Below the pieces are notes generated by a model, which was given only the letters and a program-made list of their open reading frames with translations, was not told the DNA's origin and searched no databases. From assembly GCF_900091585.1 (NCBI RefSeq), contig NZ_FMHT01000003.1:2527501-2591500 (forward strand): a stretch of DNA of 64,000 nucleotides, read 5' to 3'. The translations under genes were made by a program, and so were the position numbers. How positions within the stretch are numbered: position 1 is the stretch's first letter; each line of letters begins with the position of its first letter. Source of the DNA: Micromonospora nigra (GTDB lineage Bacteria; Actinomycetota; Actinomycetes; Mycobacteriales; Micromonosporaceae). Shown here piece after piece: positions 1 to 64,000 of the stretch.

Positions 1-348
1 TGGTCGGGGCCGGAGCTGTTCGTGCTCGTCGACGACTACGACCTGGTGGCCGGCGGCCCGACCAACCCGCTGCGCGCGTTGGAGGAGCACCTGCCGCACG
101 CCCGCGACGTCGGCCTGCACCTGGTGCTCGTACGCCGTTCCGGCGGCGCGGGCCGGGCCCAGTACGAGCCGGTCGTGCAGCGGCTGCGCGAGCTGTCCAC
201 GTCGGGGCTGGTGATGTCGGGCAGCCCCGACGAGGGTGCGCTCGTCGGGCCGGTGCGGCCAGGTCCGCTGCCCCCGGGGCGGGGCCGTCTGGTCACGCGC
301 CGCGAGGGAGTCCGCCTCGTTCAGCTGGCACATCTGCCGCCGACATGA
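1..348 (+). CDS. eccC: Type VII secretion ATPase EccC, C-terminal fragment
   Basis: This is the last 115 codons of a gene that begins before the window. The translated segment opens with a hydrophobic strand ending in Asp-Asp (LFVLVDDYD), which fits the Walker B strand of an FtsK/SpoIIIE-type ATPase module. It continues through a helix rich in Leu/Arg and ends with a beta-rich tail ([22 protein letters not shown]) like the last ATPase domain of EccC proteins. EccC is the membrane ATPase that recognises and drives ESX substrates. The mycosin gene starts 76 bases downstream, which is the usual neighbour in ESX loci and supports the call. Only the tail is visible, so the family assignment depends on that motif and the context. 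Confidence 0.8.
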
Positions 349-424
349 CCGGAGTCGCCGGATCGCCCCTCAGGAGGGTGTGGAACCGGTAATCTCCCAT
401 CGTCCAATTCTACCGTCGCGACGA

Positions 425-1783
425 ATGGCTGAGGATGTGACCAGGGTGCGGCACAGCGGTCCGTCGACGGCCCGACGGCTCGCCCTCCGGGCGCTGTTCG
501 GCGTGGCGGCGACCGTCGCGTCGGTCGCGTCGCCGGCCGTCCCGGCGGTCGCCGTACCCGGTGCCCCGGCGGTCGCCGTGCCGGCTGCCCCGGCCGCACC
601 GCCCGGGTTCACGCCGCCCCGGTTCGCGCCCGTCGACGCCCAGGGCCGCCCCGACCAGATCCGCGACGAGCAGTGGCAGCTCGACGAGTTGGGTGCCCGG
701 ATGGCCTGGCGTACCTCCACCGGGCGCGGTGTCGTCGTCGCCGTCATCGACTCCGGAGTGGACGCCTCCCACCCCGACCTGGCCGGTCAGGTGCTGCCGG
801 GGCTCGACCTGGTCTCCCCCGCCGGCACGGCCGACCCGGATCCGGTGGGCCACGGCACCACGGTCGCCGGTCTGATCGCCGGGCGTCACGACGACAGCCG
901 GGGCGTGGTCGGGCTGGCTCCGGAGGCGAAGATCCTGCCGGTGCGGGTTCTCGACGAGGAGAACCGCTACGACGACGCGCTGATCGTGGCGAAGGGTGTC
1001 CGCTGGGCCGTCGACAACGGGGCCCGGGTGGTCAACCTGTCGCTCGGTGGAACCGGCGACAGCCCGGCCCTGGCCGCCGCGCTCGACTACGCCTTCGCCC
1101 GCGACGTGGTGGTGATCGCCTGCACGGGCAACGTGGCCACCTCGTCCAACGCGAAGGTGTGGTATCCGGCCCGGGAACCCGGCGTGATCGCCGTGTCCGG
1201 TCTGGAACGTGCCAGCGAGAACCTGTGGAGCGGCGCGATCACCGGCCGCGCCACCGCGCTGACCGCGCCGGCCACCGGTCTGGTGGGTGCCCGTCCCGGT
1301 GGGTACTGGCGGGTCCAGGGCACGAGTTTCGCCGCGCCGCTGGTCGCCGCCACGGCCGCCCTGGTGCGGGCCCGCTATCCGGAGATGCCCGCCGGGGAGG
1401 TGGTCAACCGGCTGCTGGCCACCGCCCGGGACATCGGCCCCGCCGGCCGCGACGACCGGTTCGGGTACGGTCGCGTCGACCCGGCCGCCGCCCTGACCGC
1501 CGACGTGCCGCCGGTGACCCGCAACCCGTTGGACGACAACTCCTCCCCCGGCATCGTCGGTTTCGGCACGGCCCCCGGGCTGGAGCCCGCCGACGCGGCG
1601 GGTGCCGGCAGCGACCCGCTGGGTTTCACCGCTCCGCGGCAGCAGACCCGGTGGCGGGCCCAACCGGCGGGCGTGCAGGACGAGTCGACGCCGGAACGGC
1701 TCTGGGTGGGTTCCACGATCTTCGTCGCCCTGCTCACGGGGGCGGCGCTGATGGTGCGCCGGTTCCGGCAGACCCCTCGCTGA
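425..1783 (+). CDS. mycP: Type VII secretion mycosin (S8 subtilisin-like serine protease)
   Basis: The 452-residue protein starts with an Arg-rich segment and a hydrophobic signal sequence (about residues 18 to 45). An Ala/Pro-rich linker and a subtilisin domain follow, with the catalytic triad Asp109 (VIDSGVD), His143 (GHGTTVAG) and Ser301 (GTSFAAP) and the oxyanion Asn236. A single C-terminal membrane helix (about 427 to 444) is followed by a basic tail, as in mycosins. Mycosins are anchored outside the membrane and are needed for ESX secretion. The ATG at 425 was chosen because it places the signal sequence near the N terminus; an in-frame GTG at 437 is an alternative. Neither start has a strong ribosome binding site. 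Confidence 0.9.
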   Translation: MAEDVTRVRHSGPSTARRLALRALFGVAATVASVASPAVPAVAVPGAPAVAVPAAPAAPPGFTPPRFAPVDAQGRPDQIRDEQWQLDELGARMAWRTSTGRGVVVAVIDSGVDASHPDLAGQVLPGLDLVSPAGTADPDPVGHGTTVAGLIAGRHDDSRGVVGLAPEAKILPVRVLDEENRYDDALIVAKGVRWAVDNGARVVNLSLGGTGDSPALAAALDYAFARDVVVIACTGNVATSSNAKVWYPAREPGVIAVSGLERASENLWSGAITGRATALTAPATGLVGARPGGYWRVQGTSFAAPLVAATAALVRARYPEMPAGEVVNRLLATARDIGPAGRDDRFGYGRVDPAAALTADVPPVTRNPLDDNSSPGIVGFGTAPGLEPADAAGAGSDPLGFTAPRQQTRWRAQPAGVQDESTPERLWVGSTIFVALLTGAALMVRRFRQTPR

Positions 1784-1841
1784 CCGTATCCGGCGGGTAC
1801 GCCCGTTTCCCCGGTACGCGCTCCCCGATCCGGGTACAACG

Positions 1842-2570
1842 ATGGCCATGGGCAGCTCCGGCCAGCGCATCCTCGTACCGTCGACGTGGCGTGACCGTCG
1901 CCTCCACCCGGACGACTCGCGCGGCCTGCGGCTGACTCTCGCCGTCGGTGCCGGCGGTCTGGTCCTGGTGCCGTTCACGCTGCTCGCGGCCCTGGTGCTG
2001 GCCGGCTGGGCCCCGCTGCACCGGCTGGACGGCGCGGTGGCGGACGCCCTCCACGGGTACGCGCTCGACGAGCCGTCGTGGACGGCGGCGATGCGGTTGT
2101 GGACGGACGTCTTCGGGCCGATGCCGCTGCGCGCCGCCGCTCTCCTGCTGGTGTGGTGGCTGCTGCGCGACGGCGCCCGGCGGCTGGCCGCCTGGGTGGC
2201 TGTCACCATGCTGCTGGGTGGGCTGCTGGGTCCGGTGCTCAAGCTGCTCGTGGGCCGACCCCGCCCCGACCTGCCGGACCCGGTGGCACAGGCCCCGGGG
2301 TTGGCCTTCCCGTCGGGGCACGCGCTGAACGGCATGCTGGCCGCGGGGGTCCTGCTCGTGGTGTTCCTGCCCCGGGCACGGCAGCCGGTCACCCGCCTGG
2401 CGGTGTGGACGGCCGCCGCGCTGCTGGGGGTGGTGACGGGCTTCAGCCGGGTGGCCCTCGGCGTGCACTGGGCCAGCGACGTGCTCGCCGGCTGGGTGCT
2501 CGGCGTGGCCGTGGTCGCCGCGACAGCCGCCGCCTTCACGATCTGGCGGCCCGAGGCGCTGCGGTCCTGA
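1842..2570 (+). CDS. PAP2-superfamily membrane phosphatase
   Basis: The 242-residue protein has five or six hydrophobic segments and the three motifs of type 2 phosphatidic acid phosphatases. These are K134...R139-P140 (KLLVGRPRP), PSGH at 157 to 160, and S202-R203...H209...D213 (SRVALGVHWASD). The two His residues serve as nucleophile and acid in this family. Likely substrates are lipid phosphates or isoprenyl pyrophosphates on the outer face of the membrane; the exact substrate cannot be read from sequence. It ends three bases before the convergent marP stop, so the two transcripts meet tail to tail. Confidence 0.88.
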   Translation: MAMGSSGQRILVPSTWRDRRLHPDDSRGLRLTLAVGAGGLVLVPFTLLAALVLAGWAPLHRLDGAVADALHGYALDEPSWTAAMRLWTDVFGPMPLRAAALLLVWWLLRDGARRLAAWVAVTMLLGGLLGPVLKLLVGRPRPDLPDPVAQAPGLAFPSGHALNGMLAAGVLLVVFLPRARQPVTRLAVWTAAALLGVVTGFSRVALGVHWASDVLAGWVLGVAVVAATAAAFTIWRPEALRS

Positions 2571-2573
2571 CCG

Positions 2574-3752
2574 TCAGGTGCACTCGCCGGTGCCGACGCC
2601 CCGGGTGCTCTCGGCACCGGCCAGGGCCACCGGGCGGGCCTCGGCGGCGGTCACCGCGAAGCCGGTGTTCGGGTCGTCCGCCGCCGCCGCGAAGATCACC
2701 CCGAGGACGAGCCCGTTGGAGGACACCAGGGGGCCGCCGGAGTTGCCGCTGCGCACCAGCGCACGGATCGTGTAGATCTCCCTGGTGACGTCGCCCGCCG
2801 AGTAGATGTCCGGCCCGGTGATCCGGTCGACGTCGCGGATCCGCGCCGACTGGGCGTTGTAGGGCCCGTCGAGGGGGAAGCCGAGCACGATGGCGTCCGC
2901 GCCGCTGCCGGCGTTGCCCGCCGCGAACCGCAGCGACGGGCCGGGCAGCCCGGGCACGTGGAGCACCGCGAGATCCCGGTCCGGGTCGTACACGACGACC
3001 TCTCCGTCGTACCGTTCGCCGCGCAGTTCCACCGACACCGATCGGGTGCCGGCGACGACGTGCGCGTTGGTCATCACCCGGTCGTCGGCGTACACGAAGC
3101 CGGAGCCCTCGATGCGGCGGGAGCAGCTCGGCGCGGAACCCAGCACCTTGACCACCGAACGCTGCCCGTTGGCCACCACCTGGGAGCCGGCCAGGGCCGG
3201 GTCGGGCGGCTCGACCTGGCGGGCCCGGGTGCGGGTCAGGCCGTCGAAGACGTCCGGGAAGCCGTTCGTGTCGACCGTGTCACGCAGTGCGGTGGACAGC
3301 CGCTGCGCCTCGTCCGGCATCACCCCGTCGACGACGTTCAGCAGGGCGCTGCTGCGCACCGAGGCGGCCAGCCAGGGCAGCGAGGACGACCCCAGCGGCA
3401 CCGCCACCAGCCAGGCCACCAGCAGCACCGCGAACAGGGAGACGAAGGCGCCGCCGATGTCGTCGGCCCGCTTGGCGACGTCGCTGTTGATCGTGCGGCG
3501 CAGGTGTGACCCGAGCCACCCGGCGAGGGCCTGACCGACGACCGCCAGCCCGAAGACGGCGACCAGCGAGATGAGCACCCGGGTGCCGCTGTCGACGAAC
3601 TGCTGGGCGAACAGCGGCCCGATCTGGAGCCCCAGCAGCGCCCCCAGGAAGAACCCGGAGAACGACAGCACTCCGATCACGAAGCCCTGGCGGTATCCGC
3701 TGATCGCGAACACGAGCATGAGCAGCAGCAGTACGAGATCCACGGCGGACAC
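2574..3752 (-). CDS. marP: Periplasmic serine protease MarP (CvpA-like membrane domain plus trypsin-like domain)
   Basis: The 392-residue protein begins with four hydrophobic helices of the CvpA/colicin V production type (residues 1 to 125). A chymotrypsin-fold protease follows, with His231 (TNAHVV), Asp260 (DRDLAVL) and Ser338 (SGNSGGP). Cys210 and Cys391 are spaced like the regulatory disulfide pair I recall for M. tuberculosis MarP (Rv3671c). MarP protects against acid and oxidative stress by processing cell-wall hydrolases. The GTG at 3752 is preferred over upstream codons because the first transmembrane helix starts right after it. The neighbours Nudix, TlpA and nth on the same strand match the mycobacterial order Rv3671c to Rv3674c. 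Confidence 0.93.
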   Translation of the reverse strand: MSAVDLVLLLLMLVFAISGYRQGFVIGVLSFSGFFLGALLGLQIGPLFAQQFVDSGTRVLISLVAVFGLAVVGQALAGWLGSHLRRTINSDVAKRADDIGGAFVSLFAVLLVAWLVAVPLGSSSLPWLAASVRSSALLNVVDGVMPDEAQRLSTALRDTVDTNGFPDVFDGLTRTRARQVEPPDPALAGSQVVANGQRSVVKVLGSAPSCSRRIEGSGFVYADDRVMTNAHVVAGTRSVSVELRGERYDGEVVVYDPDRDLAVLHVPGLPGPSLRFAAGNAGSGADAIVLGFPLDGPYNAQSARIRDVDRITGPDIYSAGDVTREIYTIRALVRSGNSGGPLVSSNGLVLGVIFAAAADDPNTGFAVTAAEARPVALAGAESTRGVGTGECT

Positions 3753-3815
3753 GCGTCCAGCGTACGGGCACCCGGCGCGAGGGATGACCACCGCTTGCGG
3801 AAGGTGACCGCCGGA

Positions 3816-4507
3816 TCAGCGCACCGGCGTCTCGTCGACCTCGTCGGTGCCCGCCGACGGGGCCGGCGTCGCCCGGGTCGGCGGAAGGTCCACCACCCGC
3901 CCACGGGGCCAGGGCCGGTTCCAGCCGCCCATCTCCAGCAGCGTGGCGATCACCCCGGCGGTGAAACCCCAGACCAGCATCCCGCGGACGGAGAACGCCG
4001 GCCCCACCCAGCCGCTGGGGTGCCGCACCTGCATCCGGTTGTCGGGGTCGACCAGTTCGGCGACCGGGAGCCGGGCGACGTGCGCCACCTCGGCCGGTTC
4101 CCTCGGGTGCACCGGGTGCGGGTCGTGCCACCAGGCGAGCACCGGCGTCACCACGAAGTCGCTGACCGGGATCCACAGCCGGGGCAGCTCGGCCAGCACC
4201 GTGACACTGGCCGGGTCGAGCCCGACCTCCTCGTTGGCCTCCCGCAGCGCGGTGGCGCGGGCGTCGGCGTCCTCCGGGTCGGCCGCGCCGCCCGGGAAGG
4301 CGGGCTGGCCGGCGTGGTTGCGCAGGGTGGCGGCCCGCTGGAGGACCAGCACGTCGGGCCCGGCGCCGGGGTCCTCGCCGAGCAGCACCAGCACGGCGCT
4401 TTCCCGCCCGCCGCGTTCCGGGGTGGCCAGCCGGGTGAAGTCCTCGGTGCGCGCGGTCCCCAGCCGGTCGAGCAGCGGCCGGGTCCAGGCGGGGGTGGCA
4501 GGTTCAC
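3816..4507 (-). CDS. Nudix hydrolase, CoA-pyrophosphatase-like, with an apparent N-terminal frameshift
   Basis: From a GTG at 4394 the frame encodes a Nudix domain whose box contains REANEEVGL, with the spacing seen in NudL/YeaB-type CoA pyrophosphatases. About 35 residues upstream of that GTG still read like family sequence (RPLLDRLGTARTEDFTRL), but that frame has no ATG, GTG or TTG before it reaches the TlpA stop. A GTG at 4507 lies in the neighbouring frame, and one extra C in the run of five C residues near 4491 to 4495 (minus strand) would join it to the family reading frame. I therefore give the full extent from 4507 and flag either a real indel or a homopolymer sequencing error. Confidence 0.75.
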
Positions 4508-4559
4508 GCCGGCACCCGTGGGCAGGTGCGGTACCCGACCGGCGGGCCGGTTCGGCGGC

Positions 4560-5261
4560 TCACGCCGGCACCGCCACGTCGAGGTGCCGACGGACCAGGT
4601 CGGCGAGTCGCGCGTCGTCCAGGGCACCCGAGGTGTCGAGGTGCCGGACGCGGCCCTGCGCGTCCACGAACAGGGTGAACGGGATGGCGGTGCGCCGCAC
4701 GGCCCGCTGCACGGCCTCGCCCTGGTCGACCAGGGTGGGGAAGCGCACGCCGAAGTCCTCGCCGATGGCCTGGGCGCCGCTGCGGCTGTCCCGGGCGTTG
4801 ACGCCGACGACCCGTACCTGCCCGGCGGCGCGCTCACTGAGCCGCTGGAAGGCCGGCAGTTCCTTGCGGCACGGTGGGCACCAGGAGGCCCAGACGTTGA
4901 CCACGACGGGTCCGCGGATGTCACGCAGCGCCACCGGCGCCCCGCCGGTGAAACAGGTCAGGGTCAGCTCGGGCAGCAACTCGCCGGAGCTGCCCGACCC
5001 GGCACCGGTGGGCGGGCCGGCATCAGCCGGCGCCGCCGGGTTGTCGGCCTGCGCGGGGGCGGTGGCCTGCGCGGGGGCGGTGGCCTGCACGGGGGCGGTG
5101 GCCTGCACGGGGGCGGTGGTCAGCGCCGCACAGTCCTCGAAGGGCGAGGGCCGCCCGGCGGCGGCGCTCTCCCGGGTCGGCGCGGTGGTCTCCGGTTCGG
5201 CGGTGCACGCCACCACGGCCAGCAGCAGTGGCACCAGCAGCAGGGCGGTCGGACGTCTCAC
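4560..5261 (-). CDS. TlpA/ResA-like thioredoxin, probable lipoprotein
   Basis: The 233-residue protein starts with a signal peptide ending in a lipobox-like VVAC, so it is probably lipid-anchored outside the membrane. After a low-complexity Ala/Thr/Pro/Gln linker, a thioredoxin fold contains the redox motif WCPPC and the downstream region typical of TlpA/ResA proteins that reduce cytochrome apoproteins or exported substrates. The GTG start at 5261 overlaps the nth stop by four bases (GTGA), so translation is probably coupled. M. tuberculosis has an equivalent gene beside nth (Rv3673c). The linker carries a short tandem repeat, described separately. Confidence 0.9.
5047..5118. repeat. Four tandem copies of an 18-bp unit inside the TlpA linker
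   Basis: Four consecutive 18-bp units (5047, 5065, 5083, 5101) differ only at one G/A position. They encode a six-residue repeat of the type ATAP(V/A)Q in the linker between the lipid anchor and the thioredoxin domain. Copy number is likely to vary between strains. Confidence 0.95.
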
Positions 5262-6037
5262 GGCGCCTCCGCCCGTACGGCCTGCACCGGCACCAGGTCC
5301 GGGTCGACCCCGGCGGCGACCGCCAGGTCCCGGGCGCGGGGGCCCTTGAGCAACTTCGCCGCAGCCGCCGGCTCGGTGGGGCCGGTGCCGTACGCGGGGC
5401 AGACCTTCGTCAGCGTGCACGCACCGCAGGCGGGCTTGCGGGCGTGACAGACCCGCCGGCCGTGGAAGATGATCCGGTGCGACAGCATGGTCCAGTCGCG
5501 CCGGGGGAACATCGCCCCGATCGCGTGCTCGATCTTGACGGGGTCGGTCTCGGTGGTCAGCCCCCAGCGGTGCACCAGCCGCTGGAAGTGGGTGTCGACG
5601 GTGATGCCGGGCACGTCGAAGGCGTTGCCGAGGATGACGTTGGCGGTCTTGCGGCCGATTCCCGGCAGGGTCACCAGGTCGGCCAGCCGGCCGGGGACCT
5701 GACCGTCGTACCGCTCGACGAGGGCCTGGCCCAGCCGGATCAGCGAGGCGGCCTTGTTCCGGTAGAAGCCGGTGGGCCGGATCAGCTCCTCCAGCTCGGC
5801 CCGGTCGGCACCCGCGTAGTCGGCGGCGGTGGGATACCGCGCGAACAGCTTCGGGGTGACCTCGTTGACCTTCTTGTCGGTGCACTGCGCCGACAGGATG
5901 GTGGCAACGGCGAGCTCCAACGGGCCGCGGTGGTCGAGTTCACAGTGGGCGTCGGGATGCGCCTCGGTGAGCAGCCGGCCGATCCGCCGGGCACGGCGTG
6001 TACGCCCGAGGTCGGTCTCGGGGGAACTGGTGGTCAC
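5258..6037 (-). CDS. nth: Endonuclease III (DNA glycosylase/AP lyase)
   Basis: The 259-residue protein is a complete HhH-GPD glycosylase. The helix-hairpin-helix LPGIGRKTA carries the catalytic Lys130, Asp148 (VDTH) follows, and the C terminus binds a 4Fe-4S cluster through C197-X6-C204-X2-C207-X5-C213. Endonuclease III removes oxidised pyrimidines and cuts the abasic site in base excision repair. The GTG at 6037 gives a normal N terminus; longer in-frame extensions run into repetitive, non-conserved sequence. The stop codon overlaps the TlpA start, forming an nth, TlpA, Nudix, marP set transcribed leftwards. Confidence 0.96.
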
Positions 6038-6050
6038 GCCGGCCAGCCTA

Positions 6051-6151
6051 CGTCGCCGTGCCGACAGCGCCACGGCCCACACGGCGTCGCCGTGCCGACA
6101 GCACGACGCCCCACACGGCGTCCCGGTGCCGACGGCGCGACGCCCAGCCGG
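6051..6151. repeat. Three tandem 33 to 34-bp units upstream of nth
   Basis: Units begin at 6051, 6085 and 6119 and share the pattern CGTCGCCGTGCCGAC with small changes. They occupy most of the space between the nth start and the CapA-like gene. No hairpin or ORF explains them. Confidence 0.85.
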
Positions 6152-6206
6152 CGTCGCCGCCGGACGCGGTGGCCCGACCGGTGGTACCGGCGACACGGAC
6201 CGGGGG

Positions 6207-7334
6207 TCACTCCCCGTCGGGCGGGCTGATCTTCCCGGCGTCGTCGAACCGGGCTCCCGTCTCCGGGAAGTCGAGCTCCGTCAGCTCGCGGATCAGGCCC
6301 AGGCCGCGGTCGTCCCGGTCGATCGTCGGCTTCCCGATCCCGTTCATGTACGTCGACGCGAACGAGCCCCCGGCCCAGCTCCCGTCCGGGTTCAACGAGA
6401 CCTTGAGGACCCCGCCCCAGCCCAGCCGACCGCTGTTGCTCAACGAGCCGCCACCGCCGGCGAAGTTGCCCAGGCTGTAGGCGATCAGTCGGCCCTTGTA
6501 GAACTCCATCCCGCGCAGCACGTGCGGGCCGTGTCCGACGATCAGGTCGGCGCCCGCGTCGATCATCGCCCGGGAGAACTTGATCGGATCGCCCCGGTTC
6601 TCGCCGAGGAACATCTCGGTGCCCGGCCGGGTGCGGGTCTTGTCCGACCCCTCGCCGCCCATGTGCACCTGCACGACGACGATGTCGGCCATGGTCGCCG
6701 CCTTGGTGATCACCTTCTTCGCCTTGGCGATGTCCACCAGGCTGTTCGACCAGACGTACGACGAGAAGCCCGCCACGGCCACCTTGACGCCCTCGACCTC
6801 GACCACGGTGATCTGGTCGGGCGCCCCGGTGTGCGCCAGGTCGTGCTCCTCCAGCGCCTTCTGGGTGTTCTCGTAACCCTTCGGGCCGAAGTCGTAGCCG
6901 TGGTTGTTGGCCTGGTTGAGCAGGTCGAAACCGGCGTCGGCGAGGTGGGCGGCGTACTCCGGCGGGGCCCGGAACTGGAAGCAGCGGGTCGAGTTCGGCC
7001 CGCACTTGCCGGTGCCGGTGTCGACCGTCAGGGGCTCCTCCAGGTTGCCCATCACCAGGTCGGCCGCGAGCGCCTTGCGGACCGAGTCGAAGAACCCCTC
7101 GCCGCCGTTCGGCGGCAGTCGGTTGGGGGCGTTGCCCATGATGATGTCGCCCGTGGCGGAGAGGGAGATCGCCTTCGGCTCGGGGGCCGCGGAGGAGGCC
7201 GGGGCACCGCCGCCCGCGCCGGGTTGCCAGACGGGGCTGGCCGCCGGGTCGGCGCAACCGGCCGCGAGCAGGGTGGCGAGCAGCGCGCCGAGCGCGAGAG
7301 CGGCACGGCGGGACAGAGGCGCGAAAGCGTACAT
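6207..7334 (-). CDS. CapA/PgsA-family (PGA_cap) lipoprotein
   Basis: The 375-residue protein has a signal peptide with a lipobox (LLAAGC), a short Ala/Ser/Pro linker, and then a calcineurin-like CapA domain. Visible family features are the metal-binding [10 protein letters not shown], the NLEEPLT segment, the ANNHGYDFG motif, and [26 protein letters not shown] near the C terminus. CapA-type proteins are linked to poly-gamma-glutamate capsule export in Bacillus, but in actinobacteria they are usually isolated genes of unknown substrate. No other capsule genes are nearby, so I would not infer a capsule. It is transcribed in the same direction as nth but 169 bases upstream of it. Confidence 0.88.
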
Positions 7335-7390
7335 CGCCCGCGACCCTACCGGCCGAAAACCGACCACACGAGGCCCGATCGGACGACGTT

Positions 7391-8074
7391 TCAGTCCGTC
7401 TGCCGTTCCGACCACGGGACGGTGTCGGTGCCGCCGGCGAGCACGGCCGAGTGCACCGCGCGGGCCAGCGGCGCTCCCCAGGCCGAGCGTGGGCCGCCGT
7501 ACGGCTCGGCCGGGCCGTCCGGCGGGCAGAGCACGGTGACCGCGTCGGTGGGGGTGCCGGTGCCGGGCAGGCCCAGTTCGCCGATCGCCTGCGTCTTCGC
7601 CTCGGTGGCGGTGGCGACCGCGTTGACCAGCGCCGCCTCGCCGAGCCGGGTCGGGACGTACACGACGAGGTTGACCGTGCCCACCCGTTGGGCGGGTGCG
7701 GTGCGGACGGCCCGGTCCACCGGCACGACGGCGGGCGTAGCCGCCGGGATCGGGGTGCCCAGACCCACGGTCGCCCAGACCCGTACGCCCGTGTCGGCCC
7801 GCGCCACCACCTCTGCGACGTCGACGCCGGTCAACAGGCCCACCCCGGGGCCGTCGAGGTGGAGCCGGTCGGCCAGTTCGGCGAGGTGGGCGGCGGGGTC
7901 GTCCCGGTCGTACGACATCGGCACGGTCGCGTTGAGCACCCACCGGCGGATGCCGAGCCCGCCGCCCAGCGGCCCCGAACTGACCGCGAGCAGGGGAAGG
8001 TCGGCCTGCCAGACCAGCATGGGGATGTCCCGCCCGTGCTCGGGACGGGTGGTCAGCAGGGGCTCGCTCAGCAC
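7391..8074 (-). CDS. cbiZ: Adenosylcobinamide amidohydrolase
   Basis: The 227-residue protein matches CbiZ through several conserved segments: [18 protein letters not shown] near the N terminus, [11 protein letters not shown] in the middle, [20 protein letters not shown], and a C-terminal [18 protein letters not shown]. CbiZ cleaves the aminopropanol side chain of adenosylcobinamide to give adenosylcobyric acid, which lets the cell salvage incomplete corrinoids. No other cobalamin genes are in the window. It is transcribed divergently from crp across about 215 bases, and I see no cobalamin riboswitch in that gap. Confidence 0.87.
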
Positions 8075-8290
8075 GCCGTGACCCTACGGCCAGCCGCGGC
8101 CGGCGCGGCCGGGGCCCGGCGACGCGCGATCCTACTGGTGAAGGACTGCGGGAACGTTACGCCCAACGATCAAGATTCCAGGGGTGCGCCTCTGATTCCT
8201 GCTCACGTGCGCCTAGACTGGGCGGCGCGCGAGGGATCAGCGGACGGCGGACCCGGCCGAGAAGACGGCACGCGCAACCGGAGGTGCGCG

Positions 8291-8968
8291 ATGGACGAGG
8301 TACTGGCCCGCAGCGGGATCTTCCAGGGGGTCGACCCGGAGGCTGCCGAGGCGCTCGCCAAGGAGATGGAGACGATCGAGGTCCGCAAGGGCGAGGTCGT
8401 GTTCAACGAGGGCGAGCCCGGCGACAGCCTCTACATCCTGCTGTCCGGAAAGATCAAGGTCGGTCGCCGGGCGGCGGACGGCCGGCAGAACCTCATCGCG
8501 GTGATGGGTCCGTCGGACATGGTCGGCGAGCTGTCGCTGTTCGACCCGGGCCCGCGTACGGCCACGGCCACCGCCGTGACGGACACCCGCCTGGTGCGGC
8601 TGCGCAAGCAGGCGTTGCGGCCGTGGCTGAACAACCGCCCCGAGATCGCCGAGCAGTTGCTGCGGGTGCTCGCCCGCCGGCTGCGCCGCACCAACGACTC
8701 CCTGGCCGATCTGATCTTCACCGACGTGCCGGGTCGGGTCGCGAAGAACCTGCTCCAGATGGCCGGCCGGTTCGGCACCCGCGACGGCGGCGTGCTGCGG
8801 GTGACCCACGACCTCACCCAGGAGGAGATCGCCCAGCTCGTCGGCGCCTCCCGGGAGACGGTCAACAAGGCCCTGGCCGACTTCGCCTCGCGCGGCTGGC
8901 TGCGCCTGGACGGCAAGAGCATCATCATCCTCGACCCGGAGCGCCTGGCCCGCCGCGCCCGCGTCTGA
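8291..8968 (+). CDS. crp: Crp/Fnr-family cAMP-responsive transcription regulator
   Basis: The 225-residue protein has an N-terminal cyclic nucleotide-binding beta-barrel with the phosphate-binding cassette [18 protein letters not shown] dimerisation helix and a C-terminal winged helix with recognition segment [20 protein letters not shown] follow. It closely resembles Crp of M. tuberculosis (Rv3676) and GlxR of corynebacteria, which bind cAMP and control many genes. The start is fixed by a GGAGG ribosome binding site about seven bases upstream. A nearby multidomain protein with a class III nucleotide cyclase domain (23761 to 27351) is a possible cAMP source, though that link is inference. Confidence 0.95.
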
Positions 8969-9174
8969 CAGCTCCGCCTCCACCAGAACCCGCGCTCCCG
9001 GGCCACCCGGCCCGGTCCCCGCGGGCGTCCCGGCCCGTCCCCGCGGGCGTCCCGTCGATCGAGGCCGGTCGCACGACCCCGCCGAGGCGGCGCGGGCTCC
9101 CGCGATCCACTTCCAGCCGTCGGCGCACCCTGCTCGGCACTGACCCTGCTCGGCATCGACCCTGCGCCGAAAAA

Positions 9175-9188
9175 AGTCAAGCTTGACT
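9175..9188. promoter_or_regulatory. Perfect 14-bp palindrome, candidate TetR operator
   Basis: AGTCAAGCTTGACT is an uninterrupted perfect palindrome 30 bases before the TetR start at 9219. Its position in front of a TetR gene that leads the catabolic operon fits autoregulation. Confidence 0.6.
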
Positions 9189-9218
9189 GATTGTTTCTCC
9201 GGCGGCACGCTGACATTC

Positions 9219-9956
9219 GTGCCCCCCTCCACCCGCGTCCCGCAGCAGGAACGCAGCCGCGCCACCCGGGCCCGGCTGCTGGAGGCGACCGTCGACTGCC
9301 TCGTCGAACACGGCTGGGCCGGCACCACGACCACCGTCGTCGCCGCTCGGGCCGGCGTCTCCCGGGGCGCGCAGCTGCACCACTACCCCACCAAGGCCGC
9401 GTTGGTCACCGCCGCCGTCGCGCACCTGGCCGACCGCCGGGCGGCGGAACTGCGCACCGAGGCCGAGGCGCTGCCGGCCGGACCGCAGCGCCTCGACCGG
9501 GTCATCGACCTGCTCGGCGCGGCCTTCACCGGGCCGCTGTTCGTCGCCGCCCTCGAACTCTGGGTGGCCGCCCGCACCGACCGGGAACTCCGCGAGGCCC
9601 TCGTTCCGCTGGAGGCGCGGGTCGGTCGGGAGATGTACCGGCTCACCGTCTCGCTGCTCGGCGTCGACGAGCGGCGGCCCGGCGTCCGCGAGGCCGTCCA
9701 GGCCACCCTGGACCTGCTGCGCGGCCTGGGTGTGGCCAACCTGCTCAGCGACGACACGTCCCGCCGGGTCGCGCTCCTTCACACGTGGAAGCGCCAGCTC
9801 GCCGCGCTGCTCACCCCCGAGCCGGGCCCGCCGATGCCCGCCGCCCCCGAGCCGGGCCTGCTGGTGTCCGCCACCCCCGACCACGCGCCGGCGACCCCCG
9901 ACCACGTGCCCGTCACCCCAGACCACGCGCCCGCCGTCCCCGAACGCGACAGGTAG
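9219..9956 (+). CDS. TetR/AcrR-family transcription regulator
   Basis: The 245-residue protein has an N-terminal TetR DNA-binding domain (RLLEATVDCLVEHGWAGTTTTVVAARAGVSRGAQLHHY, split here by the helix-turn-helix) and a helical ligand domain. The GVSRGAQLHHYPTKAALV pattern is frequent in regulators of acyl-CoA metabolism. The GTG at 9219 is preferred; an upstream ATG at 9183 would start inside the palindrome. The last 30 residues are a Pro/Asp/His-rich direct repeat (TPDHAP type) without a known role. It lies 42 bases ahead of the acyl-CoA catabolic operon, so it is probably its regulator, with an acyl-CoA as likely ligand. Confidence 0.88.
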   Translation: MPPSTRVPQQERSRATRARLLEATVDCLVEHGWAGTTTTVVAARAGVSRGAQLHHYPTKAALVTAAVAHLADRRAAELRTEAEALPAGPQRLDRVIDLLGAAFTGPLFVAALELWVAARTDRELREALVPLEARVGREMYRLTVSLLGVDERRPGVREAVQATLDLLRGLGVANLLSDDTSRRVALLHTWKRQLAALLTPEPGPPMPAAPEPGLLVSATPDHAPATPDHVPVTPDHAPAVPERDR

Positions 9957-9998
9957 CGAACCGCACGCCCTGCCCGGCCCACCCCTCCCGGAGGCATC

Positions 9999-10976
9999 AT
10001 GGTCGACCTGACAGCCCTGCTAGCGGACCTGGCCGCCGAGTCCGACGACCTGGACGCCCTGGTCGCCGGGCGTCCGCCGGTCGACTGGTCGAAGCCGACA
10101 CCCGCGCCCGGCTGGAGCGTCGCCCACCAGATCGCCCACCTCGCCTGGACCGATCACGTGGCGCTGCTCGCCGCCACCGACGCCGACGGGTTCCTCGCCT
10201 CCGTCCTGGCTGCCCCGGATCCGGCGAGGCTCGTCGACGACGGTGCGGCGGAGTTCCTCGCCCCACCGGCCGAGCTGGTGGAACGTTGGCGGGTCGGCCG
10301 CGCGGCGCTCGCGGCGACACTCGCCGCCGCCCCGGTCGGGGTGAAACTGCCCTGGTACGGCACCCGGATGTCACCGGCCTCGATGGCGACCGCCCGGATC
10401 ATGGAGACCTGGGCGCACGGCGAGGACGTGGCCGACGCGCTCGGCGTCGACCGGCCGGCCACCGCTCGGCTACGGCACGTCGCGCATCTCGGCTTCCGTA
10501 CCCTCGGGCACGGATTCGCCGTCCACGGTCGTCCGGTCCCGACCTCGCCGGTCCGGGTCGAGCTGGCCGCGCCCGACGGAGAAACCTGGGCGTACGGGCC
10601 GGCCGACGCCGCCGACCGGGTCACCGGCCCGGCGCGGGACTTCTGCCTGCTGGTGACCCAGCGCCGGCACCGGTCCGACCTGGCGTTGACCGCCACCGGG
10701 CCGGTGGCCGACGAGTGGCTCGACGTCGCGCAGGCCTTCGCCGGCCCGCCCGGCGCGGGCCGGGCACCGGCCGGGGGCACCACCGACGGCGGCGCCCCCG
10801 ACAACCCGGCGGGTCCGAGCCACCCCGCAGGCCCGAACGCAACGGCGGGCACGAACGACCCGGCGGGCACGAACGCAACGGCGGGCACGAACGACCCGGC
10901 CCGCCCGAACGAAACGGCGGGCACGAACGAAACGGCGGGCAGGAGCGGCTCGGCGGGGCCAGGGGTGCCGGCGTGA
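9999..10976 (+). CDS. TIGR03084-like protein (maleylpyruvate isomerase/DinB-like fold)
   Basis: The 325-residue product begins with a helical, His-containing MDMPI/DinB-type N-terminal domain ([20 protein letters not shown] and [15 protein letters not shown] supply the metal-type His residues). A C-terminal beta domain follows, with the [12 protein letters not shown] segment seen in the TIGR03084 family. Members of that family often sit beside acyl-CoA carboxylase and dehydrogenase genes; their reaction is not established. The ATG is set by a GGAGG site eight bases upstream. Residues after about 250 are a low-complexity Asn/Thr/Ala/Gly tail encoded by 18-bp repeats. The stop overlaps the next start by four bases (GTGA). 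Confidence 0.83.
10834..10941. repeat. Six tandem 18-bp units in the tail of the TIGR03084-like gene
   Basis: Units start at 10834, 10852, 10870, 10888, 10906 and 10924, each beginning CGAACG. They encode the repeated peptide pattern (N-A/D/E-T/P-A-G-T) in the C-terminal tail. The length of 18 keeps the frame, so copy number can change without breaking the gene. Confidence 0.93.
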
Positions 10977-12826
10977 GCGGGGTGCTGCGGATCGGCAACG
11001 CGTCCGGCTTCTACGGCGACCGGTCCAGCGCCTGGCGGGAGATGCTCGACGGCGGCGAGGTCGACGTGCTGACCGGCGACTACCTGGCCGAGCTGACCAT
11101 GCTGATCCTCGGCCGGGACCGGCTGCGCGACCCCGACCTGGGATATGCGAAGACGTTCCTCCGCCAGATGGAGGGTTGCCTCGGCACCGCGCTCGACCGG
11201 GGCGTGCGGATCGTGACCAACGCCGGCGGGCTCAACCCGGCGGGGCTCGCCGCCGCGCTCGGCGTGCTCGCCGGGCGGCTCGGTCTGCCGGCCCGGATCG
11301 GGTACGTCGAGGGCGACGTGCTCCCGCGTCCGGACGCGCTGACCGCGAACGCCTACCTGGGAGCGTTCGGCATCGCAGCCTGCCTCGACGGCGGCGCGGA
11401 CGTGGTGGTCACCGGCCGGGTCACCGATGCCTCCCTGGTGGTCGGTCCCGCCGTCGCCCGGTTCGGGTGGGGCCGTGACGACCTGGACGCGCTGGCCGGC
11501 GCCACCGTCGCCGGTCACCTGCTGGAGTGCGGCGCGCAGGTCACCGGTGGCAACTTCAGCTTCTTCACCGAACTGCCCGACGGTGGACACCGGCCCGGCT
11601 TCCCCCTCGCGGAGCTGCACGCCGACGGCTCCTCGGTGATCACCAAGCACCCGGGCACCGGGGGCGCGGTCACCGTCGAGACGGTCACCGCCCAACTGTT
11701 GTACGAGGTGGGCGGCCCCGAATACCTCGGCCCGGACGTGGTCACCCGGCTGGACTCGGTGACGCTGCGCCAGGACGGCCCGGACCGGGTCCGCGTCGGC
11801 GGGGTCCGGGGCACGCCTCCGCCGCCCACGCTCAAGGTGGGCGTCAACAACCTGGGCGGGTTCCGCAACTCGATGACCTTCGTCCTCTGCGGGCTGGACA
11901 TCCCCGCGAAGGCGGCGCTGGTCCGCACGCAGGTCGAGGAGGCGGTCGGCGGGGCGGGACTCGAGTTCGTCCTCGCCCGCACCGACCACCGGGACGCCGC
12001 CGACACGGAGACGGCGAGCGCGCTGCTGCACGTACACCTGCGCGACGGCGACCGGGCGCGGGCCGGGCGGGCGTTCTCGGCCGCCGCGGTGGAGCTGGCG
12101 CTGGCCTCCTACCCCGGCTGCACCCTGACCACCCTGCCCGGCGACGCCACGCCCTTCGGGGTGTTCACGGCCGACACGGTGCCGCAGGGGGCGGTGGCGC
12201 ACGTGGCGGTTCTGCCCGGCGGCGAGCGGGTGCCGATCGCCCCGCCGATCCGAACGGCCGCGCCGGACCCCGACGGAGGCGCCCACGCGCCGGACCCCGA
12301 CGCAGACGCGCACGCCCCCGAGCCAGACGAAGGCACGCACACCCCGGACCCGGACGGAGGTCCGCGCGCGCCGGCGTCGGCGCGCAGCGTTGTCGGACCG
12401 GACGACCCCGCGCGGCCGACCCGGCGTGCCCCGCTCGGCGAACTGGTCGGGGCCCGCTCCGGCGACAAGGGCGGGGACGCGAACCTCGGGGTCTGGGCGC
12501 GCACGGACCCGACGTGGGCGTGGCTGCGGGGCTGGCTGACCGTCGACCGGCTGGCCGAGTTGCTGCCGGAGACCGCGCCGCTGGCCGTCGAACGGTACGA
12601 GCTGCCGAACCTGCGGGCCGTGAACTTCGTCGTGCGGGGGCTGCTCGGCCAGGGGGTGGCGGCCTCCACCCGGTTCGACCCGCAGGCCAAGGCGCTGGGC
12701 GAACTGCTGCGCGCCCGGCTGGTCGACCTGCCGGCGGACCTGCCCGCCGGGCCACCGGCGACGGAGCGCCGGGAGACATCGCCTGACGGTTCGGCCCGGG
12801 TCGCCGTCGGGGAGGGCCGCGGGTGA
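10973..12826 (+). CDS. AtuA-family (DUF1446) protein of acyclic terpene/acyl-CoA catabolism
   Basis: The 617-residue protein starts with [13 protein letters not shown] and contains the DUF1446 landmarks [49 protein letters not shown] and [16 protein letters not shown]-terminal domain with [16 protein letters not shown] and [11 protein letters not shown] follows. AtuA is needed for citronellol and geraniol use in Pseudomonas, but its reaction is not established. The two domains are joined by an acidic His/Pro/Asp repeat linker (about 12255 to 12360). The GTG at 10973 overlaps the previous stop. Neighbouring dehydrogenases and a carboxylase place it in branched acyl-CoA degradation, possibly in the step between carboxylation and cleavage. 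Confidence 0.85.
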
Positions 12827-13980
12827 GCATCCCCGACACCGCGGAGCGGCGGCAGCTACGCGAGCTGACGAGGGTCTTCGTGACCCGGGAGGTGCTGCCG
12901 CACCTCGACGGGTGGGAGCGGGCCGGCGAGGTGCCCCGGAACCTGCACGCCGCCGCCGCGGCGGTGGGGCTGCTCGGCGTCGGTTTCCCCGAATCCGTCG
13001 GCGGCAGCGGCGGGGACCTGCTCGACTCGGTCGTGGTCACCGAGGAGATCATCCGTGCGGGTGGCTCGTCGGGTCTGGTCGCGGCGCTGTTCACGCACGG
13101 CATCGCGCTGCCGCACATAGTCGCCGCCGCGCGGGACGACGATCCGGGCGCGCACGACCTGGTCGACCGGTACGTGCGACCGACGCTGGCCGGGCGGACC
13201 ATCGGCGCGCTGGCCGTCACCGAGCCGGACGGCGGATCGGACGTCGCGGGCCTGCGCACCACGGCTCGACGCGAGGGCGACCACTGGGTGGTGAACGGGT
13301 CGAAGACGTACATCACCAGCGGCCACCGGGCCGACTTCGTGACCACCGCCGTCCGTACCGGCGGGCCGGGCGCGGGCGGCCTGTCCCTGCTGGTGGTCGA
13401 CAGGGCAACTCCCGGCTTCACGGTGGGGCGGCGGCTGGACAAGCTGGGCTGGCACTGCTCCGACACCGCCGAGTTGTCCTTCGTCGACGTGCGGGTGCCC
13501 GTGGGCAACCTCGTCGGCCCGGAGGGTGGTGGCTTCCTGGCGATCGTGCGCAACTTCGCCGCCGAGCGGATCTCCCTGGCCACCCAGGCGTACGCGACGG
13601 CACAACGCTGCGTCGAGCTGGCGACCGTCTGGTGCCGGGACCGGTCGACGTTCGGTCGCCCGTTGGTGGGCCGGCAGGTGGTGCGGCACCGGCTGGCGGA
13701 GATGCACACCCGCGCCGAGGCGGCCCGCGCGTACGTACACGCGGTGGCGGCCCGGGTGGCCGACGGCGAGCCGGCACTGACCGAGGTGGCGATGGCGAAG
13801 AACGTCGCGGTGGCCGCCTGCGACCACGTGGTGGATGCGGCACTGCAACTGCACGGCGGCTTCGGCTACCTGCGCGACGCCGAGGTGGAGCGGCACTACC
13901 GGGACGCCCGCATCCTCGGCATCGGCGGCGGCACCACCGAGATCATGAACGAGATCATCGCGAAAGGCCTGGGCCTGTGA
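12823..13980 (+). CDS. Acyl-CoA dehydrogenase
   Basis: The 385-residue protein has the three domains of flavin-dependent acyl-CoA dehydrogenases. The signature AVTEPDGGSDVAGLRTTA binds FAD and substrate, a middle beta domain contains VVNGSKTYITSG, and the C-terminal helices include LQLHGGFGYLRDAEVERHYRDARILGIGGGTTEIM. The position of the catalytic Glu used by MCAD is a Gly here (GIGGGT), as in isovaleryl/long-chain types that take the base from another helix. It would oxidise an acyl-CoA to the 2-enoyl-CoA ahead of carboxylation. The GTG start overlaps the AtuA-family stop, and the stop overlaps the first mini-ORF of the repeat that follows. Confidence 0.93.
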   Translation: MSIPDTAERRQLRELTRVFVTREVLPHLDGWERAGEVPRNLHAAAAAVGLLGVGFPESVGGSGGDLLDSVVVTEEIIRAGGSSGLVAALFTHGIALPHIVAAARDDDPGAHDLVDRYVRPTLAGRTIGALAVTEPDGGSDVAGLRTTARREGDHWVVNGSKTYITSGHRADFVTTAVRTGGPGAGGLSLLVVDRATPGFTVGRRLDKLGWHCSDTAELSFVDVRVPVGNLVGPEGGGFLAIVRNFAAERISLATQAYATAQRCVELATVWCRDRSTFGRPLVGRQVVRHRLAEMHTRAEAARAYVHAVAARVADGEPALTEVAMAKNVAVAACDHVVDAALQLHGGFGYLRDAEVERHYRDARILGIGGGTTEIMNEIIAKGLGL

Positions 13981-14153
13981 GTGCGAGGAGTGAGCCGGGT
14001 CTGCGAGCCCCGCAGTCACGAACGAAGGAGGCACCGTGAGTGCGAGGAGTGAGCCGGGTCTGCGAGCCCCGCAGTCACGAACGAAGGAGGCACCGTGAGT
14101 GCGAGGAGTGAGCCGGGTTCGCGAGCCCCGCAGTCACGAACGAAGGAGACGCC
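13977..14153 (+). repeat. Three 59-bp tandem repeats, each encoding a coupled 20-codon mini-ORF
   Basis: Units start at 13977, 14036 and 14095. Each begins with GTGAGTGCGAGG and ends with a strong AAGGAG ribosome binding site and a short spacer before the next start. Read from its GTG, each unit is a 20-residue ORF (pattern VSARSEPG...RTKE(A/T)P). Its TGA overlaps the GTG of the next unit by four bases, and the last TGA overlaps the ATG of the carboxylase gene at 14154. The mini-ORFs are 13977-14039, 14036-14098 and 14095-14157. Ribosomes could thus pass from the dehydrogenase to the carboxylase without a gap. I recall similar dispersed sequences in Micromonospora and Salinispora genomes but cannot verify it here. 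Confidence 0.9.
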
Positions 14154-15755
14154 ATGACCACGCTGGACAGCGCGATCGACCCGTCCTCGCCGGCCTTCCT
14201 CGCCAACCGGGCGGCCCTGCTGGAACGGCTCGGCGAGTTGGACGCCGCGTTGGACCAGGCACGGGCCGGGGGCGGCGAGAAGTACGTGGCCCGCCACCAC
14301 CGGCGCGGCAAGCTGCTGCCCCGGGAGCGCGTCGAGCTGCTGCTGGATCAGGACAGCCCGTTCCTGGAGCTGTCGCCGGTGGCCGCCTACGGGACGGACT
14401 TTCCGGTCGGGGCCAGCGTGGTGACCGGCATCGGCGTCGTCGAGGGCGTGGAGTGTCTCGTCGTCGCCAACGACCCGACGGTGCGCGGCGGCGCGGTGAA
14501 CCCGTGGTCGCTGGCCAAGACGCGGCGGGCCGGGGAGATCGCACTGGCCAACCGGCTGCCGATGATCAACCTGGTGGAGTCGGCCGGGGCGGACCTGCCC
14601 AGCCAGGCGGAGATCTTCATTCCGGGCGGCCGGGTGTTCCGCGACCTGACCCGGCTCTCGGCCGAGAAGATCCCCACGGTCAGCGTGGTGTTCGGCAACG
14701 CCACCGCCGGCGGTGCGTACGTGCCGGGGATGTCGGACTTCACGATCATGATCAGGGACCGGTCGCAGGTCTACCTGGCGGGGCCGCCGCTGGTGAAGAT
14801 GGCCACCGGCGAGGACGCCGACGACGAGTCGCTGGGCGGCGCGGCGATGCACGCCACCACGAGCGGCCTGGCCGACTTCCTGGCCGCCGACGAGCGGGAC
14901 GGCATCCGGCTGGCCCGGCAGTGTGTCCGCCGGTTCAACTGGCGCAAGCAGGGGCCGGCGCCGCGCAACCCCGTGCCGCAACCGCCGAAGTACGACCCGG
15001 AGGAGCTGCTCGGCATCGCCAGCGCCGACCTGAAGGTCCCCTTCGATCCGCGCGAGGTGCTGGCCCGGGTGCTCGACGGCAGCGAGTTCGACGAGTTCAA
15101 GCCGACCTACGGCACCGCCCTGGTCACCGGCTGGGGTGAGCTGCACGGCTACCCGGTGGGTGTGCTCGCCAACGCCCGGGGTGTGCTGTTCAGCGCGGAG
15201 GCGCAGAAGGCGGCCCAGTTCATCCAGCTCGCCAACGCCGCCGGCACCCCGCTGGTGTTCCTCCAGAACACCACCGGCTACATGGTCGGCACCGAGTACG
15301 AGCAGCGCGGCATCATCAAGCACGGCGCTCTGATGATCAATGCGGTGTCCAACTCGAAGGTGCCGCACCTGACGGTGAACCTGGGCGCGTCGTACGGGGC
15401 CGGCAACTACGGCATGTGCGGTCGGGCGTACGAGCCGAGGTTCCTGTTCACCTGGCCCAACGCCAGGTCGGCGGTGATGGGGCCGGCGCAGCTCGCGGGC
15501 GTGCTGTCCATCGTGGCCCGGCAGGCGGCCGCCGCCCGGGGGCGCGAGTTCGACGAGGACTCCGACGCCGCCATGCGGATGATGGTCGAGCAGCAGATCG
15601 AGTCCCAGTCCGGGGCACTGTTCCTGTCCGGCCGGCTCTACGACGACGGGGTGATCGATCCCCGGGACACCCGGACCGTCCTCGGGCTCTGCCTGTCGGC
15701 CGTCCACAACGCACCGGTCGGAGGCGCCGACGGCTTCGGCGTCTTCCGGATGTGA
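14154..15755 (+). CDS. Acyl-CoA carboxylase beta (carboxyltransferase) subunit, methylcrotonyl/geranyl-CoA type
   Basis: The 533-residue protein is a full-length biotin-dependent carboxyltransferase with two crotonase-like halves. Visible features include NDPTVRGGAVNPWSLAKT, LVESAGADLPSQAEIF, FGNATAGGAYVPGMSD, the C-half NTTGYMVGTEYEQRGIIKHGA, and MCGRAYEPRFLFTWPNARSAVMG. These resemble the beta subunits of methylcrotonyl-CoA (leucine pathway) and geranyl-CoA carboxylases (AtuC/LiuB) more than propionyl-CoA carboxylase. It would transfer carboxyl from biotin to a 3-methyl-2-enoyl-CoA. The ATG is fixed by AAGGAG five bases upstream and by overlap with the preceding mini-ORF. The partner biotin carboxylase is the next large gene. 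Confidence 0.93.
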   Translation: MTTLDSAIDPSSPAFLANRAALLERLGELDAALDQARAGGGEKYVARHHRRGKLLPRERVELLLDQDSPFLELSPVAAYGTDFPVGASVVTGIGVVEGVECLVVANDPTVRGGAVNPWSLAKTRRAGEIALANRLPMINLVESAGADLPSQAEIFIPGGRVFRDLTRLSAEKIPTVSVVFGNATAGGAYVPGMSDFTIMIRDRSQVYLAGPPLVKMATGEDADDESLGGAAMHATTSGLADFLAADERDGIRLARQCVRRFNWRKQGPAPRNPVPQPPKYDPEELLGIASADLKVPFDPREVLARVLDGSEFDEFKPTYGTALVTGWGELHGYPVGVLANARGVLFSAEAQKAAQFIQLANAAGTPLVFLQNTTGYMVGTEYEQRGIIKHGALMINAVSNSKVPHLTVNLGASYGAGNYGMCGRAYEPRFLFTWPNARSAVMGPAQLAGVLSIVARQAAAARGREFDEDSDAAMRMMVEQQIESQSGALFLSGRLYDDGVIDPRDTRTVLGLCLSAVHNAPVGGADGFGVFRM

Positions 15756-15757
15756 CC

Positions 15758-15880
15758 GTGCCCACGATCCAGGCCGCGCAGCGGAGGCCCGCAGCCGCGA
15801 GGCGGAGTCCCGCAGCCGCGATCCACGCCGCGAGGCGGAGGCCCGCAGCCGCGAACGAAAGGCAGGTCCAGTGGCGATGA
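15758..15880 (+). CDS. Repeat-encoded 40-codon mini-ORF bridging the two carboxylase genes
   Basis: A GTG two bases after the beta-subunit stop opens a 40-codon frame made of imperfect repeats (Arg-Arg-X-Pro-Ala-Ala-Ala, three times). It ends in a TGA that overlaps the ATG at 15877 of the biotin carboxylase by four bases. The DNA repeats the motif (A/G)GGCGGAGGCCCGCAGCCGCG. There is no reason to expect a folded product; the arrangement copies that of the 59-bp repeats upstream and may serve translational coupling. It could also be read simply as a spacer. Confidence 0.5.
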   Translation: MPTIQAAQRRPAAARRSPAAAIHAARRRPAAANERQVQWR

Positions 15881-17847
15881 TCCACCGACTTCTCGTTGCC
15901 AACCGTGGGGAGATCGCCCGCCGGGTGTTCGCCACCTGCCGCGCGCTCGGCGTCGCGACGGTGGCGGTGCACTCCGACGCGGACGCCGACGCACCCTTCG
16001 TCGCCGAGGCCGACCAGGCGGTGCGCCTGCCGGGGAACACCCCCGCCGAGACGTACCTGCGGATCGACGCCGTCCTGGCCGCGGCCCGCCGGTCGGGCGC
16101 GGACGCCGTGCACCCCGGCTACGGTTTCCTCGCCGAGAACGCCGAGTTCGCGGCGGCGGTGACCGACGCGGGCCTGACCTGGGTCGGCCCGCCGGCGAAG
16201 GCGATCGCCGCGATGGGCGACAAGATGGCCGCGAAGGCGCTGCTCGCCGAGGCGGGCGTGCCGATGCTGCCGACCTGGACCGACGAGGACCAGGTGACGG
16301 ACTTCCCGGTGCTGGTGAAGGCGTCCGCTGGCGGCGGTGGGCGCGGCATGCGGGTGGTCCGCGACGCCGCCGGGCTGGCCGGGGCCGTCGCCTCCGCGCG
16401 CCGCGAGGCCGCCGCCGCGTTCGGCGACGGCACGGTCTTCGTCGAGCGGTACGTGGAGCGCGGCCGGCACGTCGAGGTGCAGATCTTCGGCGACTCCCAC
16501 GGCACGGTGGTGGCGCTGGGCGAGCGGGACTGCTCCGTCCAGCGGCGACACCAGAAGATCGTCGAGGAGGCGCCGGCGGTGGTGTCGCCGGAGCTGCGCG
16601 GGCGGCTGCACGCCGCAGCGGTGGCCGCCGGCCGCGCGGTCGACTACGTGGGCGCCGGCACCGTCGAGTTCCTGCTCGCCCCGTCCGGCGAGTTCTTCTT
16701 CCTGGAGATGAACACCCGCCTCCAGGTGGAGCACCCGGTCACCGAGGCGGTCACCGGGCTGGACCTGGTCCGGCTGCAACTGCTCGTCGCCGAGGGCGGA
16801 CCCCTGCCGTTGGCGTCGACCCCGCCGACCGACGGCCACGCCATCGAGGTACGGCTGTGCGCCGAGGAGCCGACGCAGGGCTACCGGCCCGCCACCGGCA
16901 CCCTGCACCGGTTCGCGGTGCCGGGGGTGACCGGCGCGTTCGCCCCGACGCGGGGCCTGCGTCTCGACTCCGGCGTCGAGGACGGTTCGGTGGTCGGCGT
17001 GCACTACGACTCGATGCTCGCCAAGCTCGTGGCGTGGGCCCCCACCCGCGCCGAGGCGGTCCGTCTGCTGGCGGGTGCGCTGGCCCGCGCCGAGTTCCAC
17101 GGTGTCGCCACCAACCGGGACCTGCTGGTCCGGGTGCTGCGCAGCCCGGAGTTCGGCGCGGCGGAGGTCGACACCGGCTTCCTGGAGCGCCACGACGAGG
17201 TGTTCGCCGCACTGCTGCCCGCCGACGAGTTGCCCGTGGCCGCGCTGGCCGCGACGCTGGCCACTGCCGCCGCCCGGCGCGCCGGCGCCCCGGTGCTGGC
17301 CGGGCTGCCGTCGGGCTGGCGCAACGTGCCCGCTGTCCCGCAGGTCACCCGTCTCACCGGCCCGGACGGCGAGATCGAGGTCCGCTACCGCCTGGACCGC
17401 CGGGGCGCGCTCGCCGAGTGGTCCACGGACCCGGCGAGCGACGCCGTCGTCACCCTGGTCGAGGCGTCCCCGGAACGCGTCGTGCTCGACGTCGACGGGG
17501 TGCGGCGGGCGTTGCGCGTACACCGGGCGGGGTCGGCGGTGTTCGTCGACGGCCCGGACGGTTCGGCGGGCCTGGTCGAGCTGCCCCGGTTCCCACCACC
17601 CACCGCGGAGCTGGCGGCCGGGTCGCTGCTCGCGCCGCTGCCCGGCACGGTGACCCGGGTGTACGTCGAGGTCGGCCAGCGGGTCGCCGCCGGTGACCTG
17701 CTGCTGGCCCTGGAAGCGATGAAGCTCGAACACCCCGTGCTCGCCCCCACCGACGGCGTGGTCGCCGACCTGCCGGTCGCCGCCGGCGGCCAGGTCGACA
17801 CCGGTGCCGTGCTGGCCGTGGTCAACCCCGAGGAGGCCCCGCAGTGA
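15877..17847 (+). CDS. Acyl-CoA carboxylase alpha subunit (biotin carboxylase plus biotin carrier)
   Basis: The 656-residue protein has the biotin carboxylase N-terminal fold (LLVANRGEIARRVF, HPGYGFLAEN), an ATP-grasp domain (GGGGRGMRV, ERDCSVQRRHQKIVEEAP, FLEMNTRLQVEHPVTE), and a C-terminal biotinyl domain with EAMKLEH, where Lys616 takes the biotin. It carboxylates biotin with ATP and bicarbonate and hands it to the beta subunit encoded upstream. The ATG at 15877 overlaps the preceding mini-ORF stop; a GTG two codons earlier is possible. Its stop overlaps the start of the second dehydrogenase (GTGA), so the whole set is one coupled operon. Confidence 0.95.
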   Translation: MIHRLLVANRGEIARRVFATCRALGVATVAVHSDADADAPFVAEADQAVRLPGNTPAETYLRIDAVLAAARRSGADAVHPGYGFLAENAEFAAAVTDAGLTWVGPPAKAIAAMGDKMAAKALLAEAGVPMLPTWTDEDQVTDFPVLVKASAGGGGRGMRVVRDAAGLAGAVASARREAAAAFGDGTVFVERYVERGRHVEVQIFGDSHGTVVALGERDCSVQRRHQKIVEEAPAVVSPELRGRLHAAAVAAGRAVDYVGAGTVEFLLAPSGEFFFLEMNTRLQVEHPVTEAVTGLDLVRLQLLVAEGGPLPLASTPPTDGHAIEVRLCAEEPTQGYRPATGTLHRFAVPGVTGAFAPTRGLRLDSGVEDGSVVGVHYDSMLAKLVAWAPTRAEAVRLLAGALARAEFHGVATNRDLLVRVLRSPEFGAAEVDTGFLERHDEVFAALLPADELPVAALAATLATAAARRAGAPVLAGLPSGWRNVPAVPQVTRLTGPDGEIEVRYRLDRRGALAEWSTDPASDAVVTLVEASPERVVLDVDGVRRALRVHRAGSAVFVDGPDGSAGLVELPRFPPPTAELAAGSLLAPLPGTVTRVYVEVGQRVAAGDLLLALEAMKLEHPVLAPTDGVVADLPVAAGGQVDTGAVLAVVNPEEAPQ

Positions 17848-19007
17848 ACTTCGACCTCACCGAGGAGCAGGACCAGCTCCGCGACGCCGTCCGGGCGCTG
17901 GGCCGCAGGTACGGCCACGCCTACTTCGTGGAGAAGGCCCGCTCCGGCGGGCACACCACCGAGCTGTGGGCCGAGGCCGGCCGGCTCGGCTACCTGGGCG
18001 TCAACATCCCCACCGAGTACGGCGGCGGGGGCGGCGGCATCACCGAGCTGGCGATCGTCTGCGAGGAACTGGCGGCGGCCGGCTGCCCGCTGCTGTTGCT
18101 GGTGGTCTCGCCGGCGATCGCCGCCACGGTCATCGACCGGCACGGCACCACCGAGCAGCGCAAGCGGTTCCTGCCCGGCCTGGCCGACGGGTCCCAGAAG
18201 ATCGTCTTCGCGATCACCGAGCCGGAGGCCGGGTCGAACTTCCACCGCCTCGGCACGGTGGCCCGCCGCGACGGCGACGACTGGGTGATCTCCGGCCGCA
18301 AGTGCTACATCTCGGGGGTCGACGAGGCCCAGCACGTGCTGGTGGTGGCCCGCACGGAGGACTCCGCGACCGGAAAGCTGAAGCCGGCGCTGTTCGTCGT
18401 GCCCACCGACGCCGCCGGGCTGACCAGCTCCCGGCTGGACATGGAGATCGTCTCGCCGGAGAACCAGTTCCTGCTCTACCTGGACGACGTGCGGGTGCCC
18501 GCCGACGCGCTGGTCGGCGAGTCGCTCGACGCCGGCCTGCCGGCGTTGTTCGCCGGGCTGAACCCGGAGCGCATCACCGTGGCGGCGATGGGTGCCGGCA
18601 CCGGCCGGTACGCCATCGAGCGGGCCAGCGGGTACACGGCCACCCGCAAGGTGTGGGGTGGCCGGACCATCGGCTCCCACCAGGGCGTCTCGCACCCGCT
18701 CGCGCACGCCGCCGTGCAGGTGGAACTGGCCCGCTTGATGATCTACAAGGCGGCCACCCTGTACGACGCCGGCCGTGACCTGGAGGCCGGGGTGGCCGGC
18801 AACATGGCCAAGTACGCGGCCGGGGAGGCCGCCGCGCTCGCCGTGGACACGGCCGTGCAGGTGCACGGCGGGGCCGGCATGACCACCGAGTACGGCGTGG
18901 CCACCCTGCTGGGTGCGGTGCGGGCCGGCCGGATCGCCCCGGTCAGCCGGGAGATGATCCTCAACTTCGTCGCCCAGCACGTCCTCGGCCAGGACAAGTC
19001 GTACTGA
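17844..19007 (+). CDS. Acyl-CoA dehydrogenase, second copy of the operon
   Basis: The 387-residue protein shows all family parts: N-terminal helices starting LTEEQDQLRDAV, the FAD loop AITEPEAGSNFHRLGT, VISGRKCYISG, PENQFLLYLDDVRVPADALVGE, NPERITVAAMGAGTGRYA, and QVHGGAGMTTEYGVATLLGAVRAGRIAPVSREM. It differs clearly from the first dehydrogenase of the operon, so the two probably act on different acyl chains or steps. The GTG start overlaps the carboxylase stop by four bases. It is the last gene of the operon; a long perfect palindrome follows and should end transcription. Confidence 0.94.
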   Translation: MNFDLTEEQDQLRDAVRALGRRYGHAYFVEKARSGGHTTELWAEAGRLGYLGVNIPTEYGGGGGGITELAIVCEELAAAGCPLLLLVVSPAIAATVIDRHGTTEQRKRFLPGLADGSQKIVFAITEPEAGSNFHRLGTVARRDGDDWVISGRKCYISGVDEAQHVLVVARTEDSATGKLKPALFVVPTDAAGLTSSRLDMEIVSPENQFLLYLDDVRVPADALVGESLDAGLPALFAGLNPERITVAAMGAGTGRYAIERASGYTATRKVWGGRTIGSHQGVSHPLAHAAVQVELARLMIYKAATLYDAGRDLEAGVAGNMAKYAAGEAAALAVDTAVQVHGGAGMTTEYGVATLLGAVRAGRIAPVSREMILNFVAQHVLGQDKSY

Positions 19008-19013
19008 GCGGGC

Positions 19014-19045
19014 CCGGGGTGCGGCGGTCGACCGCCGCACCCCGG
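19014..19045. terminator. 32-bp perfect palindrome, bidirectional terminator
   Basis: The sequence from 19014 to 19045 is a perfect inverted repeat centred between 19029 and 19030, with 16-base GC-rich arms and no spacer. It sits between two convergent genes, seven bases after the dehydrogenase stop and five bases before the peptidase stop, so it can serve both directions. Confidence 0.85.
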
Positions 19046-19050
19046 TGTGC

Positions 19051-20850
19051 TCAGCGGACGGTCAGGGTGCCGACCGCCGGCAGCGGCGGCACCACCGGCG
19101 GGAGCTGCTTCGGCTCGCCCGGACGCGGCTCGCCCTGCTCGGCGAGGGCACTCTTGGACGTCTCCGCGCGCCGCAGCTCCGGCCCGGCCGGCGGCGCGAA
19201 CGGCTGGACGTCACCCACGCAGACCGTGCCGCGCCGGGGCAGGGTCAGCCGGACCAGGTACGCGTCGATCGCGCCGGTCGCGCACGCCGACGTCCCGTAG
19301 GCGGTGTGGCCCCAGTTGTCGCTGGACAGCAGGCGGCTGTTCGGCAGCGTCCGGGCGGCGCTCACCGCGCCCGCGTAGTTGGTGGCCGGGTCCCAGTAGT
19401 TGCCGACGACGAGCACCGGGTTGGTCGTGTAACGGTCGAACGGGCCGGTGTAGCGGTCCTCGTCACGGACCGTCCAGGTGTTGCGGGCACACGGCGACGT
19501 GGCCCAGGCCCAGATCCGGCCGAAGTACGGGTCACGCCGGTCGGCCTTCGCCGCCCGCGCCGGCCAGGTGCCGGCGTTCTTCGGGTGGTTGCCGTCGGTG
19601 CAGTCGACCCCGAGGAACGTCTCCAGGCCGTTGTCGTACGGGAAGTCGTACGCCCGCTGCTGCTTCGCCTGCGCGGCGACCCGCGCCACGGCGGCGCGGG
19701 CCCGCTGCCGGTCCGCCTTCGCGGTCGCCGGGTCGGTCAGCACCAGCAGCTCGGCGGTCAGCCCGACCACCTGCTCGTAGCCGTACTGGTCGTACAGCCC
19801 GCTGAGGGTGGCGGAGACGAAGTCGGCGTACGTGACGGTGTACGAGCCGAAGTCCGGGTCCTCGATCACCAGCGGGTTCTTCTTGAGCCGCCTGGCGACC
19901 AGCTCGTACGCGGCCAGCGGGTCACCCGTCCCGGCGAGCGCACACAGCTCCGCACCGGCGTCCGCGCAGCGGCGCATGATCTCGCGCAGCGCCGCGTACG
20001 CGCCCTGGGCGCTGCGCAGCCGGTCCTCCTGGACCTGGTTGCGGGCCCGGCCCCTGCCGACCCACGCGTTCGGGTCCAGCACCCCGTCGACGACGACGGC
20101 ACGCACCCGGTCCGGGAACATGTTCGCGTAGTACTGCCCGAGCACCGAGCCGTAGCTGAAGCCCAGGTAGCTCAGCTTCCGGTCGCCGACCGCCCGGCGC
20201 AGCACGTCCATGTCGCGGGCCACCTCGGCCGTGGACATCGCCCCGGTCAGCGGGCGGCCCGTGGTGGAGCAGCCCTTGCCGACCCGCTTCGAGGCGGCGA
20301 CGTACGCCTTCTCCTCGGCCTTCGTGTACGGGAAGGCGACGTTCAGTCCCTCGTACGCCCGGGTCTGGTCCTTCACCGACGGGAAGCACCTGACCTGCTG
20401 GCTCGCGTTGACGCCGCGCGGGTCCACACCGACGACGTCGAAGCGGTCGAGCACCTCGTCACCGAGGAAGTACGGCGCGGCGAGCGCGATGTTGGTGCCC
20501 GACCCGCCCGGCCCACCGGGGTTCAGGAACAGGCTGCCGATCTTGTTCTTCTGGTCGCGGGCCTTGACCCGCAGCACGGCGACCTCGGTCGTCGCGCCGT
20601 TCGGCCTGTCGTAGTCGAGCGGCAGCCGGACGGTGGCGCACTCGGCGTAGTCGTAGCAGGCGTACCAGTCGAGCTTCGGCGTCGGCACCCGGTCGACGCG
20701 GCGCGCCTCCTCGGGGCTGGTGCGGTGGGAGGTGACCAGGCGATCCCGCCCGATCGGGGTAGGATCGGCAGCGGCGGGCGCGACCGCCGAACCGGCGAGG
20801 AGGACACCGGCGATTCCGGCTGCGGTCAGTGCCCGGATTGGTCGTGGCAT
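19051..20850 (-). CDS. Secreted alpha/beta hydrolase, tripeptidyl aminopeptidase-like
   Basis: The 599-residue protein has a Sec signal peptide (residues 1 to about 28, ending AAADP) and an alpha/beta hydrolase fold. It carries the HGG-like loop LFLNPGGPGGSG, the nucleophile elbow GFSYGS with Ser232, and VVVDGVLDP. The TAP-type C-terminal domain contains VLVVGNYWDPATNYAGA (catalytic Asp) and SSDNWGHTAYG (catalytic His). Such enzymes (Streptomyces Tap, SlpD/SlpE) remove N-terminal tripeptides outside the cell and are related to mycobacterial CaeA/Hip1. The start has a clean signal peptide. The gene stands alone and converges on the catabolic operon. Confidence 0.9.
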   Translation of the reverse strand: MPRPIRALTAAGIAGVLLAGSAVAPAAADPTPIGRDRLVTSHRTSPEEARRVDRVPTPKLDWYACYDYAECATVRLPLDYDRPNGATTEVAVLRVKARDQKNKIGSLFLNPGGPGGSGTNIALAAPYFLGDEVLDRFDVVGVDPRGVNASQQVRCFPSVKDQTRAYEGLNVAFPYTKAEEKAYVAASKRVGKGCSTTGRPLTGAMSTAEVARDMDVLRRAVGDRKLSYLGFSYGSVLGQYYANMFPDRVRAVVVDGVLDPNAWVGRGRARNQVQEDRLRSAQGAYAALREIMRRCADAGAELCALAGTGDPLAAYELVARRLKKNPLVIEDPDFGSYTVTYADFVSATLSGLYDQYGYEQVVGLTAELLVLTDPATAKADRQRARAAVARVAAQAKQQRAYDFPYDNGLETFLGVDCTDGNHPKNAGTWPARAAKADRRDPYFGRIWAWATSPCARNTWTVRDEDRYTGPFDRYTTNPVLVVGNYWDPATNYAGAVSAARTLPNSRLLSSDNWGHTAYGTSACATGAIDAYLVRLTLPRRGTVCVGDVQPFAPPAGPELRRAETSKSALAEQGEPRPGEPKQLPPVVPPLPAVGTLTVR

Positions 20851-21030
20851 GTGGACGCCTTCCGGTGGAGGACGGGACAGGTCGGCAGTGGACGGCCGAC
20901 CCCCGTCACTCTAGGGATCAGAGGCAATGGATGTCGTCCCCTGCGGTGCCTCCACCTTTCCCGGCCCCGGCGGCGGGAGGTCGCCTGCCGGGACTGTTGA
21001 CAGCCGGCACTTTCGGGACATGCTTGTCCC

Positions 21031-21372
21031 GTGAGGCGGATTACCGAACCCGACGCGCGAACCGTCGCGCTGATGGCGGCGCTGGCGTCGATCGGGCTGC
21101 TGGTGATGCTGATCGGGTGGCCCCGGCAGGATCTCGTCGGTGTGGCGATGGCCCTGGGGTGTGTGCTGCTGGCCACGATCTCGGGGGTCGCCGTCGCCGC
21201 GGAGCGGCAGCGTGCCGAGGCCGAAGCGACGCAGCCGGTGCCGCCGCCCGTCCCGCAGTTCGGTGGACTGCACGGCATCGACGCGGACACCCTGGAGACG
21301 CTGGGCGACCGGGAGGCCGTCCGCGCGGTTCGCGAACGCTACCGGCGACACGACGACCTCGACACCCGCTGA
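21031..21372 (+). CDS. Small two-helix membrane protein of unknown function
   Basis: The 113-residue protein has two hydrophobic segments (about residues 12 to 28 and 35 to 56) followed by a cytoplasm-like, charged C-terminal tail ending in an Arg-rich helix (REAVRAVRERYRRHDD). I do not recognise the family. It starts at a GTG and is transcribed divergently from the secreted peptidase. The C-terminal pattern GIDADTLETLGDREAVRAVRERY looks conserved rather than random, so I consider it a real gene. Confidence 0.65.
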   Translation: MRRITEPDARTVALMAALASIGLLVMLIGWPRQDLVGVAMALGCVLLATISGVAVAAERQRAEAEATQPVPPPVPQFGGLHGIDADTLETLGDREAVRAVRERYRRHDDLDTR

Positions 21373-21429
21373 GCAGGCAGGCGCACGGCCGGCTCACGCG
21401 CTGCCGGCTCGGTTACCGCGGTGGAGGCC

Positions 21430-21508
21430 GCCTGCCGGCTCAGGCGCCTGCCGGCTCAGGCGACTGCCGGCTCAGGCGACTGCCGGCTCAGGCGACTGCC
21501 AGCTCAGC
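21430..21508. repeat. Five tandem 16-bp units between the small membrane gene and the kinase
   Basis: Units begin at 21430, 21446, 21462, 21478 and 21494 with the core CTGCCGGCTCAGGC. Because 16 is not a multiple of three the array is non-coding; it ends at the stop codon of the kinase gene. It lies between convergent genes. Confidence 0.92.
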
Positions 21509-23024
21509 GGCCGGTCAGGGTGGGCGAGGCCAGGGCGTCGAGCCCTCGCCCGGCCAGGCAGCGGTACGTCCGGTCGGAGCCCGACCCGGCCGGCGGCAGG
21601 ACCTCCAGGTTCCACCCCGCCGGCTGGGCGATCCCGCTGATCAGCCGGAACGTCGCCTCGTTGCACACCCGGCGCACGCTGGGATCGGTGCTGACCTCGT
21701 CGTGACCGGCCCCGACCAGGGCGGCGGGCAGGTCGCCCTGCGCGTAGCTCTCCCAGGTGTGCCTGCGGTTGCACGGCACGCGGGTCGCATCCGCCCGTTG
21801 CCCGCGCACCTGCACCGGCCCGAAGCACTCCAGCTCGGTGGCGCATCGGGCGCCCGCCGGCAGCGCATCGTCCGGCAGTCCCGCGCAGCCGGGCCGGACC
21901 ATGCTGGTGACGGCCACCGTTCCGGGAGGCAGGGAGGGTGACGGCGCGGTACCCGTCCCGGCGACCCACGCGCCGGCCCCCGCCGACCCGGCCAGGGCGA
22001 GAGCGGCAGCACCGCCCAGGAACCAGCGCCGCCGCCAGCTCTGGCTGCCCGAAGCCGCCGGGCCCCGATCCGCCACCGAGGGACGCGGCTGTGGCTGTCC
22101 TCCCGTGCTGGTCGGGCGCGGGCCGGGAGCGACCGGACCGCCGCCGGCCGGTGCCCCCGACACGGGACCGGAAGCCCCGCCCGCCGACCTCGGCTCCGAG
22201 TCGAGCGACAGGGCGGCGAGCATGCCCCGCAGCTCGGCGGCCGAGGGACGGTCACCCGGATCGTTGACCATGCCGGCGCGCAGCACGTCGACCAGCCCGT
22301 CCGGGATCCCGGGCAGGCCGGGAATGGGCTGGTGGAACATCTCCAGAACGGTGACCAGGCTCGGGTTCCGCTCGGACTGCCAGCGTGGCGGGCGGCCGTG
22401 CATGACCGCGTAGAGGGTGGCGCAGAGGGCGTAGACGTCGACGGCGGGCGAGGGCGGGCTGTGGCTGAACATCTCCGGCGGCGCGTAGGCCGGGGTGAGG
22501 ACCTCCAGCGCGACCGAGGCGTCACGCATCTCGGCCACCACCGCGAGGCCGAAGTCGGCCAGCACCGCCGGGTTGAAGTGGGAGTAGAGGATATTCGCGG
22601 GCTTCACGTCGCGGTGCAGCACCCCCGCCGCGTGCGAGTGGGCGATCGCATCGGCGATCTTGACGCCGAGGTCGCGCGCCTCCGCCGCGCCCAGCGGCGA
22701 GGTCCGCATCCGTTCGGCGTACGAGCCCTCGCAGAGTTCCATGATCAGGTACGGGTGCTGGTCGACGGTCACGCCCACGTCGAACAGATCGACCACGTGC
22801 GGGTGCGACGACATCCGACCGGCGGCCCGCGCCTCGCGCAGGAAGCGCGCCTGGTCGTGCTCACTGACCAGGGTGCGGTTCTCGACCTTGACCGCCACCT
22901 CCCGACCCACGGAGATCTGGGTGGCCCGGTAGACGGTCGCGTACCCACCCCGAGCAAAGACCCTCAGATCGGTCAGACCGGGCACGAGGGGTGTCGGCAG
23001 GGCACCGGGCGGGGTCTCGGTCAC
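21504..23024 (-). CDS. Receptor-like Ser/Thr protein kinase with six-cysteine extracellular domain
   Basis: From the GTG at 23024 the protein has 506 residues. The kinase domain shows a Gly-rich loop (FARGGYATVY), Lys46 (VAVKVE), HRDVKPANI at 137 to 145, DFG at 157 to 159 and an APPE motif. A Pro/Gly-rich juxtamembrane linker leads to one transmembrane helix (about 334 to 356) and a 150-residue outer domain with six Cys (380, 394, 400, 418, 454, 489). The outer part with CNRRHTWESYAQGDLP resembles septum-formation-type domains. The start is chosen because it avoids overlap with the upstream gene; in-frame ATG 23069 and GTG 23138 (with a GGGAGG site) are alternatives. The ligand is unknown. 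Confidence 0.88.
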   Translation of the reverse strand: MTETPPGALPTPLVPGLTDLRVFARGGYATVYRATQISVGREVAVKVENRTLVSEHDQARFLREARAAGRMSSHPHVVDLFDVGVTVDQHPYLIMELCEGSYAERMRTSPLGAAEARDLGVKIADAIAHSHAAGVLHRDVKPANILYSHFNPAVLADFGLAVVAEMRDASVALEVLTPAYAPPEMFSHSPPSPAVDVYALCATLYAVMHGRPPRWQSERNPSLVTVLEMFHQPIPGLPGIPDGLVDVLRAGMVNDPGDRPSAAELRGMLAALSLDSEPRSAGGASGPVSGAPAGGGPVAPGPRPTSTGGQPQPRPSVADRGPAASGSQSWRRRWFLGGAAALALAGSAGAGAWVAGTGTAPSPSLPPGTVAVTSMVRPGCAGLPDDALPAGARCATELECFGPVQVRGQRADATRVPCNRRHTWESYAQGDLPAALVGAGHDEVSTDPSVRRVCNEATFRLISGIAQPAGWNLEVLPPAGSGSDRTYRCLAGRGLDALASPTLTGR

Positions 23025-23055
23025 AGTCTCGAAAATACCCAACCGGACCGGCTGC

Positions 23056-23658
23056 TCAGTGAACCGCATCGGCGGCGGACCCGGTTCCCGACCCGTCGAC
23101 GACCGGTCCCGCGCTTCCGCCGGCTGATCCGTCCGCACCTTGACGACCCCTCCCAGCAGCGGCCACGGCCGGCTTCGCACTCCCACGACCCGAGCCGCCA
23201 CCGGCCGAAGACGAACGACGGGCATCCCACCACAGGCCGACTGCGGTCGCCAACGCGCCCACACCCTCCCAGGCCGCGACGCCGAAGAAGCGCCCGGGTG
23301 CCACGTCGGCCAGCACCGCCAGGGTGAACACGCTGAAGGTGACCAACCGGAACACCACCGTGAACCGGAAGAAGGCCCGCCACTCGGTGGCGGTCGCCAG
23401 CAGGTAGTAGACCCCCATGTTGAACGAGGCCATCGACGACGCCATCAGGAACGTTCCGGTGTGGTCACCGGCCGCCCGCGACGACGGCACCTCGAAGCCG
23501 AGCATCCGCAGCAGCATCTCGGGCATGAGCAGCCCGACCGCGCCCATGGCGAGGGCGAGCACGCCGAACACGGCGACCGTCCAGCCGGCGCCGGAGCGTG
23601 GCAACCTCACGTCGGCCCTCCCCCCATCGAGCACGACCACGCCAGTGGCCAGCCGCAT
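23056..23658 (-). CDS. Four-helix membrane protein of unknown function
   Basis: The 200-residue protein has four hydrophobic segments (VAVFGVLALAMGAVGLLMP, FLMASSMASFNMGVYYLLA, FTVVFRLVTFSVFTLAVLA and AAWEGVGALATAVGLWW) and then a 60-residue Gly/Ser/Ala/Arg-rich tail. The pattern is like small DUF4345-type integral membrane proteins, but I cannot name the family with certainty. It lies just upstream of the kinase on the same strand with a 31-base gap, so they may be cotranscribed. The tail overlaps the upstream in-frame kinase start options. Confidence 0.65.
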   Translation of the reverse strand: MRLATGVVVLDGGRADVRLPRSGAGWTVAVFGVLALAMGAVGLLMPEMLLRMLGFEVPSSRAAGDHTGTFLMASSMASFNMGVYYLLATATEWRAFFRFTVVFRLVTFSVFTLAVLADVAPGRFFGVAAWEGVGALATAVGLWWDARRSSSAGGGSGRGSAKPAVAAAGRGRQGADGSAGGSAGPVVDGSGTGSAADAVH

Positions 23659-23760
23659 GGAACTGACAACCTAACGCCCACCCCCGACACCGTGCATCCC
23701 CGGAACCGCCAGTCCACCCCCGCCACCCAGTCACTCACCTGGATGCGGAGCACGACGGCG

Positions 23761-26700
23761 TCAGCCGGCGCGGAGGCGGGCGAGCAGGGCGTCGGCCGCC
23801 GCGCGTTCGCTGCGCTGCCCGGTGGCGTACGCGAGCCGGACCGCCTCCGCCGCGCTGTCCACCGCCTCGACGGGACGATCGCAGGCGGCGAGGGTCTCGG
23901 CGAGCACGCTCGCCGCGATCACCTGGCTGCGGACGTCCTCGGCGGGGGCGTCGATCGCCCGGCGCGCCCAGACCAGCGCCTGTTCCCGCTGGCCGTGGGC
24001 GAGCAGCGCGCAGGCGTACCGGGCCATGGTCTGCCGGCGGGAGAACAGCAGCGACGGCGTGCTGGCGGCGGCGGTGGCGACCGGGGCGAGGAGCCCGACG
24101 GCGGTGGCCGAGTCGCCGGCCGCGAGCCGGGCCATGGCCAGCAGCACCCGGGGCCCGACCTGGGCGGGCGCCTGCGGGTTGTGGGGCTCCACGGTGGTCA
24201 GTACCGCCCTGGCGTCCCGCTCGGCGGCCTCCCGGTCACCCAGGTCGAGCGCGACGAAGCCACGCAGCGTGCCCGCCATGCCGGTGAGCAGCGGATGCGA
24301 GGTGCGGTCCCCGTAGGTCAGGGCGTCGGTGAGCAGGTCGGCGGCGTGTTCGGGCTCGCCCAGCCCGCGCGCCACGACCCCCCGGGCGACCAACGCGAAC
24401 CCCTGCCCCCAGTCGTCGGAGGCGGCGGCGAAGTCCCGGTACGCCCGGCGGGCCTCCCGGTCGGCGTCGACCAGGTCACCGAGTTCGGCGGCGGCGTACG
24501 CCTCGACCGCCCGGAGCGTGCCCACCGCCCACGCCTCGCCGACCCGCTCGCCGAACGGCAGGAACACCCCGGCCAGGCGGCACGCCTCGCGCAGCCGGCC
24601 GGCGAGCAGCCGGGCGAACGCGGTGGTGCCGCGCAGCCAGGCCCGCCCGTACGGGTCCTTGAGCTCGGCGAACAGCCGGGCGGCCCGGCCGAGGACGGCG
24701 TCGGTGCCGGCGAAGTCGCCCCGGGTCGTGGTCACCCAGGCCAGGTTCTGCAACGACCAGGCCTGTCCACGTCGGTCCTGTACCGCCCGGCTGACCTGGT
24801 AGGCGGCGGCGAGCCGGCTGCTGGCCTGGCCGAGGCGGCCGGAGATGAAGTCGGCCATGCCGAGCCGCCGCATGGCGGACGCCCGCAGGGTGGGCAGGCC
24901 ACCGTCGGTGGCCACCTGCAACGCCTCCTGCCAGCAGGACACGGCGCGGGGCAGCTCCCCCAACGCCTGGTGGGCCTGGCCGGCCAGGAGCAGTGCGCTG
25001 GCCCGGGTGTCCGCCTGGTCGCCGGAGTTCGCGGCGATCTTCTCGGCCGACGCGAGCGCGTCGGTGGACCGGCCCACCTGGAGCAGGGCGCGGGCGTGCA
25101 CCACCCGGTCGGCGGGCGGCACACCGTCGCGGGCGAGTTCGGTGGCGCGTTCGGCGTACTCGACGGCCAGCGTCGGCTCGCCGGCCTGGAGGAGGCGGCG
25201 GGCGGCACGGCCGAGGGCGGCCACGCCGAGGGAAGCGACGGCGCGGGCGGGGGCGTCGGGGCGGAGCTTGACCGCGTCGGCGAGGGTCGTGGCGCGTTCC
25301 ACGTGCTCGGCGACGAAGTCGTCGCGGGCGGCGTCGGCGAACCCGCCGGGCGGAACCGCCCCGCCGGCGGTCTCGGGGGCGGCCCACCGGGCCAGCGCCG
25401 CGTGCCGCTCGGCCAGTTCCGCCTTGCTCACCCCCGCGTACGCGGCCTCGCGCATGAGCGGGGTGGCGAAGGCGTAGCCCACCCGCGTGCGGTGCAGCAT
25501 GCGGCGTTGCAGCAGCTCCTCGACGGCGCGGTCCAGTTCCACGGCGACCACCGCCGCCGGGCGGCCGTCCCGGCCGGTGCGCTGTTCCCGCAGCGCCTCC
25601 AGGGCGCCGTCGGGCACCGCGTCGCCGACCACGGCCGCGTCCCGCAGCACCGAGCGGGCGTCGACGGGCAGCGCGTCGATGCGGGCCGCCAGCACGGCCG
25701 CCAGGTCGCGGGAGAGCAGGCGGCTGCCGAGAGAGCCGGGGGCCAGTCGCCAGGTGCCGGGCCCCGCCCCGCTCCGGTCGGTGGCGGGGGTCAGCGCCCC
25801 GCGCTCCATCAGCAACGTGACCAGTTCGGCCAGGTAGAACGCGTTGCCCTGGGCGGTGGCGAGCAGCCGGTCCGCGTCCGGTTGCGGCAGCCGGCCGCCG
25901 CCGAGGTAGGTGGTGAGCAGCCGGGCGGCGTCGGCGCCGCGCAGCGGGGGCAGCGCATGCACCTCGGCGTCCGCGACCCGGGTCAGCGCCCCGGCGGTAC
26001 GCACCAGCTCGGGCCGGCCCAGCAGCAGCACCAGCACCGGGCCGCTGAGCCGGGACAGGGTGACCCCGAGCGCGCGGATGGTCTCGGCGGTGGCGTCGTG
26101 CAGGTCGTCCACGACCACCACCAGCGGGGCCTCCACGGCCAGGGCGCTGAGCAGGTCGGCGACGGCGTTGGGCACCGCGTCGACGTCGGCGGAGGGTTGG
26201 CTGCTGCTCCACTCGCCCTGGTCGGTGGGGCTGCCGCTGGGCAGTTCGGCGTACCCGAGCAGGGCGAGCAGCTGGTCGACGGCGACGGGGGCGGGTTCGG
26301 CGCGGGAGCGGGTGAGCCGCTGACCGAGGCGGCGCAACCGCTCCTCGACGGCCGGCCGGGTGAGCGCGGTGGCGGCGTCGTTGGGCAGGCCGGCCGCGGC
26401 CCGGACCAGGTCGGCGAGGGGTGCGAGGCGGCGGCGTTCGCCGAACGCGGCGCAGCGCACCGACAGCACCCGCGCGCCGGTGTGTGCGGCGTACCGGCCG
26501 GCGCCCACGTCGTAGCCGGCGGCCAGGCGTTCCACCTCGGCGGCGAACCGGGACTTGCCGATGCCCGCCTCGGCGGTCATCAGCAGCACCCGGGGCTCGG
26601 CCCGGTCGATGATCTCGGCGAGGCGGCCGGCGACGCGGCCGATCTCGGTCTCCCGGCCGACGAAGGGGGCCTCGTCGCCGAGGCCGGACCGGGTGCCCGG

Positions 26701-27351
26701 CGCGTCGAGCAGGCCCAGCAGCTCGTACGCCTCGACGGGTTCCCGCTTGCCCTTGAGCCGCAGGGGGCGCAGCGCCCGCCAGGAGGCGACGTGCCGGGTG
26801 GCGGTGGAGGTCCGGCTGCCGGCGTAGACCGCGCCGACGGCGGCGGCGTCGGCGAGCCGGGCGGCGGTGTTCACCGTGTCGCCGATGACGGTGTATTCGA
26901 TGGCTGCCTGGATGCCGGCGATCACGTCGCCGGTGTTGAGGCCGACCCGCAGGCCGAGCGGCGCGCCGCCGCCCCGCTCGTCGTCGAGGACCCGGCGGAC
27001 CGCCCGTTGCATGGACAGGGCGGCGCGCACGGCACGCTCGGCGTCGTCCTCGTGGGCGACGGGCGCGCCGAAGACGGCCATGATGCCGTCGCCGGTCAGC
27101 TTGTCGACGTGTCCGCCGAAGGTCTTCACCGCCCCGGCGAGGGCGGCGAGCACCCGGTCGGTCACCGCACCGACCCGTTCCGGGTCGAGGTCCTCCGACC
27201 AGGAGGTGAAGTCGGACAGGTCGCCGAAGAGCACGGTGACCACCCGCCGCTCGGCGGCGGGCAGCGTGGCGGCGGCGGGCAGCGCGGCACCGCAGTTGTG
27301 GCAGAACCGCGCGCCGGGCACGGCGACGGTTCCGCACACCGGGCAGGTCAC
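23761..27351 (-). CDS. Class III nucleotide cyclase fused to AAA-type ATPase and TPR repeats
   Basis: The 1196-residue protein starts with a zinc ribbon (Cys3, Cys6, Cys17, Cys20). A class III cyclase domain follows with metal Asp44 (FGDLSDF) and Asp88, Lys84 (KLTGDG) and the transition-state residues Asn161 and Arg165 (GDTVNTAAR), so it looks catalytically intact. Next come an NTPase module with Walker A EAGIGKSR (about 261 to 268) and Walker B VVVVDDLHDA, and a long TPR-like helical C terminus. This is the layout of CyaB-like and LuxR-type signalling ATPases in actinobacteria. Its GTG start overlaps the stop of the MBL hydrolase gene, so the two are coupled. cAMP is the likely product and Crp a possible receiver. 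Confidence 0.9.
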   Translation of the reverse strand: MTCPVCGTVAVPGARFCHNCGAALPAAATLPAAERRVVTVLFGDLSDFTSWSEDLDPERVGAVTDRVLAALAGAVKTFGGHVDKLTGDGIMAVFGAPVAHEDDAERAVRAALSMQRAVRRVLDDERGGGAPLGLRVGLNTGDVIAGIQAAIEYTVIGDTVNTAARLADAAAVGAVYAGSRTSTATRHVASWRALRPLRLKGKREPVEAYELLGLLDAPGTRSGLGDEAPFVGRETEIGRVAGRLAEIIDRAEPRVLLMTAEAGIGKSRFAAEVERLAAGYDVGAGRYAAHTGARVLSVRCAAFGERRRLAPLADLVRAAAGLPNDAATALTRPAVEERLRRLGQRLTRSRAEPAPVAVDQLLALLGYAELPSGSPTDQGEWSSSQPSADVDAVPNAVADLLSALAVEAPLVVVVDDLHDATAETIRALGVTLSRLSGPVLVLLLGRPELVRTAGALTRVADAEVHALPPLRGADAARLLTTYLGGGRLPQPDADRLLATAQGNAFYLAELVTLLMERGALTPATDRSGAGPGTWRLAPGSLGSRLLSRDLAAVLAARIDALPVDARSVLRDAAVVGDAVPDGALEALREQRTGRDGRPAAVVAVELDRAVEELLQRRMLHRTRVGYAFATPLMREAAYAGVSKAELAERHAALARWAAPETAGGAVPPGGFADAARDDFVAEHVERATTLADAVKLRPDAPARAVASLGVAALGRAARRLLQAGEPTLAVEYAERATELARDGVPPADRVVHARALLQVGRSTDALASAEKIAANSGDQADTRASALLLAGQAHQALGELPRAVSCWQEALQVATDGGLPTLRASAMRRLGMADFISGRLGQASSRLAAAYQVSRAVQDRRGQAWSLQNLAWVTTTRGDFAGTDAVLGRAARLFAELKDPYGRAWLRGTTAFARLLAGRLREACRLAGVFLPFGERVGEAWAVGTLRAVEAYAAAELGDLVDADREARRAYRDFAAASDDWGQGFALVARGVVARGLGEPEHAADLLTDALTYGDRTSHPLLTGMAGTLRGFVALDLGDREAAERDARAVLTTVEPHNPQAPAQVGPRVLLAMARLAAGDSATAVGLLAPVATAAASTPSLLFSRRQTMARYACALLAHGQREQALVWARRAIDAPAEDVRSQVIAASVLAETLAACDRPVEAVDSAAEAVRLAYATGQRSERAAADALLARLRAG

Positions 27352-28178
27352 GGCTGCTCCAACCCGCTCACCCCCGGGGTGGATTCCCCGGCGTCGACGC
27401 CGAGGTGTGCCAGCTGGGCGCGCACCGACCACTCGGCGGCCCACCACAGGGAGCGGTCGACGTCCGCGTAGATCCGCGCCACCACCTCGCCGGGATCGGT
27501 GAGCCCTTCGGCGACGACGGCCCGCACCTGGTCGAGCCGGGCCCGGCGGTGGGCGAGGTAGAAGTCGGCGGCGGCCCCGCAGTCGGCCAGCGCCGGGCCG
27601 TGCCCTGGCAGGGCCGGGATCCCGCGGTACGCGGAGAGCAGTTCCAGGCTGGTCAGGTAGTCGCCGAGGTGGCCGTCGGGGTGGGCGACCACGGTGGTGC
27701 CGCGGCCGAGGATGGTGTCCCCGGTCAGCACCACCCGTTCGGTGCCGTGCCCGGCCAGGAAGCAGACCGAGTCGGCGGTGTGGCCGGGGGTGGGCACGAG
27801 CCGGATGTCCAGGCCGTGGCCGTCGAGGTCGTCGCCGGCCAGGGCGGCGCCGCCGACGGTGTGGGCGGGGTCGGCGGCCCGGACGGGGACGCCGCCGAGC
27901 AGGTGGTGCAGGCGCGGGACGCCGTCGGTGTGGTCCGGGTGCCCGTGGGTGATCAGCACCAGCCCGACGGGCCCGTGCGCGGCGATCGCCGCGAGGTGGC
28001 CCTCGTCGGCGGGGCCCGGGTCGACCACGACCGCGTGGGAGGCCCCGGGTGCGCGCAGCACCCAGGTGTTGGTGCCGTCGAGCGTCATCGGCCCGGGGTT
28101 GGGTGCCCGCACCAGCGTCACCCACCCCGGCACCTGATCGGCCAGCGCCGCTGCCGCTCCCGTCACATGCCCTGCCAT
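27348..28178 (-). CDS. Metallo-beta-lactamase-fold hydrolase
   Basis: The 276-residue protein has the metal motif THGHPDHTDG (His78, His80, Asp82, His83), a further TPGHTADSVCF His, GDTILG with the bridging Asp, and PGHGP near the C terminus. This fits the LACTB2/beta-lactamase-like branch of the MBL fold (compare Rv3677c). The substrate is unknown. The ATG at 28178 is used because the 14 residues before it are Arg-rich and not conserved-looking. It overlaps the cyclase/ATPase gene by four bases and sits next to RidA as in M. tuberculosis. Confidence 0.9.
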   Translation of the reverse strand: MAGHVTGAAAALADQVPGWVTLVRAPNPGPMTLDGTNTWVLRAPGASHAVVVDPGPADEGHLAAIAAHGPVGLVLITHGHPDHTDGVPRLHHLLGGVPVRAADPAHTVGGAALAGDDLDGHGLDIRLVPTPGHTADSVCFLAGHGTERVVLTGDTILGRGTTVVAHPDGHLGDYLTSLELLSAYRGIPALPGHGPALADCGAAADFYLAHRRARLDQVRAVVAEGLTDPGEVVARIYADVDRSLWWAAEWSVRAQLAHLGVDAGESTPGVSGLEQP

Positions 28179-28337
28179 GCCAGCGATCGTACGACCCCGC
28201 CGGGCGACCCTTGCGATCATGCGGTCCCGGCCCCCGGTTTGCCCCTGTTCAGGGCTTCCGTCCGGGCCGGAACCGCACGATCGCCGGGCGCGGTCGAGCC
28301 GGGCGCGGTCGAGCTTGGCTCGATTCAGGCCGGGCGC

Positions 28338-28417
28338 GATCCGGGTCGGGCGCGGTCCGGGTCGGACGCGGTCCGGGTCGGACGCGGTCCGGGTCGGGCG
28401 CGGTCCGGGTCGGGCTT
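28338..28417. repeat. Five tandem 16-bp units between the MBL and RidA genes
   Basis: Units start at 28338, 28354, 28370, 28386 and 28402, with consensus GGTCCGGGTCGGACGC and minor variation. Degenerate relatives of the motif extend upstream to about 28280. The array is non-coding and ends eight bases before the RidA stop. Confidence 0.92.
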
Positions 28418-28424
28418 CGGGTTG

Positions 28425-28886
28425 TCAGGCGACCTCGACGATGAGCTCCACCTCGACCGGAGCGTCGAGTGGCAGCTCGGCGACGCCGACGGCGCTGCGG
28501 GCGTGCCGGCCCGCCTCGCCGAAGACCGCGCCGAGCAGGTCCGAAGCGCCGTTGATCACGGCGGGCTGACCGGTGAAGCCGGGCGCGCTCGCCACGAAGC
28601 CGGTCAGCTTGACGATCTTGACGACCTTCTCCAGCCCGACCAGCGCGTCGACCGCGGCCAACGCGTTGAGCGCGCACCGCTGTGCCAGGTCCTTGGCCTG
28701 CTCCGCCGAGATGCCGGCACCGACCTTGCCGGTGGCCAGCAGCCGGCCCTCGGCCATCGGCAGTTGCCCGGAGACGTAGACGTGCTGGCCCGACTGCACG
28801 GCGGGCACGTAGCTGGCCACCGGCGGCACGACCTCGGGCAGGGTCAGTCCGAGTTCCGCCAGCTTCCCGTGCGGCCCGTTGCTCAT
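28425..28886 (-). CDS. RidA/YjgF-family protein
   Basis: The 153-residue protein has the family segments VYVSGQLPMAEGRLLATGKVG, LNALAAVDALVGLEKVVKIVKLTGFV and GRHARSAVGVAELPLDAPVEVELI, with the conserved Arg of the imine-binding pocket in HARSAVGV. RidA proteins hydrolyse reactive enamine/imine intermediates made by PLP enzymes. It is about 30 residues longer at the N terminus than the shortest members, as in the actinobacterial subgroup (compare Rv3678c). The gene lies 31 bases downstream of a DUF4177 gene on the same strand. Confidence 0.9.
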   Translation of the reverse strand: MSNGPHGKLAELGLTLPEVVPPVASYVPAVQSGQHVYVSGQLPMAEGRLLATGKVGAGISAEQAKDLAQRCALNALAAVDALVGLEKVVKIVKLTGFVASAPGFTGQPAVINGASDLLGAVFGEAGRHARSAVGVAELPLDAPVEVELIVEVA

Positions 28887-28917
28887 GCCGTCACCCCGCC
28901 GTGCCCGCTCGTCCCGC

Positions 28918-29073
28918 TCACGACTTCGGCCGCTTCAGGTAGGCGACGAGCTGCTCCGGGTTCGGCCCCGGCACCACGGACACCAACTCCCAGCCGTCCT
29001 CGCCCCAGTTGTCGAGGATCTGCTTGGTCGCGTGGACCAGCAGCGGGACCGTGGCGTATTCCCACTTCTGCAT
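28918..29073 (-). CDS. DUF4177-type 51-residue protein
   Basis: An ATG at 29073 opens a 51-codon frame that starts MQKWEYATVPLLVH, continues with QILDNWGEDGWELVSVVPGP, and ends YLKRPKS. The WEY near the N terminus and the GWELVSVVPG strand are the hallmarks of DUF4177 proteins. In M. tuberculosis a similar small protein is found in this position beside RidA. Function is unknown. The upstream GGAGAG (about 29078 to 29083 on the minus strand) is a suitable ribosome binding site. Confidence 0.85.
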   Translation of the reverse strand: MQKWEYATVPLLVHATKQILDNWGEDGWELVSVVPGPNPEQLVAYLKRPKS

Positions 29074-29116
29074 CGGTGGAGAGCTCCCTCGTCAGCGTCG
29101 ACTGTTCTCCGACAGC

Positions 29117-29476
29117 CTACGATCCGGCGGTCGGCCGGGGCGCGGGACGTCGCTGCGCGGCGTCGGGCGGCTCGCCGCAGGGCCCCTCGTGGTCGAACCG
29201 CTGCGGGCACCGCGACCGGTCGGGCAGCAGCAGGTCGCAGAAGACGCGGTGCCGGTTGTTCTGGTCGTCGGCGCCCGACACCTCGGTCTCCCCGGCGTCC
29301 AGTTCGTAGAGGAAGCCGAGCGAGGTCGCCACCCGGCCGGCGAGCGCGGTGGCCGAGGCCAGGTCCCCGACCCGGATCGGCAGATGGATGACGTACCCGG
29401 GCACCTCCTCGTCCCGACCTTCGACGGATCGAGCCGTCGGGACGAATGATCGAGGGCTGTCGTCCGCGTCGCGCAT
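29117..29476 (-). CDS. Conserved small protein of unknown function with C-terminal Cys pairs
   Basis: From the ATG at 29476, preceded by GGAGG seven bases upstream, the protein has 119 residues. It contains VPGYVIHLPIRVGDLASATALAGRVATSLGFLYELDAGETEVSGADDQNNRHRVFC (a region at about residues 28 to 83) and ends with CPQRFDHEGPCG. The central part looks like a compact alpha/beta domain; the three spaced Cys residues and a His near the end could bind metal. I do not recognise a named family. A longer in-frame extension to 29617 is Arg-rich and less likely. Confidence 0.65.
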   Translation of the reverse strand: MRDADDSPRSFVPTARSVEGRDEEVPGYVIHLPIRVGDLASATALAGRVATSLGFLYELDAGETEVSGADDQNNRHRVFCDLLLPDRSRCPQRFDHEGPCGEPPDAAQRRPAPRPTAGS

Positions 29477-29839
29477 GCACTGCCTCCGGGCGTCGTACCT
29501 GGTCACGTCCTTGTCGTCCGGCTGCGGGGCCCGCCCTCCGGGGAGCCCTGCACGCCGGTGCGACGCTAGGGCTGCGACCACCCGGGCATCAACAGGACGC
29601 GCACTTTTAGGAATCATCAGTCACATATGCGACACCCGATCGTCGGGATGCCGACGACTTGGATCCCCGTCGTCGGCCACTCCGACGGGCGGGCCGCCCC
29701 CGGTGGGCGGGCCGGCTCGGTCCTCGTCATCGCGTATCGACCGCTACCCTCTCGGTCGGACGGGCGCGCAGGACCCGCCCGCACGCTCGACCACGCGCGT
29801 CGCCTGGGCGACGACACGCCGCATCCCCGGGGGGACCAC
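29477..29839. other. Divergent intergenic region with one clear hairpin
   Basis: These 363 bases separate two divergent genes. The part from 29590 to 29640 is AT-richer (ACTTTTAGGAATCATCAG) and may hold promoters. An inverted repeat with 9-base arms lies at 29650 to 29677 (GCCGACGAC and GTCGTCGGC, spacer 10). I see no RNA gene or ORF that looks coding. Confidence 0.5.
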
Positions 29840-30418
29840 ATGACCCAGCCACCCAGCAGCGGCCCGTCCGGGCCGGCCACCCCGCCGCCGGCCGGTCGGC
29901 CCGGCGAGGACCAGGCCGCGTTCCCGCCGGCCCCGCCCGGCTACCCCCCGTATCCGGGTGCCGCCCCGGCTCCGAAGAGGAAGCGCGGTGCGCTGATCGC
30001 CGCGCTCGCGCTCGCGGTGGTGCTGGTGCTCTGCGCCGGCGGTGGCGTCGTGGCGTTCCTGACGCTGCGCGACGCGGGGGCCGGCGAGGGCGCGCAGGAG
30101 CCGGCGGTGGCCGTCGACCAGTTCCTGACGGCCGTCTACACCGACCGCGACGCCGGGGCGGCCGCGAAGCTGGTCTGTTCCTCGGCCCGGGACGAGGACA
30201 GGATCGCCGCCAAGATCGCCGAGGTGGAGAAGTACGCCCAGACCCACCGCAACCCCCGGTTCCGGTGGAGCAGCCCGAAGGTGGACAACCAGACCGGGGA
30301 CCGGGCCACGGTCAGCACCACGGTCACCGTGACCACCGCCGACGAGAAGGTCGCCGACCAGAACCTGCGGTTCACCGTGGTGCAGACGACGGGTTGGTGG
30401 GTCTGCGAGGTCGCCTGA
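29840..30418 (+). CDS. Proline-rich, single-pass membrane protein with DUF4878-like outer domain
   Basis: The 192-residue protein begins with a Pro/Gly-rich cytoplasmic segment (to about residue 45) and a KRKR stop-transfer motif. One transmembrane helix (about 50 to 72) and a 115-residue outer domain with two Cys (VCSSARDED and WVCEVA) follow. The outer part, with VDQFLTAVYTDRDAGAAAKLVC and a C-terminal beta strand series, resembles the NTF2-like domains (DUF4878/lumazine-binding-like) of actinobacterial cell-envelope proteins. Function is unknown. It is followed 26 bases later by the first Get3/ArsA-like ATPase. Confidence 0.75.
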   Translation: MTQPPSSGPSGPATPPPAGRPGEDQAAFPPAPPGYPPYPGAAPAPKRKRGALIAALALAVVLVLCAGGGVVAFLTLRDAGAGEGAQEPAVAVDQFLTAVYTDRDAGAAAKLVCSSARDEDRIAAKIAEVEKYAQTHRNPRFRWSSPKVDNQTGDRATVSTTVTVTTADEKVADQNLRFTVVQTTGWWVCEVA

Positions 30419-30444
30419 GCCGGTCGGCTGGATAGGCTCGACGG

Positions 30445-31422
30445 GTGGGAGCAGCGCAGCGACCGGGCGAGCCGGCCGGCACGGGATGGCCCGCCCGCCT
30501 GCACGTGGTGACCGGTAAGGGCGGCACGGGCAAGACCAGCGTGGCGGCTGCGCTGGCCCTGGCGCTGGCTGCCGGGGGCCGGCGCACGCTGCTGGTGGAG
30601 GTCGAGGGGCGGCAGGGCATCGCCCAGCTGTTCGGCACGGATCCGCTGCCCTACGAGGAGCGGCACCTCACCGACGCTCCGGGCGGCGGCGAGGTGCGCG
30701 CCCTGGCGGTCGACGCCGAGGAGGCCCTCCTCGAGTACCTCGACATGTTCTACAAGCTCGGCGCGGCAGGTCGCGCGCTGCGCAAGCTGGGCGCGATCGA
30801 CTTCGCCACCACCATCGCACCCGGCCTGCGCGACGTGCTGCTCACCGGCAAGGTCAAGGAGGCCACCAGCCGCAGGGCCGGCCAGCGCCGGGTGTACGAC
30901 GCGGTGGTGCTGGACGCCCCGCCGACCGGGCGCATCGGGCGCTTCCTCAACGTCACGGCGGAGACCGCCCGGCTGGCCAAGGTGGGCCCGATCAAGACCC
31001 AGAGCGAGGGGGTGTCGGCGCTGCTGCGTTCCCCGATGACCGCCGTGCACGTGGTCACGCTGCTGGAGGAGATGCCCGTGCAGGAGACGGTCGACGCGAT
31101 CGCCGAGCTGACCTCGCTCGGCTTCGGGGTGGGTCGGGTGATCGTGAACGCGACCCGGCCGCCGTTGCCCGCCGGGCGGGTGGTCACCGAGGCCGAGCTG
31201 GCCGACGGGCTGCGGGCCGCCGGGCTGCCCACCGACCCGGCTATCCTGGCGGGACTGCGGAACGAGGCACGCGACCAGGTGATCCGGCGCGAGCTGGAGG
31301 ATTCGCTGCGAGCCGACCTGGTGGAACTCGGGCTGCCCCTGATCGAGCTGCCGCTGCTGCCCGACGGGGTGGACCGGGCCGGCCTCGAAACGCTGGCCGA
31401 GGCGCTCGTCAAGGCGGATTGA
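30445..31422 (+). CDS. Get3/ArsA-like ATPase, first subunit
   Basis: The 325-residue protein has the deviant Walker A GKGGTGKTS with the signature Lys25, a switch-type segment VVLDAPPTGRIGRFLNVT, and a C-terminal RNEARDQVIRRELEDSL region. It matches the pair Rv3679/Rv3680 of M. tuberculosis, annotated there as anion-transport ATPases and, as I recall, more recently discussed as bacterial Get3-like proteins. The GTG at 30445 starts the frame. It is 57 bases ahead of the second subunit; the two presumably form a heterodimer. Confidence 0.88.
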   Translation: MGAAQRPGEPAGTGWPARLHVVTGKGGTGKTSVAAALALALAAGGRRTLLVEVEGRQGIAQLFGTDPLPYEERHLTDAPGGGEVRALAVDAEEALLEYLDMFYKLGAAGRALRKLGAIDFATTIAPGLRDVLLTGKVKEATSRRAGQRRVYDAVVLDAPPTGRIGRFLNVTAETARLAKVGPIKTQSEGVSALLRSPMTAVHVVTLLEEMPVQETVDAIAELTSLGFGVGRVIVNATRPPLPAGRVVTEAELADGLRAAGLPTDPAILAGLRNEARDQVIRRELEDSLRADLVELGLPLIELPLLPDGVDRAGLETLAEALVKAD

Positions 31423-31479
31423 CTCACACCTGACCTCGGCCCGGCCGCACGGACGGCACCGGCCCGATACGCTCGATTG

Positions 31480-32628
31480 GTGCCTTCCGACACCGCGGCG
31501 CCGCAGCTCGACGTCGACCAGATCCTCGCCGACCCGGGCGTGCGCATCGTGGTCTGCTGCGGGGCGGGCGGGGTGGGCAAGACGACCACGGCCGCCGCGC
31601 TCGCGCTGCGCGCGGCCGAACAGCACGGCCGGCGTACGGTGGTGCTCACCATCGATCCTGCCCGCCGGCTGGCGCAGTCCCTCGGTCTGACCGAGCTGGA
31701 CAACACGCCCCGGCAGGTCAAGGGCATCGACGTCGAGGACAGCGGCGGCGAGTTGCACGCCATGATGCTCGACATGAAGCGCACCTTCGACGACGTGGTG
31801 CTCCAGCACACCGATCCGGCGAAGGCCGCGGAGATCTTCGCCAACCCCTTCTACCAGGCGATGAGTTCGACCTTCGCCGGTACGCAGGAGTACATGGCGA
31901 TGGAGAAGCTGGGTCAGCTGCACGCCCGGGGCGAGTGGGACCTGATCGTGGTCGACACCCCGCCGTCGCGGTCGGCGCTCGACTTCCTCGACGCCCCGGC
32001 GCGGCTGTCGCGCTTCCTGGACGGGCGGATGCTGCGGCTGCTGCTCGCCCCGGCGCGCACCGGCGGGCGGAGCATGTTCAGCCTGGTGACAGCCTCGTTC
32101 GGGATGTTCTCGAAGGTCGTGCAGAAGGTGCTGGGCGCCCAACTGTTGACCGACCTGTCGGGCTTCGTGGCCGCACTGGATTCGATGTTCGGCGGCTTCC
32201 GGCAGCGCGCGGAGCAGACGTACCGCATCCTCCAGGCGCGGGAGACAGCGTTCCTGCTGGTCGCGGCGCCGGAATCGGACGCGGTCCGGGAGGCCGCCTA
32301 CTTCGCCGGCCGGCTGCGCGAGGAACGGATGCCGTTGGCCGGTCTGGTGCTCAACCGGGTGCACCTGTCGGCGGTGCCGGCCCTCGACGCGGCGCAGAGC
32401 CTGGCGGCGGCGCGGCGGCTGGCCGCAGCCGGCGGCCACGAGGGCACGGCGGACATGCTGCGGGCACACGCCGCACTGGCCCAGCAGGCGGACCGCGAGC
32501 GGCGGGTGGCGGCGCGCTTCACGGAGGCGTTCCCGCAGGTGCCCGCGGTGTCCGTGCCGGCGCAGCCCGCCGACGTGCACGACGTCGACGGGCTGCGGAC
32601 GATCGGCGCGGCGATCAGCCGCGGTTGA
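31480..32628 (+). CDS. Get3/ArsA-like ATPase, second subunit
   Basis: The 382-residue protein has Walker [11 protein letters not shown] (about residues 28 to 37), [33 protein letters not shown] with the switch II Asp, and a C-terminal [16 protein letters not shown] strand. Unlike the first subunit, Ala replaces the signature Lys of the deviant Walker A motif. The start is placed at GTG 31480; TTG at 31477 is in frame directly before it. Gene order with whiB4 and ponA2 downstream matches Rv3680 to Rv3682. Confidence 0.88.
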
Positions 32629-32737
32629 GCCGGGCGATCGACCGCGATGAGCCGGCGGTCAGCCGCGACCGAGCCGGGCGATCGACCGGCCCGGCCCAGG
32701 TGACACGGCCGGTCGACCGGCCGAGGCAGTGCGGCGG

Positions 32738-33058
32738 TCAGCCGGCCGAGGTGACGAGGATCTTGTCCTTGCCGGTCTTGTCCCTGGCGTTCTTCTTCAT
32801 GGCGGCCTCGAACATCTTGCGCCAGCTCGTCACCTGGGGGTGACGACGCAGCAGCGCCCGGCGTTCGCGCTCCGTCATGCCTCCCCACACGCCGAACTCG
32901 ATCCGGTTGTCCAGTGCGTCGGCCAGGCACTCGTACCTGACTGGGCAGCTTCGGCAGATCCGTTTCGCCACGTTCTGTTCGGCGCCCTGTACGAACAACG
33001 CGTCCGGGTCCCCGTTCTGACACGCCGCCAGCGACGGCCAGTCAGTGATCATGCCCAT
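32738..33058 (-). CDS. whiB4: WhiB-family iron-sulfur transcription factor, WhiB4-like
   Basis: The 106-residue protein has the four cluster ligands Cys13, Cys35, Cys38 and Cys44, the GVWGG turn at 56 to 60, and a basic C-terminal stretch (LLRRHP and KKNARDKTGKDK) for DNA contact. WhiB4 in mycobacteria is an oxygen- and redox-sensitive repressor. The assignment to WhiB4 rather than another WhiB rests on its place between the Get3-like pair and ponA2. The ATG at 33058 was chosen because it gives the usual 12-residue spacing before the first Cys; a second ATG lies two codons later. It is divergent from ponA2. Confidence 0.9.
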   Translation of the reverse strand: MGMITDWPSLAACQNGDPDALFVQGAEQNVAKRICRSCPVRYECLADALDNRIEFGVWGGMTERERRALLRRHPQVTSWRKMFEAAMKKNARDKTGKDKILVTSAG

Positions 33059-33463
33059 GTGTACACGTCCCCCCTTGCAGTACCTACCGACGTCGTCGCG
33101 GACCAGCCGGCAATCCCCCCTCGCCGCCCGACCGGACCTTCCCCAAGGCGGCACGGACGACATGTGGCGCTTTCGCCGCCACCATCATGCTCTGTAGTCA
33201 CCCGATTACGCAACGTTGTCGGCTAAATCCATCATTCCGGACACTCCCGGCTTCCCGGGCTTCGCGACCGCCGGTTACCCCGCCGGATCGCGTGAAAACG
33301 CTGCGGGTCGACTCCCGGCTGGAGGAGACTCCAGGCGCGTCCACGCAACCACCCACCGGGGGTCGTGCGTTTAGCACAACGAGGCCGGCGCGCGCAGGAA
33401 ATGGGGAAAAGACGCCCCAGCGCCCCTCGTTACCTGTTCGCGTACCCTGACGAGGTGACCTGG
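33059..33463. other. Divergent promoter region between whiB4 and ponA2
   Basis: This 405-base stretch has no convincing ORF. Near whiB4 there is a G-rich candidate ribosome binding site and a short palindrome (TGTACA at 33059 to 33064). AT-richer patches lie around 33195 to 33235 and 33365 to 33385. I assign promoters to it only by position. Confidence 0.5.
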
Positions 33464-35899
33464 ATGCGGAAACGTGACCACAACGTACTGACCAACGCCG
33501 CATCGCTGCTCATCTGTGGCCTGTTGGCCGGTGTGGTGGTCGCGGCGGCGGCCTTCCCCGCGGTGGCGATGTCCGGCCTGGCCGCGAAGGCCGGTGCGGA
33601 GACCTTCGGGGCCCTGCCCAAGGAGCTGACCGTGGCCCGCGCGCCACAGATCAGCTACCTGCTGGCCTCCGACGGCAAGACCCCCCTCGCGACCATGTAC
33701 GACGAGAACCGGCGCGACGTGAAGCTCGACGACATCTCGATCAACATGCGCAACGCGATCGTCGCCGCCGAGGACCACGACTTCTACAAGCACAACGGCG
33801 TCGACCTCAACGGCGTCGCCCGGGCGTTCGTCAACAACAGCACCGCCGGCGCCGACCGGCAGGGCGCCTCGACGCTGACCATGCAGTACGTCCGGATGGG
33901 CATCGCGTACTCGGCCACCCACCCGGCCGACGTGGTGGCCGCCACCGAGGACACCAGCGCCCGCAAGCTGCGCGAGATGCGGTACGCCATCCAGCTCGAC
34001 AAGGAGCTGTCGAAGGACGAGATCCTGGAGCGCTACCTGAACCTGGCCGCGTTCGGCAACGGCGCGTACGGCGTCTACGCCGCCAGCCAGGTCTACTTCA
34101 ACAAGCCGCCGAAGAAGCTCAGCATCGACGAGGCGGCCATGCTGGCGGGCCTCGTCAAGGCCCCCACCTCGTTCGACCCGACCACCAAGAGCGGCTACCC
34201 GCAGGCGGTCGCCCGGCGCGACTACGTGATCGACAACATGGTCAAGACCGGGGCGATCACCCAGGAGCAGGCCGAGGAGGCCAAGGCGGTCAAGCTGGTC
34301 GTCAAGGGCAAGCGGGCCCCCAACGGCTGCGTCGCCACCAACGAGAAGGGCTGGGGCTTCTTCTGCGACTACTTCTACCGCTGGTGGATGTCGCAGGAGA
34401 CCTTCGGCTCGACCTCGTACGACCGGGAGCGGCGGCTCAAGAGCGGCGGCTACACGATCGTCACCACCCTCGACGCGCAGGCGCAGCGTGCCGCGGACAA
34501 GGCCGTCCGCAGGGCGAAGAAGGAGACCGCCAAGGAGGCCGCGATGGTGGCCGTGGTGGAGCCCGGAACCGGCCGGGTGCGGGCCCTCGCGGTCAACCGC
34601 AACTTCAAGCTCGACAACCCGAGCGACCCGAAGAACAAGCCGCACAGCGACCCCGTCCAGCGCAAGCGCAAGCGCCTCGGCAACTACCCGAACACGGTGA
34701 ACCCCCTGCTCACCGGCGGTGACGGCATCACCGGCTACCAGGCCGGTTCGACCTTCAAGATCTTCACCGTCGTGGCCGCGCTGGAGAAGGGCATCCCGCT
34801 CAGCTACACCATCAACGCGCAGAAGCAGTTCAAGTCCGACTACATCATCGACAGGAACAGTCCGGCCGCCTGCCCCGGCACCAACCTCTACTGCCCCACG
34901 AACTCGGTGGAGAGCATGGCCGGCGTACACAACATGTGGAGCGCCTTCGGCCGGTCGGTCAACACCTACTTCGTGCCGCTCCAGCAGCAGGTCGGGGCCG
35001 ACAACGTGATCGACGTGGCGCAGCGGATGGGCATCCAGTTCCGGGAGAGCGGCGACGCCCGCCGCGCCACCAAGGAGGGCGGCGCCGAGCAGTGGGGCGC
35101 GTTCACCCTGGGCGTCTCCCAGACCACCCCGCTGGAGCTGGCCAACGCCTACGCCACCCTCGCCGCCGACGGCAAGTACTGCGAGCCGATCCCGGTGCAG
35201 GAGATCCGCGACCTCGACGGCAACAAGCTGGACATCGCCGACCCGCGCTGCGAGAAGCGGCTCAGCACCGAGGTGGCCAGGGCCGCCGTCGACGCCGCGC
35301 GCTGCCCGGTCGGTGACCGGTCGTCGACGTCGCGGTGCACCGGCGCCACCGCCGGAAACGTGCGGGGGATCGTCGACGCACCGGTCGCCGGCAAGTCCGG
35401 CACCACCGACTCCGAGAAGTCCGCCGCGCTGGTCGCCATGACCAAGCAGTACGCGGTGGCCGGCATCATGGCCGACCCGGACTGGCCGCAGACCAACGTC
35501 AAGATGGGGCACAACGTGCCCGACGGCATCAATCCGCCGGTCTTCGAGACCCTCCGCGACGCCATGAAGGGCAAGAAGCGGATCAACTTCGAGCCGCCCG
35601 GCCAGAAGATCTCCGAAGGCGACCAGCGCAGCATCCCCGGGGTCCGGTGCATCTCGGTCGACCAGGCCAAGTCCCGCATCCAGGGGGCCGGCTTCACCGC
35701 TGTCGTCTCCTCCGCCCGGGTGCAGTCGGACTGCCCGGTGGGTCAGGCCGCCGGCACCAGCCCCGACGGGCGCACCATCAAGGGCGGCGTGGTGACCATC
35801 CAGGTCAGCGCCGGCAGCGGCCGCAGCGAGCCGAGCAGCGGCCCGCCCAACGGCGGCGGGCCCACCAACCCCGGCCGCCCGCCGGGCCGCGACGACTGA
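33464..35899 (+). CDS. ponA2: Class A penicillin-binding protein, PonA2-like, with PASTA domain
   Basis: The 811-residue protein has a short cytoplasmic start, one transmembrane helix (about 10 to 35), and a glycosyltransferase-51 domain with catalytic Glu103 in EDHDFY and GASTLTMQY. The transpeptidase domain has Ser429-X-X-Lys432 (STFK), SVN at 498 to 500 and KSGT at 644 to 647. A C-terminal PASTA domain (about 715 to 780) and a Pro/Gly tail follow. It polymerises and cross-links peptidoglycan. The ATG at 33464 is chosen for its GAGGTG site; an in-frame GTG at 33455 is possible. The gene is divergent from whiB4, as ponA2 is in M. tuberculosis. Confidence 0.93.
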   Translation: MRKRDHNVLTNAASLLICGLLAGVVVAAAAFPAVAMSGLAAKAGAETFGALPKELTVARAPQISYLLASDGKTPLATMYDENRRDVKLDDISINMRNAIVAAEDHDFYKHNGVDLNGVARAFVNNSTAGADRQGASTLTMQYVRMGIAYSATHPADVVAATEDTSARKLREMRYAIQLDKELSKDEILERYLNLAAFGNGAYGVYAASQVYFNKPPKKLSIDEAAMLAGLVKAPTSFDPTTKSGYPQAVARRDYVIDNMVKTGAITQEQAEEAKAVKLVVKGKRAPNGCVATNEKGWGFFCDYFYRWWMSQETFGSTSYDRERRLKSGGYTIVTTLDAQAQRAADKAVRRAKKETAKEAAMVAVVEPGTGRVRALAVNRNFKLDNPSDPKNKPHSDPVQRKRKRLGNYPNTVNPLLTGGDGITGYQAGSTFKIFTVVAALEKGIPLSYTINAQKQFKSDYIIDRNSPAACPGTNLYCPTNSVESMAGVHNMWSAFGRSVNTYFVPLQQQVGADNVIDVAQRMGIQFRESGDARRATKEGGAEQWGAFTLGVSQTTPLELANAYATLAADGKYCEPIPVQEIRDLDGNKLDIADPRCEKRLSTEVARAAVDAARCPVGDRSSTSRCTGATAGNVRGIVDAPVAGKSGTTDSEKSAALVAMTKQYAVAGIMADPDWPQTNVKMGHNVPDGINPPVFETLRDAMKGKKRINFEPPGQKISEGDQRSIPGVRCISVDQAKSRIQGAGFTAVVSSARVQSDCPVGQAAGTSPDGRTIKGGVVTIQVSAGSGRSEPSSGPPNGGGPTNPGRPPGRDD

Positions 35900-35924
35900 A
35901 CCCCGGCCCATCCCGGCCAACGCG

Positions 35925-35960
35925 ACGGGCGGGCATCCCTGACAGGGGGTGCCCGCCCGT
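35925..35960. terminator. Hairpin terminator after ponA2
   Basis: Inverted arms ACGGGCGGGCA (35925 to 35935) and TGCCCGCCCGT (35950 to 35960) flank a 14-base loop 26 bases after the ponA2 stop. A short TTCGTCGT follows. It is a GC-rich terminator without a clear U tract, as is common in this group. Confidence 0.75.
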
Positions 35961-35983
35961 TCGTCGTACCGGAATCTCGTCAG

Positions 35984-36061
35984 GCCGGGAGCTTCGGCCT
36001 CGGCGCTGCCGGGAGCTTGAAGCCCCGGCGTTGCCGGGAGCTTCGGCCTCGGCGTGCCGGG
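35984..36061. repeat. Three tandem units of about 25 bp between ponA2 and the YqeY gene
   Basis: Three imperfect copies of GCCGGGAGCTTCGGCCTCGG follow one another from 35984, with small length differences, and a truncated fourth begins at about 36056. They are non-coding and lie between convergent genes. Confidence 0.85.
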
Positions 36062-36081
36062 ATCCAGGGTGCTCGTGGCGG

Positions 36082-36537
36082 TCAGAGGCCGAGCTGGCGG
36101 CGTACCTCGGCGGCCACCCGGCCCCCCTCGGCCTGGCCGGCCACCGCCGCCTGGGCCGCCTTCATGGCCGGGCCCATCTGCGCCCTGCCGGTGAACCCGC
36201 CCGCGGCGAGCGCCCCCGCCACCGCCTCGGTCAGCTCGGCGTCGGAGAGCTGCTTCGGCAGGTAGCGCTCCAGCACCTCACCCTCGGCCGTCTCCTTCGC
36301 GGCCTGCTCGGCGCGACCCGCGTCGGCGAAGGCGGTGGCCGCCTCTCGACGCTTCTTCGCCTCCTTCGTCAGCACGACCAGCACCTCGTCGTCGGTGAGC
36401 TCGCGCTTGGCCTTGCCGGAGACCTCGGCGGTGCCGACGGCCGCCAGGGCCATCCGCAGGGTGGAGGTGGTCAACTCGTCGCGCGCCTTCAGGGCGGCAC
36501 GCATGTCGGCGGTCAGGCGGTCCTTCAACGTGCTCAT
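36082..36537 (-). CDS. GatB/YqeY-domain protein
   Basis: The 151-residue protein is a full-length YqeY-type domain: LKDRLTADMRAALKARDELTTSTLRMALAA, then a middle helix pair rich in Lys/Glu, LERYLPKQLSDAELTEAV, and a C-terminal GPAMKAAQAAVAGQAEGGRVAAEVRRQL. The same fold forms the tail of the GatB amidotransferase subunit, where it contacts tRNA; free-standing copies have no settled role. The ATG at 36537 has the conserved MSTLKDRL start. It is divergent from the metallophosphoesterase gene over only 25 bases, so their promoters must overlap. Confidence 0.92.
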   Translation of the reverse strand: MSTLKDRLTADMRAALKARDELTTSTLRMALAAVGTAEVSGKAKRELTDDEVLVVLTKEAKKRREAATAFADAGRAEQAAKETAEGEVLERYLPKQLSDAELTEAVAGALAAGGFTGRAQMGPAMKAAQAAVAGQAEGGRVAAEVRRQLGL

Positions 36538-36562
36538 GGACGGTCAAACTACCCTGGTGCGC

Positions 36563-37456
36563 ATGCGAAAGCGCACACTATTCCGGCTCGCGACCGCCAC
36601 CGTCGCGACGGGTGCCGCCGCCCTGGCGTACGCGGCGCTCGTCGAGCGCAACATGTTCACCCTGCGGCGGTACGACGTGCCGGTGCTCCCCGCCGGCGCC
36701 GAGCCGCTGCGCGTGCTGCACCTGTCGGACCTGCACATGACGCCCGACCAGACGCGCAAGCAGAACTGGGTGGCCTCGCTGGCCGCCCTCGACCCGGACC
36801 TGGTCGTCGTCACCGGGGACAACATGGCCCACCCGGCGGCGGTGCCGGGGGTGCTGCGCGCCCTGCAACCGCTGCTCGACTTCCCGGGGGCGTTCGTCTT
36901 CGGTTCCAACGACTACACGGGGCCGGTCTGGAAGAACCCCTTCACCTACTTCCTGCCCGACCGGGAGTACGCCGAGGGTGCCGAACTGCCCCACGCGGAG
37001 CTGCGGGACATCCTCACCGGCACCGGCTGGCTCGACCTGAACAACCGCCGTACCACCGTCAAGGCCGGCGGCCGGGAGATCGAGATCGTCGGTGTGGACG
37101 ACCCGCACATCGAACGCGACGACTACGCGGCGGTCGCCGGCCCGGTAACCGGGGCAGCCGACCTGTCGATCGCCCTGACCCACTCCCCCGAGCCGGCCTT
37201 ACTCGACCAGATGGCCGCCGACGGCTTCGGACTGCTGCTCGCCGGCCACACCCACGGCGGGCAGGTCTGCGTGCCCGGCTACGGGGCGCTGGTCACCAAC
37301 TGCGGGCTGCCCCGCTCGATGGCCAAGGGGCTGCACCGGTGGCCGGGCTCGGACTCGTGGCTGCACGTCTCCGCCGGCCTCGGCACCCACCCGACCGCGC
37401 CGATCCGGTTCGCCTGCCCCCCGGAGGCCAGCGTCCTCACCCTGATCCCACGCTGA
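36563..37456 (+). CDS. Membrane-anchored metallophosphoesterase
   Basis: The 297-residue protein has an N-terminal hydrophobic anchor (about residues 5 to 27). A calcineurin-like phosphoesterase domain follows: HLSDLHM, DLVVVTGDNMAH, GSNDYTG, ALTHSPEP, and GHTHGGQ with the last metal His residues. Members of this YkuE/Rv3683-like group act outside or at the membrane, possibly on lipid phosphates. Position after ponA2 matches Rv3683. The short gap to the divergent YqeY gene leaves little room for a leader; the ATG at 36563 has no strong ribosome binding site and may be leaderless. Confidence 0.9.
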   Translation: MRKRTLFRLATATVATGAAALAYAALVERNMFTLRRYDVPVLPAGAEPLRVLHLSDLHMTPDQTRKQNWVASLAALDPDLVVVTGDNMAHPAAVPGVLRALQPLLDFPGAFVFGSNDYTGPVWKNPFTYFLPDREYAEGAELPHAELRDILTGTGWLDLNNRRTTVKAGGREIEIVGVDDPHIERDDYAAVAGPVTGAADLSIALTHSPEPALLDQMAADGFGLLLAGHTHGGQVCVPGYGALVTNCGLPRSMAKGLHRWPGSDSWLHVSAGLGTHPTAPIRFACPPEASVLTLIPR

Positions 37457-37533
37457 CGGTTCGCTCTGGCGGCTGCCTGGCAGCGTTTCCCGGCGGCTGC
37501 CCTGCGCGGCTCCCCTGGCGGTGGGTACCGAGT

Positions 37534-37561
37534 TTGACCGTCGGAGCGGGTGAGCTACTAT
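37534..37561 (+). promoter_or_regulatory. Candidate promoter of tRNA-Pro
   Basis: TTGACC (37534 to 37539) and TACTAT (37556 to 37561) are separated by 16 bases and lie 14 bases upstream of the tRNA 5' end. Both are close to the consensus of the housekeeping sigma factor. Confidence 0.7.
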
Positions 37562-37575
37562 TTGTCGGCACGCCT

Positions 37576-37649
<74 letters not shown>

Positions 37650-37654
37650 CCGAG

Positions 37655-37693
37655 ATCAGGGGCCACTCTCCATCGATGAGAGTGGCCCCTGAT
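37655..37693. terminator. Long hairpin behind tRNA-Pro, also facing the integrase end
   Basis: Sixteen-base perfect arms (37655 to 37670 and 37678 to 37693) enclose the seven-base loop CATCGAT. It can terminate both the tRNA transcript and leftward transcription from the integrase gene. A copy with the same arms (15 bases) lies at 44985 to 45021. Confidence 0.85.
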
Positions 37694-37699
37694 GCATTC

Positions 37700-37721
37700 G
37701 TACAGCAGTCGAGTACAGCAG
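37700..37721. promoter_or_regulatory. Pair of GTACAGCAG 9-mers, candidate integrase arm site (left, unit A)
   Basis: Two direct copies of GTACAGCAG start at 37700 and 37713, that is 13 bases apart. The same pair with the same spacing appears at all four ends of the two elements. Confidence 0.6.
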
Positions 37722-37727
37722 CGGCGG

Positions 37728-38944
37728 TCACCGCAAGCTCTCCCCCAGGCGCTTGAGGGCGTCGCGGGTGGCGCCCGAGGACGCCTGCGAGTAGATCTCC
37801 ATCGTCACCGACACCTCCGCGTGCCGGAGCACCTGCATGATGACGCGCGGGTGCACGTCCAGGTCGACGAGCAGGGTCGCGCAGGTACGCCGGGCGTCGT
37901 GAACGGTGATCTTCCGGATCCCGGCACGGGTACAGCGGGCGTCCCAGGAACGATTCACGTTGCGCGGCTCCACCGGGGTTCCGTAGCGGGTGGTGAACAG
38001 CAGCCGCGACCCCTGCCAGGCAATGCCCGCCTGATCGCGGTCGTTCCGCTTCGCCTGCTGGCGCAGTTCGAGCGCCGCCGCGCAGATGTCCGGCAACGGG
38101 AGTGTGGCGTCCGAGGTCTGCGTCTTGGTCTCCCGGTGCAGCAGTTGGCCGCCGACCCGCTGCAACTGCCAGCCGATCGACAACTCCCCCGCCGCCAGGT
38201 CGACGGCGTCCTCGGTGAGGCCGAGCACCTCGCCCTTGCGCAGGCCGAGCACCAGGATCAACACGTACGCGGCGTAGAGCGGATCGCGGTCGGCCCGCGC
38301 GGATTCCAGGAAGCGACGTGCCTCGTCGCTGGTCCAGGCCCGGCCCCTGTGGCGGCGGACGGGTGGGAGCTTGACCAGGGCGGCGGCGTTGCGGGTGACC
38401 AGTTCCTCGGTGGCGGCGTGGTTGAGCGCCGAGCGCAGCACGCCCCGGACGTCCTTGACCGTGCGGGCGGACGGCGTGTCACCGCAGCACCGACCGAGCG
38501 AGCAGCACCGCCGCCTGAGTTCCGGGCGACGGGCGTCCTTGCCCTGCGCGCAGCACTGGCAGGTGCGGGCCACCTCGTTGATCCACGTCTGCACGTCGCG
38601 CACCTGGAGCCGGTCGAGCCGCTTCCACCAAGGCCGGGGATCACGTACAACCGGAGGATCGTCTCGTACGTAGCGCAGGTCAGCGGCGCGAGGTTGGGGC
38701 GCACCACTTCGCGGTGCCAGTACGCCAGGTAGTCGCCGAGGGTCGGAACCCGGGTGGCGACCGGCCCGGCCTTGGCCTGCTGGTGCAGCTTGATCCACTT
38801 GTCGTGGACGATCTCGCGGGTCTGGCCGTAGACATACTTTCGGGTCCGCTTGCCGTCGGGCTTGGTGACCCAGACGTAGGCGGCGAAGCCGTTGCGGTAG
38901 GGGAAGATCGAGCCTTCGCCGTTGGCGCGTGCACGCCCCGGCAT
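37728..38944 (-). pseudogene. Tyrosine-recombinase integrase of the AICE, frameshifted
   Basis: The N-terminal part (RANGEGSIFPYRNGFAAYVW, up to YETILRLYVIPGLG) is read from the ATG at 38944. The rest, from KRLDRLQVRDVQTWINEVAR through a Cys-rich insert, lies in another frame. The catalytic core with Arg in LGLRKGEVLGL, HDARRT, and HAEVSVTMEIYSQ also lies in that second frame. The switch falls near 38626 to 38633, and one missing base explains it; the corrected product would have about 405 residues. All catalytic residues are downstream of the break. It belongs to the pSAM2-type integrases that use tRNA genes. Either the gene is inactive or the base was lost in sequencing. It overlaps the Xis stop by one base. 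Confidence 0.88.
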
Positions 38945-39141
38945 CAAGCGGCCTCCTGCCGCTCGACCTGCTCACGGATGTACTCGTCGACCCACTCGGG
39001 CAGGATGCGGCGGTACTTGCCGTCCTTGATGGAGCGCAGTTCGCCGGTGGCGATCTTCGCCTTGACCTTGGACAGGCCGAAGCCGAGCAGGACGGCGACC
39101 TCGGCGGGTGAGTACCAGCGCGGGGTGAGTTCTCGGCTCAT
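38944..39141 (-). CDS. xis: Excisionase, helix-turn-helix (MerR/Xis-like)
   Basis: The 65-residue protein starts MSRELTPRWYSPAEVAVLLGFG and continues with LSKVKAKIATGELRSIKDGKYRRILPEWVDEYI. This is the winged helix excisionase pattern of actinomycete elements, where the factor turns the integrase toward excision. The start overlaps the Rep stop by four bases (ATGA), and the stop shares one base with the integrase start, so rep, xis and int are translated as a set. Confidence 0.9.
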   Translation of the reverse strand: MSRELTPRWYSPAEVAVLLGFGLSKVKAKIATGELRSIKDGKYRRILPEWVDEYIREQVERQEAA

Positions 39142-40730
39142 GCGGCGACCCCGCTCAGCCACGCTTCGTGGGCGAGTTCTTCCCGACCGATGCGTTGGCG
39201 TTCGCGGTATTGGGCGGCGGAGGTGTTGGCGAGCAGGGTGTCTCCGTTGGTCAGCCAGCCGGAGCCGACGAATGCCAGCGTGCCCACGGTGACCGTGCCG
39301 GCGGTGACCGTGCCGGCGGTGTCGGGGGTGTCGGCGTCTTCGGTGCGGCGGTAGACGGCGCGGGTGTCGCGGAGCAGGCCGAAGGTGACCGAGTAGCGGC
39401 GGGCCTTGGTGAGGAAGTGGCCGCCGTAGCCGAGCATGTGCGCCCAGCGGCGCAGACCGGCGTAGGGGTTCGGTTTGCTGTCAAGGTCGCCTTGACGCTC
39501 GCCGGTCAGGGTGGCGGTGGGGTTGCTGTGGCGGTGGGTGGGGCGGCCGAGTCGCCAGCAGGAGTCGATGAGCCGGGCGAGGTGGTCACCTTCCGGGTCG
39601 GCGTAGGCGTCGATGGTGTCGGGGTTGAGTCGGGTGGAGCAATGGCCGGTGGCCTCGGTGGACTTGGTGGCGTACTTGGCCAGGTAGGCGGCCACCTTCC
39701 CGTCGGTTACGTCCCCGTCGCCGGCGCCGATGCGACGTACGTCGACCTGCTCACCCCAGGCGACCGGCCAGCCCCGTGGCCGGTCTGGGTGGGCGGGGGT
39801 GGTGACGGTGATCTGCCGGGCGGCGGCGTGCACGGCGTCGTCAAGGTCATCGGCGGTGATGCCGGCCGGCGGCGGGACCAGGGCGTGCCGGTCGTGGGGG
39901 TCGACGCCGTCGAGACGCAGCAGGACGTGGAAGTGCACCGCGCCCCGGCGCTGCATCTCGGCGACCTTGCCGTGCGACACCCGCACCGGAGGCACCCGAC
40001 GCACCTTGCCGGAGTCGGTGACGACCTGGACGGGGGCGATGCCTCGTCGCCGGCACAGTGCGGTGAGGTGACGTTCGATGGCCTGCTTGGTGCGCCGCCA
40101 CAGCTCGCCGGAGAAGGCGTTCCAGACAACCTGGTGATCGTGGTCGTAGCAGGCCAGGCACAGTGGCCGACCGAGCTGTGGATCATTGGCGTCGTGTCGG
40201 GTGAAGCAGGCTGCGGGCTGCCCGTGCGGGCAGGTGCCGGCGGTGCGGCGGGCGTGGCAGGGTGCCGGTCGACAGTCGCAGCGCCGTCGGTCTCCGCAGG
40301 TGTGCCGGGGGATGTGCCGGTGGTGCACCGCCCCGAAGGACGGCGCGGTGAAGGTGGCTAAGACGACCGGATGCGCGGCGACGGTGGCGGGGACGGTCTT
40401 GCCACCGGTCAGGCCGCAGCGGACGACCTGGAAGGCGTCACCGGCGTAGACCCAGGCGCAGTCGGGGCACTGGGCGGCACGGCGGTTGCCGCACGCCTTG
40501 TACAGCGTCCGGTCAGGCAACTCGTCGGTATGCCGCTCCCCAACGACGCGGCCCGTGCCGGGCTCGACGGCGGTGAGGGTGCCGGTCAGGCGGACCGGCC
40601 GGGTGCAGCCGGCGGCGGCGCGGGTGTGCTCCAGCCAGCCGAAGAAATCCGGCGCGGCAGCACGTTGCAGGGCTTGAGCGTCACGGCCGGCGGCGAGGCC
40701 GGGGCGGTGCAGGGTGAGCGGGGCAGACAC
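39138..40730 (-). CDS. HUH-type replication initiator (RepSA-like)
   Basis: The 530-residue protein contains the HUH motif HFH at 266 to 268 (RRGAVHFHVLLRLDG) and a candidate catalytic Tyr349 in VAAYLAKYATKS, plus Cys/His-rich segments (CGDRRRCDCRPAPCH, CLACYDHDH) that may bind zinc. It matches the RepSA family that drives rolling-circle replication of excised AICEs such as pSAM2. The GTG at 40730 has an AGGAG site seven bases upstream; longer in-frame extensions have no such site. Its stop overlaps xis. Confidence 0.9.
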   Translation of the reverse strand: MSAPLTLHRPGLAAGRDAQALQRAAAPDFFGWLEHTRAAAGCTRPVRLTGTLTAVEPGTGRVVGERHTDELPDRTLYKACGNRRAAQCPDCAWVYAGDAFQVVRCGLTGGKTVPATVAAHPVVLATFTAPSFGAVHHRHIPRHTCGDRRRCDCRPAPCHARRTAGTCPHGQPAACFTRHDANDPQLGRPLCLACYDHDHQVVWNAFSGELWRRTKQAIERHLTALCRRRGIAPVQVVTDSGKVRRVPPVRVSHGKVAEMQRRGAVHFHVLLRLDGVDPHDRHALVPPPAGITADDLDDAVHAAARQITVTTPAHPDRPRGWPVAWGEQVDVRRIGAGDGDVTDGKVAAYLAKYATKSTEATGHCSTRLNPDTIDAYADPEGDHLARLIDSCWRLGRPTHRHSNPTATLTGERQGDLDSKPNPYAGLRRWAHMLGYGGHFLTKARRYSVTFGLLRDTRAVYRRTEDADTPDTAGTVTAGTVTVGTLAFVGSGWLTNGDTLLANTSAAQYRERQRIGREELAHEAWLSGVAA

Positions 40731-41802
40731 GGTTCTCTCCTCGGGGCGGTGGCAGGGACAGCGGACGAACTGCCACCGGACGCCGGAGCGTTCTCCGTCG
40801 GTGGTGTTCGTGGTGTCTCCTGGCACCGCTGGGGAGAGCGGCTGACGCCGGAGGGCGGAAGCGTGGCCATTGCCAGCGACCGCCGTTGGGGCATGTCCTT
40901 CCGGTTGCTGATCCGTAGGTGATGCCGAGGCGGGTGGGGTGCCTGATCGTCGGCTTCCGGCGGGTTGCCGCAGGCGATCCCCACCCGTCGAGGTGCGCGA
41001 ATCCGGGCCATCGTGGACGGCGGGAAGGCCGTGCTGGGCCGCTCAGCGGATTACGTGGCCAGCACAGTGGCCGGTGCGATCGAGAGCCGGCGGGACGTGG
41101 CCCGCATCAGCGACAGGAAGGCCGCTCGGCAACTCCGAAGTCGAGTCCAGCGATTCGGCGGGAAGGCCGCGCTGGCGTGCTCGACGAGGGCCAGAGTAGC
41201 ACCGGGTACCGACACGTCAACCCGCCGTGACCCCGCAACATCGAGCGGACCGGCCGGCTGCCGGCTGGTGTGGGAGGACTTTCTGTACGTCTATCAAGGC
41301 GGCCCTGAACGGGCCGCACGCGCCGCCGCCTGGGCGCGCGCCGGCCGCTGCCGCTGTCGCTCTGCGGCCGTCACGCCTGATGCCCGGCTGCTGGCGCGGA
41401 AGGCGGGAAGCCCGGAGGGCCGCCGCAGAACGACAGGGGCGGTGACCGTGGTTTGGTGGGCCGGCTGCCGGCCGGGTCGCGCGGCCACGAGCCCGCGCGG
41501 CATAGGGGAGCGCACGCCGGCCGCGTCGGCGAGTTGGCGGCGGTCGCGGGGTTGCGGTTAGTGCGCCTCCGGCGGGGGCGCTCCGGCTCCAGGATGGCCC
41601 GGGCTTCGTCGGCGGGTCCAGGTCCGTGGGTGGTTGCGGTGGGGAGCCATCCCGCCTGCCGTCGACCCGGGCGAGCCGAGCAGACCACCGCCCGACCCGC
41701 CAGCGTCCGTACGAGCCGTCAAGGTCCGCTTGACGTGCCGGGCCGGGCGGCAGCCCGCTCCCCATGCGGGCGGGTCGATGGCAAACGGGATGGCAAGCAA
41801 GC
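40731..41802. other. 1.07 kb without a convincing gene inside unit A
   Basis: AICEs normally carry the FtsK-like transfer gene and small regulators on this side of rep. Here several frames are open because of high GC, but none shows a recognisable domain, ribosome binding site or stable codon pattern. A fragment around 40980 to 41180 on the plus strand has a repeated GG(K/R)A...RS pattern that may be decayed coding sequence. The end near 41810 marks a sharp fall in GC. Confidence 0.55.
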
Positions 41803-42270
41803 CTAGGTGGAGCGCATTGTGTTGGGCAGCAGGATCTCTTTTGCGATTCGGTACAAGTAATCGCAGTTCTTGCCTGTAGCCTTCAATTCCCCGCCGACGT
41901 TCGAGCCACGCCCGCCGCCGCCACTAAATTTAATCCGCATCCGCGCCGAAGAGTCATTCTCCTCGCCCGGTTCGAAATCGGCCTTCTTGATGTTCAGGAG
42001 AATTATGTTCTCAGTGAATTGAAAAAAGTCGACCTCGTCATCGGTCAAGAAATGATGAGCCTCCGAAATGAAACCGGATGTGAAGAACCAGGCAGCCTCA
42101 TAGATCCTTCCCTCCTTGCCTGCCGTCTCGCTAATGAAGATGCGGCTGATGCTCTGCCCCTCGGGCAACAGGTCTTGGGTGAAGTTAAGCAGCTTGGAGA
42201 TCCGCGACATTACATGTACCGTAACATCGATATCTTCGAGATAGCGCTGCATGTCTTCAGAAAATGTCAT
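41803..42270 (-). CDS. Unknown 155-residue partner of the RelA/SpoT-domain gene
   Basis: The ATG at 42270 overlaps the stop of the RelA/SpoT-domain gene by four bases, so the two are coupled. The protein starts MTFSEDMQRYLEDIDVTVHV and has mixed alpha/beta character. It contains an acidic/aromatic core (HHFLTDDEVDFFQFTENI), a Gly-rich loop (KFSGGGGRGSNVGGE), and a C terminus with CDYLYRIAKEILLP. I do not recognise the family; it lacks the Panacea-type antitoxin pattern I know. GC is well below that of the chromosome. It could be an antitoxin, a regulatory subunit or a second effector of the upstream enzyme. Confidence 0.75.
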   Translation of the reverse strand: MTFSEDMQRYLEDIDVTVHVMSRISKLLNFTQDLLPEGQSISRIFISETAGKEGRIYEAAWFFTSGFISEAHHFLTDDEVDFFQFTENIILLNIKKADFEPGEENDSSARMRIKFSGGGGRGSNVGGELKATGKNCDYLYRIAKEILLPNTMRST

Positions 42271-43079
42271 GTTGCAGCCCCACGCTTGCGGACCTCCATA
42301 ATCATTCCTTCCACATAGTGCAGTATGTGACCCAGATAGTTTGGCAGAAACTCTGGACTTTCGTAGTCCCATTGCCATTTCTTGTCCCGTGAATCGGGCA
42401 GGGACCGCCGCCGCTCGTAGTAATCGTGCGTCAGCTTTCGTATTACGTCTTGAAGCTGTGTCGTGACTTGGATCTCTAGCCGGACACGAACAACCTCCGT
42501 GTCCCAGTCCAGCTTGGGAACCTCTACCTCGAAGCAGAGATAGCAATGGGCTGCGTAATAGCCTTCGTCGCGCGCCTCGAAGTCGACGGAGAACTCATGT
42601 CCCCTCTCTTCGGCAATCGCCTCCAGCTTCTTTGCGAGGAAGTCAACGCCATCCAGATACTTAACGACAAGAGTTGTTCGAACAATGTCATTCGTCAACT
42701 GGTACCAGTTGGCAGGCGTAATCCAGCCCGACTCTGGAGGCTCCGGCCATTGCTTGTTGTTCACGACGTTCTTGCGATAGCTCTTATCCAAGAGTGAATC
42801 GTAGGGCTTTAGATATATCTTTGGCGTATCGCGGCTGGCCAAGAGCTGGTAGCCCGTGGCGATTGTGTACTCGTCATTGAATTCGCGTAGGCGCTCAAGA
42901 ATTTCCTTCCACGCCCCAGAGGCCGAGACGTCGGTCTGAATCTTTGCACCTACCGTCTCGTGGCGGCTCCTAGTTGCAAGCGCGGCCCCTGCTTCAGCAT
43001 CCTTGGATGCAAGCCACTCTGGGTATTCAGCAAATGTCGGACGATCAGGCTTTGCCGGATCCTTCTCGATATCTACCAC
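42267..43079 (-). CDS. RelA/SpoT-type nucleotide pyrophosphotransferase-domain protein
   Basis: The 270-residue protein carries a synthetase-like domain: a basic ATP-side region (YLKPYDSLLDKSYRKN), Asp131-X-X-Arg134 (NDIVRTTLVV), the GYxxxH motif at 173 to 178 (GYYAAH), and E202-X-Q204 (LEIQV) with His218. There is no HD hydrolase, TGS or ACT domain, so it is a small, stand-alone type. Such proteins either make (p)ppGpp-like alarmones or act as toxSAS toxins that make (pp)pApp or pyrophosphorylate tRNA. Location as cargo of a mobile element with a coupled small gene favours a toxin or defence role. The start is GTG 43079. GC is low, which suggests recent transfer. Confidence 0.82.
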   Translation of the reverse strand: MVDIEKDPAKPDRPTFAEYPEWLASKDAEAGAALATRSRHETVGAKIQTDVSASGAWKEILERLREFNDEYTIATGYQLLASRDTPKIYLKPYDSLLDKSYRKNVVNNKQWPEPPESGWITPANWYQLTNDIVRTTLVVKYLDGVDFLAKKLEAIAEERGHEFSVDFEARDEGYYAAHCYLCFEVEVPKLDWDTEVVRVRLEIQVTTQLQDVIRKLTHDYYERRRSLPDSRDKKWQWDYESPEFLPNYLGHILHYVEGMIMEVRKRGAAT

Positions 43080-43724
43080 CGAACACGCCCTTCCCGGCGC
43101 ACATGTCTACTTCCGGCATCCTCTGCACGTGCCTGTTGCTCGCGAGCCAAATCTGCCTCGACGAAGGGACAGCCCGGTGGTCAAGCCACGAGTCCCTCGC
43201 GCCGGTTGCCCGACTCTACAACCCGGCGCCCACCAACGCACGTCCACTGAGGATGAAGCGCGAGTCAGCAGATGCCCTATGCGCGATCGAGTGCTCGGTC
43301 TAGACAGAAAGGCCTGGCACAACGAGAACCCGAAAGACCATCTGGGACGTCGAGCGACCATGAGGACCGGGGACCGGTCCAATTTGGCTTGGCTCTTCCC
43401 TGCCCTCGTGGTCTTGGAGTTCAGGTCCGCGTCACCGCCTCGCGGTCGGTCAGGACGAACAACTGGATGGCGACGGACGCAAGCAAGGTTGGATGTGCAG
43501 GGACGTTGACGACCTGCCGTCAAGCCGCGCCAGCTGTGGGCGAGGCATCAACGCACCCCCGCCACCCATGACAGCAACGGCGACAGCAACCGCAGCGAAC
43601 GACGGCAGGCCGGCCGGCGCCGAGATGGATGTCGTTCCGAGTTGACGACTGTTCCCAGACGCGGGCGGACCTCATGCACAGAGCTTGTAAGCGAGGCGTC
43701 CGCGCCTCAGAAAGCGACCCCGGC
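43080..43724. other. 645 bp without a convincing gene between cargo and right-end module
   Basis: No frame here combines a start site, coding bias and recognisable sequence. The first part (to about 43300) keeps the mixed composition of the cargo. From 43676 onward the sequence belongs to the duplicated right-end module. Promoters for the cargo pair and for the unit should lie here. Confidence 0.5.
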
Positions 43725-43949
43725 TTACCGGGGAAGCGGGTTGGCGACGTAGACGCCCTTGCCCTGCCGGCCGTCGATCAGCCCTTCGGCCTTGAGCAGG
43801 AGCATGGCGGCGCGGATGACGGTGTTGCTGACCTTGTAGTGCTCACAGAGGGCGGCGAACGAGGGCAGCTTGTCACCCGGCTTCAACTGACCGGAGCTGA
43901 CTTGCTCGCGGATATCCCGGACGACCTGTAGATAGGCAGCTTCAGACAT
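43725..43949 (-). CDS. GntR-type winged-helix regulator, 74 residues (copy A)
   Basis: The protein is little more than a GntR DNA-binding domain: LQVVRDIREQVSSGQLKPGDKLPSFAALCEHYKVSNTVIRAAMLLLKAEGLI, then GRQGKGVYVANPL (about residues 6 to 72). No ligand domain follows. In AICEs such small GntR proteins (KorSA-like) repress transfer or replication genes. An identical copy lies at 52694. It faces away from the three small genes that follow, so the gap between them probably holds its operator. Confidence 0.88.
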   Translation of the reverse strand: MSEAAYLQVVRDIREQVSSGQLKPGDKLPSFAALCEHYKVSNTVIRAAMLLLKAEGLIDGRQGKGVYVANPLPR

Positions 43950-44167
43950 CGGTGGTGCTCCCAGCTTGGCGGCTGGTGCAAGCAGACCACACCCAAGACC
44001 CGACTTACAACGCTATGTGTCGCAGCTGTTGACCCTGCGCACATTGCGTCTTAAGTTGCTCGTGGGGCTACTCAGCTTGGCGGCCGAGTCGTCCTGCCGT
44101 GGGTGCCCTGTCTCCGGACACGGCTGACCGGGTGCCCACGGGATCCCCAACGCCGGCGGGAGGCGCG

Positions 44168-44437
44168 ATGACCAGGCCGAACGATGCAACTGATCCGACC
44201 GCAGGTTCCGCGCGGGATGCCGGCTACCACCAGAGTCGGGACAACAGCCGGCGACGCGTGTCCTACGACCAGTACATCTTGGCGGCGGCGCTGACCCTCG
44301 CCCGCCGGCACCGGCCCATCTGGTCATGGCAGCAGTGGCGGCGCATCTGCCGCTGCGGAAGCGACCTACCCTGCCGAAGCCGCCATCCCATCCCGATCAA
44401 CCGCGGCCACTGGCCGAGCCAGGACGCGCCGCGATGA
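44168..44437 (+). CDS. Small AICE protein of unknown function, 89 residues (copy A)
   Basis: The ATG has a GGGAGG site seven bases upstream. The protein has a polar N terminus, a middle helix with YDQYILAAALTLARRHRPIW, and WRRICRCGSDLPCRSRH, where three Cys residues could form part of a metal site. It overlaps the next gene by four bases (ATGA). I know similar short genes only as uncharacterised parts of actinomycete elements. Identical to 53137 to 53406. Confidence 0.75.
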   Translation: MTRPNDATDPTAGSARDAGYHQSRDNSRRRVSYDQYILAAALTLARRHRPIWSWQQWRRICRCGSDLPCRSRHPIPINRGHWPSQDAPR

Positions 44438-44652
44438 CGACACACCTCCCGGTCACACCGGGCTGGACCTGCGGCGGCTGCGGAGCCGACTGGCCCTGCA
44501 AGACCCGCCGACGGGAGCTACGGGCGGAGTACGACCGCGCCCCGGTGTCGCTGGCCCTCTACCTGGCCGCCCAACTCGTCGACGCCGCCCAGGACCTGAC
44601 CCACGTCCCCGCCGGCCACCTGCACCACCGATTCCTCGGCTGGACCCGATGA
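44434..44652 (+). CDS. Small Cys-motif AICE protein, 72 residues (copy A)
   Basis: The protein starts MTTHLPVTPGWTCGGCGADWPC, giving a CxxC plus a further Cys that look like a zinc knuckle. A helical part follows (ALYLAAQLVDAAQDLTHVP) and an end with LHHRFLGWTR. The ATG overlaps the previous stop and the stop overlaps the next start, both by four bases. Function is unknown; similar element genes are sometimes annotated as flavin reductase without support. Identical to 53403 to 53621. Confidence 0.75.
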   Translation: MTTHLPVTPGWTCGGCGADWPCKTRRRELRAEYDRAPVSLALYLAAQLVDAAQDLTHVPAGHLHHRFLGWTR

Positions 44653-44822
44653 GCATCCTGCGACACGGCGACGAGAAGTACCACTACAGCGACGGCTCCC
44701 ACAAGTGGATCCCGCCGGACCCCGACTACGACCAGGAGGTCTGGGACGAACAGGTCCGCCAACACAAGCAGGGCCACCTGAGGAACGAACAACCCAAGGT
44801 CCGCATCCAACGGCTCGTGTGA
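44649..44822 (+). CDS. Small acidic/aromatic AICE protein, 57 residues (copy A)
   Basis: An ATG that overlaps the previous stop opens a 57-codon frame. The product starts MSILRHGDEKYHYSDGSHKW and has a Pro/Asp/Tyr-rich middle and a basic end (PKVRIQRLV). No family is recognised. The overlap chain across three genes and the identical second copy (53618 to 53791) argue that it is real. Confidence 0.7.
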   Translation: MSILRHGDEKYHYSDGSHKWIPPDPDYDQEVWDEQVRQHKQGHLRNEQPKVRIQRLV

Positions 44823-44830
44823 CGCCCGCA

Positions 44831-44852
44831 GTACAGCAGCGAAGTACAGCAA
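44831..44852. promoter_or_regulatory. Pair of GTACAGCA 9-mers, candidate arm site (right, unit A)
   Basis: Direct copies GTACAGCAG and GTACAGCAA start at 44831 and 44844, again 13 bases apart. They lie about 85 bases inside the right att core. Confidence 0.6.
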
Positions 44853-45028
44853 CCGTGCGACCCGTACCCGACCGAAACGAACGCCAGCAGGCCGGTTGAC
44901 CTCGGACGACATGCCATCCGACCGGCTCGCCGAGAGTTCGGGACGAAGAGGTCGTCGGCTCGAATCCGGCCACCCCGACCGAGGTCAGGGGCCACTCTCC
45001 ATCGATGAGAGTGGCCCCTGATGCATTC

Positions 45029-45050
45029 GTACAGCAGTCGCGTACGGCAG
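45029..45050. promoter_or_regulatory. Pair of GTAC(A/G)GCAG 9-mers, candidate arm site (left, unit B)
   Basis: Copies GTACAGCAG and GTACGGCAG start at 45029 and 45042, 13 bases apart, in the same place relative to the core as at the left end of unit A. Confidence 0.55.
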
Positions 45051-45056
45051 CGGCGG

Positions 45057-45086
45057 TCACCGCAGGCTCTCCCCCAGGCGCTTGAG
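45057..45086 (-). pseudogene. Integrase remnant, last codons only
   Basis: The minus strand encodes LKRLGESLR followed by TGA, exactly as at the end of the unit A integrase. Upstream (rightwards) the match stops at 45086 and unrelated sequence begins. Unit B therefore once had its own integrase gene and lost it by deletion with a breakpoint here. Confidence 0.85.
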
Positions 45087-45124
45087 CGCAGGCGATCCGG
45101 CCGGCGGTCGCGCGCATCGACGGT

Positions 45125-45604
45125 TCACCGCATCTTGTGGACTGCGTAGACGATCTCCTGCCGCAACAGCGCCGCCTCCTCGTCACGGTCGCACAGCAGC
45201 AGCACCTTGAACGGGCTGCCCTTGCCCTCCGGCTGGCCGAGCGGGCTCGCCCAGTGACGAACGGCTTGATACAGGATTCGGAATAACGTGTGCTGATCCT
45301 CGACACTGCTCGACAGCAACTGGGGCGCGTTCTCGACCACGATCAGGTACCCGTCCGCCGGTAACCAGTTCAGATCACGAAGGCAGTCGGACAACGCATC
45401 CCAGTTCCAGCCGAAGTAGCCAGGAAAGAGGAGCGCGTCGGAGAACTCGTAGAGGGCGTGGTCCGCATCCGTCATCCTCGTTCCGTCAAGGTGGGCAACG
45501 ACGAACCTGCCCGTTGCCGGTAGCACAGCGGCGAGCTCCACCGGGGCACTGCCCGAGCAGACCGCGAGCTGGTCAGTGGAGCCGCTCCACCAGCCGTTCA
45601 TCAT
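45125..45604 (-). CDS. Barstar-family ribonuclease inhibitor
   Basis: The 159-residue protein has a barstar-like domain in its C-terminal two thirds: FVVAHLDGTRMTDADHALYEFSDALLFPGYFGWNWDALSDCLRDL (from about residue 34), YLIVVENA, and FKVLLLCD. The FPGYFGWNWDALSDCL block is the diagnostic part of the family. Barstars bind and block barnase-type ribonucleases. No ribonuclease gene is visible, so it is an orphan immunity gene or protects against an element encoded elsewhere. The ATG at 45604 overlaps the stop of a short upstream frame (ATGA). Confidence 0.85.
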   Translation of the reverse strand: MMNGWWSGSTDQLAVCSGSAPVELAAVLPATGRFVVAHLDGTRMTDADHALYEFSDALLFPGYFGWNWDALSDCLRDLNWLPADGYLIVVENAPQLLSSSVEDQHTLFRILYQAVRHWASPLGQPEGKGSPFKVLLLCDRDEEAALLRQEIVYAVHKMR

Positions 45605-45783
45605 TCAGCCCCATCACGATCGCCGTAGTTCACGACCTCAGCGGCCTCGTGCACGCCGTGCCCCATGGCCTTCAGTCTGCCCGGGAGGCAGCACAGCACG
45701 ACGGGCAGGCCCTCGACCGATTGACTGGGTGTGCCGCGATCAGCGCGCTGAGGCGTCGCGCAGTTGGCGGTCGGGTGTCGCAT
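45601..45783 (-). pseudogene. Truncated ORF upstream of barstar
   Basis: The last about 40 codons (VEGLPVVLCCLPGRLKAMG, then HGVHEAAEVVNYGDRDGAE) look like the end of a real protein and are coupled to barstar by an ATGA overlap. Upstream the frame degrades into sequence without protein character just before the left end of the IS3 element at 45803. The 5' part was probably lost during or after the IS insertion. I cannot name the family. Confidence 0.5.
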
Positions 45784-45832
45784 ATCAGCCGACGGAGGAC
45801 ACTGAGTTCCCCCCGCTTCGATGGAGCGGTGG

Positions 45833-46759
45833 TTACCTGCTGCCGGCTGGTGCAGGGGTGGCGATAGTTGGTTCGGCTGGGTTGTGCTGGCGGGTGTGCC
45901 AGGCGGTTTCGTGCTCGTCGGGGCTGAGGTAGCCCAGTTCCTTCTGAATGCGGCGAGTGTTGTACCAGCCGTCGATGTAGGCGAAGATCGCGTTCTCGGC
46001 CTCGTCGCGGGTCCGCCACGATGTGCGGTAGACGAGTTCGATCTTCAGTGTCGACCAGAAGTTCTCCATGAGCGCGTTGTCGAACGAGTCGCCGACGGAG
46101 CCCATCGACGGCAGGATCCCGTTGTCCTGTAAGCGTTCCGCGAAGCGGAACGACGTGTAGTTCGATCCCCTGTCGCTGTGGTGGATCAACTGGCCGTCGC
46201 GGACGTCGCGCGACCAGATGCCGTATTCGAGGGCGGCGAGGATCAGGTCGGTGTCGCAGCGGTCGGAGGTCTTCCAGCCGACGATCCGGCGGGAGAAGGC
46301 GTCCCGGACCGCTGCCAACCAGAACACCCCTTCGCCGCAGGGGATGCGGGTGGCGTCGGCGACCCAGAGCCGGTTCGGCCCGGTCGCGGTGAACTGCCGG
46401 TTGACCAGGTCCGGCGCCGGCGTCGCCCGAGGGTCCTGTCGGGTGCAGCCGCCCCGCCAGCCGCGACGCAGGAACGCGCCCTGCCAGCCCTGTTGCGCCA
46501 TCAGTCGTTCCACCCGCTTGCGGCCCACGCGAATGCCGTCGCGGCGTAGCTGCCGGTGCACCCGGTCCGCACCGTAGGTGTGCCCGGACGCCTCCCAGAT
46601 CTCGTGGATGTTGGAGATCAGGCCCAGGTCGACCACGTCGCGGTCGCAGGGCTGTTCGGCCTGCTTGAGCCACGCGTAGTACGTCGAGGCGCCGATGTTC
46701 AGGACCCGTAGCAGGAGCGCGACCGCGAACTGGTCACGGTGTTCATAAATGAACGTCAT
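45833..46759 (-). CDS. IS3-family transposase OrfB (DDE integrase core)
   Basis: The 308-residue protein has an HTH_21-type segment (SGHTYGADRVHRQLRRDGIRVGRKRVERLM) and an rve catalytic core with D in WVADATRI, D in HHSDRGSNYTS, and E in NALMENFWSTLKIE. It ends with the typical YNTRRIQKELGYLSPDEHE. All three acidic residues are present, so it appears functional. The ATG overlaps the orfA stop by four bases (ATGA); IS3 elements often make a fused product by frameshifting here. Confidence 0.94.
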   Translation of the reverse strand: MTFIYEHRDQFAVALLLRVLNIGASTYYAWLKQAEQPCDRDVVDLGLISNIHEIWEASGHTYGADRVHRQLRRDGIRVGRKRVERLMAQQGWQGAFLRRGWRGGCTRQDPRATPAPDLVNRQFTATGPNRLWVADATRIPCGEGVFWLAAVRDAFSRRIVGWKTSDRCDTDLILAALEYGIWSRDVRDGQLIHHSDRGSNYTSFRFAERLQDNGILPSMGSVGDSFDNALMENFWSTLKIELVYRTSWRTRDEAENAIFAYIDGWYNTRRIQKELGYLSPDEHETAWHTRQHNPAEPTIATPAPAGSR

Positions 46760-47091
46760 GACCGTCGCCGGGTCGGGTCGAGCTCCGCCGCGAAATACGC
46801 GCTCGCCGCTTTCAGGATCTCGTTCGCCCGCCGCAGCTCAGCGACTTCCCGGCGCAGCCGCCGGTTCTCCTCGGCCATCTCGCTGGTGGGCCGGTCATGA
46901 CGCTCACCAGCGTCGGCCTCGGCCTGACGGATCCAGTTCCGCAACGCCTCGTGATGCACGCCCAACTGCTCGGCCAGGCGCCGGATCACGGGCTTGGGGT
47001 CCGAATCGAGGTACAAGCGCACAGCGCGCTGGCGCAACTCATCGGGGTACTTCTTCGGTGCTGCCACGGACGACTTCCTCCCCACGGCCAT
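46756..47091 (-). CDS. IS3-family transposase OrfA (HTH and leucine zipper)
   Basis: The 111-residue protein begins with a helix-turn-helix (KKYPDELRQRAVRLYLDSDPKPVIRRLAEQLGVHHEALRNWIRQ, from about residue 11), which binds the element ends. A Leu/Glu/Arg coiled coil follows (MAEENRRLRREVAELRRANEILKAASAYFAAELD). The ATG at 47091 gives the usual start; earlier codons run into the inverted repeat. Confidence 0.93.
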   Translation of the reverse strand: MAVGRKSSVAAPKKYPDELRQRAVRLYLDSDPKPVIRRLAEQLGVHHEALRNWIRQAEADAGERHDRPTSEMAEENRRLRREVAELRRANEILKAASAYFAAELDPTRRRS

Positions 47092-47133
47092 CAGACCATG
47101 ATCAAGAAGCTCCATGAAAGCGGGGGTGGCTCA

Positions 47134-48310
47134 AGCCTGTGCGAGAGGCGCCCACCACTGTGTTGTCCGTTTCGCCTGACCGGTGACGTGTCCACGTGTT
47201 CTCGACGCGACCGAGAAGGGCGGACCTCACCAGCATGGCAGCGAAGAAGCGATCGGTCATCGGTGGTGTCGACACCCACCGCGACACCCACCACGCAGCG
47301 ATCATTGACAGCACCGGGGGTCTCCTCGGCGACGCCGAGTTCCCCGCGACCAGCGACGGCTACGCGGAACTGCTGGCCTGGATGCGTTCCTTCGGCCGCC
47401 TGATCGCCGTCGGGGTCGAGGGCACCGGCAGCTACGGCGCTGGCCTCGCCCGGCACCTGGCCAGTCGCAAGGTCACCGTCGTCGAGGTGGACCGCCCGGA
47501 CCGCAGGACCCGCCGGGCCAAGGGCAAATCCGACCCGATCGACGCCATCGCCGCCGCCCGAGCTACCCTCGCCGGCACCGCCATGGGTATCCCGAAGACC
47601 CGCACCGGCCCGGTCGAAGCCATCCGCGCCCTGCGAGTAGCCCGCCAAGGTGCGGTCAAGGCCCGCACGGCGGCGATCAACCAGATGCGCGGCCTGGTCG
47701 CCGCCGCGCCCGAGCCTCTGCGAGCTGAGCTGACCAAGCTCAGCGTCGCCGTACTGGTCAACCGCTGCACCGCCCTGACCATCGACCCGACCCGCCTCAA
47801 CGACCCGGAACACGCCACCGCAGCCGCCTTGGCCGGACTCGCCCGGCGAGTCGCCGCTCTGACCGGGGAGATCACCACTCTCGACCGGCAGCTGGCACCG
47901 CTGGTCCGCCAGGCCGCACCACGCACCAGCGCCCTGTTCGGCGTCGGCACCGACGTCGCAGCCCAACTGCTCACCACCGCCGGCGACAACCCCGACCGGC
48001 TGCGCTCCGAAGCAGCCCTGGCCCACCTCTGCGGCGCGGCACCCATCCCCGCCAGCTCCGGACGGGTGCGCCGCCACCGCCTCCACCGAGGAGGCGACCG
48101 CGGCGCCAACCACGCCCTACACACCATCGCGCTCTGCCGCCTGCACTACGACCATCGCACCCGCGCCTACCAACAACGACGCATCACCGAAGGCCTCAGC
48201 AAGCAAGAGATCCTGCGCTGCCTCAAGCGCTACATCGTCCGCGACGTCTACACCGCCCTACGCGCAGACTTCGCCGCCCTCACCCCTTGACCTCCATAGG
48301 AGCATCGGGA
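47134..48310 (+). mobile_element. IS110-family insertion sequence (ends approximate)
   Basis: The element comprises the transposase gene at 47235 with about 100 bases of upstream non-coding sequence and a short downstream end near TTGACCTCCATAGGAGCATC. IS110 elements lack inverted repeats and carry a bridge RNA in the non-coding end, so boundaries cannot be fixed by eye. The left end directly abuts the IS3 inverted repeat at 47133 and may be truncated by it. Confidence 0.7.
47235..48290 (+). CDS. IS110-family transposase (DEDD recombinase)
   Basis: The 351-residue protein has the RuvC-like N-terminal domain with D in GGVDTHRDTHHAA, E in VGVEGTGSYGAGLARHL and D in KGKSDPIDAIAAA. The C-terminal Tnp_20 domain has LFGVGTDVAAQLL and CGAAPIPASSGRVRRHRLHRGGDRGANHALH, including the catalytic Ser region. 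It is full length and likely functional. The ATG at 47235 follows an AGAAGG-type site at a distance. Confidence 0.95.
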   Translation: MAAKKRSVIGGVDTHRDTHHAAIIDSTGGLLGDAEFPATSDGYAELLAWMRSFGRLIAVGVEGTGSYGAGLARHLASRKVTVVEVDRPDRRTRRAKGKSDPIDAIAAARATLAGTAMGIPKTRTGPVEAIRALRVARQGAVKARTAAINQMRGLVAAAPEPLRAELTKLSVAVLVNRCTALTIDPTRLNDPEHATAAALAGLARRVAALTGEITTLDRQLAPLVRQAAPRTSALFGVGTDVAAQLLTTAGDNPDRLRSEAALAHLCGAAPIPASSGRVRRHRLHRGGDRGANHALHTIALCRLHYDHRTRAYQQRRITEGLSKQEILRCLKRYIVRDVYTALRADFAALTP

Positions 48311-48446
48311 TGGCAACACCGCGCGAGGGCTGCTGCCGCCAGCTTTAAGCAGGGTGGCTGGGGGCCTATGCAGCGGCGCGGCTCGCCGGTGGAGGCGGGA
48401 TGCTCGGCGGTCTCCTGCTTTTCCCATAGCGCTAGGTGTCGACACA

Positions 48447-48475
48447 ATTCGAGCCCCGCTTTGCGGGGCCCGAAT
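48447..48475. terminator. GC-rich hairpin after the SecB-like gene
   Basis: Arms ATTCGAGCCCCGC and GCGGGGCCCGAAT (one mismatch) enclose a TTT loop, 21 bases beyond the SecB-like stop in the direction of that operon. It probably ends the toxin-antitoxin-chaperone transcript and shields it from the IS110 side. Confidence 0.75.
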
Positions 48476-48496
48476 CGCATTGTTTCTAAAGAGAAA

Positions 48497-49063
48497 TCAA
48501 GACTTGGCAGCTCGTTTGGGTGCCCTCTTGCGAGGTGGCGCTTTAGCGCCAATAGCCCGAGGCTCCTCCGGGGTCGTCGATGAATCCGGATAGGGCAGTT
48601 TGAAGGTCGCAAGAGTCAAAGGTGGCAGGCCCATTCGCGAGCTCATGCTCTGCACGAACTCCCTAGCGTAGGGGTAGAGGGCGATAGTGCCTGTCGTCTT
48701 CGAAAATGAGTAAAGTTCTGCGCCTTCGGGAGGATTTCTTCCGTTGACATCGAGTCGGTAGAGGCTGCCGAGCTTAAAGGCTATCGTAGCAAGTTTCCTT
48801 GGCTGCGCGTCCTCGCTGGAGATTCCGTCAACGAGCTCTTGGATCTCAACCTCGTATTCGATCTCCAGGATAAAGAAATCGTCACCCTCGTCATAAGAAA
48901 AGGAGGGGGTCATTTCGAGATGCCAGGTCAAGTCATTCCCCTCTTCGGGGAAATGCTCGAAGTTGAGCTGAGCGTTGAAGAGACGCACGTCTGCAATGTC
49001 GGCCATTGCTGCGACGCGAGAAGCCTCACGCTGTGCTCTCGCGAGGTCGAAATCTTCGCTCAC
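48497..49063 (-). CDS. SecB-like chaperone of a toxin-antitoxin-chaperone system
   Basis: The 188-residue protein has the SecB beta-sheet core (VRLFNAQLNFEHF, HLEMTPSFSYDEGDDFFILEIEYEVEI). Its C-terminal helix LYPYAREFVQSMSSRMGLPPLTLATFKLP aligns closely with the FPYARE...FPQLNLAP signature of SecB. A Lys/Arg/Ala-rich tail follows. Classical SecB is absent from most actinobacteria; M. tuberculosis has Rv1957, which guards the antitoxin HigA1 in a TAC system. The GTG start overlaps the HigA-like stop by four bases (GTGA), and the toxin gene is further upstream, giving the same gene order. Confidence 0.85.
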   Translation of the reverse strand: MSEDFDLARAQREASRVAAMADIADVRLFNAQLNFEHFPEEGNDLTWHLEMTPSFSYDEGDDFFILEIEYEVEIQELVDGISSEDAQPRKLATIAFKLGSLYRLDVNGRNPPEGAELYSFSKTTGTIALYPYAREFVQSMSSRMGLPPLTLATFKLPYPDSSTTPEEPRAIGAKAPPRKRAPKRAAKS

Positions 49064-49572
49064 AGTGCTCCCACAAGCCGAGTACGAGAAGAATCGAGAT
49101 GTGCAACGGGCGCAGCAGGAGCACTGCTGCGCCAATTGCGGGCGGTCGAAGTAATCGGAGCGGGAGGTCTCGCATCCTTCAGGCGCGTAGAAGCCGGCGA
49201 CCTGGAGTAAAAGCGGGCTTCGCACCACGGCGAGTCGTGAGGCATATCAATCGCAACCACAAGCCTCGCCGTAACAGCGCGCGCGTATCTCTGAAGCGTC
49301 GAAAGCTGAGGATCGACGTTCCCGTTTTCCAGATCAGAGACAGCGGACTGAGTCGTTTCCATCCGCTCGGCGACCTTTTTCTGACTGATTCGCAGGTCTC
49401 GGCGGACCTTCACGAGCCGACGAAGGAGAGCTTGGCGAAGCGCGACGTCTTCAAGGGAGGCCGCAAAGCTGGGGCTTCTCGAAGCGGCCTCCGCCAAGAC
49501 CTCGCCCAGCTCATCGTAGTCGTCGTCCGGGTCGAGCACATCGGGGTTGGTCTTCTCGATCACGTTCGACAT
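49060..49572 (-). CDS. higA: HigA-like antitoxin (XRE helix-turn-helix) with C-terminal extension
   Basis: The 170-residue protein has an acidic N terminus, an XRE domain (LVKVRRDLRISQKKVAERMETTQSAVSDLENGNVDP, residues 53 to 88), and a C-terminal extension of about 65 residues starting IDMPHDSPWCEARFY. In TAC systems such an extension is the chaperone-addiction region that SecB must hold for the antitoxin to fold. It may repress the operon through its HTH. It is coupled to the SecB-like gene and lies 138 bases after the toxin gene; an inverted repeat in that gap could be a second operator. Confidence 0.85.
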   Translation of the reverse strand: MSNVIEKTNPDVLDPDDDYDELGEVLAEAASRSPSFAASLEDVALRQALLRRLVKVRRDLRISQKKVAERMETTQSAVSDLENGNVDPQLSTLQRYARAVTARLVVAIDMPHDSPWCEARFYSRSPASTRLKDARPPAPITSTARNWRSSAPAAPVAHLDSSRTRLVGAL

Positions 49573-49644
49573 GAGGATCCCCCTGCTTCAGAAGCGGGTG
49601 ACTGCGGCCGGTCATGGTCATACGAGGCGTAACGACGGTGTCCG

Positions 49645-49664
49645 CTATCGGTTACGACCGATAG
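49645..49664. promoter_or_regulatory. Inverted repeat between toxin and antitoxin genes, candidate HigA operator
   Basis: CTATCGGT and ACCGATAG are perfect 8-base arms separated by TACG. The repeat lies 73 bases upstream of the antitoxin start, in a gap of 138 bases that is unusually long for a toxin-antitoxin pair. Confidence 0.6.
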
Positions 49665-49710
49665 TACAGTCCAGAGGTCGGGCATGCTACACGAATCTTT
49701 GCGGCCCGCC

Positions 49711-50070
49711 CTACTTGCCGCCCCGCTTGCGCCAGGCGTCCATACGCTGACGCGCCAGGTCGAGGTCCGACTTGCGGGCCTTCTCCTGGTTCTTGTAGAC
49801 GCAGAGCGTCACGATCACGTACTTGGGGCCATCTTGGAAGAAGTACGCCCGGTACGGGTTGTTACGCACGTGGGTCCGGAACTCAAGCAGGCCCTTGCCC
49901 ACGGCCTTGATCTCACCTCGGTTCTCCAGCCCGTGCTCGTAGCGCCTGAACAGGTCACCAAGGGCAGCTTGGCCCTCCTCCTCCAGGGCGAAAAACTCCT
50001 CACGTGCCACGGGGTTCCCGGTCTCTGACTTGTAAAACCGCACCCGCCGCACGCGGGGAGAGTCGTACAC
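49711..50070 (-). CDS. higB: HigB-like toxin (RelE/ParE superfamily, Gp49-like)
   Basis: The 119-residue protein shows the Gp49/HigB pattern: VRFYKSETGNPVAREEFFALEE at the N terminus, KAVGKGLLEFRTHVRNNPYRAYFF in the middle, and YVIVTLCVYKNQEKARKSDLDLARQRMDAWRKR at the C terminus. The many Lys/Arg residues and the FRTH...YRAYFF strands fit an mRNA-cleaving ribosome-dependent endonuclease. It is the first gene of the operon, as in HigB1-HigA1-SecB of M. tuberculosis. The start is GTG 50070. Confidence 0.88.
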   Translation of the reverse strand: MYDSPRVRRVRFYKSETGNPVAREEFFALEEEGQAALGDLFRRYEHGLENRGEIKAVGKGLLEFRTHVRNNPYRAYFFQDGPKYVIVTLCVYKNQEKARKSDLDLARQRMDAWRKRGGK

Positions 50071-50370
50071 CGGTTCGACTCCCTTCTGGCTTCATTGCCC
50101 AGGGGTGGGGAAGGGGAAGGTCTTCGCAGGTCTTGCCGCTGAGGGGAGATCGAAGTGTAGTCGGGACGTGACGAACTGTCAGCTTTGGCGCGCGCGGAGG
50201 TTCATGAGACACGAGTGTCGACGTGTAGCGAACCCGACACGCCGTGGGAGCGGGCACAGGGCTCCCTGGCGCGCCTGGCAACCGCCGGGGAGCCTAGCTA
50301 GTGACGGAAGTCCGACCGCCGGCGCCCGGGAATGGCAGGCGCAGGCGGCACGGGCTCCATCGCGCGATCG
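50071..50370. other. 300-bp promoter region of the toxin operon
   Basis: No gene-like frame is present. The stretch must contain the leftward promoter for higB and the end of the ImmA transcript. I see no strong hairpin; a G-rich tract lies at 50101 to 50120. Confidence 0.4.
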
Positions 50371-51525
50371 CTACTTAACGAGCTTCAGCACGGGCCGCAT
50401 CTGATCCATGCCAAGCAGACTCCTCACCCAAGGCGTTGGCCAGGAGAGATCTTCCGCTAGCTCTGCAACGGTGAGACCCTGCTTCCTGGCGAGGGCGAAG
50501 GCATGAGAGAGCATGGCGGGCTGCTCGCCTGTGTAGGCAGCAATGGATTCACCTCGGAAGCCTGGTTGCTCACTGACCGCTTGGAGGCGCTGAAACGCGC
50601 GGCTCGCGGCGGAGTCGGAGAGGAGGCCGACCTCTCGCGAACGATAGAGAAGTGACTTCACCGATACTCCCCAGGTCAACTGAAGATCCGCGAGCTGGCC
50701 TAGGTCTACCCGCTTGGGTAGCTGCGGGATAATGCTTTCACGTGGAGTTAAGAACTCGGCAGCAAATGCATCGGCTTCGCGCTCCTGCTGTAGGTCGCCG
50801 GGAACCGCCTCCCCGTGCAGAACGATGTGCCCCAATTCGTGAGCAGCACTAAATCGGTGTCGATATACGTTGTCCGCTCTGTTGGGGGTTAGAACGATTA
50901 TCGGTCGAGGGGTAGCCGAGGTTGAAAAGGCGTCCACTGAACGGGCGTCCGGATCTGGAGGTGGTGTAGTTGCCACTATTCCGTGAGACTCGATGCGGCG
51001 TACGAGATGGGAGATTGGTCCGTCGCCCAGCCCCCAAGCTTGACGGACAATACGGGCGGCCATGCGTGGCTCACGTATCGTCTCAGGCATTTCAGGCAGA
51101 TTCACCGGAGGGAGCTGAACGCGGCGTTCGAGGGCGTTAGACAACTCCCACACAATCTCGGTAAAGGAGACGGCCTTCGCTCTTTGATATGAGCGAGTGG
51201 CGCGGAGGCTTCGAAAGTGTGCCTTGGATGCGTCAAGCCTCGCATGCGGTCGGCCTGCCAGGAAGAACGAGGTTGGTACTCCGAGCTTTTCCCCCATCCG
51301 GGATATGAGTTCGGGCCGTGGCCTCGAAACGCCCAACTCGTACTGTCCTACAGCTGCTGATGTGACCCCGATCTCCTCCGCGAGTCTGCTTTTCGTCCAC
51401 CCCGCAAGTTGGCGTGCTTGCGTGAGCCGGCTCCCATCAAAGGCATGGTTAATGCCCGAGGCGGAGACGTTGCCCCGCCTCGGGCGATCCGTCTGAACAA
51501 GGGTGAGTTGCTCGAAATCCTTCAT
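50371..51525 (-). CDS. XRE-ImmA/IrrE fusion: HTH regulator with zinc metallopeptidase
   Basis: The 384-residue protein has an N-terminal XRE helix-turn-helix (RLTQARQLAGWTKSRLAEEIGVTSAAVGQYELG, about 33 to 65). A Peptidase_M78 domain follows with HELGH (His229, Glu230, His233) and a third ligand in QEREADAFAAEFLTPRE (Glu250). Proteins of this type cleave or sense repressors and are frequent in mobile elements and toxin-antitoxin or phage-response modules. It lies 33 bases after an unknown gene on the same strand, so the two form an operon. Confidence 0.92.
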   Translation of the reverse strand: MKDFEQLTLVQTDRPRRGNVSASGINHAFDGSRLTQARQLAGWTKSRLAEEIGVTSAAVGQYELGVSRPRPELISRMGEKLGVPTSFFLAGRPHARLDASKAHFRSLRATRSYQRAKAVSFTEIVWELSNALERRVQLPPVNLPEMPETIREPRMAARIVRQAWGLGDGPISHLVRRIESHGIVATTPPPDPDARSVDAFSTSATPRPIIVLTPNRADNVYRHRFSAAHELGHIVLHGEAVPGDLQQEREADAFAAEFLTPRESIIPQLPKRVDLGQLADLQLTWGVSVKSLLYRSREVGLLSDSAASRAFQRLQAVSEQPGFRGESIAAYTGEQPAMLSHAFALARKQGLTVAELAEDLSWPTPWVRSLLGMDQMRPVLKLVK

Positions 51526-51558
51526 GCTGTGCCGATCGGGTTGCCATTGTCGTCTCTG

Positions 51559-52299
51559 CTAGCGGGCAAGTTCTCCCGAGTCACCGGGGAAGCCGAGCGG
51601 GGGCAGATCGCCCTCGTTGAACCGGGGGGTAGCCGCGGGCTGGCTGACCGGCACGTTGATCGGGCCGCTCCGGCGGAAGCTGAGCAACGCATGCGAGACG
51701 GGCAGTTCCTCGGGATCCTGCCTCCAAGCGAGAGTTCCGTCGGCCTCCATCATGGCTTCGCCCCACCATGCCTTCAGAAGGCCGGAGTGGGCGTGCGAGA
51801 CGTAAGGCACGTAGATGACCTTGGTCTGAGGTGCCAGGTAGATCAACTCAGGCCGCTTCAAGACGGGCGTCTCCGAGAGATCCTCCGGACTGAAGAGGCT
51901 AAAAAGGTCGGCGGCCGGAGCGGCGGCGGCAAGCATCGCGGAGAGTTCCCTGGCGACCTTGGTCGTCAGCCTCGCCTTGCTGGCAGGGACCGACAGGCTG
52001 TCCGCATGCCTGAACGGCAGAAGCAGGCGGCCGTTCACGACCATCAGGTTGTAGCAAGCGCGAGGCGGCCGGAACCGCTGCGCACCGGGCACCTTGCTCA
52101 GCTGCAGCTCGACCTCCTGATGGACCTTCGGCCACATCCCGCCGTAGGGCTGCTTGGTGTCCAGGCCAGACATCTGCTGAATGAGCACAGCTCGGCCCTG
52201 AGACTGAACGAGGGCGTCAACCAACCGGTGCTGGACATCGGTCGCCTGCGGGCCGAAGTTCTGCTGAGCCCAGTGCGACGCCGCCGGTTCCTGGAGCAT
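51559..52299 (-). CDS. Unknown 246-residue protein paired with XRE-ImmA
   Basis: The protein begins MLQEPAASHWAQQNFGPQ and contains VHQEVELQLSKVPGAQRFRPPRACYNLMVVNGRLLLPFRHAD, IYLAPQTKVIYVPYVSHAHSGLLKAWWGEA, and a Pro-rich end. The strand-rich middle and conserved-looking aromatic segments suggest a globular enzyme or sensor, but no catalytic motif is clear. Being first in the operon with XRE-ImmA, it may be the target or the effector that the metallopeptidase controls. I found no family name for it. Confidence 0.75.
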   Translation of the reverse strand: MLQEPAASHWAQQNFGPQATDVQHRLVDALVQSQGRAVLIQQMSGLDTKQPYGGMWPKVHQEVELQLSKVPGAQRFRPPRACYNLMVVNGRLLLPFRHADSLSVPASKARLTTKVARELSAMLAAAAPAADLFSLFSPEDLSETPVLKRPELIYLAPQTKVIYVPYVSHAHSGLLKAWWGEAMMEADGTLAWRQDPEELPVSHALLSFRRSGPINVPVSQPAATPRFNEGDLPPLGFPGDSGELAR

Positions 52300-52329
52300 G
52301 CAACCTCCACGAGGGACATGACTTTCCTT

Positions 52330-52350
52330 CTGTGCCGAATCCTAGCACAG
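52330..52350. promoter_or_regulatory. CTGTGC-N9-GCACAG inverted repeat, candidate operator of the XRE-ImmA operon
   Basis: Six-base arms with a nine-base spacer lie 31 bases upstream of the unknown gene's start. The location fits autoregulation by the XRE domain. Confidence 0.55.
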
Positions 52351-52693
52351 ATGCTTTACTTTCATGCCCAGATTTCCCGATCTCGCGCCTTCCTGCTCAG
52401 CCGTCACCACTCGACGGCACTCGGCAGCTGTGGTCGGATCTCCCGACGGGATCAACGTCCGGGTCAGCGTCGCTGCATGCACAGCGGAGGCGTTGCCACC
52501 GCCTGCTCGTCAACGACAACCTGTTGCCACCAGTCGCCAACAGCAGCGGCGACAGCAACGTGCCGATTCTCTGGATGCCAGCGACGGGCAGAGACGGACG
52601 AACGATCGAGGTCGCGGACGAAGGCAGAGGCGCACGGACGGCCTGCACAGAGCTTGTAAGCGAGGCGTCCGCGCCTCAGAAAGCGACCCCGGC

Positions 52694-52918
52694 TTACCGG
52701 GGAAGCGGGTTGGCGACGTAGACGCCCTTGCCCTGCCGGCCGTCGATCAGCCCTTCGGCCTTGAGCAGGAGCATGGCGGCGCGGATGACGGTGTTGCTGA
52801 CCTTGTAGTGCTCACAGAGGGCGGCGAACGAGGGCAGCTTGTCACCCGGCTTCAACTGACCGGAGCTGACTTGCTCGCGGATATCCCGGACGACCTGTAG
52901 ATAGGCAGCTTCAGACAT
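52694..52918 (-). CDS. GntR-type winged-helix regulator, 74 residues (copy B)
   Basis: Identical in protein sequence to the GntR gene at 43725 to 43949. As both copies are intact, either could repress shared target operators in both units. Confidence 0.88.
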   Translation of the reverse strand: MSEAAYLQVVRDIREQVSSGQLKPGDKLPSFAALCEHYKVSNTVIRAAMLLLKAEGLIDGRQGKGVYVANPLPR

Positions 52919-53136
52919 CGGTGGTGCTCCCAGCTTGGCGGCTGGTGCAAGCAGACCACACCCAAGACCCGACTTACAACGCTATGTGTCGCAGCTGTTG
53001 ACCCTGCGCACATTGCGTCTTAAGTTGCTCGTGGGGCTACTCAGCTTGGCGGCCGAGTCGTCCTGCCGTGGGTGCCCTGTCTCCGGACACGGCTGACCGG
53101 GTGCCCACGGGATCCCCAACGCCGGCGGGAGGCGCG

Positions 53137-53406
53137 ATGACCAGGCCGAACGATGCAACTGATCCGACCGCAGGTTCCGCGCGGGATGCCGGCTACCACC
53201 AGAGTCGGGACAACAGCCGGCGACGCGTGTCCTACGACCAGTACATCTTGGCGGCGGCGCTGACCCTCGCCCGCCGGCACCGGCCCATCTGGTCATGGCA
53301 GCAGTGGCGGCGCATCTGCCGCTGCGGAAGCGACCTACCCTGCCGAAGCCGCCATCCCATCCCGATCAACCGCGGCCACTGGCCGAGCCAGGACGCGCCG
53401 CGATGA
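53137..53406 (+). CDS. Small AICE protein, 89 residues (copy B)
   Basis: Identical to the protein of 44168 to 44437, with the same GGGAGG site and the same four-base overlap to the next gene. Confidence 0.75.
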   Translation: MTRPNDATDPTAGSARDAGYHQSRDNSRRRVSYDQYILAAALTLARRHRPIWSWQQWRRICRCGSDLPCRSRHPIPINRGHWPSQDAPR

Positions 53407-53621
53407 CGACACACCTCCCGGTCACACCGGGCTGGACCTGCGGCGGCTGCGGAGCCGACTGGCCCTGCAAGACCCGCCGACGGGAGCTACGGGCGGAGTA
53501 CGACCGCGCCCCGGTGTCGCTGGCCCTCTACCTGGCCGCCCAACTCGTCGACGCCGCCCAGGACCTGACCCACGTCCCCGCCGGCCACCTGCACCACCGA
53601 TTCCTCGGCTGGACCCGATGA
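53403..53621 (+). CDS. Small Cys-motif AICE protein, 72 residues (copy B)
   Basis: Identical to the protein of 44434 to 44652, with the CGGCGADWPC segment and four-base overlaps at both ends. Confidence 0.75.
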   Translation: MTTHLPVTPGWTCGGCGADWPCKTRRRELRAEYDRAPVSLALYLAAQLVDAAQDLTHVPAGHLHHRFLGWTR

Positions 53622-53791
53622 GCATCCTGCGACACGGCGACGAGAAGTACCACTACAGCGACGGCTCCCACAAGTGGATCCCGCCGGACCCCGACTACGA
53701 CCAGGAGGTCTGGGACGAACAGGTCCGCCAACACAAGCAGGGCCACCTGAGGAACGAACAACCCAAGGTCCGCATCCAACGGCTCGTGTGA
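53618..53791 (+). CDS. Small acidic/aromatic AICE protein, 57 residues (copy B)
   Basis: Identical to the protein of 44649 to 44822. It is the last gene before the right end of unit B. Confidence 0.7.
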   Translation: MSILRHGDEKYHYSDGSHKWIPPDPDYDQEVWDEQVRQHKQGHLRNEQPKVRIQRLV

Positions 53792-53799
53792 CGCCCGCA

Positions 53800-53821
53800 G
53801 TACAGCAGCGAAGTACAGCAA
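53800..53821. promoter_or_regulatory. Pair of GTACAGCA 9-mers, candidate arm site (right, unit B)
   Basis: Copies start at 53800 and 53813, 13 bases apart, as part of the duplicated module. Confidence 0.55.
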
Positions 53822-53904
53822 CCGTGCGACCCGTACCCGACCGAAACGAACGCCAGCAGGCCGGTTGACCTCGGACGACATGCCATCCGACCGGCTCGCC
53901 GAGA

Positions 53905-53948
53905 GTTCGGGACGAAGAGGTCGTCGGCTCGAATCCGGCTACCCCGAC
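53905..53948. other. Right attachment core, att core 3
   Basis: The 44 bases from GTTCGGGACGAAG to ACCCCGAC repeat the tRNA-Pro 3' half, with T for C at 53940 relative to core 2. Similarity to the hairpin and integrase flank of cores 1 and 2 stops here, which marks the right limit of unit B. Confidence 0.88.
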
Positions 53949-53989
53949 GGAGCGCAGGAAAGCACCCCCCCTTGAGCAGGCCGAACTTT

Positions 53990-54055
53990 GCGGCGGCAGA
54001 TCGTTGGAAGCTTGACCAGCGCGGCGGCGTTGACCTGTTCCTCGGTGGCGGCGTG
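53990..54055 (-). pseudogene. Internal fragment of another integrase gene beyond the last att core
   Basis: The minus strand encodes HAATEEQVNAAALVKLPTICRRK, split here by a small deletion. It corresponds to HAATEELVTRNAAALVKLP followed by VRRHRGR in the unit A integrase. It is too short and altered to function. It shows that a further related element once stood next to the same tRNA site and has decayed. Confidence 0.8.
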
Positions 54056-54196
54056 CAGCCGGCCGGTGACACGAACGCTCTGCGTTGAGATCGGCGGCAG
54101 CGCTCCCGGAGGAACGCTGACGCCGACTCGAACTCGCGGTTCCCGCATGGCCGGAACCCCTCAGGACGACGAGAGGCGGTTGGACGGCCAGGGACT

Positions 54197-55120
54197 TCAG
54201 TGAGTCAGGCGCTCCAGGAAGCGCAGGCGTGCCAGATCGCGGGGGCTCGCGCTGAGGTCGGCGTTGATCGGGGTGATACTGATCTTGCCGGCCTGGAGTG
54301 CGCTCCAGTCGCTGCCGGGCGCGGGCGTGCCCGTGGGCCCGCCGAGCGTCAGGGCGTACGTCCCGGGCTGGCCGGGCGCCCCGGTGGTGTTGGTGAAGCC
54401 GAAGCGCAGGTAGCTGTTCGGGTCCATGCGCGTCAAGCTCGTGCCTGCGACCGAGGTGGTTCCGGGATGGTTGATGTTCAAGCCGAGGCCTTCGGGAAGG
54501 AGGGCCCGGCCGCGGGCGTTGCGGGCGAGCGCCGCAACGACGTCACTCGTGTACTCGGCGACCCTGTCCTTGACCGCCACGGGGCTTGTGCCGCCGATGC
54601 TCACGGCGATCGCCGGAACGTCGTTCTCGAGAGCGATGATGGCCGCGGCGACGGTCCCGGAGTGGTTGACGATTGAGCTGTAGTTCCCGCCGGGGTTGAT
54701 CCCGGACACGACGAGGTCGGGTGGTTCACCGTCGAACACGGCGTCGAGGCCGATGAGCACTGCGTCGGAGGGCGTGCCCGTCACGGTCCACACACGGGGT
54801 TCGGGGTTGGCGACGTCCACCGTCGGGTAGGTGATCATCGTTCCGGTGCCGCTCTGGTTCGTCGCAGGGGCGACGACGGTCACGTCGTGGCCGTCGGCGG
54901 CGAGGGCGTCGCGCAGCGCCACGATCAGGGGGGTGCTCGAACCGCCCGGTCCGATCCAGCCGTCGTCGTTGGTGATCAGGATTCGCAGGCGGCGGTCGTC
55001 GGACTGCTGGTCGGGCTGGGGCTGGTGGTTGGGCTGGGCGGCGGCGGTAGCGTCGATCGACGGGACCACAGCGACGGCCAGGGCCAGCACGAGGGGGACG
55101 AAACGACGAGCTGCACGCAA
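54197..55120 (-). CDS. Secreted SurE-like 5'/3'-nucleotidase (acid phosphatase)
   Basis: The protein (about 307 residues from the TTG at 55120) has a Sec signal sequence (VPLVLALAVAVVPSIDATAAA). A SurE fold follows: ILITNDDGWIGPG with the metal Asp pair, VVAPATNQSGTGT, DLVVSGINPGGN, and NHSGTVAAAIIAL. SurE removes phosphate from nucleoside monophosphates; exported forms occur in actinobacteria and may scavenge phosphate. The TTG is favoured by the AGAGGAG site six bases upstream; an in-frame ATG at 55144 would place that site inside the gene. It is the first clearly chromosomal gene right of the island. Confidence 0.87.
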   Translation of the reverse strand: MRAARRFVPLVLALAVAVVPSIDATAAAQPNHQPQPDQQSDDRRLRILITNDDGWIGPGGSSTPLIVALRDALAADGHDVTVVAPATNQSGTGTMITYPTVDVANPEPRVWTVTGTPSDAVLIGLDAVFDGEPPDLVVSGINPGGNYSSIVNHSGTVAAAIIALENDVPAIAVSIGGTSPVAVKDRVAEYTSDVVAALARNARGRALLPEGLGLNINHPGTTSVAGTSLTRMDPNSYLRFGFTNTTGAPGQPGTYALTLGGPTGTPAPGSDWSALQAGKISITPINADLSASPRDLARLRFLERLTH

Positions 55121-55388
55121 GGCAACTCCTCTCTGAGATTCCAAGCGGGACCGGATATCGCGGTTTCATGCCGGGAGGGCGTGGGCCTGACGGGAGCAGA
55201 CGCGGATTCCGCGGCGTACGCGATGGTCGACTGTCGATTGTAGACACAGGCGGGATTCGCTGTGCTCCGCTGCCGGTTGGCAAGGTCGCGCTGCCGGTTG
55301 GCATGGTCGCGGAGGGTGTGCACCACCGCAGTTCCCGAGCTGTGCCGCCCTCGGGGGAAGGCAACACAACCGGTGCGCCCCCGCCCGG

Positions 55389-55862
55389 TCAGTCGTGCTG
55401 TTCGCCGCGTTCGATCTCGGCGAATGCCGCCGCCAGGAACGGATCCAGCGCCGCCCGTGTCTGAGCGAGCAGGTCGGCGACGAGCAGTGGGCCGTGCCGG
55501 GCGATCGCGGCCGGGTCAGGTGGGCTGTCATCGGCGTCCGGGTCGTACACGCCGAGCGCACCGGCCAGCAGCACCAGCACCACGTGCGGGTCCACGTCGG
55601 GCTGCCAGCGGGCAGCCGAGCGGACGCAGCGCTCCAGCACCTGCCTGACGTCATCGCCGTCGAGGCCGTCCGGGTGGCCGGTTTCGAGCAGCCGCCGGAC
55701 CACTCCGCCGAGCACCAGGCCGGACCGGTCGGCCGCCGCGAGCCGCGCCACCGCCGGGGCGTACGCCTCGGGGTTCTCGGTCTGGGCGGCGGTGACCGCC
55801 TCGACGGCCGCGACGGCGATCTCGCGGGCGGGTGCGGGCAGGTGTCGCCAGGTCGTGCTCAT
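55389..55862 (-). CDS. Unknown helical protein, 157 residues
   Basis: The product starts MSTTWRHLPAPAREIAVAAVEAVTAAQTENPEAYAPAV and is predicted to be almost all helical, with VLGGVVRRLLETGHPDGLDGDDVRQVLERCVRS and LVLLAGALGVYDPD. It ends in an acidic helix. I do not recognise a family, although the pattern is like uncharacterised Micromonospora/Streptomyces proteins. The ATG at 55862 follows GGGAGCG. It has no obvious operon partner. Confidence 0.65.
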   Translation of the reverse strand: MSTTWRHLPAPAREIAVAAVEAVTAAQTENPEAYAPAVARLAAADRSGLVLGGVVRRLLETGHPDGLDGDDVRQVLERCVRSAARWQPDVDPHVVLVLLAGALGVYDPDADDSPPDPAAIARHGPLLVADLLAQTRAALDPFLAAAFAEIERGEQHD

Positions 55863-55926
55863 CGCTCCCAGCATTGCAGACCCGCCGGATCGGTGCCGGC
55901 CCCGTGGCGGGGCCGGCACCGGAAGC

Positions 55927-56382
55927 TCAGCAGGACGTGTAGCTGCCGCGGCTGCCCCAGGAGCAGGAGTCGATCAGCGTGCCGGACGCGTTGCGCAGGT
56001 ACGCCTTGTCGCCGGTGTTGTTCCAGATGTACGCCGACGAGCCCCAGTAGCGGTGGGTCGAGGTGTTGGTGCCCCTGCCGGTGTGGATGACGACGCTCTT
56101 GCCGGGGGCCAGCTTGACGTCGGTGGAGAACCGGTAGACGTGGTTGGCCTTGTCGCGCAGGGTCCACGACTTCAGGTTGATGGTGCGGGTGCGCCGGTTG
56201 GTCAGCTTCACGTACTCGGCGTTGAGGCTGGTGTTCGACCGCGTGTCCGTGCCGGGCGAGTTGTAGTAGACCTTGGTGATCTGGATGGCCGGGGTTGCGG
56301 CCTGGGCGGGGCCCGCCGTGGCCAGCGCGCCGCCGGCCCCGACGACGAGCGCGACCGCGAATCCGATCAGCCTGTTCCTCAT
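55927..56382 (-). CDS. Secreted lamin-tail-domain (LTD) protein
   Basis: The 151-residue protein has a Sec signal peptide (MRNRLIGFAVALVVGAGGALATAGPAQAA) that ends at about residue 29. One lamin tail domain follows: IQITKVYYNSPG, NAEYVKLTNRRTRTINLKSWTLRDKANHVYRF, GKSVVIHTGRG, and AYIWNNTGDKAYLRNASGTLIDSCSW. Bacterial LTD domains are immunoglobulin-like and often stand at the end of secreted nucleases or as single domains; their binding partner is unknown. Two Cys near the C terminus may form a disulfide. Confidence 0.9.
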   Translation of the reverse strand: MRNRLIGFAVALVVGAGGALATAGPAQAATPAIQITKVYYNSPGTDTRSNTSLNAEYVKLTNRRTRTINLKSWTLRDKANHVYRFSTDVKLAPGKSVVIHTGRGTNTSTHRYWGSSAYIWNNTGDKAYLRNASGTLIDSCSWGSRGSYTSC

Positions 56383-56808
56383 GTGTGACCCCCACTGGAA
56401 GCGCCGGACGCCGGCGCGACGAGCCGTGCCCACGCACGGCCGGCCGAGGCTATCCACGCCGTCGCGTGGTCGGAATCGGCCACGCGCGCGCTGCGGGCGA
56501 ATGTGCCCGGCCGAACGATCATGCGCGGCCGTAAGGTCACGGACGGTGGCCCGACAAACGCGGATGGCGGCCGGACGGTGTCGCGGAGCCGCCCGAATCC
56601 GCCCCGGCGACGACCGGCGGGAGTCGTCCGCTCACCGTCCGGCCGGCCCGCTGCCGCCGGCCGGATCAGTGGCCGCAGGTCAGGCCGGCGGGCGACCCAC
56701 AGGCTGCGTCCACACCCTGTGGATGAAACATGTGTACGAACACAGCCGGGCACCAGCCACGCTGAGTACGCTTGATCGGCGAGTTTCCCCTAGCCGACCT
56801 GGAACGAC
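56383..56808. other. 426-bp divergent intergenic region
   Basis: The region separates the LTD and GGDEF genes. It has no gene-like frame. An AT-richer section at 56715 to 56790 (CATGTGTACGAACACAGC, TTGATCGGCGAGTTTCCCC) is the likely promoter zone for the rightward gene. No stable hairpin stands out. Confidence 0.45.
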
Positions 56809-58236
56809 GTGCGAGTGGATCACCAGCGAGTCATCCGTGACGTCACGGTCCGCCTGTCCATGGCGTCGACCGTCGTCGAGGCGTGCCAGTGGACCGTCGC
56901 CGCGCTCGCCCGACACACCCCGGCGACGATCTCGGTGCTGTTGGACGTGCACGACCGGCTGCGCTGTGTGGCCGCGACCGGGTCCTGGCAGGTGTTCGCC
57001 ACCGTTCCACCGAAGGCGGGGATCGTCGGTCGGGTGCACGCCTCCGGGCAGTCCGCCGTCGTCCACGACGTCACCGCCGACCCCGACTACATCCCGGTAC
57101 GCCCGGACGTCACCGCCGAGGTGTGTGTACCGGTCGCGGCCCCGGCGGGCCGGCCGGTGGGGGTGCTGGACCTCCAGTGGGGCGACCCGACCGGGCCGGA
57201 GCCGTGGCGGGGCACGGCCGAGCGGGTGGCCGCCCTGCTGGGGGCCCGGATCGCGGAGCTGGGCGGGCCACCGGCGGAGAGTCGCAGCGAGAAGCTGCTG
57301 CGGCATGCCGCCGCGATGACCGACGCGCCGACGCGGTGGGACCTGATGACCGCGGCGATCAGCGCTGCCCGGGACGTGTCGACCCTCTCCGCCGCCGTGC
57401 TGGTGCTCGCCGGCCGTCAGGGGCCCCGGCTGGGTGCCCCCACGGTGGCTCCGGGTGATCTGGAGTCACGGGTCCGGGCGGAACTGGCCGCGGCGGATCC
57501 GGCGGTGTTGGGCCGGCTGATCGCCCGCGCCCACCGGTACGGGGCGGGCTACACGTTGGGCGAGCCGGGCCACCCGCCGACCGACGACCACGAGCCGCTG
57601 GTCCGGGCGGGGGTGTGCACCCTGGTGGCGGTGCCGGTGGGGCCGCCGGACAGCGGTGGCGTGCTGCTGGTCGCCGACGAGCGGCTGCTGCGTCCCGACC
57701 CGACCACCGTCAACCTGATGGAGTTGCTGGCCAGCCAGGCGTGGAACTGCCTGGACCGGCTGCGTGCCCTGGCCCGGCTGCGCGAGCAGGCCGCCTCCGA
57801 CCCGCTGACGGGGCTGCGGCACACGGGGCCGTTCGGCCAGCGGATCGCCGCCGCCACCCCGGGGCGTACGGCGCTGCTGGCGATCGACGTCGACGGGTTC
57901 AAGTCGGTCAACGACACGTACGGTCACCAGGCCGGCGACCGGGTGCTGGTCGGGCTGGCGCGGGCCCTGGAGGGGGCGCTGCGGCAGGGCGACGAGCTGT
58001 ACCGGATCGGCGGCGACGAGTTCGTCGCGGTGATCGAGGTGGGTCTCCCGGAGGAGGCGGTCGGCATCGCCGAGCGCCTCACCGAGGCGGCCCGGCGCAC
58101 CGGTCGCACCATCAGCGTCGGCGTGGCCCTGGCCGGTCCGGCCGAATCCGCGGAGGCGACGCTGCGCCGCGCCGACCAGGCCCTGTACGCCGTTAAGCGT
58201 CGGGGGCGGGACGGCGTCCACCTGGCCGCGTCCTGA
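56809..58236 (+). CDS. GAF-GGDEF diguanylate cyclase
   Basis: The 475-residue protein has two GAF-like sensor domains (about residues 15 to 155 and 180 to 325). A GGDEF domain follows, with the active site GGDEF at 401 to 405 and the inhibitory RxxD motif RQGD at 392 to 395, both intact. DPLTGLRHTGPF marks the domain start. It should convert two GTP to cyclic di-GMP under control of a small ligand or redox signal, with product inhibition. It is cytoplasmic and has no EAL domain. The GTG start opens the first GAF domain; no operon partner is present. Confidence 0.93.
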   Translation: MRVDHQRVIRDVTVRLSMASTVVEACQWTVAALARHTPATISVLLDVHDRLRCVAATGSWQVFATVPPKAGIVGRVHASGQSAVVHDVTADPDYIPVRPDVTAEVCVPVAAPAGRPVGVLDLQWGDPTGPEPWRGTAERVAALLGARIAELGGPPAESRSEKLLRHAAAMTDAPTRWDLMTAAISAARDVSTLSAAVLVLAGRQGPRLGAPTVAPGDLESRVRAELAAADPAVLGRLIARAHRYGAGYTLGEPGHPPTDDHEPLVRAGVCTLVAVPVGPPDSGGVLLVADERLLRPDPTTVNLMELLASQAWNCLDRLRALARLREQAASDPLTGLRHTGPFGQRIAAATPGRTALLAIDVDGFKSVNDTYGHQAGDRVLVGLARALEGALRQGDELYRIGGDEFVAVIEVGLPEEAVGIAERLTEAARRTGRTISVGVALAGPAESAEATLRRADQALYAVKRRGRDGVHLAAS

Positions 58237-58435
58237 CCCGGCCGCGTCCTGACCTGACCCTCGCCCGGCCCACGGGTTGCCGCATACGGCGGTATCACGG
58301 CCGCCTGACACCGCGACCTGCCGCATGTCGCCGGCGCGCAGACGGGGTCGCCAGCGCGCGGACGGGGGCGGCGACCGAGGCGGACCGGGAACGGGGGCCA
58401 GGACGCATGTCGGGGGCCGGGGCGGGGCCGGTACC

Positions 58436-59497
58436 TCAGCGGCGAGAGAGTTCTCTGGCGAGCAGTTCGGCGATCTGGGCGGTGTTCAGGGCGGCGCCCT
58501 TGCGGAGGTTGTCGCCCGTGATGAACAGGTCGAGCGCGCGGGGGTCGTCGAGGGCGCGGCGGATCCGGCCCACCCAGGAGGGATCGGTGCCGACCGCGTC
58601 GATGGGCATGGGGAACTCGCCAGCGGTGGGGTCGTCGACCAGGATCACCCCGGGGGCGTTGCGCAGCACCTCGCGGGCTTCCTCGGCGTCGACCTCGGTG
58701 GCGAAGACGGCGTGCACCGCGACCGAGTGACCGGTGACCACCGGCACGCGGACGCAGGTGGCGGAGACCTTCAGGTCGGGCAGGCCGAGGATCTTGCGCG
58801 ACTCGTTGCGCATCTTCATCTCCTCGGACGACCAGCCGTCGTCGGCGAGTCCACCGGCCCAGGGCACCACGTTGAGTGCCAGCGGGGCCGGGAACGGACC
58901 CAGCTCGTCGCCGACCGCCTGCCGCACGTCACCGGCGCGGGAGCCGAGCATCCGGTCACCGGCGACCCTGGTGAGCTGGGCGTGCAGGGCGTCCGCGCCG
59001 CCCTGCCCCACGCCGGAGGCCGCCTGGTAGGAGGCGAGCACCAGCTCGCGCAGCCCGTACTCGCGGTGCAGTGGGGCGACCGCGACGATCATCGCCAGGG
59101 TGGTGCAGTTCCCGTTGGCGATGATGCCGCGCGGGCGGTTGCGTACCTCGTCGGGGTTGATCTCGGTGACGACCAGCGGGACGTCGCGTTCCATCCGGAA
59201 GGCGCCGGAGTTGTCGACCACGATCGCGCCCCGCTCGACGGCGACCGGTGCCCACCGGGCGGAGACCTCGTCGGGCACGTCGAACATGGCCACGTCGACG
59301 CCGTCGAGGGCCTCCGGGGTGAGCGCCCGGACGGTCAGCTCCTCGCCCCGGCAGCGCACCCGCCGCCCCACCGAGCGCTCGGAGGCGAACAGCCGGATCT
59401 CGCCCCAGACGTTGCGCCGCCCGGTGAGCAGCTCGCACATGACGGTGCCGACGGCTCCGGTCGCTCCGACCACGGCCAGGGTGGGCAGCGACGGCAC
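58436..59497 (-). CDS. asd: Aspartate-semialdehyde dehydrogenase
   Basis: The 353-residue protein has the NADP-binding start LAVVGATGAVGTVM, the catalytic Cys in NGNCTTLAM, and the substrate segment TCVRVPVVTGHSVAVHAVF with the catalytic His. It reduces aspartyl phosphate to aspartate semialdehyde in the lysine, methionine, threonine and diaminopimelate pathway. The GTG start lies five bases after the lysC stop, so the two form an operon in the order lysC-asd. The same pair stands beside leuA in M. tuberculosis. Confidence 0.96.
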   Translation of the reverse strand: MPSLPTLAVVGATGAVGTVMCELLTGRRNVWGEIRLFASERSVGRRVRCRGEELTVRALTPEALDGVDVAMFDVPDEVSARWAPVAVERGAIVVDNSGAFRMERDVPLVVTEINPDEVRNRPRGIIANGNCTTLAMIVAVAPLHREYGLRELVLASYQAASGVGQGGADALHAQLTRVAGDRMLGSRAGDVRQAVGDELGPFPAPLALNVVPWAGGLADDGWSSEEMKMRNESRKILGLPDLKVSATCVRVPVVTGHSVAVHAVFATEVDAEEAREVLRNAPGVILVDDPTAGEFPMPIDAVGTDPSWVGRIRRALDDPRALDLFITGDNLRKGAALNTAQIAELLARELSRR

Positions 59498-59502
59498 GCG
59501 GG

Positions 59503-60768
59503 CTACCGCCCGGTCCCCGCGTACACCACGGCTTCGGTGTCGCCACCCAGGTCGAACGCCTCGTGGATGGCGCGGACGGCGGCGTCGAGGTCGGTGTCCC
59601 GGCAGACCACGGAGACCCGGATCTCGGAGGTGGAGATCATCTCGATGTTCACGCCGGCGGCGCCGAGCGCGGCGAAGAAGCCGGCGGCCACGCCCGGGTG
59701 GGAGCGCATGCCGGCGCCGATCAGCGACACCTTGCCGACGTGGTCGTCGTAGAGCAGACCCTTGAACTGGACCGACTCCTGGATCCTGCTGAGCGCGGCC
59801 ATCGCGACGGGCCCGTCGGTCTTGGGCAGGGTGAAGGAGATGTCCGTGCGGCCCGTGCCCTCGGTGGAGACGTTCTGCACGATCATGTCGATGTTGATCT
59901 CCGCGCCCGCGACGGTGTCGAAGATCTTCGCGGCGGCGCCCGGCTCGTCGGGCACCCCGACGATCGTGATCTTGGCCTCGCTGCGGTCGTGGGCGACCCC
60001 GGTGATCAGTGCCTGTTCCACGCTGAGGTCCTCCATCGATCCGGTGACCAGGGTGCCGGTGTTGGTCGAGTATGACGAACGGACGTGGATCGGCAACCCC
60101 GCGCGCCGCGCGTACTCCACGCTGCGCAGGTGAAGCACCTTCGCGCCGCAGGCGGCCAGCTCCAGCGTCTCCTCGTAGGTGATCTGCGTGATGTGCCGGG
60201 CGTTGGGGACGATCCGCGGGTCGGCGGTGAAGATGCCGTCCACGTCGGTGTAGATCTCGCAGACGTCCGCGCTCAGCGCGGCGGCCAGCGCCACCGCCGT
60301 GGTGTCCGACCCGCCCCGACCGAGGGTGGTGACGTCCTTGGTGTCCTGGGAGACACCCTGGAAGCCGGCCACGATCACCACCGCGCCCTCGTCGAGCGCG
60401 CCCTTGAGGCGGCCCGGGGTCACGTCGATGATCCGCGCCTTGCCGTGCACCGAGGTGGTGATCACGCCAGCCTGCGAGCCGGTGAACGAGCGGGCCTCGT
60501 ACCCCAGGTTGTGGATGGCCATGGCGAGCAGCGCCATGGAGATCCGCTCCCCGGCGGTGAGCAGCATGTCCAGCTCGCGGCCCGGCGGCAGCGGGCTGAC
60601 CTGGTTGGCCAGGTCGAGCAGCTCGTCGGTGGTGTCACCCATCGCGGAGACCACCACCACCACGTCGTCGCCGGCCTTGCGGGCGGCGACGATCCGTTCG
60701 GCCACGCGCTTGATCCGCTCGGCGTTGGCGACGGAGGACCCCCCGTACTTCTGCACCACGAGTGCCAC
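59503..60768 (-). CDS. lysC: Aspartokinase
   Basis: The 421-residue protein opens with [17 protein letters not shown], contains [16 protein letters not shown] and [18 protein letters not shown] in the kinase domain, and ends with two ACT domains ([18 protein letters not shown] and [22 protein letters not shown]) that bind lysine and/or threonine. It phosphorylates aspartate, the first step to lysine, threonine and methionine. Related actinobacteria start a separate beta subunit inside this gene; I could not identify a clear internal start. It leads the lysC-asd operon. Confidence 0.97.
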
Positions 60769-60991
60769 GACGGTGCGCTCCCTCCCGGTTGCCCTGAGCG
60801 TGCCGACGCCGCCGGCACCGGGGCCGGCGGCGCGGGTCAGACGACCTCAGGGTATCGGTCCCGCTTGACCGCCGGGTCAGCAGATCCCACGATCCGGCCC
60901 CGGCCAAGCGGCGCGGGTGACGCGCGACACGCCGGGGACGGCAGCCGCTCGGAGGTGCCGCCGAGCCACCGGACGTGGCGAGAATGGCCGG

Positions 60992-61783
60992 GTGGACGCC
61001 CACCTTCGTACCGCCCGACGCCTCGCCGCCCCGCTGGCGTTCGCCGCCCTTGTCGCCGGCTGCGCCGACGATCCGCCCGTGGCTCCTCCGCCCGCGCCGA
61101 CCCCCGTGTCCGCCCCGGCCGGGGCGGACGCGGCGCGTGACGAGTTGGCCGCCCTGGCCGCCGCCGCGCAGGACCGGCACCTGGTGGCGTCCTACACGCT
61201 GAGCACCCCCGGGCAGGCCGACCGGTCGATCGTGGTGACCAGCGCGAACGACGGGAGTTGGCGGGTGGACGTGCCCGGCGGCGCGCTGGGCGGCACGGCC
61301 GACATCTCCCTGGCCACCACGGCCGACGGGTTGTTCCAGTGCGCCCTGCCGTCGGCCGCCCGGCCGGAACCGGCGAGCTGCGTGCGCCTGGGCGATCCGG
61401 GCGACACCCTGCCCCGCCGCCTCGACCCACGGGTGCAGCACCCCTTCACCGACTGGCTCGACGTGCTCACGGACCGACGGGCCCCGCTGGCCGTGTCTGC
61501 CGCGTCACCGCCGCCCGGGGCGGTCGGGTCGTGTTACTCGGTGGAGAGCACCGCGGCCTCCATCAACCCCCCGGTCGACGTGGGCATCTACTGCTATGAC
61601 GCCGACGGCACGCCGACCGCGGTACGCACGGCGACGGGCACCCTGACGCTGGCCGGACCGCCCGCCCCCGCACCGACGTCGGTGCGGCTCGCCGGGCCGG
61701 TGGTGGACGGCGAGCCGTTGGGCCCGGAGTCCCCCTCGCCGCCAGCGCCGACCGAACCCACGGGAGCACCGGGAACGCTCTGA
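60992..61783 (+). CDS. Probable lipoprotein of unknown function
   Basis: The 263-residue product, read from GTG 60992, has a signal sequence ending in the lipobox LVAGC. A Pro/Ala linker and a 180-residue domain follow that begins DELAALAAAAQDRHLVASYTL and contains strand-rich segments and four Cys (FQCALP, SCVRL, SCYSV, IYCYD). It ends in a Pro/Thr tail. The beta-rich, LppX/LolA-like look (repeated strands with GSWRVDVPGG) fits a cell-envelope lipoprotein, but I cannot name the family. Confidence 0.75.
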   Translation: MDAHLRTARRLAAPLAFAALVAGCADDPPVAPPPAPTPVSAPAGADAARDELAALAAAAQDRHLVASYTLSTPGQADRSIVVTSANDGSWRVDVPGGALGGTADISLATTADGLFQCALPSAARPEPASCVRLGDPGDTLPRRLDPRVQHPFTDWLDVLTDRRAPLAVSAASPPPGAVGSCYSVESTAASINPPVDVGIYCYDADGTPTAVRTATGTLTLAGPPAPAPTSVRLAGPVVDGEPLGPESPSPPAPTEPTGAPGTL

Positions 61784-61860
61784 ACAACCATCCGTTACGG
61801 GTGGCCTTGCCCACATTCGCGCAGCCCCAGCTGGGGGTTAAATCGCCCATACGCGACGCT

Positions 61861-62433
61861 ATGCGGATGATTGACCTCACGCCGCTGCTCGCGTTCCGGT
61901 GGAGCCCCCGGTCCTTCGACCCCACGGCCGAACTGCGCCCGGGCGAGGCCACCGCGCTGCTGGAGGCCGCCCGCTGGGCCCCGTCGGCGGGCAACGGCCA
62001 GCCGTGGCGGTTCGCACTCGGGCACCGCGACGACGACACGTTCAAACGGATCCTGGTCAACCTGCCCCCGCTCGACCAGCGCTGGGCGGGACGCGCCTCG
62101 GCCCTGCTGCTCGCCGCGCACCTCACCCCCGACGGCAGCCCCGGCCGGGCGCACGCGGCGTACGACCTCGGTCAGGCGGTCTGCCAACTGACCGTCCAGG
62201 CGACCGCCCTGGGACTGCACGCCCGGCAGGTACGCGACGTCGACCGGCGTGGCCTGCTCGCCGACCTGGAGCTGCCGGCCGACCTGGTGCCGTACGTGGC
62301 CGTCGCCGTGGGCCAGCTCGGCGACCCGCTCAGCCTCCCCGCCGACCTGCGGCACCGCGAGACCGGGCTGCGCCGACGGCATCCGCTGGCCGCCCTCCTG
62401 GTGCCGTACGCGACTGCGAACTCCGTCTCATAG
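61861..62433 (+). CDS. Nitroreductase-family protein
   Basis: The 190-residue protein has the FMN-binding opening LLAFRWSPRSFDP, ALLEAARWAPSAGNGQPWRF, and AAYDLGQAVCQLTVQATALGLHARQVRD, all typical of the nitroreductase fold. It ends in a short Arg-rich tail. Family members reduce nitro groups, flavins or enones with NAD(P)H; the substrate is not predictable. The ATG at 61861 is preferred to upstream codons because the family starts just after it; a second ATG lies two codons later. Confidence 0.88.
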   Translation: MRMIDLTPLLAFRWSPRSFDPTAELRPGEATALLEAARWAPSAGNGQPWRFALGHRDDDTFKRILVNLPPLDQRWAGRASALLLAAHLTPDGSPGRAHAAYDLGQAVCQLTVQATALGLHARQVRDVDRRGLLADLELPADLVPYVAVAVGQLGDPLSLPADLRHRETGLRRRHPLAALLVPYATANSVS

Positions 62434-62483
62434 TCCGGACCAGCCTTCCCACCCCCCGTCTCATCACGTAGTGTCACCCTGTC

Positions 62484-62528
62484 ATGTGGCAGGCGCACCT
62501 TCTCCTTGGTCGCCGCGACGGGGCCTGA
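62484..62528 (+). CDS. leuA leader peptide, 14 residues
   Basis: The frame encodes MWQAHLLLGRRDGA and stops at 62526 to 62528, 120 bases ahead of leuA. Three consecutive leucine codons in a short leader ahead of the first leucine-pathway gene are the mark of ribosome-mediated attenuation, as known for leuA in other actinobacteria. There is no ribosome binding site; TAGTGT at 62469 to 62474 may be a -10 box for a leaderless transcript. Confidence 0.75.
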   Translation: MWQAHLLLGRRDGA

Positions 62529-62605
62529 CGGCCGGCACCTCGTCGCGGAGTCGAACCGCGCCGCCCAGCACCTTCCCGGATCTTCCGCTCGGCATCACCG
62601 CCGAG
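62513..62605 (+). promoter_or_regulatory. Candidate leucine attenuator of leuA
   Basis: CCGCGACG at 62513 to 62520, inside the leader frame just after the Leu codons, can pair with CGTCGCGG at 62541 to 62548. A second hairpin is formed by CTCGGC (62588 to 62593) and GCCGAG (62600 to 62605). Ribosome position on the Leu codons could decide which structure forms. Confidence 0.55.
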
Positions 62606-62618
62606 TGTCGACTGCTGA

Positions 62619-64000
<1,382 letters not shown>

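Follow-up and report, generated by a model that had tools for sequence, protein, structure and literature searches.

A probable HigB-HigA-SecB-type toxin-antitoxin-chaperone operon with a candidate internal operator on an att-bounded unit at tRNA-Pro in Micromonospora nigra

The closest counterpart of the operon described here is the toxin-antitoxin-chaperone (TAC) system of Mycobacterium tuberculosis, Rv1955-Rv1956-Rv1957 (HigB1-HigA1-SecB-TA). The proposed catalytic residues of HigB1 are E66, R68, N73, F93, K95, Q98, and K99, with K58 and R77 among the further residues near the mRNA (PMC9098466). The addiction region of the antitoxin comprises 108-WHRLSSYR-115 and 137-WARHISVR-144 (PMC5105189), and a hydrophobic C terminus of the ClpX type is a feature of the TAC antitoxin (PMC8165232). 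Both promoters and the HigA1 operator, ATATAGG(N6)CCTATAT, are upstream of higB1 (PMC3968373, PMC8669151). TAC chaperones do not follow taxonomy and are mostly found in regions with signs of horizontal transfer (PMC4257090).

In the HigBAC TAC system of E. coli C496, abortive infection is triggered by the major tail protein of lambda (PMC11980606). This system is alike by component type to the one described here, having a HigB toxin, a HigA antitoxin, and a SecB-like chaperone, and it shows what such a module can do. CmdTAC of E. coli is presumably the same system as PD-T4-9. In CmdTAC the SecB-like chaperone is the phage sensor and the antitoxin is unstable (PMC11618068). The CmdTAC / PD-T4-9 toxin is an mRNA ADP-ribosyltransferase, whereas the toxin here is of the Gp49 RNase type, without ADP-ribosyltransferase, and membership of CmdTAC was thereby ruled out; the chaperone has a weak PADLOC match to PD-T4-9_C (E 0.0065). 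No report of a toxin-antitoxin-chaperone system with Micromonospora was found in the open-licence literature. The genus is not known for pathogens.

The window analysed is a stretch of 64,000 nucleotides of the M. nigra genome (contig NZ_FMHT01000003.1, positions 2,527,501 to 2,591,500), to which all coordinates refer. The three leftward genes described in a sequence-only reading of this DNA were all found as intact open reading frames on the minus strand, in the order toxin (50070..49711; 119 aa, GTG start), antitoxin (49572..49060; 170 aa), and chaperone (49063..48497; 188 aa). The toxin is Gp49/HigB-like and belongs to the HigB/RelE superfamily (PF05973, Gp49, E 8.7e-14). The antitoxin is XRE/HigA-like, with its helix-turn-helix (HTH) at about residues 51-100 (HTH_3, E 9.3e-9). 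The stop of the antitoxin gene and the start of the chaperone gene share GTGA at 49063-49060 on the minus strand, as had been stated, and this overlap may couple their translation. A gap of 138 bp, absent from the sequence-only reading, separates toxin and antitoxin genes. The closest named homologues of the chaperone and the antitoxin are from Micromonospora. Some homologues carry the NCBI names 'SecB-like chaperone', 'protein-export chaperone SecB', and 'antitoxin HigA', therefore the broad HigA/SecB assignment is already partly on record.

Chance open reading frames were ruled out by the Pfam matches and the conserved homologues, antitoxin extension included. A frameshifted or spurious antitoxin tail was likewise ruled out, because homologues keep the tail in frame. 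A longer chaperone reading frame, 49228-48497, was rejected; its first 55 residues cross the antitoxin gene in another frame and the starts of most homologues agree with the GTG at 49063.

The only sequence relatives of the toxin in the PDB at E up to 10 are M. tuberculosis HigB1 structures 7nbu/7awk (E about 8e-14), with 38/105 residues identical. Seven of the nine catalytic or mRNA-contacting positions of HigB1 are kept (K58, E66, R68, N73, R77, K95, and K99); V replaces F93 and E replaces Q98. Among the toxins of five other triplets E66, R68, R77, and K95 are kept in all five, N73 and K99 in four each, and K58 in one. K58 is required for toxicity in M. tuberculosis, and the D or E found at this position in the L002, L003, L004, and L032 toxins counts against the present reading.

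The antitoxin has a C-terminal extension from about residue 108 (49060..49251, minus strand) that is conserved in homologues. In an alignment (A4) of 21 of 187 homologous proteins, hand-picked for cover and including the M. nigra antitoxin, W116 and W147 are present in 21/21 rows and Y122 and R124 in at least 90%. The segment W116-CEARF-Y122-S-R124 (49201..49227, minus strand) is the probable chaperone-binding core, and W147 (49132..49134, minus strand), the second conserved Trp, can be compared with W137 of M. tuberculosis. The spacing of six between W116 and Y122 is that of W108 and Y114 in M. tuberculosis (PMC5105189, PMC6377645), which argues that the tail is a variant form of the motif already known and not an unrelated one. 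The extension had been described as different in sequence from the known addiction region; most of its letters do differ, but the Trp/Tyr anchors stand at the same spacing. R110 of M. tuberculosis, two residues after the Trp, has no equivalent here, where E118 follows W116. The Trp-Tyr spacing is 8 in L003 (= L037) and L004 (= L035) and, by eye, 8 in L026 and 9 in L032. The antitoxin ends in Ala-Leu, which fits a ClpX tail, while the last residue is R, Q, or K in 17 of the 21 rows. In the predicted model the HTH is well modelled and residues 111-170 have pLDDT values of 41-60; on this model the tail, from about 108 to 170, is poorly structured or disordered.

The third product falls below the cut-off in single-sequence searches for SecB (Pfam E 0.0025, 18.2 of 26 bits; the NCBIfam cut-off was also missed), but the family profile and the predicted fold are decisive for its being SecB-like. 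When its predicted structure was compared with SecB and Rv1957, a SecB fold was present, nearer to that of Rv1957 than to export SecB; the lack of such a fold, which the sequence-only reading had named as a refuting outcome, was thus not observed. Identity to Rv1957 is 33% over 151 aligned residues, whereas 10 of the 15 published tail-binding positions are identical (binomial P 0.008); the remaining five are V, W, I, S, and G in the M. nigra chaperone. D27, R29, F67, L108, P155, and L157 are unchanged in 22/22 chaperone sequences, including this one. The chaperone alignment (A3) contains the M. nigra protein and 16 of 18 homologues found by search. P0021, a metagenome protein in which N-terminal toxin sequence is joined to the C-terminal part of the chaperone, was left out of A3; this fusion is probably an assembly join.

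The HigB-HigA-SecB identity and the likeness to Rv1955-Rv1957 put forward in the sequence-only reading have held up, with sequence, fold, active-site and binding-site residues, and gene order in agreement. The two systems share gene order, toxin family, most active-site residues, an XRE antitoxin with a Trp...Tyr tail, the SecB-TA fold, and most of the tail-binding site. It is therefore very likely that the operon is a TAC module of the Rv1955-Rv1957 kind. In the mechanism that we infer, as regards toxicity, chaperone dependence, tetramer, operator binding, internal promoter, and trigger alike, the first gene would encode a HigB/RelE-type toxin that cuts mRNA in the ribosome. The second would encode an XRE antitoxin dependent on the chaperone through its disordered tail. 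The third would encode a tetrameric SecB-like chaperone gripping this tail at W116...Y122 through a D25/R27/L101 pocket and an L146-P147-P148-L149 loop. While the chaperone is free, the antitoxin would fold, block the toxin, and occupy a palindrome in the toxin-antitoxin gap, repressing from there a promoter that serves the antitoxin and chaperone only. If a phage or misfolded protein were to titrate the chaperone, or the element were lost, the antitoxin would be degraded and the toxin freed. Only a third of the sequence is identical to that of the mycobacterial system, yet the antitoxin tail and the chaperone groove have kept the same anchors, and the chaperone-addiction contact can therefore be tested through natural variation.

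In a further difference from M. tuberculosis, the operon is on a mobile unit at a tRNA-Pro gene. The unit, its borders, and its RmrA-like neighbour are laid out here. The integration site is tRNA-Pro (CGG) at 37576..37651 on the plus strand. The tRNA-Pro element of the sequence-only reading is real, but it consists of two att-bounded units, with att starts at 37607, 44936, and 53905, and the TAC operon is in the second. The first unit is pSAM2-like, having att repeats, a tyrosine integrase beside the tRNA (37728..38975, minus strand; PF00589 E 5e-16), and the pSAM2-type replication initiator RepSA (39138..40826, minus strand; PF20199 E 4.4e-142). The second unit, 44936-53952, has as its left border a repeat of the tRNA-Pro 3' region (44936..45086, plus strand; 146/151 identical to 37607-37757) that includes the last 30 bases of the integrase gene. 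Its right border is an att repeat (53905..53952, plus strand) 45/48 identical to the tRNA-Pro copy. After the left repeat come a barstar gene, IS3, IS110, the TAC operon, the RmrA-like gene, a gene of no assigned type, and GntR. No tyrosine integrase was found among the open reading frames scanned in the second unit, and the integrase of the first could perhaps move it.

A direct repeat of approximately 1.33 kb (43656-44983 and 52625-53952; 1320/1328 identical) ends in the att site, and the two GntR genes within its copies have identical translations. The copies mark the right ends of two tandemly arranged, related units. The barstar-family gene (45125-45604; PF01337 E 2.8e-26) is just inside the left end of the second unit. 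Two overlapping minus-strand open reading frames at 41803-43079 had no Pfam or PADLOC match at E 0.01; by eye, the 270 aa one (42267-43079) resembles RelA/SpoT, a likeness that would point to a toxSAS-type pair.

An IS110 element and an XRE-ImmA pair had been noted as flanking the operon, and these were located at 47196-48290 (transposase, plus strand; NF033542 E 8.4e-51) and 50371-51525 (minus strand). The latter gene is RmrA-like (PADLOC RmrA E 6.9e-97; PF06114 E 6.4e-16). RosmerTA (RmrT-RmrA) systems combine an ImmA-protease antitoxin with diverse toxins (PMC10440598), and the likeness to these belongs to this neighbour, outside the TAC operon. A gene of 246 aa (51559-52299), 33 bp upstream of the RmrA-like gene, had no PADLOC match. 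The stretch 50371-52299 may be a RosmerTA pair beside the TAC operon.

That the module serves as defence cargo is an evenly balanced judgement. A somewhat less probable reading of its main role is the keeping of the mobile element, in which loss of the element would stop the supply of antitoxin and chaperone and the toxin would kill or stall cured cells. In favour of maintenance, the operon is carried as cargo between att borders, in a unit whose scanned reading frames showed no tyrosine integrase, and its low G+C content (59.3%, against 72.2-73.9% outside the island) points to recent arrival. The adjoining RmrA-like second module, however, points to defence, as does the triplet on the Rhodococcus plasmid NZ_CP108045.1, which adjoins an Abi gene and is near an integrase. 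Defence and maintenance are compatible. At one other TAC locus (G010; L072:15815-19001), reading frames that are DarT-like and ADP-ribosylglycohydrolase-like by eye are present within 10 kb, and its surroundings are possibly a defence neighbourhood.

The part of the TAC operon that most merits specialist attention is its regulatory placement. A perfect 8-bp palindrome, CTATCGGT-CGTA-ACCGATAG, is present at 49645..49664 in the toxin-antitoxin gap and is a candidate antitoxin operator; when the gap was shuffled 500 times, an arm of at least 8 arose in 6. The candidate operator is thus inside the operon, whereas that of M. tuberculosis is upstream of higB1. The sequence ATCGGNNGTAACCGATA is common to the same gap in L002, L003, and L004, the chaperones of which are 37-48% identical to that of M. 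nigra. Without mismatch, the palindrome pattern has one site each in G000, G099, G225, and G010 and 0 in the other 350 of 354 family genomes, with a control pattern at 0 in the rows; the pattern was read off the four closest triplets, therefore its presence there is by construction and independent information comes only from its absence elsewhere. Among the 350 genomes without the pattern are those of the other 12 loci in which a SecB-like gene follows the antitoxin, which confines the site to the closest branch. It is also absent from L026 and the Rhodococcus triplet, which have other palindromes in the gap, given without a control. Upstream of the M. nigra toxin there is no near copy, other matches having at least 5 mismatches apart from the palindrome read backwards. 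Partial matches are present about 90 bp upstream of the L002 toxin (4 mismatches of 15) and some 500 bp upstream of the L004 toxin. The pattern also matched 41 viral contig stretches, probably by chance.

A -10-like hexamer, TACTAT (49661..49666, minus strand), overlaps the left palindrome arm, and by eye each of the four closest family triplets has TAnnAT at the corresponding position, as a candidate promoter element only. A scan of 48400-50450 for sigma-70-like promoters, requiring a -35 as well, found none in the gap. Its sole match (shuffles mean 0.2) is upstream of the toxin at 50154..50182 on the minus strand and is weak, agreeing with the consensus alone at 9/12 positions. Internal higBA promoters are known in other bacteria. 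We consider it possible, though on balance not to be expected, that antitoxin and chaperone form a separately autoregulated unit, in which the sole genomic antitoxin site overlaps a toxin-free internal promoter; the absence of the palindrome from the distant triplets and the partial upstream match in L002 lower its likelihood. If this were true, a falling antitoxin level would refill the guard pair without extra toxin, and capture of the chaperone by a phage or misfolded protein would have to outrun this refill. The module would then be a thresholded sensor, unlike the usual switch, in which toxin and antitoxin are produced jointly. With the internal palindrome, control of antitoxin and chaperone separately from the toxin becomes directly testable.

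It is improbable that the palindrome is instead an RNA hairpin, acting as attenuator or terminator. In the M. nigra sequence an 8-bp stem around a 4-nt loop is possible, but a terminator scan found none at the palindrome. The relatives, moreover, keep the bases and have no compensating pair changes, and the stem is down to 5-6 pairs in L002, L003, and L004.

Antitoxin relatives at E 1e-8 or better are found in 42 of 354 family genomes, at 44 places, of which 30 loci are covered by a test for association of tail and chaperone. A SecB-like open reading frame is directly behind the antitoxin in 16 of the 30, and 13 of these 16 have a toxin-profile match. The tails of the antitoxins with a SecB-like neighbour are 51-108 aa long in 16/16 loci, while 9 of the 14 chaperone-free antitoxins end 14-35 aa after the HTH anchor and the other 5 have a C-terminal part of another kind, of 146-148 aa. 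An early-tail Trp-x(3-8)-Tyr/Phe is found in 14 of the 16 SecB-linked antitoxins and in 0 of the 14 others; the pattern was set after the tails had been seen, the loci are non-independent lineages (L047, L048, and L050 are near-identical), and the SecB profile was partly built from loci in the same genomes. The anchor of the pattern missed L033, L034, and L039 of the 30, and a second listing missed five others. The tails of L033, L034, and L039 are 73, 73, and 52 aa, each with Trp...Tyr/Phe.

These loci bear on a further alternative, that of an ordinary two-gene HigBA with which the SecB-like gene merely rides along. HTH relatives do occur without SecB in 14 of the 30 loci, yet those 14 are also without a toxin-profile match. 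Long tails accompany SecB and are missing where it is absent, the two sides of the contact have retained their binding-site residues and Trp/Tyr anchors, and the antitoxin stop overlaps the chaperone start. This makes the two-gene reading very unlikely.

With the M. nigra toxin as query, the toxin-antitoxin-chaperone order is present at six loci (M. nigra, L002, L003, L004, L026, and the Rhodococcus plasmid), and with the toxin profile at 9 more distant family loci, three of them weak. The M. nigra chaperone as query matches 15 of 354 family genomes, 4 strongly, and the SecB-family profile matches 7 of 397 genomes of the order, a set overlapping the 354. A wider scan of genome contigs with the chaperone profile gave 9 loci, mostly from Planctomycetota and other phyla with one from Streptomyces; the toxin was found in 0/9 and an antitoxin-profile match in 2/9 (L018 and L023). 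The chaperone profile had no match in the phage collection and one in the plasmid collection, and 0 of 31 stretches were confirmed in the viral-contig scan. The sequence-only reading had proposed looking for the triplet in other tRNA-Pro islands; in three family relatives with the triplet, no tRNA gene was found within the surrounding 14-19 kb.

The canonical-SecB profile PF02556 matches control genomes with export SecB and is silent in the M. nigra genome; it also misses the TAC chaperone itself, so this result speaks only to canonical SecB. The least credible reading, that the chaperone is the general export chaperone of the host and present here by accident, can be set aside, SecB fold notwithstanding, as PF02556 matches only 3 of 354 family genomes (2 above cut-off, M. 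nigra not among them), and of the 15 SecB-like open reading frames in the family 10 are beside an antitoxin-profile match, two of these weak, and 5 adjoin another conserved gene with a weak HTH signal. The setting of the M. nigra operon is in keeping with SecB-like proteins acting as dedicated guards in bacteria that have no canonical SecB.

In L006, L007, L008, L014, and L015, five of the 15 family loci matched by the M. nigra chaperone, a SecB-like open reading frame is right behind a conserved gene of approximately 210-265 aa (alignment A5). This gene has weak HTH matches, with no Pfam or NCBIfam match above cut-off among those scanned, and PDB profile searches with it gave nothing clear. 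The start of the preceding gene is HicA-like by eye in L008, L014, and L015, and the stretch ends at the locus edge in L006 and L007. These five loci possibly represent an undescribed type of chaperone-dependent toxin-antitoxin operon.
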